IMG/VR virus record: IMGVR_UViG_3300044765_000142 | Span: 1 to 51,550 of that record | DNA length: 51,550 nt | Reading direction: 5' to 3' (one strand) | Origin: a virus | Shown: piece after piece, positions 1-51,550 of the stretch | Numbering within the stretch: the stretch's first letter is position 1 | How the letters are laid out: the number at the start of each line of letters is the position of its first letter | The notes under the pieces: model-generated | What the model was told of the DNA's origin: nothing | Seen by the model: the letters and a program-made list of their open reading frames with translations, nothing else | The model's database searches: none | Position numbers and translations under genes: made by a program

Positions 1-372
1 CTTGTACATCTGGTACGACGCGGTGCCGTTGCCGCCGGCCACGGGAACTGTAGAGTACCCGGTGAACGCCGAACCCAGGAAGCCGGCGCCGTCGTCTTGA
101 TAGTCAGTCCAATCCCGGAAGCGGAAGCCGAACAACTGCCCTTTCATCGCGCGGAAGAAATTGCGAATCTGCGCGATGTTATACGCCTGCGGCACCGCTA
201 CCGTACGGCTCACGTTCTGGATGGACCACATACCGAGCGAGTACTGCCACAGGCCATTCCGCTTTTCACGCCCGCTGGTGCTGGTGGTCACGATCGTGTT
301 GTACCGCGCACCGCCCTGCGCCCAAAAGGCGATGTCGTCCGGGAATCGTGGGGTTTCAAGGAAGGTTGCCAT
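1..372 (-). CDS. DUF2460-family tail protein (partial, C-terminus off the left edge)
   Basis: Reading leftward from an ATG at 372 gives 124 codons that run off the window without a stop. The protein starts MATFLETPRFPDD, has SGREKRN near residue 30 and a GQLFGFRFRDWTDY stretch near residues 80-93. These are the hallmarks of the DUF2460 (TIGR02217-like) phage tail family, which lies directly after the tape measure in many siphoviruses and gene transfer agents. The ATG overlaps the tape-measure stop by one base (TAATG), so the two are probably translationally coupled. The precise role at the distal tail is inferred from the family's gene order. Confidence 0.85.
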   Translation of the reverse strand, partial: MATFLETPRFPDDIAFWAQGGARYNTIVTTSTSGREKRNGLWQYSLGMWSIQNVSRTVAVPQAYNIAQIRNFFRAMKGQLFGFRFRDWTDYQDDGAGFLGSAFTGYSTVPVAGGNGTASYQMYK

Positions 373-2897
373 TATCCATTCCTACGCAGTGCTCGGGAGC
401 TTGCGCTCGCCACCATTGCGGCAATCTGCGCTTGCGTCCGGTTATCGATCGGACCATTCACAACAAACTGATTCTGCACCGTCATGCCTTTGCCGAAATT
501 GCCGCTGGCGTTGTCGCGTGCCGGCACGATGCGCTCACCTTCGTGGATGAGCGCCAGCCCGGTCTTCGGTACGTACTCAGTACCCACGTCGTAAGACGCC
601 ACCATACCCATGATGGAACCGAACAGGCCACCCAGCAAGCCGCCCCCGCTGTTGCCACCTGTGCCGGTGCCACCGCCAAACAAGTTCTGAGCGATAAGGT
701 TGGCGCCGATACGGGCCAACCCCTGTGCAATACTGTCGAAGAACGCCATGAATTTCTGGCTCAGTGTCTTCGTACGGTCGCCCAGCGTACTGAACAAATT
801 AGAGAAGCTGCTCTGCAGCACGTTGGCCGCGTCCTGGAACGGCTTGTAGTACGCCTCCGCCTGCTGCGCGGCGAGCTGCTTCATCTTGTTGGTGTGCTGC
901 TCCTGTTCAATTTCAATCTGCGACAGGATCTTGGCCACCTCAACAGGCGACTGGCCTTCGATCGCTAGCCGCGCCCAGAGTCCTTCCTGCGCTATGGCAG
1001 TGCGCTGGAGTTCGAGCTGCTTCTGCTGCTCGATCATCTCCACTTGTGAGATACGCCCGGCGCCGCCCTTGTCGAACCCCAGCTTGACGAGGTTCAACTG
1101 CTCCTCGATGCGCATGTTGTTCAGGCGCTCTTGCGTTTCTGCGCGGATGGTCTGCAGCCGCTTCTCTTGCTGCGTGATGGACCGTGCCTCCTCGGCGTTC
1201 AGCGCGGCGATCTGGTTGGTCTCTTGCTGGCGCAGCAAGTTGATCTGGCCCTGCACCTGAACGATCTTGGCCTGCGCCTGCAGTCGCTGCTCTGCGGTGG
1301 CCGAACCACTTGCCGCGCGCTGGGCAGCGCCGAGCTCTTCCTGGCGTACACGGAGCTCCAGCGCAAGACTGTCCTCGACCAACTTGCGCTTGCGGTCGTA
1401 GAATTCGCGGATGGAAATTTCCTGGTTCTGGTACGACTGCTGAAGAATGCGTTCTTGGTTGTTCAGGTTATCCCGCAGCAGCGCCACCTCGGCCTGCGCC
1501 TGCGCGCGGGCAGCGGAGAATTCGCCGGCCGGCGTGGTCTTGTCGGCCTTCAGGTTGCGGCTGCGGATGTACGCTTCCACACGCGCTTGCTCGGCGGCGC
1601 TGGGTACCTGCACATTGCTGTCGTATTTCTTAGCTTCCGTGAGTGCGGCGATGCTGCGGCGGTATTCGTCAATCTTCTGTTTGACTACTTCGGCACCACC
1701 GGCTTGCTCACGCAGGCTGGCGGCTAGCGTATCGGCTGCCTTGCCCTTGCGGATCACCTCGTTCTTCTGGTTTTCCAGCGACAGCGAACGCTCCTTCAGG
1801 CGAATTTCCTCCTGCAGGTTGGCGGCCTCGCTAGCCATCTTGTCATACCCGGCACTGAGCAGGCCGCCCGGCTGTGCAAACGCATGGCCACGCAGCTCCG
1901 ACAGTTGCTTGTTCAGCGTCGCGAGGCGCTGCTCAGGCGTGGTGGGGCGGCCTAGGTCCATGGCCGCGTTCCAGAATTCTTGCCATGCTGTGCTGACGGT
2001 TTTCAGCAGCCCCGGCAGGTAGCCGAGTTGAGTAGCGGTGTCCTTCAGCTTGGCGTTGATGCGATCAGCCGCGAAGGCCATCGCCTCCTGCGCCTTGCCG
2101 TGCTGCTCCAGCGAGCGGATGTACTGCTGATCGCTGACAGTCAGGTTGTTCAGCGCGATCTTGGAAGTTTCGGCCCACTTGGTGACGCCGTTCTCCATCT
2201 TAGCGAAGTCAGCCGCTACCTTGTCAGCAGTCTGCCCGCTGAGCTGAGCGATCTTGTCCACCGCAGATGCAACCGACTGCACGGTGTTCGGCCCGAACAC
2301 CCCCGTGGCTGCGGTCGCGCTCAGCGCCTTTTGTGCGTCGATTACGCCGCCACCTACACCGGACTGGATGGCACGCGCCATCTGGATGTACTTGTCAGCC
2401 GTCAACCCAGCGTAGTTGCCGCTGAGAATGAGATCTCGGTTCAGTTGGTCTAGCTGATTGTGGCCTTTGATGGCGGCGGTAACCATCAGACCGATGGCGC
2501 CGGCGATAAGACCGAACGCCACGCCGGTCGGGCTGGCGAGGTAGCGCAGCAAGTCCATGCGCTCGCCCATCACGATCAGCGAGCCACCGAACCGCGTCCA
2601 CTGCCCTTGCGAAATTTCGTGGGCCAGCACCAGCAGTTCACGGCGCACGCCAGTGCCAGACCGCTCGATGCGGCGCATGCCTTCTTCGGCTGCGGCACCG
2701 CCCGCCTGCACCTGCTTACCGACGTTGGCGAACGCAGACGCCATCGTGGTATTCAGGCTGTTCATGGTCGCCTGAACATTGTCAAGCGACGCCTTAATAG
2801 AATCAGCGGCCGACTTGATAGAGTCAGCCGCAGCCTTGGAGCCGGCCTCGGCCCCTTCCGGGGATACTGTTACGCCTACTTTCAGTTCGTCAGCCAT
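372..2897 (-). CDS. Tail tape-measure protein
   Basis: About 841 residues. It is the longest protein in the structural module and follows the tail-chaperone pair, the usual place of the tape measure that sets tail length. The N-terminal 60 residues are helical and Ala/Ser rich. A hydrophobic segment lies near residues 124-143. Residues about 300-700 are Gln/Glu/Lys-rich coiled coil. A Gly-rich hydrophobic patch (about 735-768) precedes a C-terminal block containing YDVGTEYVPKTG and HEGERIVPA, typical of lambda-family tape-measure C-termini. I chose the ATG at 2897, just after the upstream stop; a GTG at 2906 would add three residues. No good Shine-Dalgarno is visible, so coupling to the chaperone reading frame is likely. 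Confidence 0.93.
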   Translation of the reverse strand: MADELKVGVTVSPEGAEAGSKAAADSIKSAADSIKASLDNVQATMNSLNTTMASAFANVGKQVQAGGAAAEEGMRRIERSGTGVRRELLVLAHEISQGQWTRFGGSLIVMGERMDLLRYLASPTGVAFGLIAGAIGLMVTAAIKGHNQLDQLNRDLILSGNYAGLTADKYIQMARAIQSGVGGGVIDAQKALSATAATGVFGPNTVQSVASAVDKIAQLSGQTADKVAADFAKMENGVTKWAETSKIALNNLTVSDQQYIRSLEQHGKAQEAMAFAADRINAKLKDTATQLGYLPGLLKTVSTAWQEFWNAAMDLGRPTTPEQRLATLNKQLSELRGHAFAQPGGLLSAGYDKMASEAANLQEEIRLKERSLSLENQKNEVIRKGKAADTLAASLREQAGGAEVVKQKIDEYRRSIAALTEAKKYDSNVQVPSAAEQARVEAYIRSRNLKADKTTPAGEFSAARAQAQAEVALLRDNLNNQERILQQSYQNQEISIREFYDRKRKLVEDSLALELRVRQEELGAAQRAASGSATAEQRLQAQAKIVQVQGQINLLRQQETNQIAALNAEEARSITQQEKRLQTIRAETQERLNNMRIEEQLNLVKLGFDKGGAGRISQVEMIEQQKQLELQRTAIAQEGLWARLAIEGQSPVEVAKILSQIEIEQEQHTNKMKQLAAQQAEAYYKPFQDAANVLQSSFSNLFSTLGDRTKTLSQKFMAFFDSIAQGLARIGANLIAQNLFGGGTGTGGNSGGGLLGGLFGSIMGMVASYDVGTEYVPKTGLALIHEGERIVPARDNASGNFGKGMTVQNQFVVNGPIDNRTQAQIAAMVASASSRALRRNG

Positions 2898-2898
2898 T

Positions 2899-3171
2899 TT
2901 AGGCACCCAAGACAGGGAAGATACTCAGCAACTCAGAAACCTTCTCTTCGTTCGTTTTACCGCTCCCGTCGTTACCGCTGCGTTTGGCGCCTGCCTTGCT
3001 GGAATCCCAACCAGCTATGCCGGCCAGGAGAGAAACCTTGGGTGGGACGACTTCCCACTGTTTCATCACAGCGTTGAGACGTGGGATAGTCATTGTTTCA
3101 TCGACATACTCCCACGTCCAGCCGCTGAATTCCCGCAGAAGCTGTACCGTCAGGTCGTCCCAGTCGACTCC
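2899..3171 (-). CDS. Tail assembly chaperone T-extension (reached by -1 frameshift)
   Basis: This frame has no convincing start of its own but is open from the G gene to 2899. After a -1 slip on the five-G run (3174-3170) it reads GVDWDDLTVQLLREFSG followed by WTWEYVDETM, ending after another 60 or so residues. The DWDDL plus WTW(E)YVDE pattern is the familiar T-domain signature of lambda gpGT-like chaperones. Residues 1-119 of the G protein plus about 90 encoded here give a fusion of about 209 residues. An ATG at 3093 could start a 64-residue product but would cut off the conserved part. The fusion would recruit major tail protein onto the tape measure. Confidence 0.75.
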   Translation of the reverse strand, partial: GVDWDDLTVQLLREFSGWTWEYVDETMTIPRLNAVMKQWEVVPPKVSLLAGIAGWDSSKAGAKRSGNDGSGKTNEEKVSELLSIFPVLGA

Positions 3172-3527
3172 CCCGCGTCGCTGCCGGGTTGGCCCGCCGC
3201 TTCGCGGTTGAAGCCGGAAATGCCCATCACCGCCATGGTCACTTCAGAGACGTTGTGGAGATCGACGAACTCTTCAATCGACTCTGCGGTGATGTGCGGA
3301 TAGTTGCGCTTCAGCGCGGCGTGCACCACCGTGACGACGGCCGCGATGTACTGCTCGGCCTTTTCGTCGTTGGCGTCCAGCGCCCAGCCGCTTTGGATGA
3401 CAGTGAGCTGCGGCTTCAGCGACTTCAGCGCTTTGAAGTTCAGCGCCGGGCAGACCAGCCCAGTCTTGCCGAGCTTGATGAACGAACCCGGCAGGTCTTG
3501 AAAATCGGATGTGTCGAGGTGTGTCAT
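3150..3527 (-). CDS. Tail assembly chaperone G
   Basis: 125 residues, between the major tail protein and the tape measure, the fixed position of the gpG-type chaperone. The protein is mostly helical and acidic to neutral with no enzymatic motif. Its last residues (GESTGTT) lie just past a five-G run at 3174-3170 on the coding strand, where a -1 slip would bypass its stop at 3152-3150 and enter the T frame. Both the short G and the long G-T product are expected, as in lambda. A Shine-Dalgarno (GGAG) stands upstream of the ATG at 3527. Confidence 0.85.
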   Translation of the reverse strand: MTHLDTSDFQDLPGSFIKLGKTGLVCPALNFKALKSLKPQLTVIQSGWALDANDEKAEQYIAAVVTVVHAALKRNYPHITAESIEEFVDLHNVSEVTMAVMGISGFNREAAGQPGSDAGESTGTT

Positions 3528-3572
3528 GATGGTTCTCCGGTGTGCTCTGGTTGAAGTAGGCTGTTCTTGTTA

Positions 3573-4355
3573 TTAGCCGCCGCTGAACGAGAATGCGGCC
3601 ACGCGGTTTTGGCTATCCGCGAATGCCTGCATATCGAACTGCGGGATCAGGAAGTCATCCATCTTGGCCGGCAGCGCCAGCTTCGAGCTCGTGACTTGGT
3701 ACAGGTGCATGGTGAGCTGCTTGCCGTAGTACGTCAGCATCAGGTCCACGGCGAACATCGGCGAGTAACCCATCAGGTCACTCGTGACGATGAAGTTGCC
3801 GGCCTTCGGCGCATTCACGGCGGTCAGGCTGTACTGGTAGTTGATGAACACCGTCTGGCCGGCGTCAGCCGTGGCGAACGTGTACACGCCCGTGGCGACG
3901 TTCACGCTGTACTGACCAGTGGTGGGCGCGGAAGCGACCTTCGTCAGCGGGTTGCCGTCGGCGCCAACCACACCGAGGTCAGCCTGGAACACGCCCGAGC
4001 CGGGCGGCGTGATAGTGATCGTGCTCGGGCTGGCCGGAATGGCTTGCCCGGTGTTGTCGTTGAAATCGGCCATCGACATACCGCCTGCGTATGCCTTGCC
4101 GAAGAAGAGCTGCGCCCATTGCGCGCCGATGATCTGCGCCGACTTGGCCGACGCGGTGATCTTGCCCTGACCACGACCGATGGCTGCCGGGAATTGCTGG
4201 CCGCCATACAGTTCCTTGGTCTGGAACTCGACGTTCAGACTGACTTCCTGCAGGATGCCGAACTTGGTCGGCGTCGGGTTGGTCGGCACGGAGCCGTCCG
4301 GGTTCAGCAGCGGGGTGCCCCACAGGACGCCAGCGCCAAATTCGATTTGAGTCAT
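3573..4355 (-). CDS. Major tail (tube) protein
   Basis: 260 residues, starting MTQIEFGAGVLWGTP after a strong AGGAG. It contains LQEVSLNVEFQTKELYGG near residues 37-54 and FPAAIGRGQGKITASAKS, a beta-rich pattern found in phage major tail proteins that polymerise into the tail tube. It lies between the tail terminator and the chaperone genes, the canonical slot. A central beta-rich stretch (about residues 100-170, with TITPPGSG and YSVNVATGVYTF) looks like the extended loop domain of such proteins. Confidence 0.85.
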   Translation of the reverse strand: MTQIEFGAGVLWGTPLLNPDGSVPTNPTPTKFGILQEVSLNVEFQTKELYGGQQFPAAIGRGQGKITASAKSAQIIGAQWAQLFFGKAYAGGMSMADFNDNTGQAIPASPSTITITPPGSGVFQADLGVVGADGNPLTKVASAPTTGQYSVNVATGVYTFATADAGQTVFINYQYSLTAVNAPKAGNFIVTSDLMGYSPMFAVDLMLTYYGKQLTMHLYQVTSSKLALPAKMDDFLIPQFDMQAFADSQNRVAAFSFSGG

Positions 4356-4366
4356 GATGTTTCTCC

Positions 4367-4840
4367 TTAGGAGCCGATGTTGCTACCGACCAGGATGTGG
4401 ACCGGTACGATTGCGATGGAAGTGTTTACGAGAATGCCTTCATAAATCTGAATGTTGTCCTCGATCCAGATGTGCTGAACACCCGGAGTCTGCCCCAACG
4501 TGTTGTTGTTATCGGGAGTAACGTCCCCCAACGATTGTTGGAGGATGTCGAGCATAGCGTTGATGATGCCAGATTGCGGATTGGCCGGATTGTTCTGCTC
4601 GCTGTGGGTGTAGATCAAGATCTCACCCCGCAGCTCGATCGCAGGCGGCAGGCCGCGCACGCGCTTCCACACCTCGCCTTTCTGCAATTGGGCGGCGTAG
4701 GGCATGTCGCCTTGATCCACTTCCGTGTAGTGGCGCACCACGCGGGAGGCGGTCTTCAGACCTGCAGCCAGGCACGGTGCGCTCCACGCCGCAAACACGG
4801 CGGCCCACACTTGTTCGCGAGACCAGAGCATGGTTCCCAT
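4367..4840 (-). CDS. Tail terminator/minor tail completion protein
   Basis: 157 residues from ATG 4840, which shares one base with the stop of the gene before it (TGATG). A GTG one codon upstream is also possible. The place between the HK97 gp10-like gene and the major tail protein is that of the tail terminator (lambda gpU-like), which caps the tail tube and joins it to the head. The sequence has a variable N-terminus, a beta-hairpin region with ELRGEILIYTH and a C-terminal VPVHILVG strand. The assignment rests mainly on position and size. Confidence 0.65.
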   Translation of the reverse strand: MGTMLWSREQVWAAVFAAWSAPCLAAGLKTASRVVRHYTEVDQGDMPYAAQLQKGEVWKRVRGLPPAIELRGEILIYTHSEQNNPANPQSGIINAMLDILQQSLGDVTPDNNNTLGQTPGVQHIWIEDNIQIYEGILVNTSIAIVPVHILVGSNIGS

Positions 4841-5334
4841 CACTTTTTCAAGCCGCGTACGGCCGCCTCTTGCAAATCTTTCAAAATGCGCTGCGTCATA
4901 TCGGTAAGTCCGCCGCCCATGAAGTTGCGCGCGCTGAACTGGCTGCCGGGGTGGTTCACACGGCGTGCGAACACGGTGGCGCCGTCCCCCGCGATGAACC
5001 GCAGCGAGTATCGGTTGCGCGGCAGAATGGTGTGCGGACGCGTACGACCACCGTCATTCAGCACGCCGGCGTACGGCACCTGCGACAGCGGGATGAACAC
5101 CTCGCCACGGATATCCTTGCCTTCTAGCAGCACGCGGTGCGACACTGCGGCGCGCAGGCGGCCGGAACGCACGTTCACCGACTGGCCGCTCAACTTCGAC
5201 TGCTTGATGTAGTCCTGCAGGTTCTCCATCGTCGTTTCCATCTGCAACGCCAGCTCTTCGCGAATGCGATCGGCAACGCTCAAAAAGCGCTGCTGCGTTT
5301 CTGCTTCGCCGGTGATGGTGTACGTCAGTTTCAT
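4840..5334 (-). CDS. HK97 gp10-like head-tail/tail completion protein
   Basis: 164 residues. It has a helical N-terminal part (about residues 15-50), then VRSGRLRAAVSHRV and VPYAGVLNDGG near the middle. The phrase 'SGrLr.Sv....Y...le.Gg' is typical of the HK97 gp10 family, which acts at the head-tail junction. It starts by ATGA overlap with the preceding connector gene and ends overlapping the next start, so the whole connector block is translationally coupled. Confidence 0.75.
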   Translation of the reverse strand: MKLTYTITGEAETQQRFLSVADRIREELALQMETTMENLQDYIKQSKLSGQSVNVRSGRLRAAVSHRVLLEGKDIRGEVFIPLSQVPYAGVLNDGGRTRPHTILPRNRYSLRFIAGDGATVFARRVNHPGSQFSARNFMGGGLTDMTQRILKDLQEAAVRGLKK

Positions 5335-5972
5335 GATGGCAGAATATGCGTGACACGCTTGTAGTTCTGAATGAGCGTCTGCACATACTCGGGCATGTCG
5401 CCCATGTTGCCGCCGCTCTTTCCGTCCTTGCCGGCGCCGCCGAACTGCACCGACTGTCCGTCGATGCTCTGACCACCGCCGATGCTGATCCTGTCCTTCT
5501 GCTTGTACCGAAATGCTGACAACTCCACAGCAGCCTGCGCCAGATCAGCCGGGATGGCGTTGGGCGGGTAGCCCGCCGTGTACGTCAGCACCACATTGCC
5601 CTCGCCCTTGCACCACACGCCGCCACGGAGCATCAGCTTGCGGCTGGTGAAGTAATACCCGTACGCATACTGCGGCTGCCCTCCGACGTTGGGGCTGGGC
5701 GGTACGGCCGTCCCGTTCATGTACACGGCGGCCACGGCGGCTACAGGGTACTCACGAAACATCATGGTGCCCGAACCCGTGCCTTCCCGCGTCTCGTTGA
5801 TGGTCTGTTGCACGAGAATGCGGTTGCACCAAGTCTGGATGTACGCGCTCTCAGCAGTGATCATCATCTGCAGCAGATCGTCGTTCGCCGTATTGGTGGG
5901 GCTGATACCAAGCCACTCCTTGACGTCGGCAAGGGTGGTGAGGTCGACCAGTGGGTTCGGGCTGTGCGGCAT
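5331..5972 (-). CDS. Head-tail connector (gp6-like adaptor)
   Basis: 213 residues. It begins with VDLTTLADVKEWLGI followed by a helical DDLLQMMITAESAYIQTWC, the N-terminal pattern of the phage gp6-like head-tail connector family. The second half has YTAGYPPNAIPADLAQAAVEL, also common in these adaptors. It lies directly downstream of the capsid block. A GGAG Shine-Dalgarno precedes the ATG at 5972. It probably forms the ring below the portal. Confidence 0.78.
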   Translation of the reverse strand: MPHSPNPLVDLTTLADVKEWLGISPTNTANDDLLQMMITAESAYIQTWCNRILVQQTINETREGTGSGTMMFREYPVAAVAAVYMNGTAVPPSPNVGGQPQYAYGYYFTSRKLMLRGGVWCKGEGNVVLTYTAGYPPNAIPADLAQAAVELSAFRYKQKDRISIGGGQSIDGQSVQFGGAGKDGKSGGNMGDMPEYVQTLIQNYKRVTHILPS

Positions 5973-5984
5973 GGCCGGCTCCGG

Positions 5985-6374
5985 TTAGCGCTTCTTGGCC
6001 GACTGACGGGTGGTGTTCACCGTGTCGACCGCCTTCTTCAGCGCTTCCTTCTCTTCTTCCGTCGTGGCGTCGGCGGCCAGCAGCTCCAGCGCGCGTGCCT
6101 CGACACGTGCTTGGAACTCCTCGTCGGCGAGCTGCTGGCGCGCAGCCGCGTCGATAGCGGCTTCGTAATCGGCTTTGCGCTTGGCGGCTGCGGCTTCTTC
6201 CTCCGCTTCCACGTCTTCCGCGTACTTGACAACGCCGGACGCCAATAGGCCGGACAGGCAGTTGTTGTCTTCTTCAGCGACAACAATCTTGCCATCATCG
6301 TCGGCAACGAACTCCTTGCCGAGAACGCTGACACTTGTGACGCCGGGGCGCACAACCTTGAGAATCGTATCCAT
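5985..6374 (-). CDS. Small acidic head-region protein, unknown function
   Basis: About 129 residues from ATG 6374, chosen because GGAGAG lies at good distance; a GTG at 6386 would have no spacing to it. The N-terminal 50 residues look like a compact beta domain (TILKVVRPGVTSVSVLGKEF). The rest is a highly charged Ala/Glu/Lys helix ending in a basic tail. It lies between capsid and connector genes, so a head-assembly or capsid-accessory role is likely, but I do not recognise the family. Confidence 0.7.
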   Translation of the reverse strand: MDTILKVVRPGVTSVSVLGKEFVADDDGKIVVAEEDNNCLSGLLASGVVKYAEDVEAEEEAAAAKRKADYEAAIDAAARQQLADEEFQARVEARALELLAADATTEEEKEALKKAVDTVNTTRQSAKKR

Positions 6375-6454
6375 GGTGCTCTCCACTAACTTTGGAAAAA
6401 CCGGGCGGAGGTTTCCCGCCGCCCGGCTATCTCGCCTTTAAAAGCCCGGCCGGG

Positions 6455-7948
6455 TTAGCCGTTGGCGATGTTGGTGATCACGCCCATCGAAGGCGGGAAG
6501 TAGTGCTGGAGCACCTCGTCGCAGTACACGCCGTACTCGTACTTCCGGCTGCGCAGCGGCCACTCGATCTGATAGTACTCGCGGCGAGTACGGATCTGGA
6601 TCACGTTGGTCACGTTGGACATCGGGTACGGCAGGCGGGTGGTCAGCGCCAAGATCGTGCCGGCAGGCATGTTCGGGTGCAGGTTGATGGGGATTTCAAC
6701 TGCGCCGTTCATGCTGTACTTGTTCTTGTACGACGTCACCATCGTACCGCCAGCAATCTTGGCTTGATCAACCGTGAACACGAAACGCTGTGCTTGGCTG
6801 GTTGCGCCGGCCAGCACCTTCTTGTTGATGTTGCCCTGTTCTTGCGAGGACACCAGCAGCATATCCGGCGACAGACGGTAGTTGTCCCAGCGGTCCTTCA
6901 GCATGGCGTCGATTTCCACCACGCCGCCAGCCGAGTCAGCTGTCAGCGGCGCGCCTGCGTTGTCCTTCACGTAGGCGTTGGAGCCAGCGCCCAGCGCGAT
7001 GGACAGCAGACCGTCGAACACGAGCGCGTTCTTGCTGTTGTCCTGGTTGCCGCTGACGATGGCCGAAGCCAGTTGCGCGGAAGCGTTGGACGCCTGCGTG
7101 AACACGACGCTGTTCGTGGTGGTGATGCCGTACATGCGCTCAGCACCGGCGGCACCCAGAAACCACGCATACGCCACGGCGCCGCGAATCGGCGCTGCCA
7201 CTGCGGTGATGCTCGACGTGGTGCCTGTGGTGGTGACCGTCGCGGCCGGCGAAACCTGCGAGCTGCCGCCGCCGTACTGGTCGGTCGAGCCGTCCGTGTT
7301 GTTGCGGGTGATGAGCCCCTGCACCTGCGGGAAGCCGTTGGCGTCCGGGTTGGCTTGCGCGTTGTTGAGGCCTTCCAGCGTGAGTGCCACAACGATCACG
7401 CTCCACGTGGCAGCGGCCAGCGTACCGCCCGTGGTGGAGCCCGTCAGCGTCGGCGCGGCCGGTTGGCCCAGCGCGATTTGCGTGCTGTTGCCGCCCAGGA
7501 TCACGATTTCTTCCTGCAGCATCAGCGATTCCAGCAGCGTGCGGGTCGCCAGTGCCTTCACGTCGTCGAAGCCTTCAGCAGCGTAGTCGGCTTCGAACGT
7601 CACGTAGTCTTCCAGGCCCAGACCACGGTATGCCGCGATATAGTCCTTGGTCGTGTGCACGACGGCGCCGCCACGATTGCCTTGCGACACGCCTGCCGAC
7701 AGTTGGCCGATGTTGATGCCCGTGATAGCGCGCCAGTTGGCCTGGATACCGCCCTTGCCGGAAACGCGCGGGATCATGTTGCGCAGCGGGGTGAGCACCG
7801 GGTACAGCAGCTTCGCACCGGCTTCCAGGTCGTAGAACGTCAGACCGGAAGTCGGGTTGGACGACTGCGTGTACGCCTTGTTCAGCGGCTGCGACTGCGC
7901 GCTCTTGATGAGCGACAGCGATTGTTGGATGAGTTCTGCTGCATTCAT
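6455..7948 (-). CDS. Major capsid protein
   Basis: 497 residues, after a strong AGGAG. The N-terminal part has a helical segment and FYDLEAGAKLLYPVLTPLRNMIPRVSGKGG, then ITGINIGQLSAGVSQGNRGG, as in HK97-fold capsid proteins of long-tailed phages. The last 100 residues include EIPINLHPNMPAGTILAL and YQIEWPLRSRKYEYGVY, the usual C-terminal strands. A Thr/Ala/Ser/Gly-rich middle (about residues 160-300) is probably an inserted or surface domain. It directly follows the protease/scaffold gene. Confidence 0.9.
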   Translation of the reverse strand: MNAAELIQQSLSLIKSAQSQPLNKAYTQSSNPTSGLTFYDLEAGAKLLYPVLTPLRNMIPRVSGKGGIQANWRAITGINIGQLSAGVSQGNRGGAVVHTTKDYIAAYRGLGLEDYVTFEADYAAEGFDDVKALATRTLLESLMLQEEIVILGGNSTQIALGQPAAPTLTGSTTGGTLAAATWSVIVVALTLEGLNNAQANPDANGFPQVQGLITRNNTDGSTDQYGGGSSQVSPAATVTTTGTTSSITAVAAPIRGAVAYAWFLGAAGAERMYGITTTNSVVFTQASNASAQLASAIVSGNQDNSKNALVFDGLLSIALGAGSNAYVKDNAGAPLTADSAGGVVEIDAMLKDRWDNYRLSPDMLLVSSQEQGNINKKVLAGATSQAQRFVFTVDQAKIAGGTMVTSYKNKYSMNGAVEIPINLHPNMPAGTILALTTRLPYPMSNVTNVIQIRTRREYYQIEWPLRSRKYEYGVYCDEVLQHYFPPSMGVITNIANG

Positions 7949-8028
7949 GATTGACTCCTGAGATCGGCCCTCGGGGCCAGTGTTATACGAGAAACGGTTG
8001 GTTGATGGAATTCCCTTACGGGGCCGAT

Positions 8029-10092
8029 TTACTTGCTGAGGTTGAACAGGTTGTTGCCGCCGCCCGTCAGCGCCTTCTTGATGGCGGTGGCGGCATCATC
8101 CACCTTGCCGTTTTGCCCCACGACCGGCGCGGGTGCGTCGGCATCGGGGGCATCGGTATCCTTGCTGCCTGCCGTGGCCGCCTTGCTCAGCGGCTTGTGG
8201 CCTGCGGGCTGGTCCTTCAGGGCCTTGAGTTCGGCCTCGAGGCTGGACATCTTCTGCAGCGCGGCGTCAGTCTGCGCCTTGTACGCCTTCACGATCGCGC
8301 CGATATCGCCGTCCTTGATGGCCTTTTCCAGATCGTTGTCCGGGGCCATCTTCTGCAGCTTCTGCGCCGTGAACTCGTGCATGCTGGAGATTGCTTCGGG
8401 GCCGGCGCTCTCCAGGAACACGCTCAGGCCCTTCTGCAGCAGGCCGGATTGCGCGGCCTTGTCGATGATGACGTCCTCGATGTCCAGATCTTCCGCCGAG
8501 TCCATCTCACCCAGCTCTTCGCCGACGATCGCCTTGAGCACCTGCTTGCCGGCGTCGATCCAGGCGTCCAGTGCGGCCTTGGCCTTGCTGTCGGGGTCCT
8601 TCTCGGCCAGTTGCTCGTAGCCCATGCAGTTCTGCAGGCTCTTGAGCTGCATGAAGGCGTAGCAGAAGTCGATGATATCATACATGCCCTTCTGCAACTT
8701 CTTGCCCTTTTCCAGCGTCTGCTTGCCGCCTGCGGCCTTGCCCATGTGCTCTTCGTTCGATTCCTTGAACTTCCAGCCATGGGCTTGGTCCATCGTGGTC
8801 ACCCACTTGACCGGGCCTTCGTTGGCTTCGGAATCGTCCTTGCCGAGCTTGTCCACGGCCACGTTCACTTCGAACGTCTTGCCGTTCACGCTGGCAACGC
8901 CGTCGCCAACCTCGTTGATTTCAGCTTGGTGGGTGAATTCGCCGTCCTTGAATAGAACGATGTCGCCCTTCTTCGGGTATGCACCCGCAGTCCCGTTGTC
9001 CGGGTCCACTTTCGTCGCTTTGGTCATGTCGCCACCTTGAATGGACTTTTCCTTACCTTCATCCGCCGATGGCGGGCCGTCTTTGTCAATCTTTTCCTTC
9101 CAAGCGGCGACGATCTTTGCCTTGATCTTCTTCACTTGGTCCGCCGTGTACTTGCTGGCGTTCTTTTCCTTGTTGATGTAATTCCACGCCGCGCGGATGT
9201 GCTCTTCCGTGTCGATGGGGTAGCGCTTCTTGCCGTCTTCCTGGTAACCCGGGTCGGCGTACTTGACGTCGCCGTACGGCTTGTCGCTGTCGCTGGCCTT
9301 GGTGAACTTCTCCATGGCCTCGCTGTCGTCGTCCTCGTCCATGGCCTTCTTCAGCTTCATGCAGCCGGGGCAGTCGTCGTGCTCACCGTCGCAGTCGCCA
9401 TCGTGCGTCTTTTCGTCGTCGCCGTCGCCGGCCACCTTCTTCACCGGGCCGTCTTTGTCGTTGTTCGGCTTCTCGGTGTCGGTGTTTTCTTCGGTCTGCG
9501 CGGCCTTGACGGCGCTGCCAGTGGGCGGCTGCTCCTTGGCGGCCTTGACCAGCGCCAGCAGGTCGGTGGCCGAAATGGTCTTGTTGGTCAGCATGGCGGC
9601 AACTTCCTCGACCGCCTGCTCCTCGGTAAGAGTTGCCGGTGCGTTCATTTTCTTGGCCTTCCAGAGTTGAATGACAGAATCCGGGTTGGCCGGGCGGTCA
9701 ACCAGCGAAATTTCGTTGAGCTCGAGTGCGGTAATCACCTTCGGATTGTCCGGTTCGCACTCGAGCCCGTTGCCGCCAATGCTGAAACCCTTCAGCACGC
9801 CGGCCTTCACCTTCTTCACCGAGCCTTCATCCACGATGTGGGCGCCCAGCCAAGTCTTGCCGTTCTCCAGCACTTCGCACTCGAAGGCGACACCGGCCGC
9901 GATATTGCTGTGCATCTCGCGGATGTTGCCGTACTCCATGTACGCAGGGATGGCGGCCTTCATGGCATCCGCCTTGATGATGTCCCCGTCGGCATCCTGA
10001 GCCTCGCTGCTCGCAAAGCCCCACACCTTGATGGTGCCGTCCGGTTGATCTTCCACCTTTTCAAGTGGAACATATCGCAGAATCGAGCCCAT
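8029..10092 (-). CDS. XkdF-type prohead protease fused to scaffold-like region
   Basis: 687 residues from ATG 10092, which has GGAGC seven bases upstream; the open frame extends further but without protein-like character. Residues 1-160 contain VWGFASSEAQDADGDII, GNIREMHS, KGFSIGG and LNEISLVDRPANP, the signature of the XkdF/S78-type prohead protease family (probable catalytic His in the REMHS segment and Ser in the GFSIGG region). Next comes a region with HDGDCDGEHDDCPGC, then DPGYQEDGKKRYPIDTEEHIR like the small DUF found in such proteins. The last 250 residues are helical, with a coiled coil and low-complexity end, as expected of a scaffold that is cleaved away. It sits between portal and capsid genes. 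Confidence 0.8.
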   Translation of the reverse strand: MGSILRYVPLEKVEDQPDGTIKVWGFASSEAQDADGDIIKADAMKAAIPAYMEYGNIREMHSNIAAGVAFECEVLENGKTWLGAHIVDEGSVKKVKAGVLKGFSIGGNGLECEPDNPKVITALELNEISLVDRPANPDSVIQLWKAKKMNAPATLTEEQAVEEVAAMLTNKTISATDLLALVKAAKEQPPTGSAVKAAQTEENTDTEKPNNDKDGPVKKVAGDGDDEKTHDGDCDGEHDDCPGCMKLKKAMDEDDDSEAMEKFTKASDSDKPYGDVKYADPGYQEDGKKRYPIDTEEHIRAAWNYINKEKNASKYTADQVKKIKAKIVAAWKEKIDKDGPPSADEGKEKSIQGGDMTKATKVDPDNGTAGAYPKKGDIVLFKDGEFTHQAEINEVGDGVASVNGKTFEVNVAVDKLGKDDSEANEGPVKWVTTMDQAHGWKFKESNEEHMGKAAGGKQTLEKGKKLQKGMYDIIDFCYAFMQLKSLQNCMGYEQLAEKDPDSKAKAALDAWIDAGKQVLKAIVGEELGEMDSAEDLDIEDVIIDKAAQSGLLQKGLSVFLESAGPEAISSMHEFTAQKLQKMAPDNDLEKAIKDGDIGAIVKAYKAQTDAALQKMSSLEAELKALKDQPAGHKPLSKAATAGSKDTDAPDADAPAPVVGQNGKVDDAATAIKKALTGGGNNLFNLSK

Positions 10093-10108
10093 GTCGCTGC
10101 TCCGGTGG

Positions 10109-10414
10109 TTAGACAGCAGCGCCGGTCGTCGCGTGACGCCAGGCTTTGCCGTCCCAGTGGACGCGTGCGCCCACCGTGGTGTCGTTGTACGTGCGGCCCA
10201 CATACAGGCCCGTGGTGGGGCGCTGCGCGGTGGTGCCGCCCTCGGCGCCGTTGGTCCACCCGTTGGCTTCCAGGATGGCGGCGTCGTAGTCATTCACGAG
10301 CTGCGGCGTGCCGGGCGTCGGCACGTACTTGCGGGTGTTCAGCCCGCCGCCGCAGGTGATAGCCGCCGTCGCGAACGGACCCGTCGCCGGCGCATGCATC
10401 ACGATCTTAGCCAT
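10109..10414 (-). CDS. Small head-module protein, unknown function
   Basis: 101 residues, with a GGAG before its ATG. It contains CGGGLNTRKYVPTPGTPQLV, then VNDYDAAILEANGW and a Gly/Thr-rich C-terminus. It lies between portal and protease genes and is probably cotranscribed with them. A decoration or head-accessory role would suit the position, but no family signature is recognised. Confidence 0.75.
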   Translation of the reverse strand: MAKIVMHAPATGPFATAAITCGGGLNTRKYVPTPGTPQLVNDYDAAILEANGWTNGAEGGTTAQRPTTGLYVGRTYNDTTVGARVHWDGKAWRHATTGAAV

Positions 10415-10479
10415 GACAATTCTCCGAAGATGTTTGTTTGTGCATCGCGCGCCACATTACCTCAGACGCACGATTTTTA

Positions 10480-12048
10480 CTAGGTCAGACGATCCGCAGC
10501 GGTCTTGATCTGCTTGATAATCTTGTCGGCAACTTTCTTGGGGTCCTTGGAACCCTTCGCCGGCTTGTCCTCAGGCTTGTCAGCCGCCGTCTGATCCGCG
10601 CTTTCCGTATCTTCAGTGCCTTGGGGTCCGCCCGGCACATACGAACCGTCGATAACCGTGCTCAGCAGCACCGGCCCCTGCGGCGTGTACACCGCGTTAC
10701 CCATGCCGACAGGCGCCAGCCCATGCGAGATACGCACCTCGTCCACGCTGCGCACGCCGTTCTTGATTTCGATATCCTCGGCCTGTGCACGCTTCAGCGG
10801 GTCGAGCTCGGTGCCCGGCGTCCACATAAACTTCAAGTCCGGCTCGTTGAAGTGGAACTGCACGATGTAGTTCATCACATCCAGTAGGGTCAGCGCCCAC
10901 GGGCGCACACCTTCCTCTTCTGCGGTCACCTTCAACGTCTCGGCGGTGGCGCGGTTCATCATCTTGATGAACGGCTGCGGGCTGGTCCCGAACGCGAAGC
11001 AGCACACACGGGCCAGCCACTCGTCGTACTGGTCGCTCAGTTGTTCCTTGCGGGTGTCTTCGATCTTAGTCCCCGCAGGCACAAAGCGCGCCATGCGGCG
11101 ACCCTGCAAATTACCCTGCAGAATGCTGTCCCACCATGCCTGGAATTCGGCGATCTGATCCGGCTGCCACGTATCCGGCACCTGAATCAGCGCGTCCGGC
11201 ATGCTGCCATCCGTGTAGTAAGCGAGCTGGAACGCCTGCCGCCGCATGGCGATGTTCACCGTGATGATGATCTGCTCCACCGGGCTAAACCCGTACACCC
11301 GATCCGTGCGGATGTTGCGCGGGAAGTACACCAGTTGCTCCGCGTTGAAATCCGCCATCGGCACGCCTTTGATGATCTGCTGGTACGCCACGTCCGGCGG
11401 CAGCGGACGGCGGCCCTCGTGGTTCAGCTTGGGTGTGATGGTGGCGCCGTCAATCAGTTCGAGGCTGTATAGTTCGCCGCCGCGCGTGTAACGCGGGTAA
11501 ATGGTGAGCGCGTCCAGCACCAGCATGTCCTCGGCCAGCGCGCGCACCCAACTACGCCATGGCGTCACCCTGTCCGGGAACTTCAGGAATTCGGTAATGC
11601 GCTTGATACGCGGGTCGTCCAGCGAGCGCTTGTCGCCGTTCCAGTCCACCGGCACCACCTGCCATTCGAGCTGGGAAATCTGGTCCTTCCGGTTCTCGAT
11701 CAGCAGTCGCAGAATATCGTAGCTGTCCGCCAACGCACGCAACTGCGCAAAGCTGACGCCCGCATTCGCCCGTGGGGTGATATTCAGGTTGTAGCCGGTC
11801 ATGTAGTCGTACCGGCGCCCACGCTCCTCCTGCGCATATGGTGCAAGCGGCTGACTGGGGCTGAACCACGTGTTCGGCTGCACATCGCTGATGATGTAGC
11901 GCACCCCATCCACCATCCGGTCGAGCGTGCCGGCTTGGTTGCTGTACAGCGCCTGCGGGCCGGTCAGCCACCCGCCATAGTTGACGGCGTTCTTCTCCAG
12001 CGGGGTGCTCGTACCCTTGCCGGTGAGGAACTTGAGCAGGTTACTCAT
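10480..12048 (-). CDS. Portal protein
   Basis: 522 residues from ATG 12048; an AGGAAGG lies eight bases upstream, which favours it over the GTG at 12057. The protein has DILRLLIENRKDQISQLEW, YSLELIDGATITPKLNHEG, AEQLVYFPRN and FSPVEQIIITVNIAMRRQ, characteristic of the dodecameric portal ring of long-tailed phages. Its last 60 residues are a charged Lys/Asp/Glu tail. It follows the terminase genes and overlaps the end of the zinc-ribbon peptide gene by eight bases. Confidence 0.92.
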   Translation of the reverse strand: MSNLLKFLTGKGTSTPLEKNAVNYGGWLTGPQALYSNQAGTLDRMVDGVRYIISDVQPNTWFSPSQPLAPYAQEERGRRYDYMTGYNLNITPRANAGVSFAQLRALADSYDILRLLIENRKDQISQLEWQVVPVDWNGDKRSLDDPRIKRITEFLKFPDRVTPWRSWVRALAEDMLVLDALTIYPRYTRGGELYSLELIDGATITPKLNHEGRRPLPPDVAYQQIIKGVPMADFNAEQLVYFPRNIRTDRVYGFSPVEQIIITVNIAMRRQAFQLAYYTDGSMPDALIQVPDTWQPDQIAEFQAWWDSILQGNLQGRRMARFVPAGTKIEDTRKEQLSDQYDEWLARVCCFAFGTSPQPFIKMMNRATAETLKVTAEEEGVRPWALTLLDVMNYIVQFHFNEPDLKFMWTPGTELDPLKRAQAEDIEIKNGVRSVDEVRISHGLAPVGMGNAVYTPQGPVLLSTVIDGSYVPGGPQGTEDTESADQTAADKPEDKPAKGSKDPKKVADKIIKQIKTAADRLT

Positions 12049-12259
12049 GTTGTTCACCTTCCTCGGTCGGCTTGGCGAGCTCCTCCACCACGTCCGTCAG
12101 CACGGGCGGCTCGTGCGGGGCGTACTGCGCATGCTCGGCATCCGCCGTGGTGGCGCCGCAGTGGCTGCACTTGCCGTCGACAAAACGGTCCTTTTCCATG
12201 CTGTTCAGCAGGTCTGGCTCGGCATAGCGCTGCGGGCAGGTGTAGGTCTTGGACATCAT
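12041..12259 (-). CDS. Small zinc-ribbon-like peptide between terminase and portal
   Basis: 71-72 residues; ATG at 12259 or 12256, both overlapping the terminase stop. It carries CSHCG near residue 33 and a further Cys in TCPQ near residue 8, so a single metal site is possible. The C-terminal half is acidic (EELAKPTEEGEQHE). Small CxxC proteins often sit next to phage terminases, but no function can be assigned. Confidence 0.7.
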   Translation of the reverse strand: MMSKTYTCPQRYAEPDLLNSMEKDRFVDGKCSHCGATTADAEHAQYAPHEPPVLTDVVEELAKPTEEGEQHE

Positions 12260-13818
12260 GCACTCCTTTGAATGCTGGCAAATTGAAGAATGTTGCTGCC
12301 GGGGCGGCCGTCGTTGGCAGCGAGCTGCGGATTGTCGGCCTTCATCTTCGCAGCGAGTTGACGGTAGTACTCCAGAATGTTCTCCGCGCCCGTGGGCAGC
12401 TCGATGAGTTCGGCGAACGCGCGGCTCGTAGCGTCAACCTGATCCTTGAAGGCGCTGGCCGGGAAGTCCTTCAGCTCGTCGATGTAGTCCTTGTTCCACT
12501 CGGCCTTCAGCATGTACACATTGCCGGCCTCCACTTGCGCGGCAAACGGCTCGGCACGCTGCAGCTTGTCGCCGGTTTCGGGGGTGGCCTTCACGATCCA
12601 ACCCGCCAGCTTGGCCGTGTAGTTGGCGGCCACGATCTTGCCCGCCGCGCCCGGGTCTTGCGGGAAGCTGATTCTTACTTTCTTCCCGTCCCTCTTTGCC
12701 GTGTCCGTAAGCGCCGTTTCAACCTCCAGAGGGCCGAACCTCTTCCGGAGAACATCACAAATAAAAATCCGACCAAGAGAGTCACGGCCCATAAGCACGC
12801 TTGCGGTATAGGCAGGGTTTGACCCAACCTTCTCCTCTGTGGCAGCCAAGTCCCAGCCACGTACGAGCTGTAGACCTGCAGGCAAAGCTGAAACCACATG
12901 GATCTTGCTGACGTCAATAAGCGCGCCGCCGCGTGGCGCAGGCCGCTGCTGGAATTGACCAGCCACCGCGTAACTCCCCATCGCTTTTTCGAGCGCGGCG
13001 ACATCTTGCTCGTCGAAGCGGTTTTCCCAAGCCAGCTCATTTTCTTTTTCCCGTGGGTCGACTCTGCCCAGAACGGTCACACAGACCCGTTCCTCCTCGT
13101 ACCGCATCGGGACAAACAGATGCTCGTAGCCGCCTTGCTCCAGCACCAAGCCGCTAAGGTCCCGCGCGTGTACACGCTGCATGATGATCAACTTGTGCCC
13201 CGTCTTGGGGTTGTTGATCCGCGTTGGCATGACTTCCGACCACCACTGGCACGTTTCTTCGCGTACCTTGTCCGACTCCCCGTCGAGAACGTTGTGCGGG
13301 TCATCTGCCATCAGGTAGTCGCCGCCTTCGCCGGTGCCGAGGCCGCCGACGGAGGTTGCGATGCGATGCCCGTTCTTATCGTTCTCGTACTTTGTCTTGA
13401 CGTTTTGATCCCCAGAAAGCTGGAATAGGTCGCCGTAATGGGTTTGGTAGAATGGCGACTCAATTACACGCCGGCTCTTCACCGCGTCCCGTGTAGACAG
13501 GTCCTTGGAGTAAGACGCCGAAATAAACTGCGCCTCGGGTGCGTCCAGCCACACCCAAGTTGGAAACGACACGCTCACGAGCAAACTCTTCATGAAGCGC
13601 GGCGGAATGTTGATGATGAGGTTGCGAATTTCGTTGTTCTTGAGGGCGGTAAGGTGTTCGCAGATGGCGTGCAAGTGCCAGTTATCCTTGAACTCGCGGT
13701 TCGCGCCCTCCACCACCGGCCACACCACATGCCTCGCGAATTTGAACAGGTCGCGGCGGCACTCCTCCGCCAGAATACTCTCCTGCATCCGCTTTAGCTG
13801 GGCCGGGGTGATAGTCAT
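12256..13818 (-). CDS. terL: Terminase large subunit
   Basis: 520 residues. The ATPase half has a Walker A-like NIPPRFMKS (residues 70-78) in the variant form common to these phages, and a Walker B region DYLMADDPHN (167-176). The nuclease half begins with VRGWDLAATE (about 319-328), whose Asp is the first metal ligand of the RNase H-like fold. It would cut concatemeric DNA and pump it into the prohead through the portal encoded next door. The start overlaps the stop of the gene upstream (ATGA). Confidence 0.95.
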   Translation of the reverse strand: MTITPAQLKRMQESILAEECRRDLFKFARHVVWPVVEGANREFKDNWHLHAICEHLTALKNNEIRNLIINIPPRFMKSLLVSVSFPTWVWLDAPEAQFISASYSKDLSTRDAVKSRRVIESPFYQTHYGDLFQLSGDQNVKTKYENDKNGHRIATSVGGLGTGEGGDYLMADDPHNVLDGESDKVREETCQWWSEVMPTRINNPKTGHKLIIMQRVHARDLSGLVLEQGGYEHLFVPMRYEEERVCVTVLGRVDPREKENELAWENRFDEQDVAALEKAMGSYAVAGQFQQRPAPRGGALIDVSKIHVVSALPAGLQLVRGWDLAATEEKVGSNPAYTASVLMGRDSLGRIFICDVLRKRFGPLEVETALTDTAKRDGKKVRISFPQDPGAAGKIVAANYTAKLAGWIVKATPETGDKLQRAEPFAAQVEAGNVYMLKAEWNKDYIDELKDFPASAFKDQVDATSRAFAELIELPTGAENILEYYRQLAAKMKADNPQLAANDGRPGSNILQFASIQRSA

Positions 13819-14519
13819 TCTTTGGTACCGTCCTCAAGAGCCAGCGCATTCGCCGCTTTCTGCAGCAGCGTCTTGAATGTCTGCAATTCTTCGTTGCTCA
13901 GGCCGCGCAATTCCTGCACGGACATGAATCCGATCGGCTTGCCGTCCTCACCACCGTCAATACCGATCGGCTTTTTACGGTTGGTGTACGGCGCCACCTT
14001 GGCGGCTTGGTCCAGCCGAATGTGCAGCGGCTTGGTGGGGTCCATGGCGACGGCTTCCATCAAGTCCACCGGGGTGCGCAACGGGCGGCCGATGACGCGC
14101 TCGAAGTGCTTGTCGTCCTGCTTCTTGACCTTGTCGAAGTCCAAAATGACGCCATTGGAGTCGACCATGATGCCGGCTTCGTTGATGTAGACGCCCGGCA
14201 CGTTGGTTTTGCGCAGGCTGGGGCCGAAAACGCTGCCATCCTCGTCGGTTTCCTCGTGAATCAGGGCGCCTGCCTTCGGCTCCCCCAAGCCGCCTATGCT
14301 GCCGGGGTCAAAACACCCGGCCGGCACGGCTTCGACCTCCTCGACGACCCAATTTGCAGCCTCGGGGGCCTTTTCGGCGGATTTTTTGACCGTTTTGGCG
14401 CGTCGAACGGGCTCCGCCGCTGCCTTGGCACGCTTGGCAGCCGGTTTGGAGCTCTTGACGGTCGTTTTGGAGGCCGTTTTCGCAGGTTTGGCGGGTGTTT
14501 TGGCGGCGCGCGGTGCCAT
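13815..14519 (-). CDS. Probable terminase small subunit with H1-like N-terminal tail
   Basis: 234 residues from ATG 14519, which has GGAG at good distance. The first 60 residues are almost only Lys, Ala, Pro, Thr and Arg (KTPAKPAKTASKTT and similar), like the tail of histone H1 or AlgP. The rest is a folded domain with VPGVYINEAGIMVDSNG, HFERVIGRPLRTPVDL and a C-terminal helix. Position directly upstream of and coupled to the large terminase suggests the DNA-recognising small subunit. The basic tail would suit non-specific DNA binding. No family domain is clearly recognised. Confidence 0.6.
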   Translation of the reverse strand: MAPRAAKTPAKPAKTASKTTVKSSKPAAKRAKAAAEPVRRAKTVKKSAEKAPEAANWVVEEVEAVPAGCFDPGSIGGLGEPKAGALIHEETDEDGSVFGPSLRKTNVPGVYINEAGIMVDSNGVILDFDKVKKQDDKHFERVIGRPLRTPVDLMEAVAMDPTKPLHIRLDQAAKVAPYTNRKKPIGIDGGEDGKPIGFMSVQELRGLSNEELQTFKTLLQKAANALALEDGTKE

Positions 14520-14546
14520 TTCTGGCTCCAATGGAGTGATTCTCGT

Positions 14547-14561
14547 CCGCATTATATGCGG
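14547..14561 (-). promoter_or_regulatory. Promoter of the terminase/structural operon with palindrome over the -10
   Basis: The leftward strand has TATAAT (14556-14551) 31 bases before the terminase small-subunit start. It is embedded in a perfect inverted repeat CCGCAT-TAT-ATGCGG. No good -35 stands 17 bases upstream (TAGTAT). A protein binding the palindrome would block or remodel RNA polymerase at this promoter, as expected for late-gene timing. Confidence 0.6.
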
Positions 14562-14633
14562 CACACCGCGAAAATACTACGCACGACGGATTTTCGGACG
14601 CACGCCCATATTCACTGACAATATGGTCCTGAA

Positions 14634-14657
14634 AAAGCCGGGTTGGCGCCCGGCTTT
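14634..14657. terminator. Hairpin terminator upstream of the terminase operon
   Basis: AAAGCCGGG and CCCGGCTTT pair over a six-base loop. On the leftward strand the stem is followed by TTTTTC, so it should end transcripts from the zinc-motif gene before the terminase promoter. The stretch 14658-14930 between it and that gene holds nothing I can support. Confidence 0.75.
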
Positions 14658-14930
14658 GTCGCGGTAGTCTGCCGCTATTTCAGGATACTCACCGGCCAGA
14701 GGGATAGCGGTAACCGGTTTTCTCTCGGCAGTTTCTATCGCCCCGCTTTGTTCCGCAAATTACCTGACAAGGGTGTTTGCGTCGCCGCGTTGCCGGGTGT
14801 CCTGCCAACACCACGCTCAGTAATTAGTTGGTGTGCAGCGGCCGCGACGTACGGACAATGGAGGCCGCCCCGTCTGCCGAGTCGGCACGGCGCTGAACGC
14901 CGCTGCACGGTTTGCAATGTACCACAGCGG

Positions 14931-16295
14931 CTACGTCTTGCAAGCGGTGTACTCGATGTGGATGACTCTCTTGTTGCGGTCGTCCATATCGAAACGCACG
15001 CACAGCGACTCAACCTTTACCTCGCCGCGCCGCACACCGTCCACAAGCTCCTGCACAACGTCCGCCACTTGCTCGTCACTCAGGCCATAAAAGGCCCCAG
15101 TGGCTTCGCGCTTGGGCGTCGGTACTTCGGTCTGTGCGGTGGGTAGCTGCTCCTTGCTGCGCCCCCAGGCATAGCCGTTCCACTCAAAGCCCATGGCCTG
15201 AATGCCTTCCACGGCGCGGCGCGAACGCTCGTAGCCTGACCACTCGGCTTTGGTCAGCGGGTCGTCACGCTTGCCGTGTGTCTTGGTATCCGCCACGCCG
15301 TTGGTTGCCACGTCCGCTGGGCGCCAGATACGATGACATTTATGACACAGATGGCTGCGATGAGGCGGATTGTCCCAGCCTGTCGATATCACACCTCCGA
15401 GCTCCGGTGCATCGATATGCTGCGTGCCGCAGTGGGGGCAGAACAGCACCATGTCAATCGGTTTCTCCGGCGGCGCCTGCCACTTTTCGTCTTCTGTCCA
15501 CACCCACCCGGCCTCGCGCAGGGCGTGCACGGCTTCGTACCGCATGTCCTTCTTACCACCGGTGCCGCAGTCACAATCACCGGCCGACATGGCAGGCTCG
15601 TTGTGCACGGCGCAGTCGCTGGCGTGTTGCGCATGGAACTCAGCTTGCTTCAAGCAGTGCGGTTGCCCACCTTCCGGATACGCGCACGGCATATCGGCAT
15701 TGTTTCCACCGCAAGACTTGCACTTCGATTCGGTCTGTTCTTTGCTGATACGTGCCTCAGCATCAGCCCTAGAAAATCCGAGATTGACAAGTGCTCGAAT
15801 TGCGGCGCAGCGAGTGACTTCCGGCTCGTCCTGCTGGGTAGCTTGCTCCGCTGCCGCCGGCTTTACGTCGCCATCCGGGGGCAGCCACTCTCCTCTGTAC
15901 ACGTTGTACGTCCACCCGATGGAAGCGAGGTAATCGGAATACGCGCATTTGTTGCGCACGACGAGTGGGCCGAACACGTCCGTCCAAGCCATTCCGGCGG
16001 CGTGGAACGCCAGTTTCGCACGGTCCTCCATGACTTCTTCCGTCGCGGGTGCCGGCCCTTCAGCCTTGGTGTCCGTTCCAGGTGCGATCCATTCGCCGTG
16101 GCTTGCGGGCGGCACCCACGTTCCACCTTCCCACGACCAGCCCAAGTCCTGCAGGCGGCAGGCGAATTCCCATCGGCGGATTGGCTCGTCTGTACTTTTG
16201 TGGTAGTTCGGGTAGAAGTACTTGAACACCAGCTTGGCGGCGTCCTCCCTCTTCGTGAGGGCGTAGTCGATGGTGGGGTCCACTTTATTGCTCAT
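14931..16295 (-). CDS. Zinc-motif protein with repeated GW.W modules
   Basis: 454 residues, GGAGG before the ATG. It has several probable zinc sites: CKSCGG (192-197) with later Cys/His, the CDC pair (241-243), and CPHCGTQHIDAPE (286-298) paired with HLCHKCHRIWRPAD (315-328). The last is a phrase seen in many phage proteins of unknown role. Four modules share a short helix followed by GW.W or GFEW and a Trp-Pro end: residues about 46-63, 122-140, 255-276 and 360-378. It lies outside the terminase operon, separated by a terminator. The function is unknown; nucleic-acid or protein binding is an inference from the metal sites. Confidence 0.85.
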   Translation of the reverse strand: MSNKVDPTIDYALTKREDAAKLVFKYFYPNYHKSTDEPIRRWEFACRLQDLGWSWEGGTWVPPASHGEWIAPGTDTKAEGPAPATEEVMEDRAKLAFHAAGMAWTDVFGPLVVRNKCAYSDYLASIGWTYNVYRGEWLPPDGDVKPAAAEQATQQDEPEVTRCAAIRALVNLGFSRADAEARISKEQTESKCKSCGGNNADMPCAYPEGGQPHCLKQAEFHAQHASDCAVHNEPAMSAGDCDCGTGGKKDMRYEAVHALREAGWVWTEDEKWQAPPEKPIDMVLFCPHCGTQHIDAPELGGVISTGWDNPPHRSHLCHKCHRIWRPADVATNGVADTKTHGKRDDPLTKAEWSGYERSRRAVEGIQAMGFEWNGYAWGRSKEQLPTAQTEVPTPKREATGAFYGLSDEQVADVVQELVDGVRRGEVKVESLCVRFDMDDRNKRVIHIEYTACKT

Positions 16296-16325
16296 AGTGC
16301 CTCCAATACGGTAGTCGGGCCAGAG

Positions 16326-16556
16326 TTACGACGCTACGCCGGAAACCGCGCGCCGCGCCATGACGTTTTTCAACTCGGCCATGGTGTTCAGTTGCTGGTA
16401 CATGCGGGCGAGTTCGTCGGCGTTGGCGCCGCTCAGGTCCACGCTTTTGACGAAGCTCTTGATTTCTGTCTGCAGCAAGCTGGTCCACGTGTCCAGTGCG
16501 GCGATCTGACTGTTCAGCCTGCTTTGCTTGATGTGCGTGACGTACGTGTTGGGCAT
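16326..16556 (-). CDS. Small helical protein, unknown function
   Basis: 76 residues with a strong AGGAGG before the ATG. It appears entirely helical, with two predicted helices around residues 8-35 and 45-70 and no Cys or hydrophobic membrane segment. It is the first gene of the leftward unit that includes the zinc-motif protein. No family is recognised. Confidence 0.75.
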   Translation of the reverse strand: MPNTYVTHIKQSRLNSQIAALDTWTSLLQTEIKSFVKSVDLSGANADELARMYQQLNTMAELKNVMARRAVSGVAS

Positions 16557-16582
16557 GGCCGCCTCCTGTTAAACGGGCTGCC

Positions 16583-16614
16583 AGCATACCACGGCAAATT
16601 TTTCGAAAATTTTT
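16583..16614 (-). promoter_or_regulatory. AT-rich palindrome and candidate leftward promoter
   Basis: A block of A and T around the palindromic core TTTTCGAAAA (16596-16614) stands out in GC-rich surroundings. On the leftward strand it is followed by TATGCT (16588-16583), about 27 bases before the ATG at 16556. The block may supply the -35/UP region of the promoter for the two leftward genes here. Confidence 0.45.
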
Positions 16615-16658
16615 GGAGGCGACCGATGTGGTCAGTGAGATGCGCAGACTGTGCGGCT

Positions 16659-16700
16659 ACTCTGTTAACGCGGTGGCTCTGCTAACGCGGTGACTCCGTG
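16659..16700. repeat. Imperfect tandem repeat, CTCTG(T/C)TAACGCGGTG unit
   Basis: Two copies of CTCTG(T/C)TAACGCGGTG(G/A)CTC lie head to tail. Related strings (GGTGGCTCTGTAACGC at 18467, and the reverse-strand GGAGCCACGGAGTAACAC at 18720 and GGAGCCACCGAGTAACA at 22598) occur elsewhere in the 16-23 kb region. The stretch 16621-16799 holds no gene. Confidence 0.5.
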
Positions 16701-16799
16701 TCCTCGTCGCTCCGGCGTGCTGTTATGTGTTAAGGGGAAACTTGGCTTTGAGATATGCACGCGTGAACTACGAGATTGCGACCCCGAAAAACTGGGATT

Positions 16800-16841
16800 G
16801 GTGACAAGATCTGTCACCTAGGGTGACAGAGAACGTCACCC
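16800..16841. promoter_or_regulatory. Two adjacent inverted repeats with GTGACA half-sites
   Basis: GGTGACA (16800) pairs with TGTCACC over five bases, and GGGTGAC (16821) pairs with GTCACCC over seven. Both share the half-site GGTGAC(A). They lie just past the stop of the 44-residue leftward gene, with no T-run, so operators or iterons fit better than a terminator. Confidence 0.5.
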
Positions 16842-16857
16842 CATGTGTCAAGGTTTG

Positions 16858-16992
16858 TCAGCGCTGCGTGGCCTGCTGCACGGCTTGCAGGTGCTGGCCC
16901 AGCGCCGCCTGCACGCTGGACACGGCCACGTGGCCCACGTACACGCCTGCGCCTACAACCACGGCCACAATAACAAGGGCTTTGGTGAACAT
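16858..16992 (-). CDS. 44-residue membrane peptide
   Basis: A short leftward frame starting MFTKALVIVAVVVGAGVYVG has a strong GGAGG five bases before its ATG. Residues 5-24 form one transmembrane segment; the rest is an amphipathic Gln/Ala helix. A promoter with a TATACT -10 (17034-17029) and an upstream palindrome (17058-17071) serves it, which makes it a real gene despite its size. Role unknown; small phage membrane peptides often alter host envelope or exclusion. Confidence 0.7.
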   Translation of the reverse strand: MFTKALVIVAVVVGAGVYVGHVAVSSVQAALGQHLQAVQQATQR

Positions 16993-17028
16993 GGCAACCT
17001 CCGTTAAATGGTGTGCTGGTATGCCTGT

Positions 17029-17071
17029 AGTATAGGCCGCCGCCTACCACATACCATTAGTGGAAACCCTA
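17029..17071 (-). promoter_or_regulatory. Leftward early promoter with palindrome
   Basis: On the leftward strand TAGGGTTTCCACTA (17071-17058) is followed, after 23 bases, by TATACT (17034-17029), then the GGAGG and ATG of the 44-residue gene. The same palindrome-to-minus-10 spacing of 23 bases occurs at the leftward promoter near 22980. Confidence 0.65.
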
Positions 17072-17137
17072 GGGGTGACAAAATGGCGTGGCACCCGCCT
17101 GCTGGGCAAACCCACCCGGGCCTGCGCCACGGAGCCA

Positions 17138-17251
17138 CTACGCATCCTGCACGCGCCAGCCTTGGCCACACGCGGTAACGCGCACCTTAAAGCCGTGGGC
17201 GCGCATTGCCTTGGCTGCGCGGTTTGCTGCTTGCTTGGTGGTGTAGTACAT
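17138..17251 (-). CDS. 37-residue basic peptide
   Basis: Leftward ATG at 17251 preceded by CGGAGCCACC, a good Shine-Dalgarno. The peptide starts MYYTTKQAANRAAKAMRAHG and is basic with one Cys. It is too short for family assignment; the dedicated upstream regulatory region shared with the rightward gene at 17394 supports it. The open frame continues upstream but without protein-like character. Confidence 0.6.
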   Translation of the reverse strand: MYYTTKQAANRAAKAMRAHGFKVRVTACGQGWRVQDA

Positions 17252-17285
17252 GGTGGCTCCGTTTGTCTGTTGTCTACCTATGCGT

Positions 17286-17364
17286 AGCATAGGCACGCTG
17301 TCAACTAAATGCAAGGTAGGGTTTGCCCTAGTAGCATTTGTCTGCGCTAACACCTAACATATAC
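17286..17364. promoter_or_regulatory. Divergent promoters around palindrome TAGGGTTTGCCCTA
   Basis: The palindrome (17317-17330) stands between a leftward -10 (TATGCT, 17291-17286) and a rightward block that starts TTGTCTGCG (17338) and ends TAACATATAC (17355-17364). The rightward TAACAT begins 25 bases after the palindrome. A TTGACA also lies on the leftward strand (17304-17299). Confidence 0.65.
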
Positions 17365-17393
17365 ACATACCAACCAATGCAAGGAGCCACACC

Positions 17394-17639
17394 ATGGATG
17401 CAATGCGCTTTGCCCGCCTGTTTGCCGAAAACGTAGGCGTGCCCCACGCAGCCGCCGAAAACGCAGTGCGCGCCCTGGAACCGGCCCAGTATTACGCCTT
17501 TGCCAAGGCCGCCGACCTGTACAGCGGCCCGGCGCTGCGCTTTGCCAAGGCCCGCTACTACGGCCGCAGCGCAAACCCCATGTTTGTGCCCAAGTGTGAC
17601 CACGGCCTGGAAGCGTTCGTGCAGCAGCTTAAAGCCTAA
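17394..17639 (+). CDS. 81-residue protein, unknown function
   Basis: GGAGCCACACC precedes the ATG. The protein is helical and Ala-rich, with LFAENVGVPHAAAENAVRAL followed by ALRFAKARYYGR and a C-terminal HGLEAFVQQLK. It is a single-gene unit: its own palindrome-linked promoter lies 30 bases upstream and a terminator follows 25 bases after the stop. No family is recognised. Confidence 0.75.
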   Translation: MDAMRFARLFAENVGVPHAAAENAVRALEPAQYYAFAKAADLYSGPALRFAKARYYGRSANPMFVPKCDHGLEAFVQQLKA

Positions 17640-17664
17640 GCCACCAAACCCCGCAGTACCCAAG

Positions 17665-17686
17665 GCCCGCCGCGTGCGGGCTTTTT
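17665..17686 (+). terminator. Rho-independent terminator
   Basis: GCCCGC and GCGGGC pair over five bases and are followed by TTTTTG. It ends the single-gene unit at 17394. Confidence 0.85.
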
Positions 17687-17800
17687 GCTTTGGTGGGCCT
17701 AACACGTACCCGCGCATAATTGCCATTATGTTAAATAAAAATGGACTAGCTGCTGGGTTTGCGGGCAGCGTTGCGCAGCATAACGGCTAACAGCGCGACT

Positions 17801-17848
17801 TAGGGTTTGCCCTACTTGGCGTTGTCTGCGGTAACACCTAACATATAC
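17801..17848 (+). promoter_or_regulatory. Early promoter with palindrome TAGGGTTTGCCCTA
   Basis: The palindrome (17801-17814) is followed by TTGTCTGCGG (17822) and TAACACC then TAACATATAC (17839-17848), nearly identical to the copy at 17338. The palindrome-to-TAACAT distance is the same 25 bases. It drives the 46-residue gene at 17877. Confidence 0.7.
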
Positions 17849-17876
17849 CTAACACCAACCCAACGGAGTTACCATC

Positions 17877-18017
17877 ATGATCCGCATCGTCCCGTACCAA
17901 GATTTTCGCGGCGTGTGGCTGTACGCCCTGTGGCTTGCCGGTAAGCAAATACAATCCGGCTACACCAGTCACGCCGCCGCTGCCGCGCGCGTACGCCTAT
18001 GCATAGCGTCCATCTGA
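17877..18017 (+). CDS. 46-residue protein
   Basis: Starts MIRIVPYQDFRGVWLYALW with CGGAG eight bases before the ATG. It has two Trp and a basic Ala-rich C-terminal half (TSHAAAAARVRL). A dedicated palindrome-linked promoter and a terminator 19 bases after the stop enclose it. It is short but well supported by these signals; function unknown. Confidence 0.7.
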   Translation: MIRIVPYQDFRGVWLYALWLAGKQIQSGYTSHAAAAARVRLCIASI

Positions 18018-18035
18018 TACCCAGAACCCCAAACC

Positions 18036-18061
18036 AGCCCGGCCACCGCGCCGGGCTTTTT
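18036..18061 (+). terminator. Rho-independent terminator
   Basis: AGCCCGGC and GCCGGGCT pair over a six-base loop, followed by a run of five T. It ends the 46-residue gene's unit and marks the left border of the repeat-rich non-coding region. Confidence 0.85.
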
Positions 18062-18180
18062 GCTGCCCACGCCATAGGCCGAAGCTACCGAGCCACTCAG
18101 TTAATAGGCGGCTCTACTATTGTGCAGCGCTGGGGCATAGTTGCTCCGTATCTCTGCTTAAGCACAAAGCGTGCCATGCT

Positions 18181-18955
18181 CGTTTAATACGTTAGTAGAC
18201 ACTACCGCTGCGGGTCAACATTGACGCGGGTTTGCGGGGTGCTTCCGAGATGGAGCCACGTCGTACGAAGTTTCTTTTTATAGGGCGTGGCAAGGTGGCG
18301 GGTTGTGGGCGCTCTGTGTCTCCGTTACGCGGGTTTGTGGACGTGTGTCTTTATAGACGCTTTAAGTGAGTTGGCACGGTTATTGCGTGATGTGCTGTAA
18401 CGGTTACATTGCGTTTTGTGTAACGCCCGCAACGCCTTGTGCGGCGCGGATTTGCGGGTTGTGCGAGGTGGCTCTGTAACGCAGGCTGTTTCGATGGCGG
18501 CCGCTTGCGCAATGGGGCGCAAACCGCCGCGCGGCGCGGAGTTGCGGGTTTTTAAGAGCGTTTTTATAACAGTTAACATACTTTTTAACCTTTTTAGGTT
18601 TTTAAAACGGAAGGGTAGGGTACCTACCTTGGTTATTTTTTGGCTGCGATGGCAAACCCATCGTAATGCGTTTCTGCGGTTTGCAACACAGTTGCAATAA
18701 CCCGCAAACCCTTGTGGCCGGAGCCACGGAGTAACACGCAACACACGCCCCGCTGTTACGGTGCAAACCCAGTAACCACGCGGAGCGCGCCAGAGACACG
18801 GAGCCACGCGGGCGCTTGCGGGCAGCGTTCACCGCAAACCCAGTGCCCATGCGGATTACGCAGCTTGGCTCTAGGCGCCATAAGGCTTTGTTGGCAATGT
18901 GTGATTCGAGTGTTAGTGTTAGGTCACGCTAATGCGGGGTTAGCCGACAACCGTG
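18181..18955. other. Gene-free repeat-rich region, candidate replication origin
   Basis: From 18062 to 19027 I find no protein-like frame. A 20-base string GCGGCGCGGATTTGCGGGTT (18441-18460) recurs with one mismatch at 18531-18550. Shorter GGGTTTGCGG-like strings recur to its left, and the inverted form CGCAAACCC recurs to its right (18703, 18833), around an AT-rich core (18551-18648). The core holds AACCTTTTTAGGTT and GGTAGG-GTA-CCTACC inverted repeats. Iteron-like repeats flanking an AT-rich unwinding region fit an origin. Terminators or regulatory RNA are alternatives. Confidence 0.45.
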
Positions 18956-18984
18956 TTAATTGACGCCAAAACCCGTGCTATAGT
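18956..18984 (+). promoter_or_regulatory. Promoter without palindrome, before the 19028 gene
   Basis: TTAATT and TATAGT are spaced by 17 bases, 44 bases before the ATG at 19028. Unlike the other small-gene promoters here it lacks the TAGGGTTT palindrome, so it may be active earliest without a phage activator. Confidence 0.5.
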
Positions 18985-19027
18985 GCCGGTAACCAAGTGT
19001 GACCCTAACAAGTAACAGGAGTGCGCC

Positions 19028-19390
19028 ATGGGCCGCAAAACACAAACCGACCCCGCCTTGGCCGCCGCCTTGCAGCAGTATGTAAAGCAGGCGCAGGCAC
19101 TGCCCGCCATGCAACAAGTGGCCTTGGTGCGGACTATTGCGGAGCAAGCGACAGCCGCGTACGCCGCTGCCAAAGCGGACTTGGAACGTGCCCGCGCCGC
19201 CTACGCCGCTGCCGCCGCTGCGCTGGGCGCTGCGCGTAAGGAATTTGACGTTGCCGCTGCGCTGGCTGCCCCTGCGGTGGCCGCGTATGCAAGGGCCAGC
19301 GTGCCGCGCCGTGTGTGCCCGCCCGCCTACGCGGTGCAGTACCTGTGCGCCGTGCTGGGCGTACCCCAACCAGTTGACAACCCGGAGTAA
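19028..19390 (+). CDS. Ala-rich helical protein, unknown function
   Basis: 120 residues after AGGAG. About residues 8-90 are one long helix rich in Ala with heptad-like spacing, then a short C-terminal domain with RRVCPPAYAVQYLCAVLG. It is followed after seven bases by the double-HTH gene, so the two probably form an operon with a common early promoter. No family is recognised. Confidence 0.75.
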   Translation: MGRKTQTDPALAAALQQYVKQAQALPAMQQVALVRTIAEQATAAYAAAKADLERARAAYAAAAAALGAARKEFDVAAALAAPAVAAYARASVPRRVCPPAYAVQYLCAVLGVPQPVDNPE

Positions 19391-19397
19391 CCGAGCC

Positions 19398-20027
19398 ATG
19401 ACCAAACAAAGCAAACCACGCGGCGGCCTTACCGCTGCACAGGAACAAGAGGCGCTTGCCCTAATGCGCGCCGGTGCCAGTACCAGCACGGTGGCGCGCC
19501 AAATGGGTGGGCGCGTAAGCTTTGACACGCTGCTGCGCATACGCAAGGAGCACGACATTGCCCGCCACAGCACCAAGGGCACCAAGCGCGGGCCGCGCAC
19601 GGCCGCTGGGGGCGCGGTGGGTGGGGGTACGCCCAAAACCGCCATTTACGACTTGGACAAGGTGCTCGCGCGGGATGTGGCCGCCATACAAAGCACGCTT
19701 GCCCGCATGGCCGAGCAACGCGCCGTGCATGTGGCCGCGCTGCAAAAGCTGGATATTGAAGCCGCCGCGCTGCTGCAAAAGCAGGCCAAGGCCGTTGCGG
19801 CGCGGGGCGTGCGCGCACCGTACGCCACGGTAATGCAGCACTTTGCCAAGCACGTGAACGTGCCCGGCACGGCCACCGCCAAGCGCGAACTGACGGAGGT
19901 TGAAGCCGCACAGGTGCGCGCCGCGCTGGCGCAGGGCGTAAGCGGTGCACAGTTGGCGCGGGAGTTTGGCTGCAGCGCCATGTGCATTAGCCGCATTAAG
20001 AACAACAAGACCTACGCGCCGAGGTGA
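19398..20027 (+). CDS. DNA-binding protein with two helix-turn-helix segments
   Basis: 209 residues from ATG 19398; the frame is open further upstream but overlaps the preceding gene. An N-terminal homeodomain-like HTH is visible at about 11-50 (AAQEQEALALMRAGASTSTV then ARQMGGRVSFDTLLRIR). A resolvase-like HTH lies at about 165-205 (AAQVRAALAQGVSGAQLARE then FGCSAMCISRIKNNKTY). Between them is a basic linker and a helical middle with two AALQK/ALLQKQ stretches. It probably binds DNA as a multimer. It is a good candidate for the regulator of the palindrome-linked promoters around it, or for an origin-binding protein. Confidence 0.75.
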   Translation: MTKQSKPRGGLTAAQEQEALALMRAGASTSTVARQMGGRVSFDTLLRIRKEHDIARHSTKGTKRGPRTAAGGAVGGGTPKTAIYDLDKVLARDVAAIQSTLARMAEQRAVHVAALQKLDIEAAALLQKQAKAVAARGVRAPYATVMQHFAKHVNVPGTATAKRELTEVEAAQVRAALAQGVSGAQLAREFGCSAMCISRIKNNKTYAPR

Positions 20028-20030
20028 GCC

Positions 20031-20111
20031 ATGGAAAACTACGTGCTGGGGCTGCTAAGCGTGGCCGTGTGGGCGCTGTATGTGGTGGGGTTGCCGTTTG
20101 TCGGGTGTTAG
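20031..20111 (+). CDS. 26-residue membrane peptide
   Basis: MENYVLGLLSVAVWALYVVG, then LPFVGC and a stop, with AGGTGAG just before the ATG. It is a single membrane span with almost no extramembrane part. It starts three bases after the HTH gene's stop. Small and thus uncertain, but start signal, position and composition agree. Confidence 0.5.
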   Translation: MENYVLGLLSVAVWALYVVGLPFVGC

Positions 20112-20156
20112 GGGTTTCTGCTAATACCGGTTGTCTGCTTTAACACCTAACATACA
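20109..20156 (+). promoter_or_regulatory. Early promoter with degenerate palindrome
   Basis: TAGGGGTTTCTGCTA (20109-20123) is followed by TTGTCTGCTT (20131), TAACACC, then TAACATACA (20148). The palindrome-to-TAACAT distance is again 25 bases. It would drive the run of small genes starting at 20237. Confidence 0.65.
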
Positions 20157-20236
20157 GCCATGGTTGCAGTGCGGGGTAGCAAACGCAGCAAGTACTCAAA
20201 CCCAGTGCCGCAACCGCCCAATAACAGGAGCACGAC

Positions 20237-20641
20237 ATGGAAATTACCAACCGCACGCAGGCCCGCGCCGCGCTGGATACGCTTATGCCCCACGTGGCTG
20301 CAGCACACGGCAGCTTTAGCCGCTTGCCGGCCGAGCAACAAGCCACGTTGCGCGCCGCGCTTACTTGGGCGCTGCAAAACACCCGCGAGCTTATGCCCGC
20401 CCATGTGGTGGAGGCCTGCAAGCGCCACGGGCTGCCGTACCAAAACGGCCAGTTTGTGGACGAGCTGTTTGCGGTGGTGCTGCACGGCCCGCAGGCCATT
20501 AGCTACGTGGTGCAGCGTATGCGCGAAAACGGCTGGACTGTGCCCGCCCGCTGGGACGAGCAAGTAGCCCTGTTTGAGCGCCACGGCTTTACGGTGGCCA
20601 AGCACGCCACCCGCAAGTACTGCTACACGGTGGGGGTGTGA
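20237..20641 (+). CDS. 134-residue protein, unknown function
   Basis: ACAGGAG before the ATG. The protein has ARAALDTLMPHVAAAHGSF, AHVVEACKRHGLPY and FVDELFAVVLHGPQ, and ends in a short KYCYTVGV strand; mixed alpha/beta with no metal or catalytic pattern. First gene of a tightly packed plus-strand run (20237-22594). No family is recognised. Confidence 0.75.
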   Translation: MEITNRTQARAALDTLMPHVAAAHGSFSRLPAEQQATLRAALTWALQNTRELMPAHVVEACKRHGLPYQNGQFVDELFAVVLHGPQAISYVVQRMRENGWTVPARWDEQVALFERHGFTVAKHATRKYCYTVGV

Positions 20642-20642
20642 C

Positions 20643-20894
20643 ATGCTTACCCAACAAGACTACCGCGCCGCGCTGCTGGGCTACTACCGCGTGTATCGCC
20701 TGCTGTGCGGCGACGCGTCCACTGTGGCCTACGCCCGCGCCAAGGCCAGCACAAAGCCGCTGCCGGAGGACCGAGCCACGCAGCGTGTGCGTACCGCAGC
20801 CCTGCACGCCCAAGAACGCGCCAAGCTGTACGACGCACCCATGCAGGTGACGTTCCATACCGTGTACGGCAACCTGCGGCAGGACAATTACTAG
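20643..20894 (+). CDS. 83-residue protein, unknown function
   Basis: Starts MLTQQDYRAALLGYYRVYRL one base after the previous stop, so translation is probably coupled. It is basic and helical, with a C-terminal MQVTFHTVYGNLRQDNY that may form a strand. No family is recognised. Confidence 0.65.
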   Translation: MLTQQDYRAALLGYYRVYRLLCGDASTVAYARAKASTKPLPEDRATQRVRTAALHAQERAKLYDAPMQVTFHTVYGNLRQDNY

Positions 20895-20902
20895 GCGCCG
20901 CC

Positions 20903-21145
20903 ATGCTACACGGTCTAGACCTATACACGTACCGCAGCCGCCGCAGTTGGCCGGGCGAGAGCCCCGCCGTTGCGCTGGCAGCGGCGCGCAACAACGCGGG
21001 CAACGAACTGCCGCCCGCACACCCGGCGGACGTGGCCATGCACCGCATGCAGACGCGCCCATGGCCGTACGATGCACGAAACACGTGGCGCCTTGCATAC
21101 AGCGTGGCCCGCATTGACCAAAGGAGCAGACATGGAAACGATTGA
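20903..21145 (+). CDS. 80-residue protein, unknown function
   Basis: Starts MLHGLDLYTYRSRRSWPGES eight bases after the previous stop with a weak ribosome site. Basic, with several Trp and Arg. Its end overlaps the next start by 14 bases. The codon pattern matches neighbours, but the call is less sure than others in this run. Confidence 0.55.
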   Translation: MLHGLDLYTYRSRRSWPGESPAVALAAARNNAGNELPPAHPADVAMHRMQTRPWPYDARNTWRLAYSVARIDQRSRHGND

Positions 21146-21662
21146 ACTGGCCCCTAAGTGGGCCGCTGTGCTGGACGCGTTGCTGACCGCTGCGCGTACT
21201 GGCCACCACGACGCCAGACAAGAGCTGGACCGCATGGCACAGTTGGCTGACCGCTATGTGGCAGGCCGCAAGGCCAACGACGCCCTGTGGGACAGCTTGC
21301 AGGCGCCGCCCGTGGACACCGAGCAAATGCTCGTTATAGCCATCCGTGTGATGGCCTTGGACAATATCGGCCACACCCCAACTGAAACGGAGGCAAAGGC
21401 CATTGTCGAGAGCTTGTGGTATCACGAAGCAGACAGCTTGACGGAGGCCGAAGTAACGGAGTTTGCCCGCTGGTTTGCCGGCTGCAACGCGCGGGAGCGT
21501 TGGGCTGCGTGCGCCGGCGAAGACATTACGGAGACGGGTGGCGACAGGATAATGGTTGACCACGCGCCGGACGGCGTGGACGGTGGCCCCGTGCAAGTGG
21601 TTGTGCCGCCTGTGGCGGATAAGGTGCTCAACGCTTTGTTTGACGCGCTGGTGAAACCATGA
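21132..21662 (+). CDS. 176-residue acidic protein, unknown function
   Basis: AAGGAGCAGAC precedes the ATG. The sequence is helical and acidic, with two modules resembling TEQMLVIAIRVMALDNIGHT and LTEAEVTEFARWFAGCNARE, and a Pro/Val-rich hinge before a final helix. Its stop overlaps the next start (ATGA). No family is recognised. Confidence 0.7.
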   Translation: METIELAPKWAAVLDALLTAARTGHHDARQELDRMAQLADRYVAGRKANDALWDSLQAPPVDTEQMLVIAIRVMALDNIGHTPTETEAKAIVESLWYHEADSLTEAEVTEFARWFAGCNARERWAACAGEDITETGGDRIMVDHAPDGVDGGPVQVVVPPVADKVLNALFDALVKP

Positions 21663-21952
21663 CCGCCCCGACCATCAAACTCGCCACGGTAGCAACCACG
21701 CTGCGGCAAACCCGCGCGTGGGCCAGTCAACCGGGCGGAGACCCCGCGTTCGTGCGCGCTGTGCTAACCTGCGTTGCCATGCTGGAGGAGCAGCTCGCCG
21801 CGCATGCGCCGGACCCGCTGGCGTTCCGCATTGCGTGCGGCCAGCACGACCACGCCGTGAAGGAGAAAGAACATGAAAAAGTACCTGCTGTACATAGCGT
21901 GGCGCCGCTGCGGCCGAGCCCCGAGCGTGGCGCTGCACCTCGCTCGGAATGA
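21659..21952 (+). CDS. 97-residue protein, unknown function
   Basis: Starts MTAPTIKLATVATTLRQTRA by ATGA overlap. The first 70 residues are a plausible helical domain (AFVRAVLTCVAMLEEQLAAH). The last 27 residues overlap the next gene by 80 bases and look low in complexity, so the functional part may be the first 70 residues. Confidence 0.6.
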   Translation: MTAPTIKLATVATTLRQTRAWASQPGGDPAFVRAVLTCVAMLEEQLAAHAPDPLAFRIACGQHDHAVKEKEHEKVPAVHSVAPLRPSPERGAAPRSE

Positions 21953-22112
21953 CCGCCGCCCGCTGCACCTGCCCACCACGGCGCACGAGACATTGCTGGC
22001 CCACGCACGCGGCATTGTGCGGTTCGCCTGCACATTCGGTGGAGACCACCGTGCTGCGTGGCGGCTGGCATGGCGCATGGTGCGCAACCTGAACAGGCGG
22101 AGGGCGCTGTGA
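21873..22112 (+). CDS. 79-residue Arg-rich protein, unknown function
   Basis: AAGGAGAAAGAAC gives a strong start at 21873, inside the end of the previous gene. The protein (MKKYLLYIAWRRCGRAPSVA onward) is very rich in Arg, with ARGIVRFACTF and WRLAWRMVRNLNRRR at the end. It could bind nucleic acid or be membrane-associated through its basic amphipathic helices. It is coupled to the next gene by GTGA. Confidence 0.6.
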   Translation: MKKYLLYIAWRRCGRAPSVALHLARNDRRPLHLPTTAHETLLAHARGIVRFACTFGGDHRAAWRLAWRMVRNLNRRRAL

Positions 22113-22366
22113 CACCGACCACACGCCGCCTCTACGCCGCGCACAGGCGCGAAGGCGTGCCGGCCCACATGGCGCTGGCACGCGCTCGGTTCGATGTACC
22201 GCCTTCAGGCAGGCCGTGGCTGCCGCTTTCGCGCGCGGATTGCGTCCGGCTGGCCGCTGAGCGTATGCGCAGCTATCCACCGCCGCCCGGGGTGTGGGCT
22301 GCACGTACGCTGTGGGGCTGGTGGTGGGGGCATACCCGTTTGATTGAACAACCAAGAGGAGATTGA
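22109..22366 (+). CDS. 85-residue basic protein, unknown function (GTG start)
   Basis: The GTG at 22109 overlaps the previous stop (GTGA) and has GGAGG five bases upstream. The protein is basic and Trp-rich at its end (GVWAARTLWGWWWGHTRL). The sequence AAHRREGVPAHMALARAR resembles a short helical motif also seen in the leftward protein at 22644. Function unknown. Confidence 0.6.
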   Translation: MTPTTRRLYAAHRREGVPAHMALARARFDVPPSGRPWLPLSRADCVRLAAERMRSYPPPPGVWAARTLWGWWWGHTRLIEQPRGD

Positions 22367-22369
22367 ACC

Positions 22370-22594
22370 ATGGCATACAAGTTGCTTGTCACCATCCACA
22401 TATTTACGGTTGGTGTGACCACCAACGAACTGTCGTTTGGCACCTTTGATGAACGAGCCGCAGCGCAGGCAGCCATCCGCAAGGCGCACGACAACAATTG
22501 GTCCACTGTTACATTCGCGGAGTACGAAGCCAGCAGCCCCACCGTGTACATCTCCACAGGAAACGACACGCTGCGGGTGTACACGGGCGGGTAA
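22370..22594 (+). CDS. 74-residue protein, unknown function
   Basis: AGAGGAG precedes the ATG. The protein alternates strands and one helix: MAYKLLVTIHIFTVG, then ERAAAQAAIRKAHDN, then a Thr-rich strand end DTLRVYTGG. Last gene of the 20237-22594 run; a terminator follows 18 bases after the stop. Confidence 0.7.
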   Translation: MAYKLLVTIHIFTVGVTTNELSFGTFDERAAAQAAIRKAHDNNWSTVTFAEYEASSPTVYISTGNDTLRVYTGG

Positions 22595-22611
22595 GCCGGA
22601 GCCACCGAGTA

Positions 22612-22640
22612 ACAAGGCCGCCAACTTGGCGGCCTTTGTT
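22612..22640 (+). terminator. Terminator between convergent genes
   Basis: AAGGCCGCC and GGCGGCCTT pair over AACTT, followed by TGTTGTTTT. It ends the plus-strand run and lies just before the end of the leftward gene at 22644. Confidence 0.75.
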
Positions 22641-22643
22641 GTT

Positions 22644-22943
22644 TTAATGCGTCGTTCCCCATGGGTTGCGCGCCTGCTGGTAGGCGTACCACCAAACGGC
22701 TCGGGGCTGGTGCAGGTGGGCGCGGTGGTGGTTGCGCATGGCGGCACGCAGGGTCTGGAACCGATCGTAGGCGGCTTGCAGACGCAGCGCCTGCGTGCCC
22801 ATGCCAAAGCGGCTGTAGGGTTGCGGGGCGCGCAGCCACAGGCGGCTATGGCCTGCACGCACGGCGGCAAGGGCCCGGGCGGCGGGCATCCCCAGTGCGC
22901 GCAGGCACATATAGCTGGGGTAGATACGGGCTGAGACAGTCAT
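22644..22943 (-). CDS. 99-residue basic leftward protein, unknown function
   Basis: AAAAGGAGTCCGCC precedes the ATG at 22943, with TATAAT 33 bases upstream. The protein starts MTVSARIYPSYMCLRALGMP and has AARALAAVRAGHSRLWL and AYDRFQTLRAAMRNHHRAHL; it is rich in Arg, Ala, Trp and His. It is convergent with the 22370 gene. No family is recognised. Confidence 0.65.
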   Translation of the reverse strand: MTVSARIYPSYMCLRALGMPAARALAAVRAGHSRLWLRAPQPYSRFGMGTQALRLQAAYDRFQTLRAAMRNHHRAHLHQPRAVWWYAYQQARNPWGTTH

Positions 22944-22975
22944 GGCGGACTCCTTTTAAAGTGTGCTGCACCTGC

Positions 22976-23052
22976 ATTATAGGTGACTGTCTGGTATTCC
23001 GTACTAGGGTTTCCCCTAGTTGGTGCTAGTCGTTGATATCGCCTAACATACA
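22976..23052. promoter_or_regulatory. Divergent early promoters around palindrome ACTAGGGTTTCCCCTAGT
   Basis: The palindrome at 23003-23020 serves both sides. Leftward, TATAAT (22981-22976) follows 23 bases later for the gene at 22943. Rightward, TAACATACA (23044) follows about 25 bases later for the gene at 23093. Both distances match the other copies. Confidence 0.7.
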
Positions 23053-23092
23053 GCCATACCAAGCAACAACAAACAACCGGCGGGGGTCTGCC

Positions 23093-23230
23093 ATGTATCA
23101 AATCTACGATATCAAACTCCAGTGCTACGTGGGCAAGCCCTACGGCAGCCTGCATGCGGCCCACCGCCGCGCGGACAAGCTGGACATGGCCTACGGCGCC
23201 GTACGTTACCAAGTGCGCCGCGTCGGCTAA
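23093..23230 (+). CDS. 45-residue protein
   Basis: Starts MYQIYDIKLQCYVGKPYGSL. It looks like a compact strand-helix-strand peptide (HAAHRRADKLDMAYGAVRYQ). The ribosome site GGGGGT is weak, but a palindrome-linked promoter lies 40 bases upstream. Such short Tyr-rich peptides recur among phage early genes; no function is known to me. Confidence 0.65.
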   Translation: MYQIYDIKLQCYVGKPYGSLHAAHRRADKLDMAYGAVRYQVRRVG

Positions 23231-23234
23231 GGCC

Positions 23235-23393
23235 ATGCGCGCCGGCTTGCTCCTGTGCCTGTTGCTGGCCGGCTGCACCGCCAGCCGCTACGGCACCCCG
23301 CTCCAAACGTATGAGTATCTGCGCGCTGCTGGCGTAAGCCACCCGAGCGCGACCACCGCCAGCCCAGCGGCATACTCCGGGCACCGCAAGTAA
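23235..23393 (+). CDS. Small phage lipoprotein
   Basis: 52 residues. The first 14 (MRAGLLLCLLLAGC) are a complete lipoprotein signal with lipobox LAGC, so the mature form of about 39 residues would be lipid-anchored. It follows five bases after the previous gene. Position among early genes suggests superinfection exclusion or envelope alteration rather than lysis. A spanin is less likely because the Rz/Rz1 pair is elsewhere. Confidence 0.65.
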   Translation: MRAGLLLCLLLAGCTASRYGTPLQTYEYLRAAGVSHPSATTASPAAYSGHRK

Positions 23394-23424
23394 GACTAAC
23401 AACGCTTTACCGAGGGGGCAGATC

Positions 23425-23724
23425 ATGCCTGGGATCTATTCACGCTTTCACCCGAGCGTCGGGAAGAAACGTGCACGCATTATCGCCGTGTACGGCGACC
23501 CCACCTTCAACCGGCTGAGCACCGGCGTGCGCACCGAGCGCCCGTACGACCATGCGCTGACACCACTGCAGAACCACGCGGCCGCCGTGCAGGCGTTGGT
23601 AGCCAAGCTGGAGGCGCGTAGCCCCGGCGCGTGGGCGGGCAAGTGGCACGCTGGCGGCGTGGGCGATGGGTACATGTGGGCGCGTGAGAACGACACGCCA
23701 CACCTGCTGACCGCCGAGGTGTGA
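23425..23724 (+). CDS. 99-residue protein, unknown function
   Basis: Starts MPGIYSRFHPSVGKKRARII after a G-rich ribosome site. The middle contains PLQNHAAAVQALVAKLEA and the C-terminus WAGKWHAGGVGDGYMWAREN, with several aromatic residues. No family is recognised. Confidence 0.7.
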   Translation: MPGIYSRFHPSVGKKRARIIAVYGDPTFNRLSTGVRTERPYDHALTPLQNHAAAVQALVAKLEARSPGAWAGKWHAGGVGDGYMWARENDTPHLLTAEV

Positions 23725-23726
23725 CC

Positions 23727-23951
23727 ATGGGCGATATCATCAGCAAAGACGTGTGGGCCAAGCCGCAAGCCCTTCCAGACTTGTACGACTACCCTTATGA
23801 GTGGCCGGCTGGGGTAATAGACTTCAGTGCGCGGCTCAATGCCATGTGGCAGCGCGGCTGGAACGATGCCCAAGCCAAGCGCCCGCGCGCACTTACCAAC
23901 CGCCCTTATAACGACGGCTACGATGCCGGTTGTCGTAGGGTTTTTACCTAG
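23727..23951 (+). CDS. 74-residue protein, unknown function
   Basis: ATG at 23727, two bases after the previous stop. It contains FSARLNAMWQRGWNDAQAKR and NRPYNDGYDAG. The W..GWNDA...R pattern is common in small phage proteins. The last codons overlap the palindrome at 23936. Confidence 0.65.
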   Translation: MGDIISKDVWAKPQALPDLYDYPYEWPAGVIDFSARLNAMWQRGWNDAQAKRPRALTNRPYNDGYDAGCRRVFT

Positions 23952-23990
23952 AAAGATAGTCCTTGCGTTTAGCTGACACTCAGCTATCAT
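23936..23990 (+). promoter_or_regulatory. Promoter before the H1-like gene, with palindrome
   Basis: TAGGGTTTTTACCTA (23936-23950) is followed by TTGCGT (23963-23968) and, 16 bases on, TATCAT (23985-23990). Here the palindrome lies 10 bases, about one helical turn, farther from the -10 than at the other promoters, and a recognisable -35 is present. Confidence 0.6.
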
Positions 23991-24043
23991 ACACTCAACG
24001 AACGGGGTCGTTCGTCACCAACCCAACACAAAGGAGCAACACC

Positions 24044-24997
24044 ATGCAACAAGCCGCCCAACTGCAAGGCACTGCCGAAACCCAACTGGCCGCCGTCGCA
24101 CAAACCTTGACCGCCACGGCCGAGGCTACCCACAAGGCCAACAAGGCCAAGATCGCCTCCGCCAAGCCCACCAAGGGCAGCGGTTTGAAGGCTGCCAAGG
24201 CCGCCGAGCAGGCGCCGAGCGTGACCGTGGTCACTACCCCGGACGCCCCCAAGGCCAAGCGCGCCAGCAAGAAAGCCCCGCAGCATGTGGTGGACGGTGC
24301 GGTCGCCGCCGTGGAAGCGCTGGGCGGCACCGTCACGCCGCAGGCTAAGGCGCGCACGACGGATGCTAAGGCCCCGGCCCTGGAGCCCGGCGTGTACAAG
24401 AACCGCGAGAACCGCAGCACCATCGTCTTCAGCGTGGGCAACAAGCTCGTGCACCACATCCCCATGGACGCCACGTTGTCCGCCGCCAAGATGAGCATCG
24501 ATCGCTTCAAGGGCGAATACATGCTGATGGCCGACTACAACATCGCCAAGGCGGCGGCGCAGTACCTCGCCGGCGCCAGTGCCCGCACGCCGGGCGCGGA
24601 AAAGGTGCTACAGGAGCTCGCCAAGGCCGCCGCTGGCAAGCCGCTGGCGCAGGGCGAGCTCGTTGCGCTGATGAGCCGCACGGACGAGGAAGCCGCTGCC
24701 GCCAAGGCCGCAGGCACCGCGCCCACCAAGGCTGCTCGCACGCCGGCCGCGCCCCGTGCTCCCAAGGTGTGGGCTGACGCCGCCAAGGTGCTGAAGGCTG
24801 GTGCCGTCAACTTCTCCGACAAGGTGCGCCCGGGCACGTTCCGCTATGCGCTGATGGACGCGATCGTCAAGGCTGCGGCCAAGGGCGCCACCAAGGCCGA
24901 GGAACTGCTGGGCAAGGTGGTGATGGAAGGCAAGCCCGGCATCGCCAAGGTGGACATCGAGTTCGCCGCTGCCAACAAGTACATCACCCTCGGCTGA
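24044..24997 (+). CDS. Histone-H1-like DNA-binding protein A
   Basis: 317 residues, AAGGAG before the ATG. Residues about 25-105 and 225-255 are Lys/Ala/Pro/Thr-rich, like H1 tails. A folded middle (about 106-185) holds GVYKNRENRSTIVFSVGNKL, then DRFKGEYMLMADYNIAKAAA. The last 55 residues (TFRYALMDAIVKAAAKGATK onward, ending KYITLG) resemble the C-terminus of the gene at 44154 and look like a small winged-helix fold. It may coat or condense phage or host DNA, or modulate transcription. Confidence 0.7.
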   Translation: MQQAAQLQGTAETQLAAVAQTLTATAEATHKANKAKIASAKPTKGSGLKAAKAAEQAPSVTVVTTPDAPKAKRASKKAPQHVVDGAVAAVEALGGTVTPQAKARTTDAKAPALEPGVYKNRENRSTIVFSVGNKLVHHIPMDATLSAAKMSIDRFKGEYMLMADYNIAKAAAQYLAGASARTPGAEKVLQELAKAAAGKPLAQGELVALMSRTDEEAAAAKAAGTAPTKAARTPAAPRAPKVWADAAKVLKAGAVNFSDKVRPGTFRYALMDAIVKAAAKGATKAEELLGKVVMEGKPGIAKVDIEFAAANKYITLG

Positions 24998-25002
24998 TTC
25001 CG

Positions 25003-25134
25003 ATGGCGATGTTCCTGCTGTGCGGCCTGTGGCTGCGGTGGTGCACTCCGACACCACCAGCGCCACAGTACCGCCAGCCAACCTACAGCAGCCCGAGCGT
25101 GATGGCGCTGGGCAGGAAGCCCGAGTATGGTTAG
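25003..25134 (+). CDS. Possible 43-residue peptide
   Basis: MAMFLLCGLWLRWCTPTPPA, with a hydrophobic start and Pro-rich tail; ATG five bases after the previous stop, without a clear ribosome site. It could be a small membrane or lipoprotein-like peptide, but support is weak. The rest of the gap (25135-25298) holds a CGCCCCGG/CCGGGGCG inverted repeat near 25170-25205 and no gene. Confidence 0.3.
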   Translation: MAMFLLCGLWLRWCTPTPPAPQYRQPTYSSPSVMALGRKPEYG

Positions 25135-25298
25135 GTGACTCGGCCAATCGGAGAAACTGAGATACGCGGTACTCGCCCCGGTTCCACAGGTCGGCCGGGG
25201 CGGTTTGGTGGGCGGCGCCATGTGCGCGTGCGATGCTAACGAGGACTAGCCCGGCTGTTCGCCTGCCGGGGCCGCCCATCAAACCGGGGAGAGGAACC

Positions 25299-25823
25299 AT
25301 GTTCAGCTTGTTCAAAAAGACCAAGACCAAAGCCAGTGAGCTGGAGTTGCTGGTGCGCAGCAAGACGGAGGAGGAGGTGAAGGCCCTCGTGCTGGGGCAG
25401 ATGCTGGTGCTGCGCAACGCGCTGGCTGGCCACGGCCAGTACGAGACGGTGCCTGTGCGCACTGGTGACTTAAAGGTGCGGGAGGTGAACGTGGCCGACC
25501 TCATGGCTGCCGTGGAAGCCGCTCTGTTGCAGGTGCAGCGCCGCACTGTGTACGACCGCGCCCTTGCCGCCGCGACAACGGACGCCGCCAAGCTGGCCGC
25601 AGGTACGGCACAGTCCGCGCAGGGCGGCTTGGCCGAACAACTGCAGGCCAACGAGCCCAGCGCAGAGGACAAGGAAGTGCTGCACTGGGTGGCGCAGGGC
25701 CTGAACAAACTGGGCTACAGCATTACCGAGGCGCGCCGCGTGGCGCAGCAGCACGTGCGCAAGGGCATGTCGGTTGAGCAGGGCATACAAGCATGCCTGC
25801 GTGGCCGTGGTCGTCTTGACTGA
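25299..25823 (+). CDS. 174-residue protein with RuvA-C/UBA-like C-terminus
   Basis: GAGAGGAACC precedes the ATG. The N-terminal half is helical (KASELELLVRSKTEEEVKAL). The last 45 residues, EVLHWVAQGLNKLGYSITEA followed by RRVAQQHVRKGMSVEQGIQA, match the 'aL..LGYs..eA......' pattern of the three-helix UBA/RuvA C-terminal type. In RuvA this part contacts the partner ATPase; here a protein-binding role is an inference. Confidence 0.65.
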   Translation: MFSLFKKTKTKASELELLVRSKTEEEVKALVLGQMLVLRNALAGHGQYETVPVRTGDLKVREVNVADLMAAVEAALLQVQRRTVYDRALAAATTDAAKLAAGTAQSAQGGLAEQLQANEPSAEDKEVLHWVAQGLNKLGYSITEARRVAQQHVRKGMSVEQGIQACLRGRGRLD

Positions 25824-25833
25824 GGAGAGCAGC

Positions 25834-26100
25834 ATGGCAACGGATAACGAGATTGTTTCGCGGGCGCTGGTGGCAGCGCGGTGTGTTATGACCACGGGCG
25901 GTATTACCGATCAACTCGGTATCTACCTCATGCTGTGCCAGTTGGCGTTTGAGTACGGCCTTACGGTTGCGCCCGACAAAGGCAGTACCGGCCGGGCGGC
26001 TGCGAACAAGCGCTGCGAGATACTGCAGGAAGTCATGCTGCGCGCCACCAACGTCGGTTGTGCGCAGATACGCGAATACCATACAGGGGAACGATCATGA
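25834..26100 (+). CDS. 88-residue protein, unknown function
   Basis: GAGGAGAGCAGC precedes the ATG. The protein is helical: SRALVAARCVMTTGGITDQL, then LMLCQLAFEYGL and ANKRCEILQEVMLRATN. Its stop overlaps the next start (ATGA). No family is recognised. Confidence 0.65.
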   Translation: MATDNEIVSRALVAARCVMTTGGITDQLGIYLMLCQLAFEYGLTVAPDKGSTGRAAANKRCEILQEVMLRATNVGCAQIREYHTGERS

Positions 26101-26306
26101 ACGACATACTCGTGGTGGTGTGCGTGCTGGGTGGCGGTGCCGGATTCGGTCTGGTGCTTATCGCGGCGCTGTGGTTCTTCTGGGGCAGGGGTGGGGAGGT
26201 TGACGATGCAGATGAAGACGTGGCAGACTGTAGCGCTGGGTGCCGTGCTTTTGGCGGCTGGGATTTTGTTGCGGACGACTGGAACGACGGCAGCGACTGT
26301 GACTGA
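26097..26306 (+). CDS. 69-residue membrane protein with acidic tail
   Basis: MNDILVVVCVLGGGAGFGLV and LIAALWFFWG form one or two membrane spans (residues 4-30); the rest is acidic and Trp/Cys containing. It is coupled to the previous gene by ATGA. From 26206 its tail is overlapped by another frame with its own strong ribosome site, so either the tail or the second frame may be incidental. Confidence 0.55.
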   Translation: MNDILVVVCVLGGGAGFGLVLIAALWFFWGRGGEVDDADEDVADCSAGCRAFGGWDFVADDWNDGSDCD

Positions 26307-26466
26307 AGGCGTACAATGCGCCGTATTGGCAAAGTCTGGGTCGGCTTTGCTGCTGTTGTGTGACACAAAGGAGAATCATCGTGAAGAAAAAGGAGTACGA
26401 AAGCAGCCGGAAGGCGGCGCGCGAGCGCATGGAAGCCCGACTGCGCGAGTTCGGCTACACACCTGA
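26206..26466 (+). CDS. Overlapping frame with hydrophobic N-terminus
   Basis: An ATG at 26206 has GGGGAGG six bases upstream, inside the membrane-protein gene. The product starts MQMKTWQTVALGAVLLAAGI, a signal-anchor-like segment, followed by TVTEGVQCAVLAKSGSALLL. Its last 28 residues overlap the next gene. Its start signal is better than that of many genes here, but the overlaps on both sides lower confidence. Confidence 0.4.
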   Translation: MQMKTWQTVALGAVLLAAGILLRTTGTTAATVTEGVQCAVLAKSGSALLLLCDTKENHREEKGVRKQPEGGARAHGSPTARVRLHT

Positions 26467-26749
26467 GGCGCTGCCGCCCGTGCTGTCTGCCAGTGTGCTG
26501 AAGGCGCTGCAATGGGCGCTGGACGAGGTCCGCGCATGGCGCGGCAGCTACACCGGCTACAAGGAGGCGTTGGCGGAATTCGAGCTTAACATGGGCAAGG
26601 CTACTATCGCTCTGAAAGCTGTCCGCAAGCAGAACGATGCTGTCAAGGTGCTGCATAAGCACGTGCGCAGCGTGGCCGAGCACCGCATGGCGATGTTCAT
26701 CGACATGGATATGGCGCGCAGCCGCAAGTCTGCGGGCTTGGAGAAGTGA
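26381..26749 (+). CDS. 122-residue helical protein, unknown function (GTG start)
   Basis: AGGAGAATCATC precedes the GTG at 26381. The protein is helical and basic: MEARLREFGYTPEALPPVLS, then AEFELNMGKATIALKAVRKQ and a final ARSRKSAGLEK. No family is recognised. Confidence 0.65.
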   Translation: MKKKEYESSRKAARERMEARLREFGYTPEALPPVLSASVLKALQWALDEVRAWRGSYTGYKEALAEFELNMGKATIALKAVRKQNDAVKVLHKHVRSVAEHRMAMFIDMDMARSRKSAGLEK

Positions 26750-26751
26750 CC

Positions 26752-26985
26752 ATGGGCGCCAAGAAACCGAAGTTCGAGCGCGTGGTGCAGTTCAAGGCCA
26801 GCGACGGCAGCCTGCACCCCACCTACGCAGCGGCTGAGAAGTACGAGAAGTCGCAAGAGCTGACCAAGTGGCTGGAAGACTGGCTGGACGACAACTGCGA
26901 AGCGTACGAAGGCCCTAGCCCGCAGAGGTTGGCGGAGGCACTGAAGGCCGAGTGGAACATCAGCCGTAAACGGAGCAAGCAATGA
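26752..26985 (+). CDS. 77-residue protein, unknown function
   Basis: ATG two bases after the previous stop. It starts MGAKKPKFERVVQFKASDGS, then LHPTYAAAEKYEKSQ, a short domain pattern I have seen in small phage proteins whose function is unknown. The C-terminal half is a helix with QRLAEALKAEWNISRKRSKQ. Confidence 0.65.
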   Translation: MGAKKPKFERVVQFKASDGSLHPTYAAAEKYEKSQELTKWLEDWLDDNCEAYEGPSPQRLAEALKAEWNISRKRSKQ

Positions 26986-27365
26986 CCGCCACCACCCTCT
27001 TCACCCCGGCCAAGCTGGACGAGGTGGCCGCGCGCATGCAGGCGTGGGCCGATGATTGCAAGTTCTACGACTACCGCTTCTTCGTGGTGCAGGACGCAGA
27101 ATTCGCGCACCTGAAAGCCTGCTACATGGAGCCGGACATCGTCACGGGCAAGCAGGAAGAGCAGACCACGCGCAAGTGGCGCTTGTCCGTGCACATGACC
27201 AAGTCCGAGTTCGTGCAGACGGTATTCAAATGCTGCCTCACCAGCATGGAGCACCGCACCCGCGAGCACTTCCGCTACCGTGGCAAGGCGGTGTTCGGCC
27301 CGCATTTCAACGTGGACGCACTGTGGGACATGTGCGCCGCCAAACAATACGACTACAGGAGTTGA
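26982..27365 (+). CDS. 127-residue protein, unknown function
   Basis: Starts by ATGA overlap. It contains FYDYRFFVVQDAEFAHL, a QEEQTTRKWRLSVHMTKSEF stretch and FVQTVFKCCLTSMEHRTREH. It seems an alpha/beta fold with several His and Cys but no clear catalytic motif. Confidence 0.7.
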   Translation: MTATTLFTPAKLDEVAARMQAWADDCKFYDYRFFVVQDAEFAHLKACYMEPDIVTGKQEEQTTRKWRLSVHMTKSEFVQTVFKCCLTSMEHRTREHFRYRGKAVFGPHFNVDALWDMCAAKQYDYRS

Positions 27366-27367
27366 TC

Positions 27368-27787
27368 ATGGCAACTGTCGTGACGGATGACCCGTGGGTG
27401 GTGTTGCAGCAATGGCCGCAGCGCACCATCACTACTTACCCTACTTCATATAGGGCGGCCATGGACGTGGCGTTCTTCGGGGTGGTGGAAAAGGTGGAGC
27501 GTATGTCAGGCATCGATACGGCCGAGCAGGCGTACGACATTGCCTGCGGGCAGATCGACCAGTTGGCTTCCTACCTGAAGCAGCGTGTGGCCGAGCGCTA
27601 TGTGCCGGAGCGCGCATCCGCGACCATTGCCGACGAAGCCTACATCGTGGCCAGAGCGGCGCGTGTCGTTGATCTGGCGCGCGACCAAGGTTTCGTTTTG
27701 ACCGTGGAACAGGTACCATTGCAACCGCTGGCCATGGGCAATTACGAGACTGTGGTGTCTGTGCGGCCGGCGCGCAACAGGAGTTAG
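27368..27787 (+). CDS. 139-residue protein, unknown function
   Basis: CAGGAGTTGATC precedes the ATG. It has TSYRAAMDVAFFGVVEKVER followed by TAEQAYDIACGQIDQLASYL, an all-helical core, then a strand-rich end. It is followed after three bases by the nuclease-inhibitor-like gene. No family is recognised. Confidence 0.65.
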   Translation: MATVVTDDPWVVLQQWPQRTITTYPTSYRAAMDVAFFGVVEKVERMSGIDTAEQAYDIACGQIDQLASYLKQRVAERYVPERASATIADEAYIVARAARVVDLARDQGFVLTVEQVPLQPLAMGNYETVVSVRPARNRS

Positions 27788-27790
27788 ATC

Positions 27791-28243
27791 ATGTCACGTT
27801 TCTATGCATGGTGCACGCCGTATGGCACCGTATTCGTCAGCAACGCGAGCAACATCGAGCACGATGCCATTCTGCTCGCACGCAGCAACAGCAAGTCCAA
27901 GCTGGAGCACATGGTACAAGGGGCCTGCCGCCTCATGCACAACGGTACGCTGGCTGTGCCCGGCATGCCGGAAGCCGGTTACGTGCAGTACACCGATGAC
28001 GGTGGGATCAAAGCCATGGTGGAGGAGCCCACGCCCGAGCAGGTGCACGCCGGCAAGCTGCGGGCGCTGAACATGTTCGTCGCATGGCTACGGCACACCA
28101 GCAAGGGCGGTATCGAGTTCCCGGCCTGCTATGTTTCCATGCCCATGGCGGCGTGGGTAGCGCCGGACGCCGAGGAAGAAGAGGCCATGGCGAAGGAGGC
28201 GCGCGTACACGCCGCCGCCGAGCAGCCGGCCAAGCGTCATTGA
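27791..28243 (+). CDS. Possible host-nuclease inhibitor (GamL-like)
   Basis: 150 residues, starting MSRFYAWCTPYGTVFVSNAS. The order YAW...G, then KLEHMVQGACRLMHNGTLAV, then PGMPEAG, then KLRALNMFVAWLRH resembles the family annotated as phage host-nuclease inhibitor (GamL). That family shows YAWASGEI..G, a KAL..LV..A.....TLLVPG.PEA segment and a final LRFV..L. The likeness is by eye and the C-terminal tail is Ala/Glu-rich and variable. If right, it would shield DNA ends from RecBCD-like nucleases. Confidence 0.45.
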   Translation: MSRFYAWCTPYGTVFVSNASNIEHDAILLARSNSKSKLEHMVQGACRLMHNGTLAVPGMPEAGYVQYTDDGGIKAMVEEPTPEQVHAGKLRALNMFVAWLRHTSKGGIEFPACYVSMPMAAWVAPDAEEEEAMAKEARVHAAAEQPAKRH

Positions 28244-28282
28244 CAGGGCGTGGGTCTACGCCCACAATTAAAGGAGAGCAGC

Positions 28283-29065
28283 ATGAAGTGCTTCAAGCAT
28301 GAGTTCAACACCAAATACCAACCGGTCCTGAGCGTGTGGGCGTACGCCGCCGATCCTGTGCAGGCCGCCATCCTCGCGCAGGGCTATGTGATCCGCAACA
28401 AACCGCTCTACGACTGGAAGCGGTTCAAGCAGGTGCCGGTGGAGAACGCCGACATCAGTGCCGCGCAGGCGCATATGGCGACCACTGTGCGGCCCCGGCT
28501 GTTGCAGAAGAACGAAGTGGCGGAACCGCAGACGCAAGCCAGCTACCTGGACAACGGCGAAGGCGGCGTGGATTTCTTTGATGCATACTGCGCCAAGTAT
28601 CTGCGCCCGAACGAGATTCAACCCACTTGTGCATTTGTGGCGTCTGCGCCCGACGTGGCGCCACAGCCCGACCACACCTTCAGCATCTCTGTTTCTGTAC
28701 GCCCAGATGGTACCGAGAAGTGGAATGCGTATGAGAGTATACGAAAGAGCGTCGATCGCGCGCGGCGTGCAAAGGGCATGGCGGCGTTCAATGCTCTGAC
28801 GGATGTCGAGCTGGAACGTGCCAAGGCTGTGTTGCTGGCGGCTACTGGCATCAGCGCCGACGACCCGCATGCCAAGGTGTACCTCAGCGCCAGCAGGCAG
28901 CCGGACTACGTGCGCATCAGCATGGGTACCAGCCGGCGGCACACCAATATGCTGCGCCACTGGCTGATGCGGCACGGCATTAAGTATTACACGGGTGAGA
29001 GCCCTACTCGTGTGCTGGCGTGCGACCTGTTGCCGCTGCTGGGTTATGCAGTAACGCTCGGCTGA
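28283..29065 (+). CDS. 260-residue protein, unknown function
   Basis: AAAGGAGAGCAGC precedes the ATG. Residues 1-70 look alpha/beta (YQPVLSVWAYAADPVQAAIL), the middle has EGGVDFFDAYCAKYLRPNEI, and the last 100 residues include FNALTDVELERAKAVLLAAT and KVYLSASRQPDYVRISMG. No catalytic signature is visible. A terminator follows. Confidence 0.75.
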   Translation: MKCFKHEFNTKYQPVLSVWAYAADPVQAAILAQGYVIRNKPLYDWKRFKQVPVENADISAAQAHMATTVRPRLLQKNEVAEPQTQASYLDNGEGGVDFFDAYCAKYLRPNEIQPTCAFVASAPDVAPQPDHTFSISVSVRPDGTEKWNAYESIRKSVDRARRAKGMAAFNALTDVELERAKAVLLAATGISADDPHAKVYLSASRQPDYVRISMGTSRRHTNMLRHWLMRHGIKYYTGESPTRVLACDLLPLLGYAVTLG

Positions 29066-29086
29066 GTGTTACTTGACTACAACACA

Positions 29087-29109
29087 GGCCGCCCACTGGG
29101 CGGTCTTTT
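29087..29109 (+). terminator. Rho-independent terminator
   Basis: CCGCCC and GGGCGG pair over a three-base loop and are followed by TCTTTTC. It may reduce read-through after the 260-residue gene. Confidence 0.75.
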
Positions 29110-29126
29110 CACTGAGGGAGTTTTTC

Positions 29127-29315
29127 ATGTACAGCTACGTCTACGTAATTTTCTGGTTGATGGTGGTGCGCGCACTGCTCAACTTGTGTACCGCCGCGTG
29201 GCACCACGACAAGGAAACGCGCAAGTACGCCGTCGGGCGCTGCGTGATCGCCGCTGTGTTTGCATTCTGGGGCTGGCAGGTGCTCATCGATTGCAAGTAT
29301 CAAGCTGGGTGTTGA
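29127..29315 (+). CDS. 62-residue membrane protein
   Basis: GGGAG precedes the ATG at 29127. Two hydrophobic segments (YSYVYVIFWLMVVRALLNL and CVIAAVFAFWGWQVLI) flank a short basic loop (HHDKETRKYAVGR). Holin-like in shape, but it sits in an early region far from the spanins, so another envelope role is more likely. Confidence 0.7.
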   Translation: MYSYVYVIFWLMVVRALLNLCTAAWHHDKETRKYAVGRCVIAAVFAFWGWQVLIDCKYQAGC

Positions 29316-29316
29316 C

Positions 29317-29418
29317 ATGCTGCGCGCGATTATCATTTCCATGGTGTTCGGCATCACAATCATGCTGGGCGTGGCGTTCGGCGTGGGCATGCTGGTAGGC
29401 GCATGGTGCCACCCATGA
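29317..29418 (+). CDS. 33-residue membrane peptide
   Basis: MLRAIIISMVFGITIMLGVA and FGVGMLVGAWCHP form one membrane span. It starts one base after the previous gene and its stop overlaps the next start (ATGA), so it is well fixed in the operon despite its size. Function unknown. Confidence 0.6.
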   Translation: MLRAIIISMVFGITIMLGVAFGVGMLVGAWCHP

Positions 29419-29699
29419 AGCGCCACGGCGTATTCGACAACACGGCCACCATGTGTCGCGAGCACTGGTGGGAGGGGCACTGTACGCTGCGGCTGCCCGC
29501 CGTAGAACTGAGCGACTGGGGCACGCGCCCACCGCTGTGTGAATACTACGACGAGGGCGAGCGCTGCAACCGCGTGGGCTGTGACGGCACTATGGAGGTG
29601 CCACCGGTGGAGAACTGTACGTGCTTCATCAGCCCGCCGTGCAACGCATGCGTGTACAACGAACTGACATGCACCGATTGTGGTGCGCAAGTGGGGTGA
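29415..29699 (+). CDS. Cys-rich small protein
   Basis: 94 residues with twelve Cys, including CNRVGC, NCTCF, PPCNACVYNELTC and CTDCG. Two zinc sites are probable. It is acidic and has no basic patch, which points to protein rather than DNA contacts. Start by ATGA overlap. Confidence 0.65.
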   Translation: MKRHGVFDNTATMCREHWWEGHCTLRLPAVELSDWGTRPPLCEYYDEGERCNRVGCDGTMEVPPVENCTCFISPPCNACVYNELTCTDCGAQVG

Positions 29700-29702
29700 G
29701 AT

Positions 29703-30164
29703 ATGAGTACCGCTGAACAAGCGCTGGAACGCATTGACGCGTTGTTGCACGAAGTGAAGACACTGCGTTTGCAGTTGGCCGAGGCCATCAAGCATGAACA
29801 AGACATGCTGGGCGAGAAGGGTATTCGCAACGCGGCAGGGGAGGACCTGCCCAAGATGATGAAGACGGCGCTGGACCATGCGCTTGTTGCCCACGGGCTG
29901 CACTGGGAGAGCATGCCCCGGTGGCCCGGCAGTGTACCGCTGGCGCGTACCTTGGCGGCGGAACTGCGCAGGGCCGGCATGCGCCCGCTGCGTGAGCAAC
30001 GCGAGCTGAAGGACGAAGCCACTTTGGTGTGGCTGCTGGTACACAGAGCAGGCGGCGAACTGACTGTCAAGCGCTCCGAAATCGAAGCGATGGCACCCAA
30101 AGCGTACCTGACGCGGGAAGACGATCTGCAGGACGGCTCCATTCGTTTCAAGGCAACTGCGTAG
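29703..30164 (+). CDS. 153-residue protein with N-terminal coiled coil
   Basis: Starts MSTAEQALERIDALLHEVKT, a coiled coil to about residue 40. A helical domain with KTALDHALVAHGLHWESMPR and a C-terminal winged-helix-like part (LVHRAGGELTVKRSEIEAMA) follow. A regulatory or DNA-contacting role is possible; no family is recognised. The 94 bases after it hold no supported gene. Confidence 0.7.
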   Translation: MSTAEQALERIDALLHEVKTLRLQLAEAIKHEQDMLGEKGIRNAAGEDLPKMMKTALDHALVAHGLHWESMPRWPGSVPLARTLAAELRRAGMRPLREQRELKDEATLVWLLVHRAGGELTVKRSEIEAMAPKAYLTREDDLQDGSIRFKATA

Positions 30165-30258
30165 TGTGTCAATTGCGTTACTTGCTGTGGCTGTGGTACT
30201 GTTCGTGCCGCGCCGGGGGTAAGGGTTAGGCGCTGTTTCAACAATAAAGGAGATGGGC

Positions 30259-30543
30259 ATGCTCCCACACGAACAACTGGACGAACATTCCAGACTCGAA
30301 CGGCTGCGCAGCATCACAGCGCAGTGCGGGCCGTTCAGCTTCATCGTTCATCGCAGTACTCCCGCCGTGTTCACGGCCATGCGTAAGCTGGACCCCGCCT
30401 TCTTCTACTGGGCGGTGCCGGGCCGGCTTATCCTCACCACGGAAGAGCTGAAGGGGCTTTGCCGACGTAACGGCTTCTCGCTTATCATCCGTGTCCGCAG
30501 CCACACCAGCCGCAAGGCTGACGATGTGATCCGGCTGCTGTAA
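30259..30543 (+). CDS. 94-residue protein, unknown function
   Basis: AAGGAG stands six bases before ATG 30259; an ATG at 30253 touches the AGGAG and is unlikely. It contains FSFIVHRSTPAVFTAMRKLD and ELKGLCRRNGFSLIIRVRSH, an alpha/beta pattern. The 124 bases after it, up to the primase gene, hold no gene. Confidence 0.65.
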   Translation: MLPHEQLDEHSRLERLRSITAQCGPFSFIVHRSTPAVFTAMRKLDPAFFYWAVPGRLILTTEELKGLCRRNGFSLIIRVRSHTSRKADDVIRLL

Positions 30544-30667
30544 AGTTCAACGCTCGCACCTGTCAACCGCAAGCCGGTTTCCCTCCTTTCCCGGCAAGCA
30601 CGGCCACGCGGCCTAGACCCACCGCGCAGCCCGGCAGGTGCGGGCACCCAATTTGCTACCGCAACCC

Positions 30668-32746
30668 ATGGCAACCAAAGCAACCAACAGTAAGCGCGTT
30701 GCTCGGGCACCCGCCGCTCCTAAAGAAGAGCTGCGTAAGCTGACCGAAGCCAAGCTGAAGGGCAGCGCCTTGACCGAGAAAGACGGCAAGACGATGCAGA
30801 TCGAGCTCGTGCTCGCTGCCGACTGCCTGAAGCTGGGGCTGCCCAGCGCAACGGACGGCTTCCTAATCCCGTACTTTGACATCCACGGCAAGACCACTGA
30901 CTTCTTTCGTGTGCGTTACATGCACGACACACGCAAGGGGTTCGAGGTCTACAGCAAGAAAAAGGCCATGCGGTACGGCCAAGTGCCGGGGACGATCAAC
31001 GAGGCGTACCTGCCGCCGTTCATCAAGTGGTCTGAGTTCGCCAGCGACCCGGACAAGATGCTGGTCATCACCGAAGGCGAGCTCAAGGCTGCCTGCGCCA
31101 GCAAGCACGGTATTCCGTGTATGGGGCTGGGCGGGGTGTGGTGCTTCACCAGCAGCAAGCACGGGCTGCCGCTGCTGCCAGTATTCAGCGAGTTTGAATG
31201 GGCGGACCGTAAGGTAATCATCTGCTTTGACAGCGACGCCAGTACGAACCTTGACATCGCGCGGGCCGAGAACATTCTGGCTGACAGGCTGGGCGCGCTG
31301 GGGGCGGAGGTGTACATTGCGCGCATCCCGGCGGAGGGAGATTCCAAGGTCGGTATTGACGACTACATCGTTGCCCACGGGCCGCAGCAGTTCATGGCCG
31401 AAGTGCTGGAGAAGGCCACCGCCTACGCCGCCAACGCCGCCTTGCACGCGCTGAACGAGGAAGTGGTGTATATCCGTAACCCGGGTATGGTGTACTCGTA
31501 CAAGGACGAGCGGAAGATGTCCCCCGGCGACTTCACCGCGCACGTGTATTCCAACGTATGGCACACCGAGTTCTTGGTGGTGACGGACGAAAAGGGCAAG
31601 ACCAAGCAGACCACCACCAAGAAGCAGACTGCCAAGTTGTGGCTCAATTGGCCCTACCGTGCCGAGCTGAAGGGGATAACATTCAGCCCCGGCGAAGGGG
31701 TCATCACGCACGACAACAAGCTGAACATGTGGAAGGGCTGGGGCTTCACTAATCCCAGCCCTGGAGACATTACGCCGTGGCGCAAGTTGCTGGACCACGT
31801 CTTCGGCGACGAGGATCACCTGCGCCGCTGGTTCGAGCAGTGGGTGGCCTACCCTGTACAGAACCCGGGTGCCAAGCAAGCCAACGCGGTAATGGTGTGG
31901 GGCATTGGTGAGGGCACCGGTAAGACCATGATAGGCCACACGATCATGAAGCTGTACGGGCCGCACGCCACCGAGCTGAAGGACAGCGACTTGGAAGACA
32001 CGCGCAACGAGTGGGCCGAGAACATGCAGTTCGCTCTCGTTGATGACGTCACCGGGCAGGACAACCGCAAGCTGGCGAACCGGCTGAAAACCATGGTGAC
32101 GCAGAAGTACGTGCGGCTGAATCCGAAGTTCATCCCCAGCTATTCGGTTCCGGACTGCATCAACTACTACTTCACATCTAACGATCCGGACGCGTTGTAC
32201 CTGAGCAACGGAGACCGGCGCTACATGATTCACGAGGTGCTGGCCGGCAAGCTGCCCGTGGAACTGCGGGACGCGGTGCTGCGGTGGCGTGAGAGCGAAG
32301 ACGGGCTGAACGCCTTTGCCCACTACCTGCTGAACCTGGACATGACAGGCTACGACCCGGCCATGGCACCGCCTGACAGCGACGCCAAGCTGGAGATGGT
32401 GCTGTCCGCCAAGTCGGACGTCGGTAGCTGGGCGCTGCAGTTTGCGTCCAACGCCGACACTATACTTGACCGTGCAGGGTTGAAGGGCGATATCCTGAGC
32501 CTGCAGCAACTGCACACGCTGTACGACCCGGGCAACGAAAAGCGCGCCAGCCCGCGCATCCTGTCAATTGAGTTGGCAAAGGCCGGCTTTGCGCGGCTGG
32601 GTGTGGTGCGCGTGCATGGGGAGGCGAAACGGCTCATCGCGCTGCGCAACCCGGCCAAGTGGCTGCGCGCCAGTAATGATGAGATCACCAAGCACTACGA
32701 ACAACACAATCCCGTGTTGGGCGGCAAGAAGCAAGCCAAGTTTTAA
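30668..32746 (+). CDS. Primase-helicase (Toprim/DUF3854-like plus SF3-type helicase)
   Basis: 692 residues. The N-terminal half has a Toprim-like region of the DUF3854 type: MLVITEGELKAAC (131-143, Glu136) and IICFDSDAS (184-192, two Asp), then KVGIDDYIVAHG. The C-terminal half is a phage helicase with Walker A GIGEGTGKT (412-420), Walker B FALVDD (455-460) and the sensor-like YYFTSNDPDAL. It should prime and unwind the replication fork. The first 20 residues are basic and Ala-rich. No strong ribosome site precedes the ATG; a GTG at 30638 is an alternative. Confidence 0.9.
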   Translation: MATKATNSKRVARAPAAPKEELRKLTEAKLKGSALTEKDGKTMQIELVLAADCLKLGLPSATDGFLIPYFDIHGKTTDFFRVRYMHDTRKGFEVYSKKKAMRYGQVPGTINEAYLPPFIKWSEFASDPDKMLVITEGELKAACASKHGIPCMGLGGVWCFTSSKHGLPLLPVFSEFEWADRKVIICFDSDASTNLDIARAENILADRLGALGAEVYIARIPAEGDSKVGIDDYIVAHGPQQFMAEVLEKATAYAANAALHALNEEVVYIRNPGMVYSYKDERKMSPGDFTAHVYSNVWHTEFLVVTDEKGKTKQTTTKKQTAKLWLNWPYRAELKGITFSPGEGVITHDNKLNMWKGWGFTNPSPGDITPWRKLLDHVFGDEDHLRRWFEQWVAYPVQNPGAKQANAVMVWGIGEGTGKTMIGHTIMKLYGPHATELKDSDLEDTRNEWAENMQFALVDDVTGQDNRKLANRLKTMVTQKYVRLNPKFIPSYSVPDCINYYFTSNDPDALYLSNGDRRYMIHEVLAGKLPVELRDAVLRWRESEDGLNAFAHYLLNLDMTGYDPAMAPPDSDAKLEMVLSAKSDVGSWALQFASNADTILDRAGLKGDILSLQQLHTLYDPGNEKRASPRILSIELAKAGFARLGVVRVHGEAKRLIALRNPAKWLRASNDEITKHYEQHNPVLGGKKQAKF

Positions 32747-32754
32747 AGGAGAAG

Positions 32755-33033
32755 ATGATGGACCGAGTAACGAAATTCTATGGTAAGCGCGATGAGTTGC
32801 TGAACAAGATTCAGCGGTATCGCCGCCACGAGGACCGCGCGCTGGATAACTCGCCGCGCCACGGAGTCGCCGACTATGCCGCGTGCATCGTGGCGATCAA
32901 CACCGCTGTGCAGGTGCTGAACGAATCCATTGAGAACAAGCAGCTGGCCCGCACGCAGGCAGCGCTAGAGCTGCTGGAACTTGGCACCAGCGAGCTGAAG
33001 CTGTGGGCCGCTCATGCGGGTGCAGATGTATGA
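32755..33033 (+). CDS. 92-residue helical protein, unknown function
   Basis: AAAGGAGAAG precedes two consecutive ATG codons (32755, 32758). All-helical: KRDELLNKIQRYRRHEDRAL, then VAINTAVQVLNESIENKQLA. Its stop overlaps the start of the J-domain gene (ATGA), so the two may work together. Confidence 0.7.
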   Translation: MMDRVTKFYGKRDELLNKIQRYRRHEDRALDNSPRHGVADYAACIVAINTAVQVLNESIENKQLARTQAALELLELGTSELKLWAAHAGADV

Positions 33034-33413
33034 CCTACCGCGCCGACTTGAAGGCCGCCCGCGAGCACATCCTGAACGCTCGGGACCACTTCCGCCTGCT
33101 GGGCGTGCACAGGGAGAGCAGCAAGGAGGATATCTCGGCTGCCCGCAAACGCTTGGCGCAGGTCGTGCACACCGACAAGATGGTGGCGAATGGTGTGCGC
33201 GTGGAAGAAGACTTGGTGGCTCTTGTCAATGTGGCGGCGGACACGCTGTTAGATGAAAAACGGCGTAAGCTGTATTTAGCTGAGCTTGCCAAGGGCCGCA
33301 AGACCTGCCCCACTTGCAAGGGCAAGGGCAACGTGCGCAAGCAACTCAGCATCAAAAACATCGTGTTCAACGTGTGCCCGGTGTGCCAAGGCTGCGGGCT
33401 GATACTGGAGTAA
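33030..33413 (+). CDS. J-domain protein with DnaJ-type zinc motif
   Basis: 127 residues. Residues about 18-85 form a J-domain: HFRLLGVHRESSKEDISAAR and KRLAQVVHTDKM, then a helix with DTLLDEKRRKLYLAEL. The HPD tripeptide that stimulates Hsp70 is replaced by HTD (47-49). Residues 93-123 are one CPTCKGKG/CPVCQGCG zinc unit as in DnaJ. It could recruit host DnaK or sequester it during replication or assembly. The Pro-to-Thr change makes activity uncertain. Confidence 0.8.
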   Translation: MTYRADLKAAREHILNARDHFRLLGVHRESSKEDISAARKRLAQVVHTDKMVANGVRVEEDLVALVNVAADTLLDEKRRKLYLAELAKGRKTCPTCKGKGNVRKQLSIKNIVFNVCPVCQGCGLILE

Positions 33414-33423
33414 GGAGGGAGTG

Positions 33424-33774
33424 ATGGACGATGCTGTGAAAGTGAAAGACAAGGCGGCCGCTCGGCGTGCACGAGCGCTGGCGTTCTTGTCATCGCCTAA
33501 GCCGGTGTACGTGGGATACGACCCGGACACTACCGGCTTCGTGTACCGTCACGAAAAAGGCATGTCCCTGCGAGCACGCCGTACACCCAAGCTGAAGAAT
33601 GGCGGTGTCGGCCCTACGCTTGACGTGAACATCCCGTGCGTCGACATGCTGCTGCCCACCAAGACCGCCATCGCAGCTGCACGTGTGGCCGGGGCTGCCG
33701 ATCCTGCACTGCTGCTGGTGTTCCAGGATGAGCTCGGCAACCGGCTGCACCGCTTCATGAACATCCAGTATTAG
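33424..33774 (+). CDS. 116-residue protein, unknown function
   Basis: AAGGAGG precedes the start at 33424. The sequence is basic at the start, then PVYVGYDPDTTGFVYRHEKG and VNIPCVDMLLPTKTAIAAAR. The pattern suggests an alpha/beta fold. No family is recognised. Confidence 0.65.
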   Translation: MDDAVKVKDKAAARRARALAFLSSPKPVYVGYDPDTTGFVYRHEKGMSLRARRTPKLKNGGVGPTLDVNIPCVDMLLPTKTAIAAARVAGAADPALLLVFQDELGNRLHRFMNIQY

Positions 33775-33783
33775 GAGGCCGCC

Positions 33784-34314
33784 ATGCAACCGAAATACTT
33801 GTGCTGCCACAGTAGCCGCGCCATTTCCTGCGCTTGCCCGGAAGCGCTGTACGGCCACGTCGAGCGCATCGGCTACCCCGGCAAGTTCACGCTGTACGCA
33901 GACGAACAAGAGACGCGCGGGTACAGCGGCCCCGGCGAATACGAGTGCGACTTCGCCATTCTGGTGATGAAGGAGCACACCGAATTCTCCGTGGGTTTCG
34001 TTGCCGCCACGGCAGCCACCCCCGAAGGGCGTGTGTGCGCGGTAGGCGGCATCCTCAAGGGCAGTATCACGCCGGACTTGGTCAAGGTCATCAACATGGC
34101 GGCGAAGTTCTTCCTTGAGTTGAACGACAAACGCATCGGCAGCACGGAGATACAGAGTACCGTGTACGATAGGCTGGAGGCCATATGGCAGCACGACGTG
34201 CTGGAGCACGCGGCCGTTGCCGTCAAGGAAACACCGGCCACCGTAGTGGATACCGGCCCCCGTCACCAGTCGGGTAGCACCTTCATGGTGGAAGGTCCTG
34301 ACACCAAGCAGTGA
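33784..34314 (+). CDS. 176-residue protein, unknown function
   Basis: AGGAGGCCGCC precedes the ATG. The first 20 residues carry four Cys and a His (KYLCCHSSRAISCACP). The middle has ECDFAILVMKEHTEFSVGFV and TPDLVKVINMAAKFFLELND. The C-terminal 40 residues look disordered. It precedes the ligase gene. Confidence 0.7.
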   Translation: MQPKYLCCHSSRAISCACPEALYGHVERIGYPGKFTLYADEQETRGYSGPGEYECDFAILVMKEHTEFSVGFVAATAATPEGRVCAVGGILKGSITPDLVKVINMAAKFFLELNDKRIGSTEIQSTVYDRLEAIWQHDVLEHAAVAVKETPATVVDTGPRHQSGSTFMVEGPDTKQ

Positions 34315-34325
34315 GGAGCACAGCT

Positions 34326-35222
34326 ATGGAATTCAAGCCGATGGGCGCCGCCACGCTGGACGACGTGGCTGACATCCAGTTCCCCGTGTACGTATCCCCC
34401 AAGCTGGACGGCATCCGTTGCAGCGTGCGCAATGGCGTGGCGTACAGCAAGAAGATGAAACCGCTGCCAAACATCTGGCTGCAAGAGCTGGTTTCGCGGG
34501 CCGGTGTTTACGACGGCCTGGACTTTGAGGTGGTGGTGGGCAGCCCTACCGCGCCGGACGTGTGGAACAAGAGCCAGAGCTTCGCCATGAGCAAGCTGAT
34601 CCCGGCCGCGTTGATCGACGTGGATGTTCACTTCTTCGTGTTCGACGACCACACTGACCCCACCCTGCCGCGCAAGGACAGGTTGGCACGCGCCGCCGAG
34701 CGGGCGGACAAGCTGCTGCACTGCACGTTTGTGCGCCACCACGTGTGCAAAGATTCCTTGCAGGTGCTGCGTATTGAGGAGCAGTACGTGGAAAAGGGTT
34801 ACGAGGGTATCATGCTCAGTAGCCCTAAAGTGCCGTACAAGTTCGGCCGCAGCACGGTGCGCGAGCAAGGACTGATGAAGTTCAAGCGCTTCGCCGACGC
34901 TGAGGCCATCGTGCTGGCATGCGAAGAAGAACTGCACAACGCCAACGAGCAGAAGATCAGCGAGCTTGGCACCAAGAAGCGCAGCAGCCACAAAGCCAAC
35001 AAGCACGGCAAGGGCACGCTCGGTGCGTTCAAGGTGCAGGACCTTGAAACCGGCGTGGTGTTCAGCGTGGGTGGCGGCATTTCGACGGCGGACCGCGCAC
35101 GGTTCTGGCCGATGCGAGACAAGCTGGTGGGCAAGATTATCACCTACAAGTCGCAGAAGACCGAGGTGGCTGGCGGTATGCCACGCTTCCCCTCGTTCAA
35201 AGGCTTTCGCGAAGACGTGTAG
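34326..35222 (+). CDS. ATP-dependent DNA ligase
   Basis: 298 residues. Motif I is SPKLDGIR (24-31) with the AMP-accepting Lys26; motif IV is YEGIML (159-164) and motif V LMKFKRF (183-189). A C-terminal OB-like part (about 210-298) includes GAFKVQDLETGVVFSVGGG. At 298 residues it is smaller than T7 ligase (359), as many phage ligases are. It seals nicks during replication. GAGGAG precedes the ATG at 34326. Confidence 0.92.
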   Translation: MEFKPMGAATLDDVADIQFPVYVSPKLDGIRCSVRNGVAYSKKMKPLPNIWLQELVSRAGVYDGLDFEVVVGSPTAPDVWNKSQSFAMSKLIPAALIDVDVHFFVFDDHTDPTLPRKDRLARAAERADKLLHCTFVRHHVCKDSLQVLRIEEQYVEKGYEGIMLSSPKVPYKFGRSTVREQGLMKFKRFADAEAIVLACEEELHNANEQKISELGTKKRSSHKANKHGKGTLGAFKVQDLETGVVFSVGGGISTADRARFWPMRDKLVGKIITYKSQKTEVAGGMPRFPSFKGFREDV

Positions 35223-35233
35223 TCTGCTATATT
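35205..35233 (+). promoter_or_regulatory. Candidate promoter
   Basis: TTTCGC and TATATT are spaced by 17 bases, ending 31 bases before the ATG at 35265. The -35 is weak. The short gap between genes leaves no space for more. Confidence 0.45.
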
Positions 35234-35264
35234 GACTTCGCCATCAACCACACAGGAGCTAACC

Positions 35265-35798
35265 ATGGCAACCAAGAAGAACCCGGCAGCGGAAATGGCC
35301 GCTGTCGCAGCCAAGCAGGGCAAGGCCGCCGCCAAGGATGCAGGCCCGGCACGCAAGAAAGCCAGCGACGAGCCCGACGCGCTGAAGCCCGTCATCAAGC
35401 TGCCCAAGTCGACGGCTGCGGTGGGTGACCTGTTGTATGACACGCAGCAGAAACGCTTCGCTCTGCAAAAGGAGATCGACGCTCTGCAGGCCGTCGAAAG
35501 TGCCTGCCGCGACTTTCTGATCGAGAACCTGCAGAAGGGCGAAGCCACTGGGGCACGCGGCAAGAAGGCGCTGGTGTACGTGGAGAACAAGGAAGTGCTG
35601 CAGGTCGAGGACTGGACCAAGCTGTACGGCTACATCCTCGCCAACATCAAGCGCATGCCGGGCCTGTGGGGTCTGTTGCAAAAGCGCCTCGGCGAATCTA
35701 TGGCGAAGGAACTGTTCGCTGATCCCAAGGAAGGCAAGAAGCTGAAGGGCGCCATCAAGAAAGTGGAGGTGCCGGTTGTGCGCGTGAACAAGCTGTGA
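35265..35798 (+). CDS. 177-residue protein, unknown function
   Basis: CAGGAGCTAACC precedes the ATG. A Lys/Ala-rich start (MATKKNPAAEMAAVAAKQGK) leads to a coiled coil (FALQKEIDALQAVESACRDF) and a globular end (LQVEDWTKLYGYILANIKRM). Proteins of this build occur in phage replication modules. I cannot name a family. Confidence 0.7.
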   Translation: MATKKNPAAEMAAVAAKQGKAAAKDAGPARKKASDEPDALKPVIKLPKSTAAVGDLLYDTQQKRFALQKEIDALQAVESACRDFLIENLQKGEATGARGKKALVYVENKEVLQVEDWTKLYGYILANIKRMPGLWGLLQKRLGESMAKELFADPKEGKKLKGAIKKVEVPVVRVNKL

Positions 35799-35807
35799 GG
35801 ACGCCGC

Positions 35808-36080
35808 ATGTCCTCTGCGAACTTCACGCTGTTCGACGACAGGAGCGGGAAGTGGCATGCGTACTACAACAACCAGAAGCTGATCGGCGAGTACAATACT
35901 CGCCGTGACGCTGCCGCAGCGCTGGAGGATGTAGTACGCAAGCGAGTGGAAGCGGTGTACTCGCAGCCCACTTTCCCGAACCTGCGGCCCACCAACCGCA
36001 ACGCGCCGTCACCGGCCAAGATCGACGGCCGGCAGCAACGGCTAGCCAAGCTGCGCAAGAAGAGGAAACTACAGCTATGA
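35808..36080 (+). CDS. 90-residue basic protein, unknown function
   Basis: Starts MSSANFTLFDDRSGKWHAYY, followed by NNQKLIGEYNTRRDAAAALE and a strongly basic end (LAKLRKKRKLQL). The C-terminal basic run would suit nucleic-acid binding. Overlaps the next start. Confidence 0.65.
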   Translation: MSSANFTLFDDRSGKWHAYYNNQKLIGEYNTRRDAAAALEDVVRKRVEAVYSQPTFPNLRPTNRNAPSPAKIDGRQQRLAKLRKKRKLQL

Positions 36081-36295
36081 GCATGGACATGATTCCGCAC
36101 GCTTCCGCCGTGGCGCCTACGCTCAACTACGACATGGGCGCGGCGCCGACAGGCACGACTATCTTGCTGTTGACGAAGGGTGGTGTGCTCGTCAAGGGCG
36201 TGGTGCAGCAGTCGACGCTCAAGTATTACTATGCTTGGGCGCCGCTGCCGAAGCGCGACAAAGCTGAGGAAGCTCGCCGTGGGCTGAAGCTATGA
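36077..36295 (+). CDS. 72-residue protein, unknown function
   Basis: Starts by ATGA overlap. It has GTTILLLTKGGVLVKGVVQQ, then YYYAWAPLPKRDKAEEARRG, likely a small beta domain. Its stop overlaps the next start. Confidence 0.6.
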   Translation: MSMDMIPHASAVAPTLNYDMGAAPTGTTILLLTKGGVLVKGVVQQSTLKYYYAWAPLPKRDKAEEARRGLKL

Positions 36296-36915
36296 GCATC
36301 CTGCATGTAGACCCGGAAGCACCGCCGTTGGAGGTATGGTATCTGGACCACGACCCCACCAACGCCGCTGCATGGGTGGCGGATGTGCACGCGCCCAAGG
36401 CGCTGTTCGACGCCGCCGTGCTGCTGTCCAACGCATGGTGGGGCCACCCTGCAGTCACGCGCAATTACGGACCGTTCGGTGGTGAACAGGTGGGCGGCCC
36501 GTACCTGCCCGAGAACGTGGCCGGCAGCGCGTGGCTGCATGGGCTGGAGATATACAATTTCGGCCACCGGCCGCGCACCGAGCTGGACCACTGGGTGCAG
36601 CGTAGCGCGGCGAATTACACATGGCTGTGGCGGCACGCCGTGGCGCTGTCGCTGGTGTGCAGGAGCTATCTGCGCCGGGCTTTACCGGCGGAGTGCGCGG
36701 TGTTCGCCCTGGAGGCGCCGCCGGACACGCTTGACACGTCTGCCGGAGCCACCGAGCCACCATTCACCCGCGCAACTCGGCGCGTGTATGTGGAGGAAGA
36801 CGGCGCCGAGTACGTGGACGCCGTGGCGAGTTTCCGCAAGCTGTACCGCACGGCACCCTTCAGCCCGACGCTGTGTTGGTCAGGACGTGCACAGCCGCCT
36901 TGGTTTGCGCTATAG
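36292..36915 (+). CDS. Phage protein resembling the pyrimidine-dimer glycosylase-like family
   Basis: 207 residues. It has DHDPTNAAAWVADVHAPKAL with LLSNAWWG, then ELDHWVQRSAANYTWLWRHA followed by VALSLVCRSYLRR. This order (D..P...A....D.h..Km..E...LLs.A, later HPC..W...S..NY.WL..H...L) is that of a widespread small phage family sometimes annotated as pyrimidine-dimer glycosylase. The usual HPC is not seen. Biochemical role unknown; repair is only a suggestion. Confidence 0.5.
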   Translation: MSILHVDPEAPPLEVWYLDHDPTNAAAWVADVHAPKALFDAAVLLSNAWWGHPAVTRNYGPFGGEQVGGPYLPENVAGSAWLHGLEIYNFGHRPRTELDHWVQRSAANYTWLWRHAVALSLVCRSYLRRALPAECAVFALEAPPDTLDTSAGATEPPFTRATRRVYVEEDGAEYVDAVASFRKLYRTAPFSPTLCWSGRAQPPWFAL

Positions 36916-36916
36916 T
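36888..36916 (+). promoter_or_regulatory. Candidate promoter before the ssDNA-binding-like gene
   Basis: TGCACA and TATAGT spaced by 17 bases, overlapping the end of the previous gene. The leader to the ATG at 36995 is about 75 bases. Confidence 0.5.
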
Positions 36917-36994
36917 TGCGTCGCTCGTACCGGCCCGAGTGTAGACCGGCACCCCACACTAGTCATCTAGTTCACTTGTTTACTGGAGCCACAA

Positions 36995-37867
36995 ATGGCA
37001 ACACGGAAGAGTACGTCCACGGCAGTCGTAGCGTGGCAAGAGGAGATGGCAAAGTCCGCCAAGGTGCAAGCCAAGGCCGAAGCCGTCGACAATTACAGCA
37101 AGTCCATCTCCACGCGCGGTGGCATTCTGGCGGTGGACGGCACGCCCATCCCGGGCAACTCCATCGATGTGATCGTGCTGCTGTCTGTGCACGAGAACAA
37201 GTTCTACGAGGGCGAATTCGACCCGGACAACTTCGCCATCCCCGACTGCTATGCGTTCGGTGATGTGAACAATGAAGAAGATCCGAGCGAAGGCATGGCC
37301 CCGCACCCGGAAGCCCCCAACAAGCAGCACAACAACTGCGAAGAATGCCCGATGAACCAATGGGGCAGCGCAGCCAAGGGGCGCGGCAAGGCGTGCAAGA
37401 ACGTGCGCAACCTGTACGTGATGGACAGCAGCGAGATCGAGGGCACGCCCAAAGAGATCGAAGCCGCCGAGCTGCGCCGCCTCACCCTGCCGGTGACCAG
37501 CGTCAAGAACTGGGGCCGCTACGCTGCCCAAGTTGCCGACGACATGGAGCGCCCGAGCTGGGGCGTGATCACCACCATCAGCATCGTGCCCGACGCCAAG
37601 ACGCAGTTCGCAGTCGTGTTCGAATTCAAGGAACTCATCAACTTCACGCAGGAAACGTACGACGCGCTGAAGAAGAAGCTGGCAGCCTTGAAGAAGGACG
37701 TGATCCAGCCCTACGTCCAGTTCGAGCAAACGGCACCGGTGCGCCCGCAGGGCCGCGCCAAGGCGGCGATGCAACGGCAGGCCGTCAGCAAGCCGGCCGC
37801 CAAGGTGGTCGGCAAGCAGGCGGCCAACCAAGGTGCGGCACGCGGCCGCGTCGGCAGCAAGTTCTGA
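36995..37867 (+). CDS. Probable phage ssDNA-binding protein
   Basis: 290 residues. Residues 40-65 hold GGILAVDGTPIPGNSIDVIV, followed by FYEGEFDPDNFAIPDCYAFG. The segment NCEECPMNQWGSAAKGRGKA then CKNVRNLYV (114-142) provides a probable zinc site. This architecture with a Lys/Ala/Gln-rich C-terminal tail recurs in phage replication modules, usually next to polymerase genes, and is thought to be a single-strand binding protein. The tail is basic, not acidic as in classical SSB. It has its own promoter and a terminator follows. Confidence 0.55.
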   Translation: MATRKSTSTAVVAWQEEMAKSAKVQAKAEAVDNYSKSISTRGGILAVDGTPIPGNSIDVIVLLSVHENKFYEGEFDPDNFAIPDCYAFGDVNNEEDPSEGMAPHPEAPNKQHNNCEECPMNQWGSAAKGRGKACKNVRNLYVMDSSEIEGTPKEIEAAELRRLTLPVTSVKNWGRYAAQVADDMERPSWGVITTISIVPDAKTQFAVVFEFKELINFTQETYDALKKKLAALKKDVIQPYVQFEQTAPVRPQGRAKAAMQRQAVSKPAAKVVGKQAANQGAARGRVGSKF

Positions 37868-37905
37868 ACCCCATCCGCTAACACCCACTAGCGGACTTTG
37901 TGCAG

Positions 37906-37931
37906 CCCGGCCCTAGCGCCGGGTTCTTTTT
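37906..37931 (+). terminator. Rho-independent terminator
   Basis: CCCGGC and GCCGGG pair over six bases, followed by TTCTTTTTC. A smaller hairpin CCGCTA/TAGCGG lies just before it (37875-37894). Confidence 0.75.
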
Positions 37932-37946
37932 CTCCAAGGACTGAAG

Positions 37947-38612
37947 ATGAACTCTTACCTCATGGTGTCGGAATTCCACCGCAAGTTCGGCCACCCCGCG
38001 CCGATGCAACTGAACGAAGACCATTTGAACGACCCCAAGTGGCGCATGCTGCGGCTGAAGCTGGTGCTGCAGGAAGCCACCGAGCTCGCGCAGGGGCTGG
38101 CTTGCAGCTTCAGCCTTGCGTACAACCATGAGCAGCACGGCAACTGGACTGGCAAGGAGCTGGAAGCCCTGTTGCACATCAGCAACAGCGTGAACAGTCC
38201 GGCGCCGGACATGGTGCGCACGGCGGACGCGCTGGCCGACCTGGACTACGTGGTGAACGGCGGTGCCGTGTGCTTCGGCATCCCGCTGCCGCTGGTGACG
38301 GCTGAGGTGCACCGCTCCAACATGTCGAAGTTGGGCGCGGATGGCGAGCCGCTCATGTCGCCGGACGGCAAGATCCTGAAGGGGCCGAATTACCGCGAAC
38401 CCGACATCGCTGGGCTGCTCGCGCTCTGGGCCGGCAACCCGCACAACACTGCCATCGCCACCGAACCGCCGCCTGTGCCGGCCGACGCATTGGCCGCCAT
38501 GGAACATCCGCAAGGTATCCAAGGCGCGCTGCGCGACATGGCTGCTGAAGCACCGAGCGCCGCGTACGTGGACCAGGACGGCGAAAGCACGCCGGCCGCG
38601 CCCAAGCAGTAA
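37947..38612 (+). CDS. MazG/HisE-like nucleotide pyrophosphohydrolase
   Basis: 221 residues, AAGGA before the ATG. The pattern V.EFH.KFG (8-15), LRLKLVLQEATELAQGL, ADALADLDYVVNGGAVCFGI and EVHRSNMSKLGADGEP then KGPNYREPDI is that of the all-alpha NTP pyrophosphohydrolases found in many phages. The E..E and D..D residues of the helices would bind Mg and the triphosphate. A tail of about 70 residues is Ala/Pro-rich. It may clear unwanted dNTPs, relevant if the phage uses a modified base. Confidence 0.8.
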   Translation: MNSYLMVSEFHRKFGHPAPMQLNEDHLNDPKWRMLRLKLVLQEATELAQGLACSFSLAYNHEQHGNWTGKELEALLHISNSVNSPAPDMVRTADALADLDYVVNGGAVCFGIPLPLVTAEVHRSNMSKLGADGEPLMSPDGKILKGPNYREPDIAGLLALWAGNPHNTAIATEPPPVPADALAAMEHPQGIQGALRDMAAEAPSAAYVDQDGESTPAAPKQ

Positions 38613-38666
38613 ATCGGCAGTGGCCGCCAGCACGGGGCCACTCTCCTAACCGTTGGGGAGTAGAGA

Positions 38667-40673
38667 ATGAAAATAGCGCCGATTGGGCTGGACTTTGAAA
38701 CACTGCCCATTCACGACTCGCCCGAGCACCGAATTCCTGAGCCGGTCAGCTACAGCTTGCGCATGCCGGGCTGGCGGCAGCCGAAGTTCATGGCGTGGGG
38801 CCACCGCACGGGCGGCAACAATTGCAGCAAAGACGACGCCAAGGAGTTGCTCGTTACCGCGTATAAGGAGGTGTGCGACGAGCAACCGATATGCTGCTTC
38901 AATTCTGCGTATGACTTGAACGTGGCGCTCAAGTGGTTCGGGCTGCCTATCCCGCCGTGGCAGCAGATTGAAGACCCCATGTTTCTGCTGTTCTTGGAGG
39001 ATCCGCACCAGCGCGCGTTGGGGTTGAAGCCCAGTTCCGAGCGCCTGCTGGGCATGCCTCCGGATGAGCAGGACGCTGTCAAGGATTGGGTCCTGGCCCA
39101 CAAAGACCAGCTCATGCAGGAGTTTCCCGAGATTGGCATGTTCCTCGAGGAAGTGAAGAACGGCAAGCTTGTGCCGGGTACCATCAAGCCTAGCAACGCG
39201 GGGGCGCTCATCGCGTACGCGCCGGGTACCATCGTCAAGCCGTACGCCAACAGCGACGTGACGCGCATGGAGAAGCTGTGGAAGCACCTGCGGCCCATCA
39301 TCGAGCAACGCGGCATGATGGAGGCATACAACCGCGAGCGCCGGCTGCTCACCATTCTGTCCCGCAACAGCCAGGAAGGCCTCCGTGTGGACCGTGCCAA
39401 GATGGAGCGTGACCTTGTCGTGTACGAGGGCGCGCTGGAAAAGTGCGACACGTGGCTGCGCAAGGCGCTGAAGGCACCTGACCTCGACATGGACAAGGAC
39501 GCCGATGTGGCGGAGGCGCTGGACAATGCCGGACAGATTACGGAATGGACTTTGACCGCCACCGGGCGCAAGTCCATTTCCAAGAAGAACATGCACCTCA
39601 AGCACTTCAAGGACCGCAAGGTGGCCGCCGCCTACAGCTACCGCCAGAAGTGCGCCACCATCCTGCAGACGTTCATCCGGCCGTGGCTGCGGTACAGCGC
39701 CTACGATGGCTGGATGCGCACCACCTGGAACCAAGTGCGCAACGCCAGCCGGGGCGATACGGGTGGTACCCGTACAGGGCGACCGAGCAGCCAAGACCCC
39801 AACTTCTTCAACATGCCGAAGCCGGTGGAAGACAACGCGGACCGTGGCTTCATCATGCCCAAGCACATCGCGCTGCCCGAACTACCCTTTGTGCGCAGCT
39901 ATATCCTTCCGGATGAGAAGGACCACGTGGTGGTGCGCCGAGATTTTAACCAGCAGGAATTGCGGGTGCTGGCACACTTCGAGGATGCAGACTTGTTGAG
40001 CGCCTACCTCGAAAACCCGCGATTCGACATTCACGAGCTGGTGCGCGTCACTATTCTGAACCTGCTGGGGCTGGACATCGGCCGGGCAAAGACCAAGACG
40101 CTCAACTTCGGCTATGTGTACGGCCAAGGTACAGCCAGCCTAGCTGAGCGGTTGGAAGTGAGCGTGGACGAGTCCCGCCGTATCCGCAAGGCGCAGATGC
40201 AGGCCATCGCCGGAGTGGAAGAACTGAACAAGGCGCTGAAGGCGCGCGTGAACGGGGGCGGCTATATCCAGACGTGGGGCGGCCGGCAATACTATGTGGA
40301 GCCCCCGGCGTGGAGCGAGAAGTACAACAAGTGGATGGATTTTGCGTACAAGATGCTGAATTACTTGGTGCAGGGTAGTTCGGCCGACATCACCAAAGAA
40401 TCCATCATCCGCTATGACGAGGCACGTCAGCATGGGCGGTTCATGCTTTCCGTGTATGACGAAAACGTCATCAGCGTACCGAAGAAGCTAGCCAAGCAAG
40501 AGGCGCTGATCCTGCGCGATTGCATGATGAGCATTGAGCTTGACGTGCCGTTGCTTTCCGACGGCGAGTGGGGTCCGAACTACGGTACACTGGAGGACCT
40601 CGTTGAGCCCGAACCAGACCTCAGTCGCTGGGGCATCCCCAAGGGCTGGAGTAAGCAACGCAAGGCCGCATAA
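38667..40673 (+). CDS. Family A DNA polymerase with 3'-5' exonuclease domain
   Basis: 668 residues. The exonuclease part shows GLDFET (7-12) and NSAYDLN (79-85). The polymerase part has motif A RRDFNQQELR (Asp426), motif B KTLNFGYVYG (477-486) and motif C VYDE (596-599). The usual HDE of motif C is YDE here. It should replicate the phage genome together with the primase-helicase, ligase and ssDNA-binding protein. GGGGAG precedes the ATG. Confidence 0.95.
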   Translation: MKIAPIGLDFETLPIHDSPEHRIPEPVSYSLRMPGWRQPKFMAWGHRTGGNNCSKDDAKELLVTAYKEVCDEQPICCFNSAYDLNVALKWFGLPIPPWQQIEDPMFLLFLEDPHQRALGLKPSSERLLGMPPDEQDAVKDWVLAHKDQLMQEFPEIGMFLEEVKNGKLVPGTIKPSNAGALIAYAPGTIVKPYANSDVTRMEKLWKHLRPIIEQRGMMEAYNRERRLLTILSRNSQEGLRVDRAKMERDLVVYEGALEKCDTWLRKALKAPDLDMDKDADVAEALDNAGQITEWTLTATGRKSISKKNMHLKHFKDRKVAAAYSYRQKCATILQTFIRPWLRYSAYDGWMRTTWNQVRNASRGDTGGTRTGRPSSQDPNFFNMPKPVEDNADRGFIMPKHIALPELPFVRSYILPDEKDHVVVRRDFNQQELRVLAHFEDADLLSAYLENPRFDIHELVRVTILNLLGLDIGRAKTKTLNFGYVYGQGTASLAERLEVSVDESRRIRKAQMQAIAGVEELNKALKARVNGGGYIQTWGGRQYYVEPPAWSEKYNKWMDFAYKMLNYLVQGSSADITKESIIRYDEARQHGRFMLSVYDENVISVPKKLAKQEALILRDCMMSIELDVPLLSDGEWGPNYGTLEDLVEPEPDLSRWGIPKGWSKQRKAA

Positions 40674-40685
40674 CTGGAGATACAC

Positions 40686-41426
40686 ATGGCAACCGCAAAA
40701 GGAAATTTCGGCAAGCCGCTGCTCACGAGCTGGTCGTTCAGCCGGTACTTGGACTACGTCAAGTGCCCCTACGCTTTCAAGAAGAAGCACATCGACCGCA
40801 TCAAGGAGCCTGAGAACGAGGCTATGGCGCGCGGCACGTACATCCACGGGCTGGCCGAGCAGTTCATCAAGGGCAGTATCAAGAAGCTGCCCACTGAGCT
40901 GAAGCTATTTGCCGAAGAGTTCAAAGGGCTGGCGAAGATGTACAAGACGCCCGGCAATGGCATGGTGGTCGAAGACCAATGGGCGTTTGACCGCCAGTGG
41001 CAGCCGTCCGACTGGTTCGCGTGGAATACCACGTGGCTGCGTGTCAAGCTGGACTTGGCATTCCGCGCTGCCGACGACGATTGTGAGTTGATCTTGAAGC
41101 CGATCGACTTCAAGACTGGTAAGATGAGCAGCTACAAGAACGCCGAGTATGCGCTCCAGCTCGAGTTGTACGCACTTTCTTCGTTCAAGATGCTGCCGGA
41201 TATCGAGCAGGTGAAGCCGGCGCTCGCCTACCTGGACGAAGGCAAGATGTACCCGGCCGAGGAAGAGCCTATCGTCTTCTACAAGAAGGACGAGGCTATG
41301 CTGCAGAAGAAGTGGGAGGCCCGCGTCAAGCCTATGTTCAACGACAAGACGTTCAAGCCTACTCCCGGCAAGCAGTGCGATTGGTGCATGCACAGCAGGA
41401 AGAAGGGCGGCGATTGCAAATACTGA
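40686..41426 (+). CDS. PD-(D/E)XK nuclease, RecB/Cas4-like, probable Fe-S cluster
   Basis: 246 residues. SFSRYLDYVKCPYAF at the start, RGTYIHGLAEQF (His54), KLDLAF (Asp123), IDFKTGK (Asp141, Lys143) and QLELYAL (Gln158, Tyr162) are the motifs of the RecB/Cas4 nuclease family. Cys27 plus Cys231, Cys234 and Cys244 have the spacing of the four-Cys Fe-S cluster of AddB/Cas4. It lies directly after the polymerase, so processing of replication or recombination ends is likely. Confidence 0.88.
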   Translation: MATAKGNFGKPLLTSWSFSRYLDYVKCPYAFKKKHIDRIKEPENEAMARGTYIHGLAEQFIKGSIKKLPTELKLFAEEFKGLAKMYKTPGNGMVVEDQWAFDRQWQPSDWFAWNTTWLRVKLDLAFRAADDDCELILKPIDFKTGKMSSYKNAEYALQLELYALSSFKMLPDIEQVKPALAYLDEGKMYPAEEEPIVFYKKDEAMLQKKWEARVKPMFNDKTFKPTPGKQCDWCMHSRKKGGDCKY

Positions 41427-41439
41427 CCAGGAGAACGAC

Positions 41440-41805
41440 ATGAGCAACAACCAACTGAATGAGATGCAAAACGAGGCCGCCGCCATTCTGAACGAAGAAT
41501 GCGGCGAAACGGTGCAGGCCATCAGCAAACTGAACCGACACGGCAAGATAGGCGTGGACGACATCCCGGGCGGCACGCACCAGATGTACGATAACATCGA
41601 GCTGCTGGCCCACGAAGTGTACGATATCCTCGCGGCCATCGTCATTTGCAGGGTGGCGAACGTGCTGCCGACTTCATTTGAAGATGACGAATACGCCGTC
41701 GAGCGCATCAACACGGCCATCGAGAACAAGCTGCGCCGCACGCACAACCCGGCGTTGCGCGAGCGTGTGCGTAAGTTCCTGGACACTGGTGAGATGCCCA
41801 GCTAA
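41440..41805 (+). CDS. MazG-like protein
   Basis: 121 residues. It has EECGETVQAISKLNRHGKIG, then HEVYDILAAIVICRVANVLP, the EE..E and E..D helices of small MazG-like NTP pyrophosphohydrolases. GAGAAC precedes the ATG; the last base of its stop is the first base of the next start. It is a second such enzyme beside the one at 37947. Confidence 0.75.
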   Translation: MSNNQLNEMQNEAAAILNEECGETVQAISKLNRHGKIGVDDIPGGTHQMYDNIELLAHEVYDILAAIVICRVANVLPTSFEDDEYAVERINTAIENKLRRTHNPALRERVRKFLDTGEMPS

Positions 41806-42383
41806 TGCGACGCGAGAAGCAAGCGATCGAGGATTGGGTAGCGGACCGAGCGCTGAACGACTTCGGCGTTCCGTCCGTTAAGCCCAAGGAGCTAGGGCAC
41901 AAGGGCTGGCCGGACCGTATCTTCTGGATACCGGGTGGCCGGCCTTTTCTCATAGAGTTCAAGTGGCCTGATTACGAACCGGACGAGCATCAGTGGTTCC
42001 ACATAAACATGCTGAGGAAAATGGGCTATGACGTCGAAGTTTTTGACGACCGCGAAGCAGCGCTTGAAGCAGTCCGCAGCCGCTACGAAGAAGGCATTAG
42101 ACGAATGGTGGAAGCCGCACAACTACCAAAAGAGAGCCTTGAAATTCTTGCTCGAACACGCAGCCGCCGCCCTGTTCCTCGACCCCGGACTGGGCAAGAC
42201 GAGCATCGTGCTGGCGGCCATCCTGTTCCTGTTCAAGCAGAATCTGTGCCGAGGGTGGATCGTCGTCGCGCCGCGCCGGCCCGCTCGGCTGGTGTGGCCA
42301 AAGGAAGTGAAGAAGTGGCGCGACTTCCACGAGCTGGACATGGTGCTGCTCCACGGCGACACAAAGGAAGCACTGGCAAATGA
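41805..42383 (+). CDS. VRR-NUC nuclease with long overlap into the helicase gene
   Basis: 192 residues. The first 100 carry the VRR-NUC fold: GWPDRIFWIPGG (Asp37), FLIEFKWP (Glu51, Lys53), EHQWFHINMLRKMGYDVEVF (Gln63). The remaining 85 residues are Arg/Pro/Gly-rich and lie in the shadow of the helicase gene, which starts at 42028 in the +1 frame. VRR-NUC proteins are usually 90-120 residues, so the tail may be non-functional or the two genes may be joined by frameshifting. Confidence 0.8.
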   Translation: MRREKQAIEDWVADRALNDFGVPSVKPKELGHKGWPDRIFWIPGGRPFLIEFKWPDYEPDEHQWFHINMLRKMGYDVEVFDDREAALEAVRSRYEEGIRRMVEAAQLPKESLEILARTRSRRPVPRPRTGQDEHRAGGHPVPVQAESVPRVDRRRAAPARSAGVAKGSEEVARLPRAGHGAAPRRHKGSTGK

Positions 42384-43635
42384 GCGCCACCAGATTTACG
42401 TCGTAACGTACGACGGCCTGCTGTGGCTCATCGACAGCGGCATCCTGAAGTTGATGCTGCGCAAGGGCTGGGTGGACGGCATCGTGTTCGACGAGCTGAC
42501 CAAGATGAAGCACACGGACACCGCCCGCTACAAGAAGATCCAGAAGTGGCTGCCGCGCTTCGACCGTCGGTGGGGCCTTACCGGCAGCCCGGCAGCCAAC
42601 GGGCTGCTGAACCTGTTCGGACAGTGCTACACGCTCGATCTGGGGAAGGCGCTGGGCCGCTTTGTTACCCACTACCGCGCCCAGTTCTTCCAACCGGAGG
42701 GGCCGTACAAGTTCGTCCCAGCGCCGGGGGCCAAGGAGCTCATATTCGAACGGCTGAAGCCGCTGGCGCTGCGCATGGCGGCGGGTGACTATTTGACCCT
42801 GCCGAAGCGCAACGTCATCCCGGTGTATTACGACATACCGGAAAAGCTGGCGGCCCAGTATCACGAGCTGGAGGAAGAATACTTCACCGTCGTGGAGAAC
42901 GAAACCATCCGCGCCCCCAATGCCGGGGTGGCGGGCGGCAAGCTGCGGCAGTTCTGCAGCGGCGCGGTGTACAAGCAGGAAGTGGACCCGCTTACCGGCG
43001 CGCCGAAGCAACGACGTAACGACGAATACGTGGAGTTGCACGACGCAAAGCTGGAAGCGTTTGCCGATCTGATGGATGAGCTGAACGGTCAACAGACGCT
43101 GGTGGGGTTCGAGTTCAAGCACGACCTTATCCGCATCGCCAAGTACACGGGGCGTAAGCTGGCCGACATGCCGTATATCGCTGGCGGCGTGAGCGACAAG
43201 CGTGGCGAAGAGCTGCAAGACATGTGGAACAAGGAACTGTTGCCGGAACTGTACGTGCACCCGGCCAGCGCGGCCCACGGGCTGAACCTACAGGACAGCG
43301 ATGCGTACAACGTCATCATCTTCACGCTGTTCTGGGATTACGAACTGTGGGACCAGCTTATCCGCCGGCTGCTGCGGCAGGGTAACAAGGCGAAGATGAT
43401 CAACATCTACCACCTGATCGGGCGCGTCAAGGGCCGGCCCACGGTGGATTACCGTGTGAGCAACGCACTGCGCAAGAAGGAGACCGACCAAGAAGAGTTG
43501 TTCGCCGCCATCAAGGACCGCCGACAAAAGGTGGTAGACTACGATGTGGAGGCCAACGAGCGGCTGTTCGCGGCCAACATGCTGCACATCGAGGCCAAGA
43601 AGCGCGCCGCACGGAAACGCGCGCAAGGTGTATAG
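42028..43635 (+). CDS. SNF2-type DNA helicase
   Basis: 535 residues from ATG 42028. Motif I LFLDPGLGKTS (49-59), motif II DELTKMKH (155-162), motif III LTGSPAANG (184-192) and a C-terminal motif VI-like QLIRRLLRQG make a superfamily 2 SNF2-like helicase. The YQKRALKFLL before motif I is the Q-motif region. The first 25 residues overlap the VRR-NUC coding sequence and may not be native. VRR-NUC plus SNF2 helicase is a frequent phage pair, probably for recombination or fork processing. Confidence 0.9.
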   Translation: MTSKFLTTAKQRLKQSAAATKKALDEWWKPHNYQKRALKFLLEHAAAALFLDPGLGKTSIVLAAILFLFKQNLCRGWIVVAPRRPARLVWPKEVKKWRDFHELDMVLLHGDTKEALANERHQIYVVTYDGLLWLIDSGILKLMLRKGWVDGIVFDELTKMKHTDTARYKKIQKWLPRFDRRWGLTGSPAANGLLNLFGQCYTLDLGKALGRFVTHYRAQFFQPEGPYKFVPAPGAKELIFERLKPLALRMAAGDYLTLPKRNVIPVYYDIPEKLAAQYHELEEEYFTVVENETIRAPNAGVAGGKLRQFCSGAVYKQEVDPLTGAPKQRRNDEYVELHDAKLEAFADLMDELNGQQTLVGFEFKHDLIRIAKYTGRKLADMPYIAGGVSDKRGEELQDMWNKELLPELYVHPASAAHGLNLQDSDAYNVIIFTLFWDYELWDQLIRRLLRQGNKAKMINIYHLIGRVKGRPTVDYRVSNALRKKETDQEELFAAIKDRRQKVVDYDVEANERLFAANMLHIEAKKRAARKRAQGV

Positions 43636-43636
43636 T
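43631..43636 (+). promoter_or_regulatory. Candidate -10 element
   Basis: TATAGT overlaps the helicase stop, 24 bases before the next ATG. No good -35 is visible. Tentative. Confidence 0.3.
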
Positions 43637-43659
43637 GCACTCAACTAATGGAGCGAAAC

Positions 43660-43872
43660 ATGGCAATCCGCACGCAGTCTGAATTCAACGAGCAGTACCG
43701 GGCATTCTGGCGCAAGTGGGGCGAGAAGCTGCTTTCCGGTAACACTGCCGACTTTCAGGCCGCGCTGCGGGAAGCCAAGCCGCTCGCCAAGTGGGGCAAG
43801 GTACGGCCTGAGCGCATCCTGGTCGGCGCCGCCGCACGTTGGGAAGAACACCGCAAGGAGCAACAGAAATGA
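43660..43872 (+). CDS. 70-residue protein, unknown function
   Basis: GGAGCGAAAC precedes ATG 43660 (an ATG at 43648 is the alternative). Helical and basic: FNEQYRAFWRKWGEKLLSGN, then AALREAKPLAKWGKVRPERI. Its stop overlaps an ATG (43869) that opens a frame leading into the second H1-like gene. Confidence 0.65.
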   Translation: MAIRTQSEFNEQYRAFWRKWGEKLLSGNTADFQAALREAKPLAKWGKVRPERILVGAAARWEEHRKEQQK

Positions 43873-44046
43873 AGCTGCCGTGCGTGCTGTGGGACGGCGC
43901 AGGTACGGCCATTGCTACCCGTATGGCCGGCGCAGGCACCGTCGTTTTGATAAACATCGCGGGGGATGTACTACAACAAAAAACAGGGGTAGTGCAAGAA
44001 CGATACACCGTGTTGGAGAGCTGTCCTGTCAGAGTCGCGGGCATGC

Positions 44047-44074
44047 TTTACAACGGAGCAACATCCGGTATAAT
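44047..44074 (+). promoter_or_regulatory. Strong sigma70-like promoter before H1-like gene B
   Basis: TTTACA and TATAAT spaced by 16 bases, 80 bases before the ATG at 44154. It is the best consensus promoter in the plus-strand half. The surrounding 43900-44150 region is poorer in G+C and has codon use unlike its neighbours. Confidence 0.7.
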
Positions 44075-44153
44075 TCGTTCTCGCATATACCAAAAAGAGT
44101 TGACGTCGATACTCGCCAACGCAAAATTCGACATTTCCCTGAAGGAGCATATC

Positions 44154-44666
44154 ATGACCGCAGCAAAAGAAGTGAAGGGCCAGCCGGCCGCCAAGAAGAC
44201 CGCCACCAAGGCCAACGCCAAGGCACCGACCGGTGGCAAGTCCTCGTTCATCAAGGACGCCGTGAAGGCCAAAGTGGAGGCCGAAAAGGCACCCGCCGAC
44301 AAGAAGCCCGCCGCCAAGGGCAACGCCAAGGCTGTCGAAGCGCTGAAGTCCGCTGCCAAGGAAGCCGCCGCAAAGGCTCCGGCCAAGACGCCCGCGAAGG
44401 CCGCCAAGGCACCGAGCGCCGAAGGCGGCGGTGGTCGCAAGGGTCGCCCGCCGTCGTTTGACCTCGAAGCCAAGGTGAAGAAGGGCGCCCAAAAGCTGGA
44501 AGGCTCCGTGCGTGAAGGTACCGTGCGCGAAGCGCTGATGAAGAAGATCCTCGAATTCGTCGGCAAGCCGGTGAAGGAAGCGCTGGGTGCCGTCGTGGAC
44601 GAGAACCACACCGTCAAGGCGGTGGACGTCAAGTTCGCAGTGGACCAGGGCTACATCGCCCTCTGA
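44154..44666 (+). CDS. Histone-H1-like DNA-binding protein B
   Basis: 170 residues from ATG 44154, with AAGGAG upstream. Residues 1-95 are Lys/Ala/Pro-rich (KGQPAAKKTATKANAKAP and similar). The C-terminal 48 residues (TVREALMKKILEFVGKPVKE, then VDVKFAVDQGYIAL) match the C-terminus of the gene at 24044. The same frame is open upstream to an ATG at 43869, giving a possible 265-residue form, but codon use there is atypical and the promoter lies within it. It probably binds DNA without sequence specificity. Confidence 0.75.
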   Translation: MTAAKEVKGQPAAKKTATKANAKAPTGGKSSFIKDAVKAKVEAEKAPADKKPAAKGNAKAVEALKSAAKEAAAKAPAKTPAKAAKAPSAEGGGGRKGRPPSFDLEAKVKKGAQKLEGSVREGTVREALMKKILEFVGKPVKEALGAVVDENHTVKAVDVKFAVDQGYIAL

Positions 44667-44694
44667 CACATCGGCCCGGCCGTAGCGCCGTTGC

Positions 44695-44722
44695 AAAGAC
44701 CCCGCCATAGCGCGGGGTCTTT
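44695..44722 (+). terminator. Rho-independent terminator
   Basis: AAAGACCCCGC and GCGGGGTCTTT form a long stem over a short loop, ending in T and GTG. It separates the H1-like gene from the hypermodification cluster. Confidence 0.8.
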
Positions 44723-44742
44723 GTGTCTCTGGAGAAGGCATC

Positions 44743-45741
44743 ATGCCCAAGGAAAAACCATACGTACAAGATCCGCCGTTCTGCATTCAGGTCGAGCTGA
44801 CCGAAGGCTGCAACCTCCGTTGCGAGGGTTGCGGTATCCACGGCATCCGGGAGAAGGCGGGCGGCCCGTACAAGTTCATGACCACGCAGACCGCCCGGCT
44901 GTTTGCGCAACAGGTGGCGGAGGCGGGCTGGAACTGCCGCATCGAGATGGCTATGCACGGCGAGCCGAGCCTGAATCCCGAAATGCTGGAGATCGTGGCT
45001 GCCATGCGCCAGCACCTGCCGCGCCACCAATTGATGATGACCAGCAACGGCAGCGGCTTCCTCAAGGATACGGCCAACAAAATCCGCGCCCTGTTCGATG
45101 CCGGGCTTAACGTACTGGCACTGGATGACTACGAAGCCGTCAAGATCGTGCCCAAAGTGCTGGAGCGCGCCATGGTGGAGGAGCTGGCCGCCAGTGGCGT
45201 TACGGTCAAGCGCTACCCGCAGGACGGATTGGAGTGGTCCCCGCACAGGCGCTGGCCCAAGCGTGCCCGCATGCTGATCGTTATTGAGGACATACAGAAG
45301 GCCACCGAAGGCAGCCATGCCAAGATCAACAACCATGCGGGCTACGGCGGCGCGCCCAACGACAGCAAGCGCGGCGTACGCTGTGCCAAACCGTTCCGCG
45401 AGATGGGTATCCGTTGGGATGGCAAGGTGGCTGGTTGCTGCATTGACTGGACCGGCACGTTGAAGGCTGGCGACATCAGAAAGCAAGATATCGAAGAAAT
45501 CTGGCACGGTGCGGTATTCGACGCCATGCGACACAAGCTGTACCACGGTCAACGCGACTTCGGTCCGTGCGATGGCTGCGACCACGAGACGTATCGCCTC
45601 GGTCTGCTGCCGGACAAGCTGGGCCAGCGCACGTTGCCACTACCCACAGCGGCGCACGAAGCCACGCTGAAGCAGGCCATGCGCGGCGCCAGCTACACGC
45701 CCATCGTGCTCCAGCCGTGGATGCCGAAGGGTAAAAAGTAG
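44743..45741 (+). CDS. Radical SAM protein with SPASM-like C-terminus
   Basis: 332 residues. ELTEGCNLRCEGC (18-30) gives the CX3CX2C cluster motif (Cys23, 27, 30). HGEP (72-75) is the SAM-binding GGE-like motif. CAKPFREMGIRWDGKVAGCC (214-233) with CDGCD (276-280) resembles the auxiliary-cluster region of SPASM/twitch enzymes. The substrate is unknown. It heads the group with a thymidylate-synthase homologue and a putative base-hypermodification protein, so a reaction on a modified thymine is an attractive inference. Peptide modification is the alternative. Confidence 0.85.
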   Translation: MPKEKPYVQDPPFCIQVELTEGCNLRCEGCGIHGIREKAGGPYKFMTTQTARLFAQQVAEAGWNCRIEMAMHGEPSLNPEMLEIVAAMRQHLPRHQLMMTSNGSGFLKDTANKIRALFDAGLNVLALDDYEAVKIVPKVLERAMVEELAASGVTVKRYPQDGLEWSPHRRWPKRARMLIVIEDIQKATEGSHAKINNHAGYGGAPNDSKRGVRCAKPFREMGIRWDGKVAGCCIDWTGTLKAGDIRKQDIEEIWHGAVFDAMRHKLYHGQRDFGPCDGCDHETYRLGLLPDKLGQRTLPLPTAAHEATLKQAMRGASYTPIVLQPWMPKGKK

Positions 45742-45778
45742 AGCTACAATAACGCCACCCTACTTAAAGGAGCACACT

Positions 45779-46036
45779 ATGTTCGCTTTCCTCAAGCGGC
45801 TGTACAGACGGTTCCGCAAGCCGCGCCCGCCCGTAGACCCCGTGACACACTACGCACGCGAAACTCTACGTGAGATATGGATCGGCGCGCTGAACGATGA
45901 CGATGCTTATCGCATCGGCAAATTGCCGGCTAACTTCTTCATGCCCAAGAAGAAACACAACGTGGATGAAGATACTTACGACGGCGTGCCGTACGAGAAG
46001 CTGGTGGCCGACTCTGAACCCGGGAGAAAACCATGA
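45779..46036 (+). CDS. 85-residue basic protein, unknown function
   Basis: AAAGGAGCACACT precedes the ATG. Very basic start (FLKRLYRRFRKPRPPV), then THYARETLREIWIGALNDDD and an acidic end. A weak TACAAT element lies 33 bases upstream. It is coupled to the next gene by ATGA. Confidence 0.65.
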   Translation: MFAFLKRLYRRFRKPRPPVDPVTHYARETLREIWIGALNDDDAYRIGKLPANFFMPKKKHNVDEDTYDGVPYEKLVADSEPGRKP

Positions 46037-47172
46037 AAGAAAAAGATATCGGCGTGCACATGTTCCGCACGTGCGTCGTGCATTTGACGCCTGTGGAAGG
46101 CAGCATGCAAGCCAGCGCCCGCGTAGCGCGATGGTTGGCGGAAACCATGGGTGTGCCGCTTATTGACGACGCGGTGAGTCTGGACTTCTTTCTGCACTGT
46201 ATCAGCGGCCATCCGGACGACAAGCCCGGCCACCGGGACGTCACCGTATTCTTCGTGAACGGCCCCATCGCGTTCTGTGGCTTCCGTGACGAAATGGGCA
46301 GTCGGCTGCTGCCCCGTGTGCGCCGGGTGGTGTGGGTGCAGCAGGACTACACTATCACCCTGCCGCCAAACCAAGCCTACAGTCGCCCCACCAAGGCGGA
46401 GACGCCGTTCCGCGCGGAGTTCCACAAGATTCCGCATGTGCATCTGTGGTCTACCTGCATTGACGTACTCGCCAAGCGGCAGGACAAGCAGGTGCCCGGT
46501 TGCGAGTATGACGAGTACTTCAACTGGAATGCGCTTACCTACGCCCCCATGCCGAAAGACTGGCACCAGAATGGCGAGCGACTGTTCGAAATGAACAACG
46601 GGCTGTTCTACTACGGCGCACTGCGGGCAGGGCGCGTGCGGCGTCTGATCGAACTGCTGGGTACCAACGCGCCGGTCACCATCGGCGCGAGCAACCTGAA
46701 CGCGCGTACGGCCAAGGAATGGGAACTAATAGCGCCGAACGCGCAGCTGCGCGGGCCGACCAAAGGTGAAGCACGTTACGTGCCTACCAACCGCAACACG
46801 TTCGGCTACAGCGCGGTCATACCGGAAATTGCGATGTATCGTCAGAGCCTTTACGTGGCCGACGATGAAAGCAACACGGCCTTCCATTCTCTGGCGAACC
46901 GATTTTACGAAGTACTCAGTACTCCTCTTACCGTGCTGTGGCTGGATGCAGCCGGCGCCGCTACTTACGATCGCGCCGGCCTCCAGGGCTGGGAGCGGTT
47001 CGCGGTGAATAACGCCAACCACGTTGCGACGCGCCTGCGCATGACCAACAAGGAACTGACCCGTATGGCGGAGGAGCAGCGCGAACTATGGTTGTCGAAA
47101 GACCCATACAAGCAACTGAAGGACCAGCTCAAAGACATCGTGAAGTTCGTTAAAAAGGAGTGGAAGATATGA
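46033..47172 (+). CDS. GT-B-like phage glycosyltransferase (putative)
   Basis: 379 residues. The C-terminal half has LFYYGALRAGRVRRLIELLG, VTIGASNLNART, GYSAVIPEIAMYRQSLYVAD and SLANRFYEVLSTPL. The 'fYYGa.R.gR', 'sLYi.D..s....pANRFYE.l' phrases are typical of phage GT-B-type glycosyltransferases. No signal or membrane segment is present, so it acts in the cytoplasm. With a base-hypermodification protein and a thymidylate-synthase homologue next to it, glycosylation of a modified DNA base is the natural inference. The assignment is by eye. Confidence 0.55.
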   Translation: MKEKDIGVHMFRTCVVHLTPVEGSMQASARVARWLAETMGVPLIDDAVSLDFFLHCISGHPDDKPGHRDVTVFFVNGPIAFCGFRDEMGSRLLPRVRRVVWVQQDYTITLPPNQAYSRPTKAETPFRAEFHKIPHVHLWSTCIDVLAKRQDKQVPGCEYDEYFNWNALTYAPMPKDWHQNGERLFEMNNGLFYYGALRAGRVRRLIELLGTNAPVTIGASNLNARTAKEWELIAPNAQLRGPTKGEARYVPTNRNTFGYSAVIPEIAMYRQSLYVADDESNTAFHSLANRFYEVLSTPLTVLWLDAAGAATYDRAGLQGWERFAVNNANHVATRLRMTNKELTRMAEEQRELWLSKDPYKQLKDQLKDIVKFVKKEWKI

Positions 47173-48041
47173 GCGAATTCAACAAGGAGGCACTCAAGGT
47201 GCTCCAGTATTGGATCGTAGAGCGCGAGCGTATCCGTCAGCGCAAGGAAGCCGGCCAGCCGCAGCCGTGGACCAAGGACCCTATTCTCGCAACCTATCGG
47301 TTCTGTAACGTCGATCGCAACGACGACCGTGTCACGCGCGAAATTCACGCCATGTGGCTGGATCCGTATAGCGGTCAGCCAGATCTGTGGTTTGCGATGA
47401 CCGTGGCGCGTCTGCTGAACCTGCCGGCCAGCCTGTGGGCTGTGGAACCGGCCGTGTTCCGTAAGCAAAAGCCCAGCGGCCGCCGTGTGGTTGAATTCAC
47501 GCCTGCTATGTTCGTGGAAATTCTACACGATCGTCGTGCTGATGGGCACAAGCTGTTCAATGCAGCGTACATCGTGAGTACGAATGGGCGCGCCATGGAC
47601 AAGGTGGAGTATTTGGCAAGCCACGTACTCACTCCGCTGTGGGGCAAGCGTGCGGAAGTTCGCCCGCGCGCCGGCGACACGCTGGACAGCTTCCACAAGC
47701 GGCTCGTGCAGTTCGACGGTATGGGCAGCTTCATGGCGGCGCAGGTGGTGGGTGACATCAAGTACGACGACCACGGCCATTTGCACAAGGCGCCGGACTT
47801 CAGCACTTGGGCAGCCAGCGGCCCCGGCAGCCGGCGCGGCATGAACCGTCTGCTGGGCCGCCCCACCGATGCGCCGTTCCGTGAGGACCTGTGGCGTGTC
47901 AGCATGGTTCTGCTGCGCGAACGATTCCCCAACATTACCGCGCAGAATCTGCAAAACTGCTTGTGTGAGTTTGACAAGTATATGCGTGTTAAACTCGGCG
48001 AAGGCACACCGAAACAGCATTACAAACCACAGGAGAACTGA
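47169..48041 (+). CDS. Putative DNA-base hypermodification protein (HMUDK helical/aGPT-PPlase type)
   Basis: 290 residues, AAGGAG before ATG 47169. The N-terminus has YWIVERERIRQRKEAGQPQP followed by WTKDPILATYRFCNVDRNDD and RVTREI (15-59). The consensus 'ER..I..R..G.p.PWT.DPIL..YrF.NV.R..DrvtR' is that of the helical family linked to 5-hydroxymethyl-dU kinases and a-glutamyl/putrescinyl-thymine pyrophosphorylases in phages with complex thymine modifications. The middle holds FDGMGSFMAAQVVGDIKY, a helix-hairpin-helix-like segment as in DNA glycosylases. It probably acts on DNA. No P-loop kinase is visible in the window. Confidence 0.65.
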   Translation: MSEFNKEALKVLQYWIVERERIRQRKEAGQPQPWTKDPILATYRFCNVDRNDDRVTREIHAMWLDPYSGQPDLWFAMTVARLLNLPASLWAVEPAVFRKQKPSGRRVVEFTPAMFVEILHDRRADGHKLFNAAYIVSTNGRAMDKVEYLASHVLTPLWGKRAEVRPRAGDTLDSFHKRLVQFDGMGSFMAAQVVGDIKYDDHGHLHKAPDFSTWAASGPGSRRGMNRLLGRPTDAPFREDLWRVSMVLLRERFPNITAQNLQNCLCEFDKYMRVKLGEGTPKQHYKPQEN

Positions 48042-48042
48042 C

Positions 48043-49137
48043 ATGCTGGGAATCAACGCACGCAATGTGAACACCGCGCTGGAGGATGGGCTGAATATCC
48101 TCGAGCAACACGGCATCAAGTCCGACAGCCGCAACGGTGCCGTGCTGGTGGCGCCGTGGCCCATGATCACCGTCACACGCAACCCGACGGAGCGCGTGCT
48201 GTTCAGCGGCCTGCGCGACGCCAACCCGTTCTTCCACTTGGCGGAAGCATTCTGGATGCTGGCCGGTGCCAACGACACACAGTCCCTGACACGGTTCGTG
48301 CCACGCATGGCTGACTTCAGTGACGATGGCAAGACGCTCAACGGCGCGTACGGCCACCGCTGGCGCTGGCATTTCGGTAACGACCAATTGATGACGGCTA
48401 TTCAAGAGCTGCGCAACAACCCCAGCAGCCGGCGTGTGGTGTTGGCGATGTGGGACGGCGGCACGAAAATCAAGGTGTTCGACGAAGACACCGGATGCGA
48501 ATCCGCCTACGCAGAGATCGGCGATCTGGACAAGGCCATCAAGGGCAGCAAGGACGTGCCGTGCAATACGCACATCTACTTCGACGCCAACAAAGCCGGC
48601 CTGTTGGACATGACCGTGTGCTGCCGCAGCAATGACGCGGTGTGGGGTGCGCACGGCGCCAACGCGGTGCACTTCAGCGTGCTGCACGAGTTCGTGGCGC
48701 GCGCCGCTAAACTACCGCTCGGCAAGATGTACCAGTTCAGCAACAACTATCACATCTATACCGATCGGCCGGATGTACAGCGCCTGCTGGGCAAAGACGG
48801 CTACGTGGCTGACGACATGTACGCCGCCATGCAAGTTGAGCCGTGGCCGTTGTTGGCGACGCAGGAAGAATGGCGGTATTTTCTGAAAGACTGTGAGGTC
48901 ATGGCTAGGCTGCTGCGCTACGGTAGCCCGGAGTACTGCGACCCCGAGACGTACGACACCATCTTCTTCCGCAAAGTGTTTGCGCCCATGTTCCGTTACT
49001 ACGAGAACTTCAAAGCTACGAATCTGGCCGATGCGCCGCCAAAAGGCGGTGGCGAGCTAAACTTGTCGGTGGACTGGCACCGCGCGGCTTATCAGTGGGT
49101 ACAGCGTCGCGTCGACAAGGCAGGAGCACAAGTATGA
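48043..49137 (+). CDS. Thymidylate-synthase-family enzyme, probable dUMP hydroxymethylase
   Basis: 364 residues, CAGGAG before the ATG. It shows the TS folate/dUMP core: VPCNTHIYF with catalytic Cys174, CCRSNDAVWGAHGANAVHFS with Asn207, and the late FSNNYHIYTD. Asn207 lines up with the TS residue that selects dUMP; dCMP hydroxymethylases have Asp there. The N-terminal FFHLAEAFWMLAG is the usual TS helix. Such divergent phage enzymes next to base-hypermodification genes often make 5-hydroxymethyl-dUMP rather than dTMP; sequence alone cannot decide. Ends with ATGA overlap to the HD gene. Confidence 0.8.
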   Translation: MLGINARNVNTALEDGLNILEQHGIKSDSRNGAVLVAPWPMITVTRNPTERVLFSGLRDANPFFHLAEAFWMLAGANDTQSLTRFVPRMADFSDDGKTLNGAYGHRWRWHFGNDQLMTAIQELRNNPSSRRVVLAMWDGGTKIKVFDEDTGCESAYAEIGDLDKAIKGSKDVPCNTHIYFDANKAGLLDMTVCCRSNDAVWGAHGANAVHFSVLHEFVARAAKLPLGKMYQFSNNYHIYTDRPDVQRLLGKDGYVADDMYAAMQVEPWPLLATQEEWRYFLKDCEVMARLLRYGSPEYCDPETYDTIFFRKVFAPMFRYYENFKATNLADAPPKGGGELNLSVDWHRAAYQWVQRRVDKAGAQV

Positions 49138-49724
49138 GCCCCGCCCAAAAACGCTACGCGCTGGACGGCACGATCAACGGGGCCAAAACCGGCATGGAAC
49201 TGCTCGCGTTCCTGCGCCGCAGCGCGCAGGTGCGGCGGTTCCACACTGAGCACGTGATCCACCATCAGAACACTGGGGAGCACAGTTACTCGGTGGCGTG
49301 GCTGTGCTGGTATCTGTGCAGCATGGCCGGGCGGGAAGTGTCGGCTGGCTTGCTGTTGCATGCGCTGGCCCACGACGCCGCTGAGCACGCGCTTGGCGAC
49401 ATCCCCAGCCCCACCAAACGGGCGCTCGGCATTCGGGAAGAAGTGGACGCTATCGAAGCCGAAGCCATGGCGTACAACGGACTGTATCTCCCGAAGATCG
49501 AAAACTGGGAAGCCACGGTGCTCAAGTACGCCGACGCGCTGGAGGGCCTGCTGTACTGCTCGGAGGAAATCCAGCGCGGCAACCGACTCATTTACGCGGC
49601 TTACCGCAACTTCCGCGCATACGTCATGGAGCTGCTGAGTCCGGGTACGCAGCCCATCGACGCGCTGGACGATGCGGTGGGTCACATCCTTCTCAACCTC
49701 GACCAGTTGCATGGTCGTATTTAA
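49134..49724 (+). CDS. HD-domain 5'-deoxynucleotidase (YfbR-like)
   Basis: 196 residues. NTGEHSYSVAWLCWYL (His50), HALAHDAAEHALGDIPSPTK (His80-Asp81) and a later DALEGLLYC are the metal-binding pattern of YfbR-type HD nucleotidases, which hydrolyse dNMPs. Coupled to the TS-like gene. In phages with modified thymine such an enzyme could remove dTMP so that only the modified base is used; this is inference. Confidence 0.82.
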   Translation: MSPAQKRYALDGTINGAKTGMELLAFLRRSAQVRRFHTEHVIHHQNTGEHSYSVAWLCWYLCSMAGREVSAGLLLHALAHDAAEHALGDIPSPTKRALGIREEVDAIEAEAMAYNGLYLPKIENWEATVLKYADALEGLLYCSEEIQRGNRLIYAAYRNFRAYVMELLSPGTQPIDALDDAVGHILLNLDQLHGRI

Positions 49725-49738
49725 CCAAGGAGTCAACA

Positions 49739-50616
49739 TGACTGAACAAGCACTCGAAGCGAGCGACCGCCAAGTGGGCGGCGACCACTACAAAGCCACT
49801 TACCAGCATTGGCACGCTATGGAGGCGGAATTCGGCTACGGCTGGTTCGCCGGCTGCGCCACCAAGTACATCGCCCGCTTCGGCCGCAAGGAGCAGGACA
49901 CGGTGGGGCTGGAAAAGGCCATCCACTATATGGAGCGCGCGATCGAGATCGAGACTGTCTCGCCGGGGTGGTGCATCTGCAACCGCAACCACACAGGCGC
50001 AGAGGCGGCGCTGCTGCTCACGCAAAGCCTCGGCATCAAAAACGAACACGCACGCCAAGCCATCATCCATGCGATGACGGCCACCTGTGCCTCCGACATG
50101 CAGACTGTGATCGAGCAGACCAAGCTCCTGATCGAAGACGCGAACCACGGCGAGCATGGCAAGGTGCCCGAGAACCTCGGCATCACGTTCACGCCGGCGC
50201 CTATCAACGGGTACCGCACGCTGCGCGCGGACGAGGTGAACCTGATCAACCTGCTCAAGAAGGGCGGCAGCACGTTTGTTGGCCTGCTGCACAAGGTGTT
50301 CGACCTGTACGAGGCTGAGGACGCGGCTGCCGACCGCGAAGCGAAGCTCCTGCAGGAAGACTTCAACACCCAAGTGCAGGCCATCATCGCCGAGCTGCCG
50401 GCACTGGAAGGCGAATCGGAAGACGCTACGTACGAACGGCGTATGGAGCGCATCCGGCCGCTGGAGCAGGAAGTTCGCACCAAGCTGGAAATGTTGGAAG
50501 CCGCCCACGCCAAGCGCCTGGAATCCGCCCGCTGGAATGCCATGGCAAAGCAGCGCGTGCAGGAAGCCGTGATGTTCGCCGTGCGTGCCGTGGCCCGGCC
50601 GGAAGGCGACGTCTAA
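49739..50616 (+). CDS. DUF3310 protein with Acb2-like (anti-CBASS) C-terminal region
   Basis: 292 residues. The first 75 residues are DUF3310: VGGDHYKATYQHWHAMEA, then GCATKYIARFGRK and LEKAIHYMERAIE. The C-terminal part begins INGYRTLRADEVNLINLLKK, continues in a coiled coil (about 195-255), and ends ARWNAMAKQRVQEAVMFAVR then AVARPEGDV. The 'GYR.L...e..LIN.iK..G' and 'RW.A.....lQ...M...RAVArPe' phrases match the Acb2 family that binds cyclic dinucleotides and blocks CBASS. The match is by eye; the long coiled-coil insert is unusual. Confidence 0.7.
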
Positions 50617-50668
50617 CCCACCACGGGGCCGGGTAACTGGCTCCGAATGACATGTCTAGGAGCCGCAA

Positions 50669-50908
50669 ATGCAGTACATGCTAGTGGTAGCCGCCGTATG
50701 GCTCGGATGTTTCCTCTGGCGGGCGTTCATAGCACTCGGTACGCTGAAGCAGGGGCTGGGGGCGCTGGCCGTCACGCGGCAAATTCCACCTTCGGACATC
50801 GGTCCGTATGTGGATATCGCCAAGGCCAGTGCGCTCATCGCGCTGGTGGAGATGCTGTTTGCTGCCATGTGCCTGGCATTGGCCATCACGTTCTGGTTCA
50901 GCAAATAA
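50669..50908 (+). CDS. 79-residue two-span membrane protein (possible holin)
   Basis: AGGAGCCGCAA precedes the ATG. Spans at about residues 3-20 and 52-76 (ASALIALVEMLFAAMCLALA) flank a soluble loop with PSDIGPYVDIAK. It is the last plus-strand gene, next to the spanins on the other strand. A holin or antiholin is possible, but it is on the early/middle strand, so another membrane role is equally open. Confidence 0.65.
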   Translation: MQYMLVVAAVWLGCFLWRAFIALGTLKQGLGALAVTRQIPPSDIGPYVDIAKASALIALVEMLFAAMCLALAITFWFSK

Positions 50909-50912
50909 AATA

Positions 50913-50935
50913 GCCCCGGCCAACCACGCCGGGGC
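50913..50935 (-). terminator. Terminator for the leftward spanin transcript
   Basis: GCCCCGGC and GCCGGGGC pair over seven bases. Only the leftward strand is followed by a T-rich stretch (TATTTTATT), so it ends the transcript from the right edge, at the meeting point with the plus-strand operon. Confidence 0.75.
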
Positions 50936-50967
50936 AACCCCTCTCCCAGAGCACACCACAGGAGAAC

Positions 50968-51285
50968 TTACTTGGCCGGGCTAGTCCCGGCCATTTCTTT
51001 GCAACCTGCTTGGCTGGCGCGCAGCTTTGCTTCGTACGTGAGCGCGGTGGCGAAATCGCGGGACAGCAACAGCAGCACCTCACCATCCGACTTGTCCGTC
51101 ACGCCGGCCTTGTACTCATATTGCGGTACGGCTGGCACGTCCTTCAGACACGGCACGCTCACTGGCACCTGCACCTCGTGCACCACTACCTCGGGCTCTG
51201 GCTTGTGCCACGGCGTGCAGCCGGTGCAGCACACCAGCAACAGCACGAGGAGCCCGAACAGGGCAATCTTCCATTCGGTTTTCAT
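50968..51285 (-). CDS. Rz1-like outer-membrane spanin lipoprotein
   Basis: 105 residues. The first 23 (MKTEWKIALFGLLVLLLVCC then TGC) form a lipoprotein signal with a TGC lipobox. A Pro/Val-rich stretch (PEPEVVVHEVQVPVSVP) follows, as in Rz1 proteins. It starts by ATGA overlap with the upstream coiled-coil gene, so it is a separate, slightly overlapping Rz1. Together they fuse inner and outer membranes in the last step of lysis. Confidence 0.8.
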   Translation of the reverse strand: MKTEWKIALFGLLVLLLVCCTGCTPWHKPEPEVVVHEVQVPVSVPCLKDVPAVPQYEYKAGVTDKSDGEVLLLLSRDFATALTYEAKLRASQAGCKEMAGTSPAK

Positions 51286-51548
51286 TTAAGCCCCTCCAGT
51301 GTCTGGCGCACGAGCGGCATGGCCTCCGTGCAGGTGGCCGCCTTGGCGCTGCGCAGCTTGTTGATGAGCACCGTCGTTTGACTGGCGTACTTGTCGGCGC
51401 TGGCGGCGGCCGCTGCGGCTGCGCGCTCGGCGGCTTCTTTCTCCTCGCCAAGGCGCTGCACTGCCGCGTTCTGCCGGCCAATGGCGTCGGTCAGCGTGGC
51501 GTTTTTGGCGCGCAGCGTGCCGTTATCTCGTGTGAGATCGGCTACCTG
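51282..51548 (-). CDS. Rz-like inner-membrane spanin (partial, N-terminus off the right edge)
   Basis: The leftward frame ending at 51282 is open to the window edge (about 88 codons seen). It reads DNGTLRAKNATLTDAIGRQN, then an Ala/Glu-rich coiled coil and TCTEAMPLVRQTLEGLK at the end. A helical periplasmic coiled coil ending next to an Rz1 gene is the spanin pattern. The membrane anchor would be encoded beyond the edge. Confidence 0.75.
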   Translation of the reverse strand, partial: QVADLTRDNGTLRAKNATLTDAIGRQNAAVQRLGEEKEAAERAAAAAAASADKYASQTTVLINKLRSAKAATCTEAMPLVRQTLEGLK

Positions 51549-51550
51549 AC

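Follow-up and report, generated by a model that had tools for sequence, protein, structure and literature searches.

Dyad-linked promoters in the control region of a lytic siphovirus and their putative activator

Activator-dependent promoters with sites near -43

Lambda CI at OR2 of PRM and class II regulators of the Crp and Fnr type use an operator at about -42, beside or over a weak -35, and Fnr boxes in the class II position have 5-bp arms separated by a 4-bp gap. In E. coli, binding upstream of the -35 is typical of activators, class II sites peaking near -45, and overlap with the polymerase site is typical of repressors (PMC4280137). The Mu Pm promoter, acting with Mor, lacks a -35 hexamer; its 16-bp element contains 5-bp inverted repeats and is centred at -43.5 (PMC4390567).

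We analysed a stretch of 51,550 nucleotides (the window; IMG/VR record IMGVR_UViG_3300044765_000142) from a lytic phage without a close sequenced relative. Its dyad promoters broadly resemble Mu Pm and the C-type late promoters, with two 5-bp inverted repeats near -43.5, a recognisable -10 and no good -35; the dyad here is 14 bp long (5-bp arms, 4-bp gap) and centred at -42.5 to -44.5, compared with the 16 bp of the Mu element. However, the recognition sequence and the spacer differ, and Mu has one middle operon, whereas the window phage has several small-gene promoters together with divergent pairs. Mu also encodes Mor and C, whereas a search for the Mor family (PF08765) gave no match at E<=1 in the window or in its relative. 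The position of the dyad agrees with that of the lambda CI and class II Crp/Fnr sites, but the sites are single and do not form operator triplets. Somewhat as in iteron plasmids, where inverted half-iterons lie at the rep promoter and direct repeats at the origin, the core word of the dyad is clustered in an adjacent origin-like region; unlike these plasmids, the phage shows neither regular iteron spacing nor a recognised Rep homolog, and the relative does not preserve the link. In its layout the promoter set is similar to phage promoters known to depend on an activator, and the recognition sequence appears to be new, the motif not being reported in the open-access literature searched. No study of how transcription is controlled in this siphovirus group is known to us.

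Dyads and promoter geometry

The sequence TAGGG-N4-CCCTA, in the form TAGGGTTT(G/C)CCCTA, has three exact copies in the window. One copy of TAGGGTTTGCCCTA (17317 to 17330) lies between the divergent genes 17138-17251 (minus strand) and 17394-17639 (plus strand), a second (17801 to 17814, plus strand) lies upstream of gene 17877-18017, and TAGGGTTTCCCCTA (23005 to 23018) separates the divergent gene 22644-22943 (minus strand) from a small plus-strand ORF starting at 23093. The dyads at 17317 and 23005 face genes in both directions and are the two intergenic divergent sites described previously from the sequence alone. A copy with one mismatch, TAGGGTTTCCACTA, is present on the minus strand at 17058 to 17071, between two leftward genes. 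In 150 copies of the window simulated with an order-3 Markov model, neither TAGGG-N4-CCCTA (observed 3) nor TAGGGTTT-N3-CTA (observed 4) was found. When three mismatches were allowed, 7 sites were counted against 3.3 expected, which is unconvincing alone; the dyad claim therefore rests on the exact copies. The sequence-only reading had listed six palindrome sites, and the two others were degenerate: AGGGGTTTCTGCTA at 20110 to 20123 (plus strand; placed at 20109 in that reading) has 5 of 14 positions mismatched, although it stands in register with a perfect 23-base repeat, and the 15-mer TAGGGTTTTTACCTA at 23936 to 23950 (plus strand), upstream of gene 24044-24997, is a weak dyad. Rfam and tRNA searches gave no match. 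A terminator reading of the dyads was dropped, as they lie upstream of -10s and stronger terminator-like hairpins are found elsewhere.

The four clean dyads face genes in six directions, and in each of these exactly one TANNNT was present within 15-40 bases, at N23-25, with a chance of about 0.02-0.04 per site, and the distance from this -10 to the ATG was 32-43 bases. On the plus strand, TAACAT follows the 17317 dyad by 24 bases (17355 to 17360; 33 bases before the ATG at 17394), the 17801 dyad by 24 bases (17839 to 17844) and the 23005 dyad by 25 bases (23044 to 23049; 43 bases before the ATG at 23093). On the minus strand, TATACT (17029 to 17034) lies 23 bases from the 17058 dyad, with the start codon of 16858-16992 36 bases further on, and TATAAT (22976 to 22981) lies 23 bases from the 23005 dyad and 32 bases before the ATG of 22644-22943. 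These distances agree with those first proposed (25 bases at 17317 and 17801 and 26 at 23005, counted to the start of TAACAT, and 23 for the two leftward elements), except that the palindrome from which 20109 was measured is itself poor. The leftward TATGCT (17286 to 17291), 25 bases from the 17317 dyad and 34 bases before the ATG of 17138-17251, had been overlooked. In the gene-less directions (plus at 17058, minus at 17801), no TANNNT was present at N23-25, and at the weak 23936 dyad the best -10, TATCAT (23985 to 23990, plus strand), was 34 bases away.

Taking TANNNT as the -10, the dyad centre fell at -42.5 to -44.5 in six promoters of the window and two of the relative, close to the -43 first estimated and in the position of a class II activator site (about -41.5 to -44, abutting or replacing the -35). 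The best -35 match at the dyad promoters reached only 2-4 of 6 positions, in line with the early impression that good -35 elements were mostly lacking, and none of their -10s was preceded by an extended -10 (TGn). Because weak -35-like TTGGYR elements occur at some sites (TTGGCG at 17801, TTGGTA in the relative), basal promoter activity is possible. All seven window promoters with N23-25 carry CC immediately 5' of the -10, another feature missed at first. In contrast, promoter-like TGCTATAGT before gene 19028 and TGGTATGCT before the leftward structural operon have an extended -10 and no dyad. A scan of 16.2-25.0 kb for consensus sigma70 promoters (TTGACA-N16..18-TATAAT) returned none.

The block TTGTCTGCNNTAACACCTAACAT is exact at three rightward promoters, as TTGTCTGCGCTAACACCTAACAT (17338 to 17360, a direct repeat), TTGTCTGCGGTAACACCTAACAT (17822 to 17844) and TTGTCTGCTTTAACACCTAACAT (20131 to 20153), the last two including the -10 TAACAT (20148 to 20153 in the third). 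The block had been ascribed to the rightward promoters; at 23005 only its CCTAACAT part is retained. Over 48 bases the 17317 and 17801 promoters are 88% alike, with 73% shared by 20110; the 23-base block found no match in viral contigs. Terminator-like hairpins downstream of genes 17394-17639, 17877-18017 and 22370-22594 fit the proposal of single-gene units for several of the promoters.

Conservation in a diverged relative

No DNA-level relative was found among 50,697 phage records. Single-sequence searches with TerL and the polymerase gave no match; alignment-based searches did. A diverged relative, G001, has terminase and portal proteins 55% identical to those of the window phage. The closest named relatives are Stenotrophomonas phage AXL3 and Pseudoxanthomonas phage PW916 in the replication genes (38-46% protein identity) and Brevundimonas phage Polewnik in the head genes (54% in the major capsid protein); the exact dyad was absent from the examined parts of these three genomes. 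A genome scan for the portal recovered one MAG, with no usable host.

A matrix trained on the window sites only was used to rank sites in G001 and in kin loci. The top two sites in G001, TAGGGTTTCTACTA and GAGTGTTTCCCCTA, are both near small genes and have TATTAT at N23 and TACACT at N24, respectively. The former lies upstream of the ortholog of the conserved gene 24044-24997 (plus strand; 41% identical), so that a dyad precedes this gene in both phages, and the dyad of the orthologous promoter is better than that at 23936. A scan with the 24044 protein gave no further orthologs, and a single relative was therefore testable for this gene. Among 15 matrix hits in kin loci, only the one in G001 had a -10 at that spacing, and the motif was absent from most kin phages. 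The fixed geometry and the recurrence in G001 support the palindrome-linked promoter family well. The small genes of 16.8-24 kb had no relatives in the kin set; if the activator reading is right, promoter geometry can persist between phages that do not share the small genes of their control regions. A loose scan of viral contigs for a dyad plus TANNAT was set aside as evidence, the matches listed being mostly from unrelated viruses. Other palindromes of the GTTAGGGANNTCCCTAAC type, in L030, L043, L054, L082 and L124, were also set aside as a different element.

Activator control and its alternatives

Activator control is the most economical reading of a dyad near -43, a poor -35, no extended -10 and a geometry like that of Mu Pm, and we give about an even chance to the dyads being binding sites for a phage-encoded activator of the class II type. 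A dimeric protein, most likely phage-encoded, would bind the dyad directly upstream of or over the poor -35 region and recruit the sigma70-type RNA polymerase of the host to the small genes on either side of the control region, one site serving two promoters at 17317 and at 23005. The genes would presumably be switched on once infection is under way. We infer protein binding, activation and the phage origin of the protein alike from the DNA. The spacing argues against an activator to some extent, varying by 2 bp (23-25), which exceeds the usual strict class II tolerance unless the -35/-10 spacer co-varies. If the activator is phage-encoded, the promoters, first described as early, would rather be delayed-early or middle. 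If right, the activator reading would define precisely the cis-element of a regulon in these environmental siphoviruses, and the dyad would give a route to the activator through DNA binding.

A phage repressor bound at the same sites would give an identical sequence picture. Its operators would cover the adjacent -35, perhaps once the first minutes of infection have passed, and one site would shut two divergent genes; the dyads at 17317 and 23005 are nearly symmetric between their promoters (N25/N24 and N23/N25), an economical layout for a repressor. The footprint of a dimer would extend to the -35 hexamers, and several -10s (TATAAT, TATACT) are good and some -35s read TTGGYR. However, every dyad lies upstream of -36, and none lies between the -35 and the -10 or at +1, the usual repressor positions (PMC4280137); moreover, strong promoters working unaided would need better -35s than these, and no extended -10 compensates. 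Repression is a serious but unlikely candidate. Activation of the promoters at once on entry by a regulator of the host, such as one of the Crp/Fnr type, seems improbable to us. The arm and gap geometry of the dyad is like that of an Fnr box, no activator of a recognised family, CI-, Crp- and Fnr-like proteins included, was found in the phage, and the virus G017, otherwise unrelated, carries two TAGGGTTT(T/A)CCCTA sites, which lie 34 and 26 bases in front of TGCTATGAT -10s. The G017 contig, however, was picked by pattern scan, and its two sites precede paralogous genes and amount to one duplicated case; the silence of the searched open-access literature on the motif and its absence from most kin phages also weigh against host control. 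Recently duplicated promoter cassettes, with the palindrome as a passenger and no regulator, would explain the similarity of 17317, 17801 and 20110, but at 17058, at 23005 and at both sites of G001 the dyad and its spacing are kept although the TTGTCTGC block is missing, whichever the strand and with different -10s, and dyad and spacing persist in a relative whose proteins are 41-55% identical, which makes this account very improbable.

The word GGGTTTGC, the core of two dyads, suggests a possible role in replication. It was not remarked on in the sequence-only reading. No other 8-mer of the window is as strongly concentrated in one region (binomial p 2e-13, uncorrected for about 33,000 words): 10 of its 11 copies fall in 16.8-19.03 kb. 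A non-coding origin-like region of about 1 kb (18018 to 19027; 55% GC versus 61%) contains clusters of GGGTTTGC and of GCGGGTT repeats, and the dyads at 17058 and 17801 each have a second copy of GGGTTTGC 44-48 bases upstream. The dyad protein might thus be an origin-binding initiator, with monomer-type GGGTTTGC sites at the origin and inverted copies at promoters, coupling replication and transcription as in iteron plasmids. We consider this doubtful: the copies are irregularly spaced, GGGTTTCC is the reading in the 17058 and 23005 dyads, and G001 keeps the dyads, yet GGGTTTGC is unclustered there and its origin-like region has other repeats (GGATCAC, AAGCATGCT). It is similarly a long shot that one new protein would act at the GGGTTTGC origin sites and, as a dimer, at the TAGGG-N4-CCCTA dyads (-43; partly at divergent single-gene promoters), coupling origin firing to the switch to a middle regulon.

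For the activator favoured here, the 24044 product is a possible source through autoregulation. The leading candidate regulator is the product of 19398-20027 (plus strand), which nothing ties to the dyad; it has a C-terminal HTH_23/HTH_7 domain and matches a small HTH protein encoded by the relative at 43% over 37 amino acids, and no other clear HTH protein was found.

Dyads and their spacing in the control region

The 51.5 kb virus record (GC 61%) carries structural genes (tape measure, capsid, portal, terminase) leftward from ~16.3 kb and replication genes (primase, DNA polymerase, helicase, ligase) rightward from ~24 kb, and a control region with dyad promoters lies between these arms at 16.8-24 kb. 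No integrase was found among the protein families listed for the window, so the virus looks lytic. Searching window stretches against 50,697 phage records yielded no DNA-level relatives. The replication proteins were 38-46% identical to those of Stenotrophomonas phage AXL3, Pseudoxanthomonas phage PW916, and ctUtU524, and the capsid protein showed 54% identity to that of Brevundimonas phage Polewnik. The right arm (24-51 kb) contained genes with 5-hmdU DNA kinase helical, radical SAM/SPASM, YfbR-like nucleotidase, MazG-like, and Acb2/Tad1 hairpin domains, suggesting hypermodified DNA and an anti-CBASS/Thoeris sponge.

The palindrome family proposed in the sequence-only reading was recovered: TAGGG-N4-CCCTA was exact at 17317, 17801, and 23005, and the dyad at 17058 differed at one position. 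The motif was absent from 150 order-3 Markov copies of the window. Just two 5-bp-arm dyads reached three copies in the window, and TAGGG-N4-CCCTA was the sole one restricted to the control region. Two further proposed members held in part: the 20109 site kept a perfect 23-base block, TTGTCTGCNNTAACACCTAACAT, common to 17338 and 17822, but its dyad had decayed, and 23936 carried a weak 15-base version.

The four clean dyads have six gene-facing directions, and in all six a single -10-like TANNNT was detected within 15-40 bases. The distance was 23 bases to the left of 17058 and 23005, 24 bases to the right of 17317 and 17801, and 25 bases to the left of 17317 and the right of 23005; the leftward promoter at 17317, missing from the original list, is added here. 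The chance of a TANNNT at 23-25 bases is ~0.02-0.04 per site, and the two directions without a gene had none at that distance. If the hexamer is taken to span -12 to -7, the centres of the dyads are at -42.5, -43.5, or -44.5. CC lay directly 5' of each dyad-linked -10, and the start codon followed after 32-36 bases in five of the six promoters (43 in the other). The products at 17877-18017, 17138-17251, and 23093-23230, made from dyad promoters, are tiny proteins (~37-46 aa); judged by eye, several such products possibly share one beta-beta-alpha type.

Conservation in relatives

A further 159 loci of the same wider group were gathered by profile searches. The full dyad did not occur in these 2.87 Mb of kin loci, and the looser TAGGGTTTNNNCTA was found four times in the window and once each in L130 and L250 (scrambled versions, 0-3 occurrences). 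L130 is the locus of the closest relative found, IMGVR_UViG_3300044656_000344 (G001), which was 55% identical to the window virus in terminase and portal and 48% in primase. The copy in G001, TAGTAGAAACCCTA, precedes the ortholog (41% identical) of gene 24044 (24044-24997, + strand), with TATTAT 23 bases off. A dyad matrix trained on the window sites alone ranked this same site top in G001. The second-ranked site, between divergent small genes with TACACT 24 bases off, scored near the top of the shuffled-sequence range and therefore counts mainly by its spacing. The kin loci contained 15 matrix matches, and a -10 at 23-25 bases accompanied just one of them, the G001 site preceding the 24044 ortholog. 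We take G001, the single relative carrying the element, as independent evidence of joint selection on dyad and spacing. The small genes at 16.8-24 kb had no relatives in the kin loci, implying that the layout of these promoters persists longer than the genes under their control.

Further repeated elements were noted in other viral contigs. In the otherwise unrelated virus IMGVR_UViG_3300011102_000332 (L296), two paralogous small genes are each preceded by TAGGGTTT(T/A)CCCTA (at 13073 and 17579), with a TGCTATGAT -10 lying 34 and 26 bases downstream, respectively. Five unrelated viral contigs (L030, L043, L054, L082, and L124) each contained several GTTAGGGANNTCCCTAAC-type palindromes, often just 5' of start codons. 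At 5000-8700 of IMGVR_UViG_3300048625_000523 (L145), small ORFs are separated by repeated GCCTAACGTTTGA...GTTAGGC / GCCGAACGTTTGAG...GTTCGGC elements, 61-88 bases long, that resemble integron attC sites, which would make this a gene-cassette array between phage terminase and primase.

Possible activation or repression, and candidate regulators

At the dyad promoters, -35 matches reached at best 2-4 of 6 positions (spacers 16-18), an extended -10 was absent at every dyad site, and a consensus scan of the region returned no sigma70 promoter. In contrast, two dyad-less promoter-like sequences, TGCTATAGT before gene 19028 and TGGTATGCT before the leftward operon, possessed extended -10s, which supports the view that the dyad promoters would need help for function. 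All promoter calls were made from sequence.

At the bacteriophage Mu middle promoter Pm, a dimer of the activator Mor recognises a pair of 5-bp inverted repeats, with their centre at -43.5, and takes the place of the -35 contact (PMC4390567); the dyad promoters of the window, with a dyad at ~-43 and a poor -35, come close to this geometry. In E. coli, activators bind upstream of -35 and their class II sites peak near -45, whereas repressor sites overlap the polymerase site (PMC4280137). Because of this geometry and these positions, we favour an activator as the dyad-binding protein, a reading to which we give about an even chance; a repressor bound at the dyads would fit the E. coli positions less well and seems rather unlikely. 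Unlike Mu, neither the window virus nor G001 encodes a Mor-family protein. The putative activator might be the product of 19398-20027 (+ strand), the sole clear HTH protein found, whose C-terminal HTH shared 43% identity across 37 aa with a small G001 HTH protein (E 0.006); it is a candidate regulator and no more. Another candidate is the gene 24044 product, since its own promoter has a dyad in both phages, as if autoregulated. Action of a host factor at the dyads is also possible.

Origin-like region and neighbouring repeats

The core of two dyads, GGGTTTGC, was present in 11 copies in the window, 10 of them within 16.8-19.03 kb. Together with GCGGGTT, it clustered in an origin-like region of ~1 kb (18018-19027) with lower GC, no convincing genes, and a 33-nt direct repeat at 18428 and 18518. 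From this clustering, a second role at an origin seems possible for the protein that binds the dyads or for a related one. The link is not shared by G001, whose origin-like region has different repeats, and we therefore treat it as a minority reading. Three tandem GGTGACA-N5-TGTCACC dyads (GGTGACAAGATCTGTCACC, GGTGACAGAGAACGTCACC, and TGTGTCAAGGTTTGTCAGC) with 22-bp spacing were also observed at 16800-16862, separating gene 16858-16992 from the leftward structural operon, and possibly form an operator array or a packaging site.

Follow-up and report, generated by a model that had tools for sequence, protein, structure and literature searches.

What thymine derivative a virus might make when a radical SAM enzyme and a glycosyltransferase are encoded beside genes for 5-hydroxymethyl-dU (5-hmdU) is the question raised by IMG/VR record IMGVR_UViG_3300044765_000142, whose whole 51,550-nt stretch (the window) was analysed here. 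Five + strand genes form an operon-like block: a radical SAM enzyme of 332 aa with a SPASM/twitch C-terminal domain (44743..45741), a GT-B-fold glycosyltransferase of 379 aa from the family we call GTa (46033..47172), an all-helical PF18723 protein (HMUDK_hel, 'aGPT-PPlase1'; 47169..48041), a thymidylate-synthase (TS)-family putative dUMP hydroxymethylase of 364 aa (48043..49137) and a putative YfbR-like HD-domain 5'-deoxynucleotidase (49134..49724). The one-strand arrangement with ATGA couplings, which the original prediction had described with the same coordinates, was confirmed, with three ATGA overlaps (46033/46036, 47169/47172 and 49134/49137) and a 1-nt gap between the end of the PF18723 gene (48041) and the start of the TS-family gene (48043). 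The first overlap joins the glycosyltransferase start to an 85-aa ORF (45779..46036, +) that was absent from the original gene list and has no family match in Pfam and PHROG searches; the first 92 loci contained no relative either. Just downstream of the block, a + strand gene at 49738..50616 encodes a protein with a DUF3310-like N-terminus (0.0009, below the Pfam cut-off) and an Acb2/Tad1 hairpin C-terminus (PF24729, 3.6e-10), which probably lies outside the modification pathway. A terminator and promoter scan gave signal near background, and megablast against the phage collection matched nothing in the right-hand 21.5 kb.

The TS-family and HD proteins bear on the source of the modified base. 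The former matches Thymidylat_synt (Pfam, 1.1e-17), lies nearest by profile to the CMP hydroxymethylase MilA (E 6e-36, versus 1e-22 for true thymidylate synthases) and is approximately 43% identical to annotated deoxyuridylate hydroxymethyltransferases. It has the catalytic C174 and, opposite the Asp of MilA in the alignment, Asn207, the dUMP-selecting residue that had been predicted. From family and residues we strongly infer that 48043 would convert dUMP to 5-hydroxymethyl-dUMP. The HD protein, also called correctly beforehand (YfbR-like in Pfam, 5.6e-17; NCBIfam 5'-deoxynucleotidase, 6.8e-12, below the cut-off), occupies the gene position of YuA gp18 and Pam3_53, and we propose that it would hydrolyse competing 5'-dNMP and bias the pool against dTMP. 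The phage polymerase would then incorporate hydroxymethyl-dU.

PF18723, a TS-family dUMP hydroxymethylase and a YfbR-type HD protein, in the same order near a DNA polymerase, are shared with YuA/M6-like thymidine hypermodification clusters, which additionally carry a 5-hmdU kinase (5-HMUDK, PF18748), an amino-acid:DNA transferase (ADDT, PF18724), a PLP enzyme and a radical SAM enzyme. These three shared genes could speak for amino-acid hypermodification of the M6 kind, in which the kinase and transferase escaped detection and the glycosyltransferase is a passenger, a reading to which we give very little credence. Neither PF18748 (YuA, Pam3 and L020 controls positive), nor a purpose-built kinase profile, nor PF18724 (YuA and Pam3 controls positive for both) found a match in the whole 51.5-kb record, and the window contains no relative of the YuA gp11 PLP enzyme or of the gp12-type radical SAM enzyme. 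A radical SAM gene does occur somewhere in both clusters, but that of the window belongs to another (BtrN-like twitch) family and has no detectable kinship with YuA gp12 (E 0.55), and the kinase slot is filled by the GT-B gene. As the M6/YuA-route enzymes PF18748 and PF18724 have no match in the record, the pathway of the window does not appear to be the amino-acid pathway. The predicted absence of a P-loop HMdU kinase thus holds across the record; the broader interpretation as thymine hypermodification is supported as regards a 5-hmdU cluster with an end product unlike the known ones, and finds no support as regards a close cousin of the M6, ViI and phiW-14 pathway, the defining M6/YuA enzymes being unmatched.

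The glycosyltransferase has no convincing match in Pfam, PHROG(s) or NCBIfam, no Pfam match to PF20691 (TAGT) and no functionally characterised relative by sequence. Its AlphaFold model (pLDDT 90.8, pTM 0.90) agrees with the GT-B-like fold suggested beforehand, with GT-B glycosyltransferases making up most of the top 20 PDB matches in Foldseek and Gtf3 (3qkw, E 1.7e-6, prob 1.0) the best of them. Scanning viral contigs with the single sequence recovered zero relatives and with a profile 93, and R290, F291 and E293 form an invariant, donor-site-like motif in the family. Two GT-B families compared profile against profile gave E 0.01 across 48 columns. Fold and linkage together show 46033 to be a sugar transferase, and we propose that its acceptor is DNA, where it would add a sugar to 5-hmdU. 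The window has no recognisable nucleotide-sugar genes, so the host would have to supply the donor.

The neighbouring 47169 was confirmed by profile as the HMUDK-helical/aGPT-PPlase-type protein of the original prediction (PF18723, E 1.5e-37), and a pyrophosphorylase role for it found no support. Searched by sequence, the solved structures contained no match to PF18723. Its AlphaFold model (pLDDT 96.4) has weak best PDB matches, nine of ten being HhH DNA glycosylases of the AlkA/OGG/8-oxoG type (E at least 0.065, TM ~0.3; top match E 0.065, prob 0.77; rank 2 prob 0.97). We propose that 47169 may be a 5-hmdU-recognising, base-flipping partner of the glycosyltransferase.

Our analysis of related loci shows that dozens of non-redundant viral contigs repeat the gene set of the window, with linkage far beyond chance; it is a feature of dozens of uncultured phages and of none of the laboratory-studied phages. 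In its closest relative (L253) the order RSAM-GT-PF18723-TS-HD is kept with a cytosine methyltransferase-like gene inserted. A GT-family gene lies near the radical SAM relative in all 47 non-redundant IMG/VR loci, 41 of them without a kinase; the GTs belong to four families, usually abut the radical SAM gene and are mostly accompanied by PF18723 and TS. Where a radical SAM gene and a same-strand GT occur together (116 loci), 92 have the two genes at most 100 bp apart, with a median overlap of 18 bp, and along the radical SAM tree the neighbouring GT family switches at least 17 times while the radical SAM persists. Many of these loci carry TAGT, a Pfam DNA-glycosyltransferase family (27/30 scanned members match PF20691). 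GT genes also crowd around PF18723, with 52 in the 478 kb up to 4 kb away versus 2 in the 313 kb further out, and within the PF18723 loci a GT and a kinase are seldom found together (25 loci with a GT alone, 6 with a kinase alone, 1 with both and 4 with neither; Fisher P 7e-4). Strict exclusivity was however ruled out, as a 5-HMUDK-related kinase stands alongside the window GT family in 12/30 non-redundant loci of the GT scan.

We also checked 12 radical SAM records, most of them without a nearby PF18723/TS cluster, for a TET/JBP dioxygenase. One was present in six, all lacking PF18723 and TS; in L224 the TET gene lies directly 3' of the radical SAM gene, and three of the six (L203, L219 and L228) have a nearby gene that is only weakly assigned as a GT, with 16-19% identity to the TAGT reference. 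Because a GT is found in 47/47 loci and TET replaces PF18723/TS in 6/12 records, the radical SAM gene follows the sugar transferase and not the base source. Surface glycans are often the target of GT-B enzymes and Gtf3 is a protein glycosyltransferase, which would suit a GT and radical SAM enzyme that serve a non-DNA target (host surface or a small molecule) and merely adjoin the hmdU cassette; we consider this highly unlikely, given that divergent phages repeat the linkage, which involves four GT families, generally as adjoining genes, and TET dioxygenases as well. Radical SAM isomerases are reported to act on the base or its 5-hydroxymethyl group in the M6 route. A similar action here, such as the formation of a C-C or C-N bond with the GT acting separately, would find a parallel in the radical SAM gene of YuA-type clusters, but gp12 shows no detectable kinship with the window enzyme, a GT accompanies the latter's relatives throughout, and these occur in both TS-type and TET-containing records, making such base chemistry improbable.

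The comparative evidence instead favours glycosylation, the substrate of the radical SAM enzyme being the sugar. The original call of a radical SAM protein is supported by Pfam (SPASM 3.5e-13, Radical_SAM 1.9e-9), and the best relative with a solved structure is BtrN (E 1.1e-14, with an alignment over both domains), the radical SAM 2-deoxy-scyllo-inosamine dehydrogenase, a carbinol dehydrogenase of aminoglycoside (butirosin) biosynthesis. The two have in common the radical SAM core, the twitch domain, the CX3CX2C motif and four additional conserved cysteines. The window enzyme is ~60 residues longer, the similarity is distant, and the reaction could differ. Conservation is complete in 124/124 family members for the three radical-SAM cysteines (C23, C27 and C30) and the four auxiliary-cluster cysteines (C214, C232, C276 and C279). 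This phage family is nearly absent from the cellular genomes searched, and both clear matches lie in Patescibacteria bins, each adjoining the same kind of cluster. We propose that 44743 is a sugar dehydrogenase or tailoring enzyme, its action on sugar being suggested by linkage; the reaction would probably be an oxidation, judging solely by the likeness to BtrN.

Whether the sugar would be altered before or after transfer can be weighed in part. BtrN works on a free aminocyclitol (PMC9012708), and in L015 a nucleotidyltransferase-cupin fusion lies between PF18723 and GT, as if unusual donors were made in some relatives. These points suit a radical SAM enzyme that modifies a nucleotide-sugar donor or free sugar, with the GT moving the already altered sugar to 5-hmdU. 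The window itself has no recognised donor-synthesis genes, and partnership with four GT families is easier to understand with a common product on DNA, although a common donor also fits; overall we regard modification ahead of transfer as rather unlikely.

Tailoring on DNA can be compared with known systems. Glycosylated hydroxymethyl-pyrimidine DNA (T-even glucosyl-hmC, TAGT and base J) likewise proceeds from a hydroxymethyl pyrimidine to its sugar, and TAGT, thought to add a second glucose to hydroxymethyl-cytosine in T6-like phages (PMC13390438), and TET genes adjoin relatives of the window radical SAM. The window has both a TS-type hydroxymethyl-pyrimidine source and a GT in the same operon. 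It differs in that no TET dioxygenase was found in it, its base is uracil made via a TS-family enzyme, its GT does not belong to TAGT and shows no detectable sequence likeness to that of T4, and PF18723 and the proposed radical SAM sugar tailoring are added. Pelagiphage HTVC023P-type clusters, with TS, aGPT-PPlase1, 5'-deoxynucleotidase and a putative glucosyltransferase (PMC9599517), are an earlier record of a glycosyltransferase beside PF18723/TS/HD; that account mentions no radical SAM and leaves the glycosyl route unworked. Among cultured phages, a relative of the window GT (24% over 94%) was found in just two, the Escherichia phages vB_EcoM_IME392 and EP_H11. The IME392 gene immediately precedes PF18723, with TS close by as in the window, but no radical SAM relative is found nearby; a PIG-L deacetylase gene and possibly a further GT gene stand there instead.

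We consider it fairly probable that the block encodes a kinase-less pathway to a glycosylated thymine derivative whose sugar undergoes oxidation or some other radical-based tailoring. After incorporation of 5-hmdU, the helical, possibly DNA-glycosylase-like 47169 would locate and flip the base and pass it to 46033, which would use a host nucleotide-sugar to glycosylate the 5-hydroxymethyl oxygen. The radical SAM enzyme 44743 would then abstract a carbinol hydrogen from the DNA-linked sugar, using its auxiliary cluster to accept electrons, giving probably a keto-sugar or alternatively an epimerised or otherwise tailored one. More tentatively, we suggest as a possibility a widespread class of uncultured phages in which thymine is replaced by 5-hydroxymethyl-uracil whose sugar is oxidised in place to a keto- (carbonyl-) sugar by a BtrN-like radical SAM enzyme shared by hmU and TET-derived hmC branches.

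If true, this would represent radical chemistry on a DNA-linked sugar and place a chemically reactive handle in viral DNA. It predicts a concrete role for a phage-associated radical SAM family whose link to DNA-sugar tailoring was not found in the literature examined, and all components of the pathway are single small enzymes amenable to in vitro work on 5-hmdU DNA already available from phage SP8/SPO1. The findings also suggest that PF18723, annotated as part of the 5-hmdU kinase, may be a general 5-hmdU-recognition partner for kinases or glycosyltransferases, and point to a second branch of thymine hypermodification that uses a sugar and dispenses with the kinase.

The sequence is an IMG/VR virus record in its full length (51,550 bp, class linear) carrying tailed-phage genes for a terminase, portal, tape measure, DNA polymerase, primase, ligase and helicase. 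Its best-covered terminase relatives in the phage collection, from Rhizobium, Roseobacter and Shewanella phages, share at most about 43% identity, and a megablast of the right-hand 21.5 kb against that collection gave no match. Checking of coordinates bore out the gene positions of the original prediction for the operon block on the + strand, which comprises a radical SAM gene (44743-45741; Pfam Radical_SAM/SPASM above cut-offs), an 85-aa ORF that the prediction did not list (45779-46036), a glycosyltransferase (GT; 46033-47172), a PF18723 protein (47169-48041), a thymidylate synthase (TS)-family enzyme (48043-49137) and an HD protein (49134-49724), the last three above the Pfam cut-offs for PF18723, Thymidylat_synt and YfbR-like respectively. 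The last five genes, from the 85-aa ORF to the HD protein, are coupled, neighbours either overlapping by ATGA or lying 1 nt apart, and the G+C of the block is 0.60 versus 0.61 for the genome. Directly 3' of the operon lies a gene (49738-50616) with a DUF3310-like N-terminus fused to an Acb2/Tad1 hairpin domain (PF24729, 3.6e-10), possibly an anti-CBASS/anti-Thoeris nucleotide sponge.

We read the TS-family enzyme as a putative dUMP hydroxymethylase because its profile matches the hydroxymethylase MilA (E 6e-36) better than it does thymidylate synthases (1e-22), the catalytic Cys174 is kept and Asn207, aligned with an Asp of MilA, sits at the position deciding between dUMP and dCMP. Asn versus Asp at E. 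coli position 177 distinguishes the two kinds of TS-type enzyme (PMC8670742). Identity to annotated phage deoxyuridylate hydroxymethyltransferases is about 43%, and 5-hydroxymethyl-dU (hmdU) is very probably the base in the proposed pathway.

In the thymidine-hypermodifying phages YuA, Sonora and Pam3 a P-loop 5-hmdU DNA kinase is followed directly by the PF18723 protein and then by TS, whereas in the window the GT holds the slot of the kinase. The model of the window PF18723 protein (AlphaFold, pLDDT 96.4) had HhH DNA glycosylases (AlkA, OGG) as its best, weak PDB matches (best E 0.065), and the protein may be a base-flipping partner that recognises 5-hmdU. M6-type clusters are defined by the kinase PF18748 and the amino-acid:DNA transferase PF18724 (gp13 and gp10 of YuA). 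Profile searches of the 51,550-bp record found neither, with YuA and Pam3 controls positive, in keeping with the predicted lack of a P-loop HMdU kinase, and the window is therefore not M6-type by that type's defining enzymes. The remaining YuA and Pam3 cluster proteins used as queries had no match in the window.

The GT had no convincing family match across all libraries searched; a profile built from it and its relatives identified 93 relatives in viral contigs. Its AlphaFold model (50 sequences, pLDDT 90.8, pTM 0.90) matched mostly GT-B glycosyltransferases among the top Foldseek hits in the PDB, the first being Gtf3 (E 1.7e-6, probability 1.0), and further glycosyltransferases among viral structures, with a predicted phage 'DNA alpha-GT' ranked lower (E 6.5e-4). 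R290, F291 and E293 are invariant in the family and resemble the donor-site motif of GT-B enzymes.

ORFs of 259 loci were scored by profiles for PF18723-type proteins, TS, HD, the radical SAM family (RSAM), kinase and four GT families: the window's own (GTa), a second GT-B-like family (weak Pfam GT matches in some of 21 members), a Glycos_transf_1-like family and the TET-associated DNA glycosyltransferases (TAGT; PF20691 match in 27 of 30 members scanned). Counting only RSAM loci with 3 kb on both sides, a GT-family gene was present in 56/56 loci of the second scan and in 47/47 non-redundant loci of all scans, 41 of which lacked the kinase. The median distance from RSAM to the closest GT on the same strand was -18 bp, with 92/116 at 100 bp or less. 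In a tree built from 68 RSAM sequences, the nearest-GT label switches at least 17 times, a figure probably overcounted because some loci carry two GTs. The scoring profiles were seeded with genes from the very loci scored, and as a control for this bias GT-family ORFs were counted by distance from PF18723 (52 in 478 kb within 4 kb versus 2 in 313 kb farther away). This linkage makes it likely that the window GT acts on DNA. Among 36 non-redundant PF18723 loci, 25 had a GT only, 6 a kinase only, 1 both and 4 neither (Fisher P 6.7e-4), but 12 of 30 GTa-scan loci had both, their kinases being genuine 5-HMUDK relatives. In many phages, then, one of the two genes takes the place of the other, and in some they are partners. 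Six GT and radical SAM clusters (L101, L104, L106, L117, L118 and L130) also carry a 5-HMUDK-like P-loop kinase.

TET produces hydroxymethyl-cytosine and TS-type enzymes hydroxymethyl-uracil. A TET/JBP dioxygenase search of 12 RSAM records, most without PF18723 or TS near RSAM, was positive in 6, and none of these 6 had PF18723 or TS; in one (L224) the TET gene is directly 3' of RSAM. No TET was found in the window by a search in which no control genome scored either, but the family was detected in the six records above by a separate search. As RSAM occurs with either TET or TS, it tracks the sugar transferase and not the source of the base, and its co-occurrence with both GT and TET argues that its substrate is likely the sugar.

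Among solved structures the best relative of the radical SAM protein is BtrN (E 1e-14), with the radical-SAM and twitch domains both covered by the alignment, and the CX3CX2C cysteines together with C214, C232, C276 and C279 are kept in 124/124 aligned members. BtrN oxidises the alcohol of an aminocyclitol to a ketone, and its single auxiliary 4Fe-4S cluster is ligated by four Cys (PMC9012708). In viral contigs RSAM is common, with at least 127 relatives, but among 85,000 cellular species genomes it is almost missing within the reach of a pattern scan; the two clear matches are both in Patescibacteria bins. In one (L254) it adjoins PF18723, TAGT, TS and HD. In the other (L253, contig JAGWWT010000024.1, 5353-11127), probably a mis-binned or infecting phage, it adjoins the same GT, PF18723, TS and HD genes as in the window, in a closely related operon (identity 78% for RSAM, 61% for GT and 63% for PF18723) whose radical SAM and GT genes are separated by a C5-cytosine-methyltransferase-like gene. 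Cultured phages yielded no close relative; distant ones (about 23-25%) occur in Campylobacter phages and one human faecal phage record. That of Campylobacter phage CP20 (L270, 4926-5771; about 23%, BtrN-like) is separated by a few hypothetical genes from an amidinotransferase gene upstream of it.

Sulfotransferase-like genes lie between PF18723 and TS, beside GTs, in four loci (L021, 8849-9631; L068, 10016-10723; L077, 5721-6482; L092, 9539-10312), which suggests sulfated sugars on the DNA of these relatives. The cultured E. coli phage IME392 (L007, 10298-15930) encodes consecutively a PIG-L deacetylase, a possible second GT, a window-type GT, PF18723, an AAA_28 kinase and TS, and is a candidate for an N-deacetylated amino-sugar on hmdU. 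Between PF18723 and GT in L015 (6114-6977), a nucleotidyltransferase fused to a phosphomannose-isomerase-type cupin could serve dedicated synthesis of a sugar donor. A pelagiphage study described a glucosyltransferase near TS and aGPT-PPlase1 (PMC9599517), and YerA41 thymidine is substituted by a group of ~1 kDa, apparently a glycan (PMC9023294). No paper was found linking radical SAM with a DNA glycosyltransferase in literature covered without the field's main primary papers, and any judgement of priority would be provisional. With the operon, its families, active-site residues, fold and linkage established from sequence or structure, our working model is a glycosylated 5-hmdU whose sugar would then be tailored by the radical SAM enzyme, which, by its likeness to BtrN, may oxidise it to a keto-sugar.
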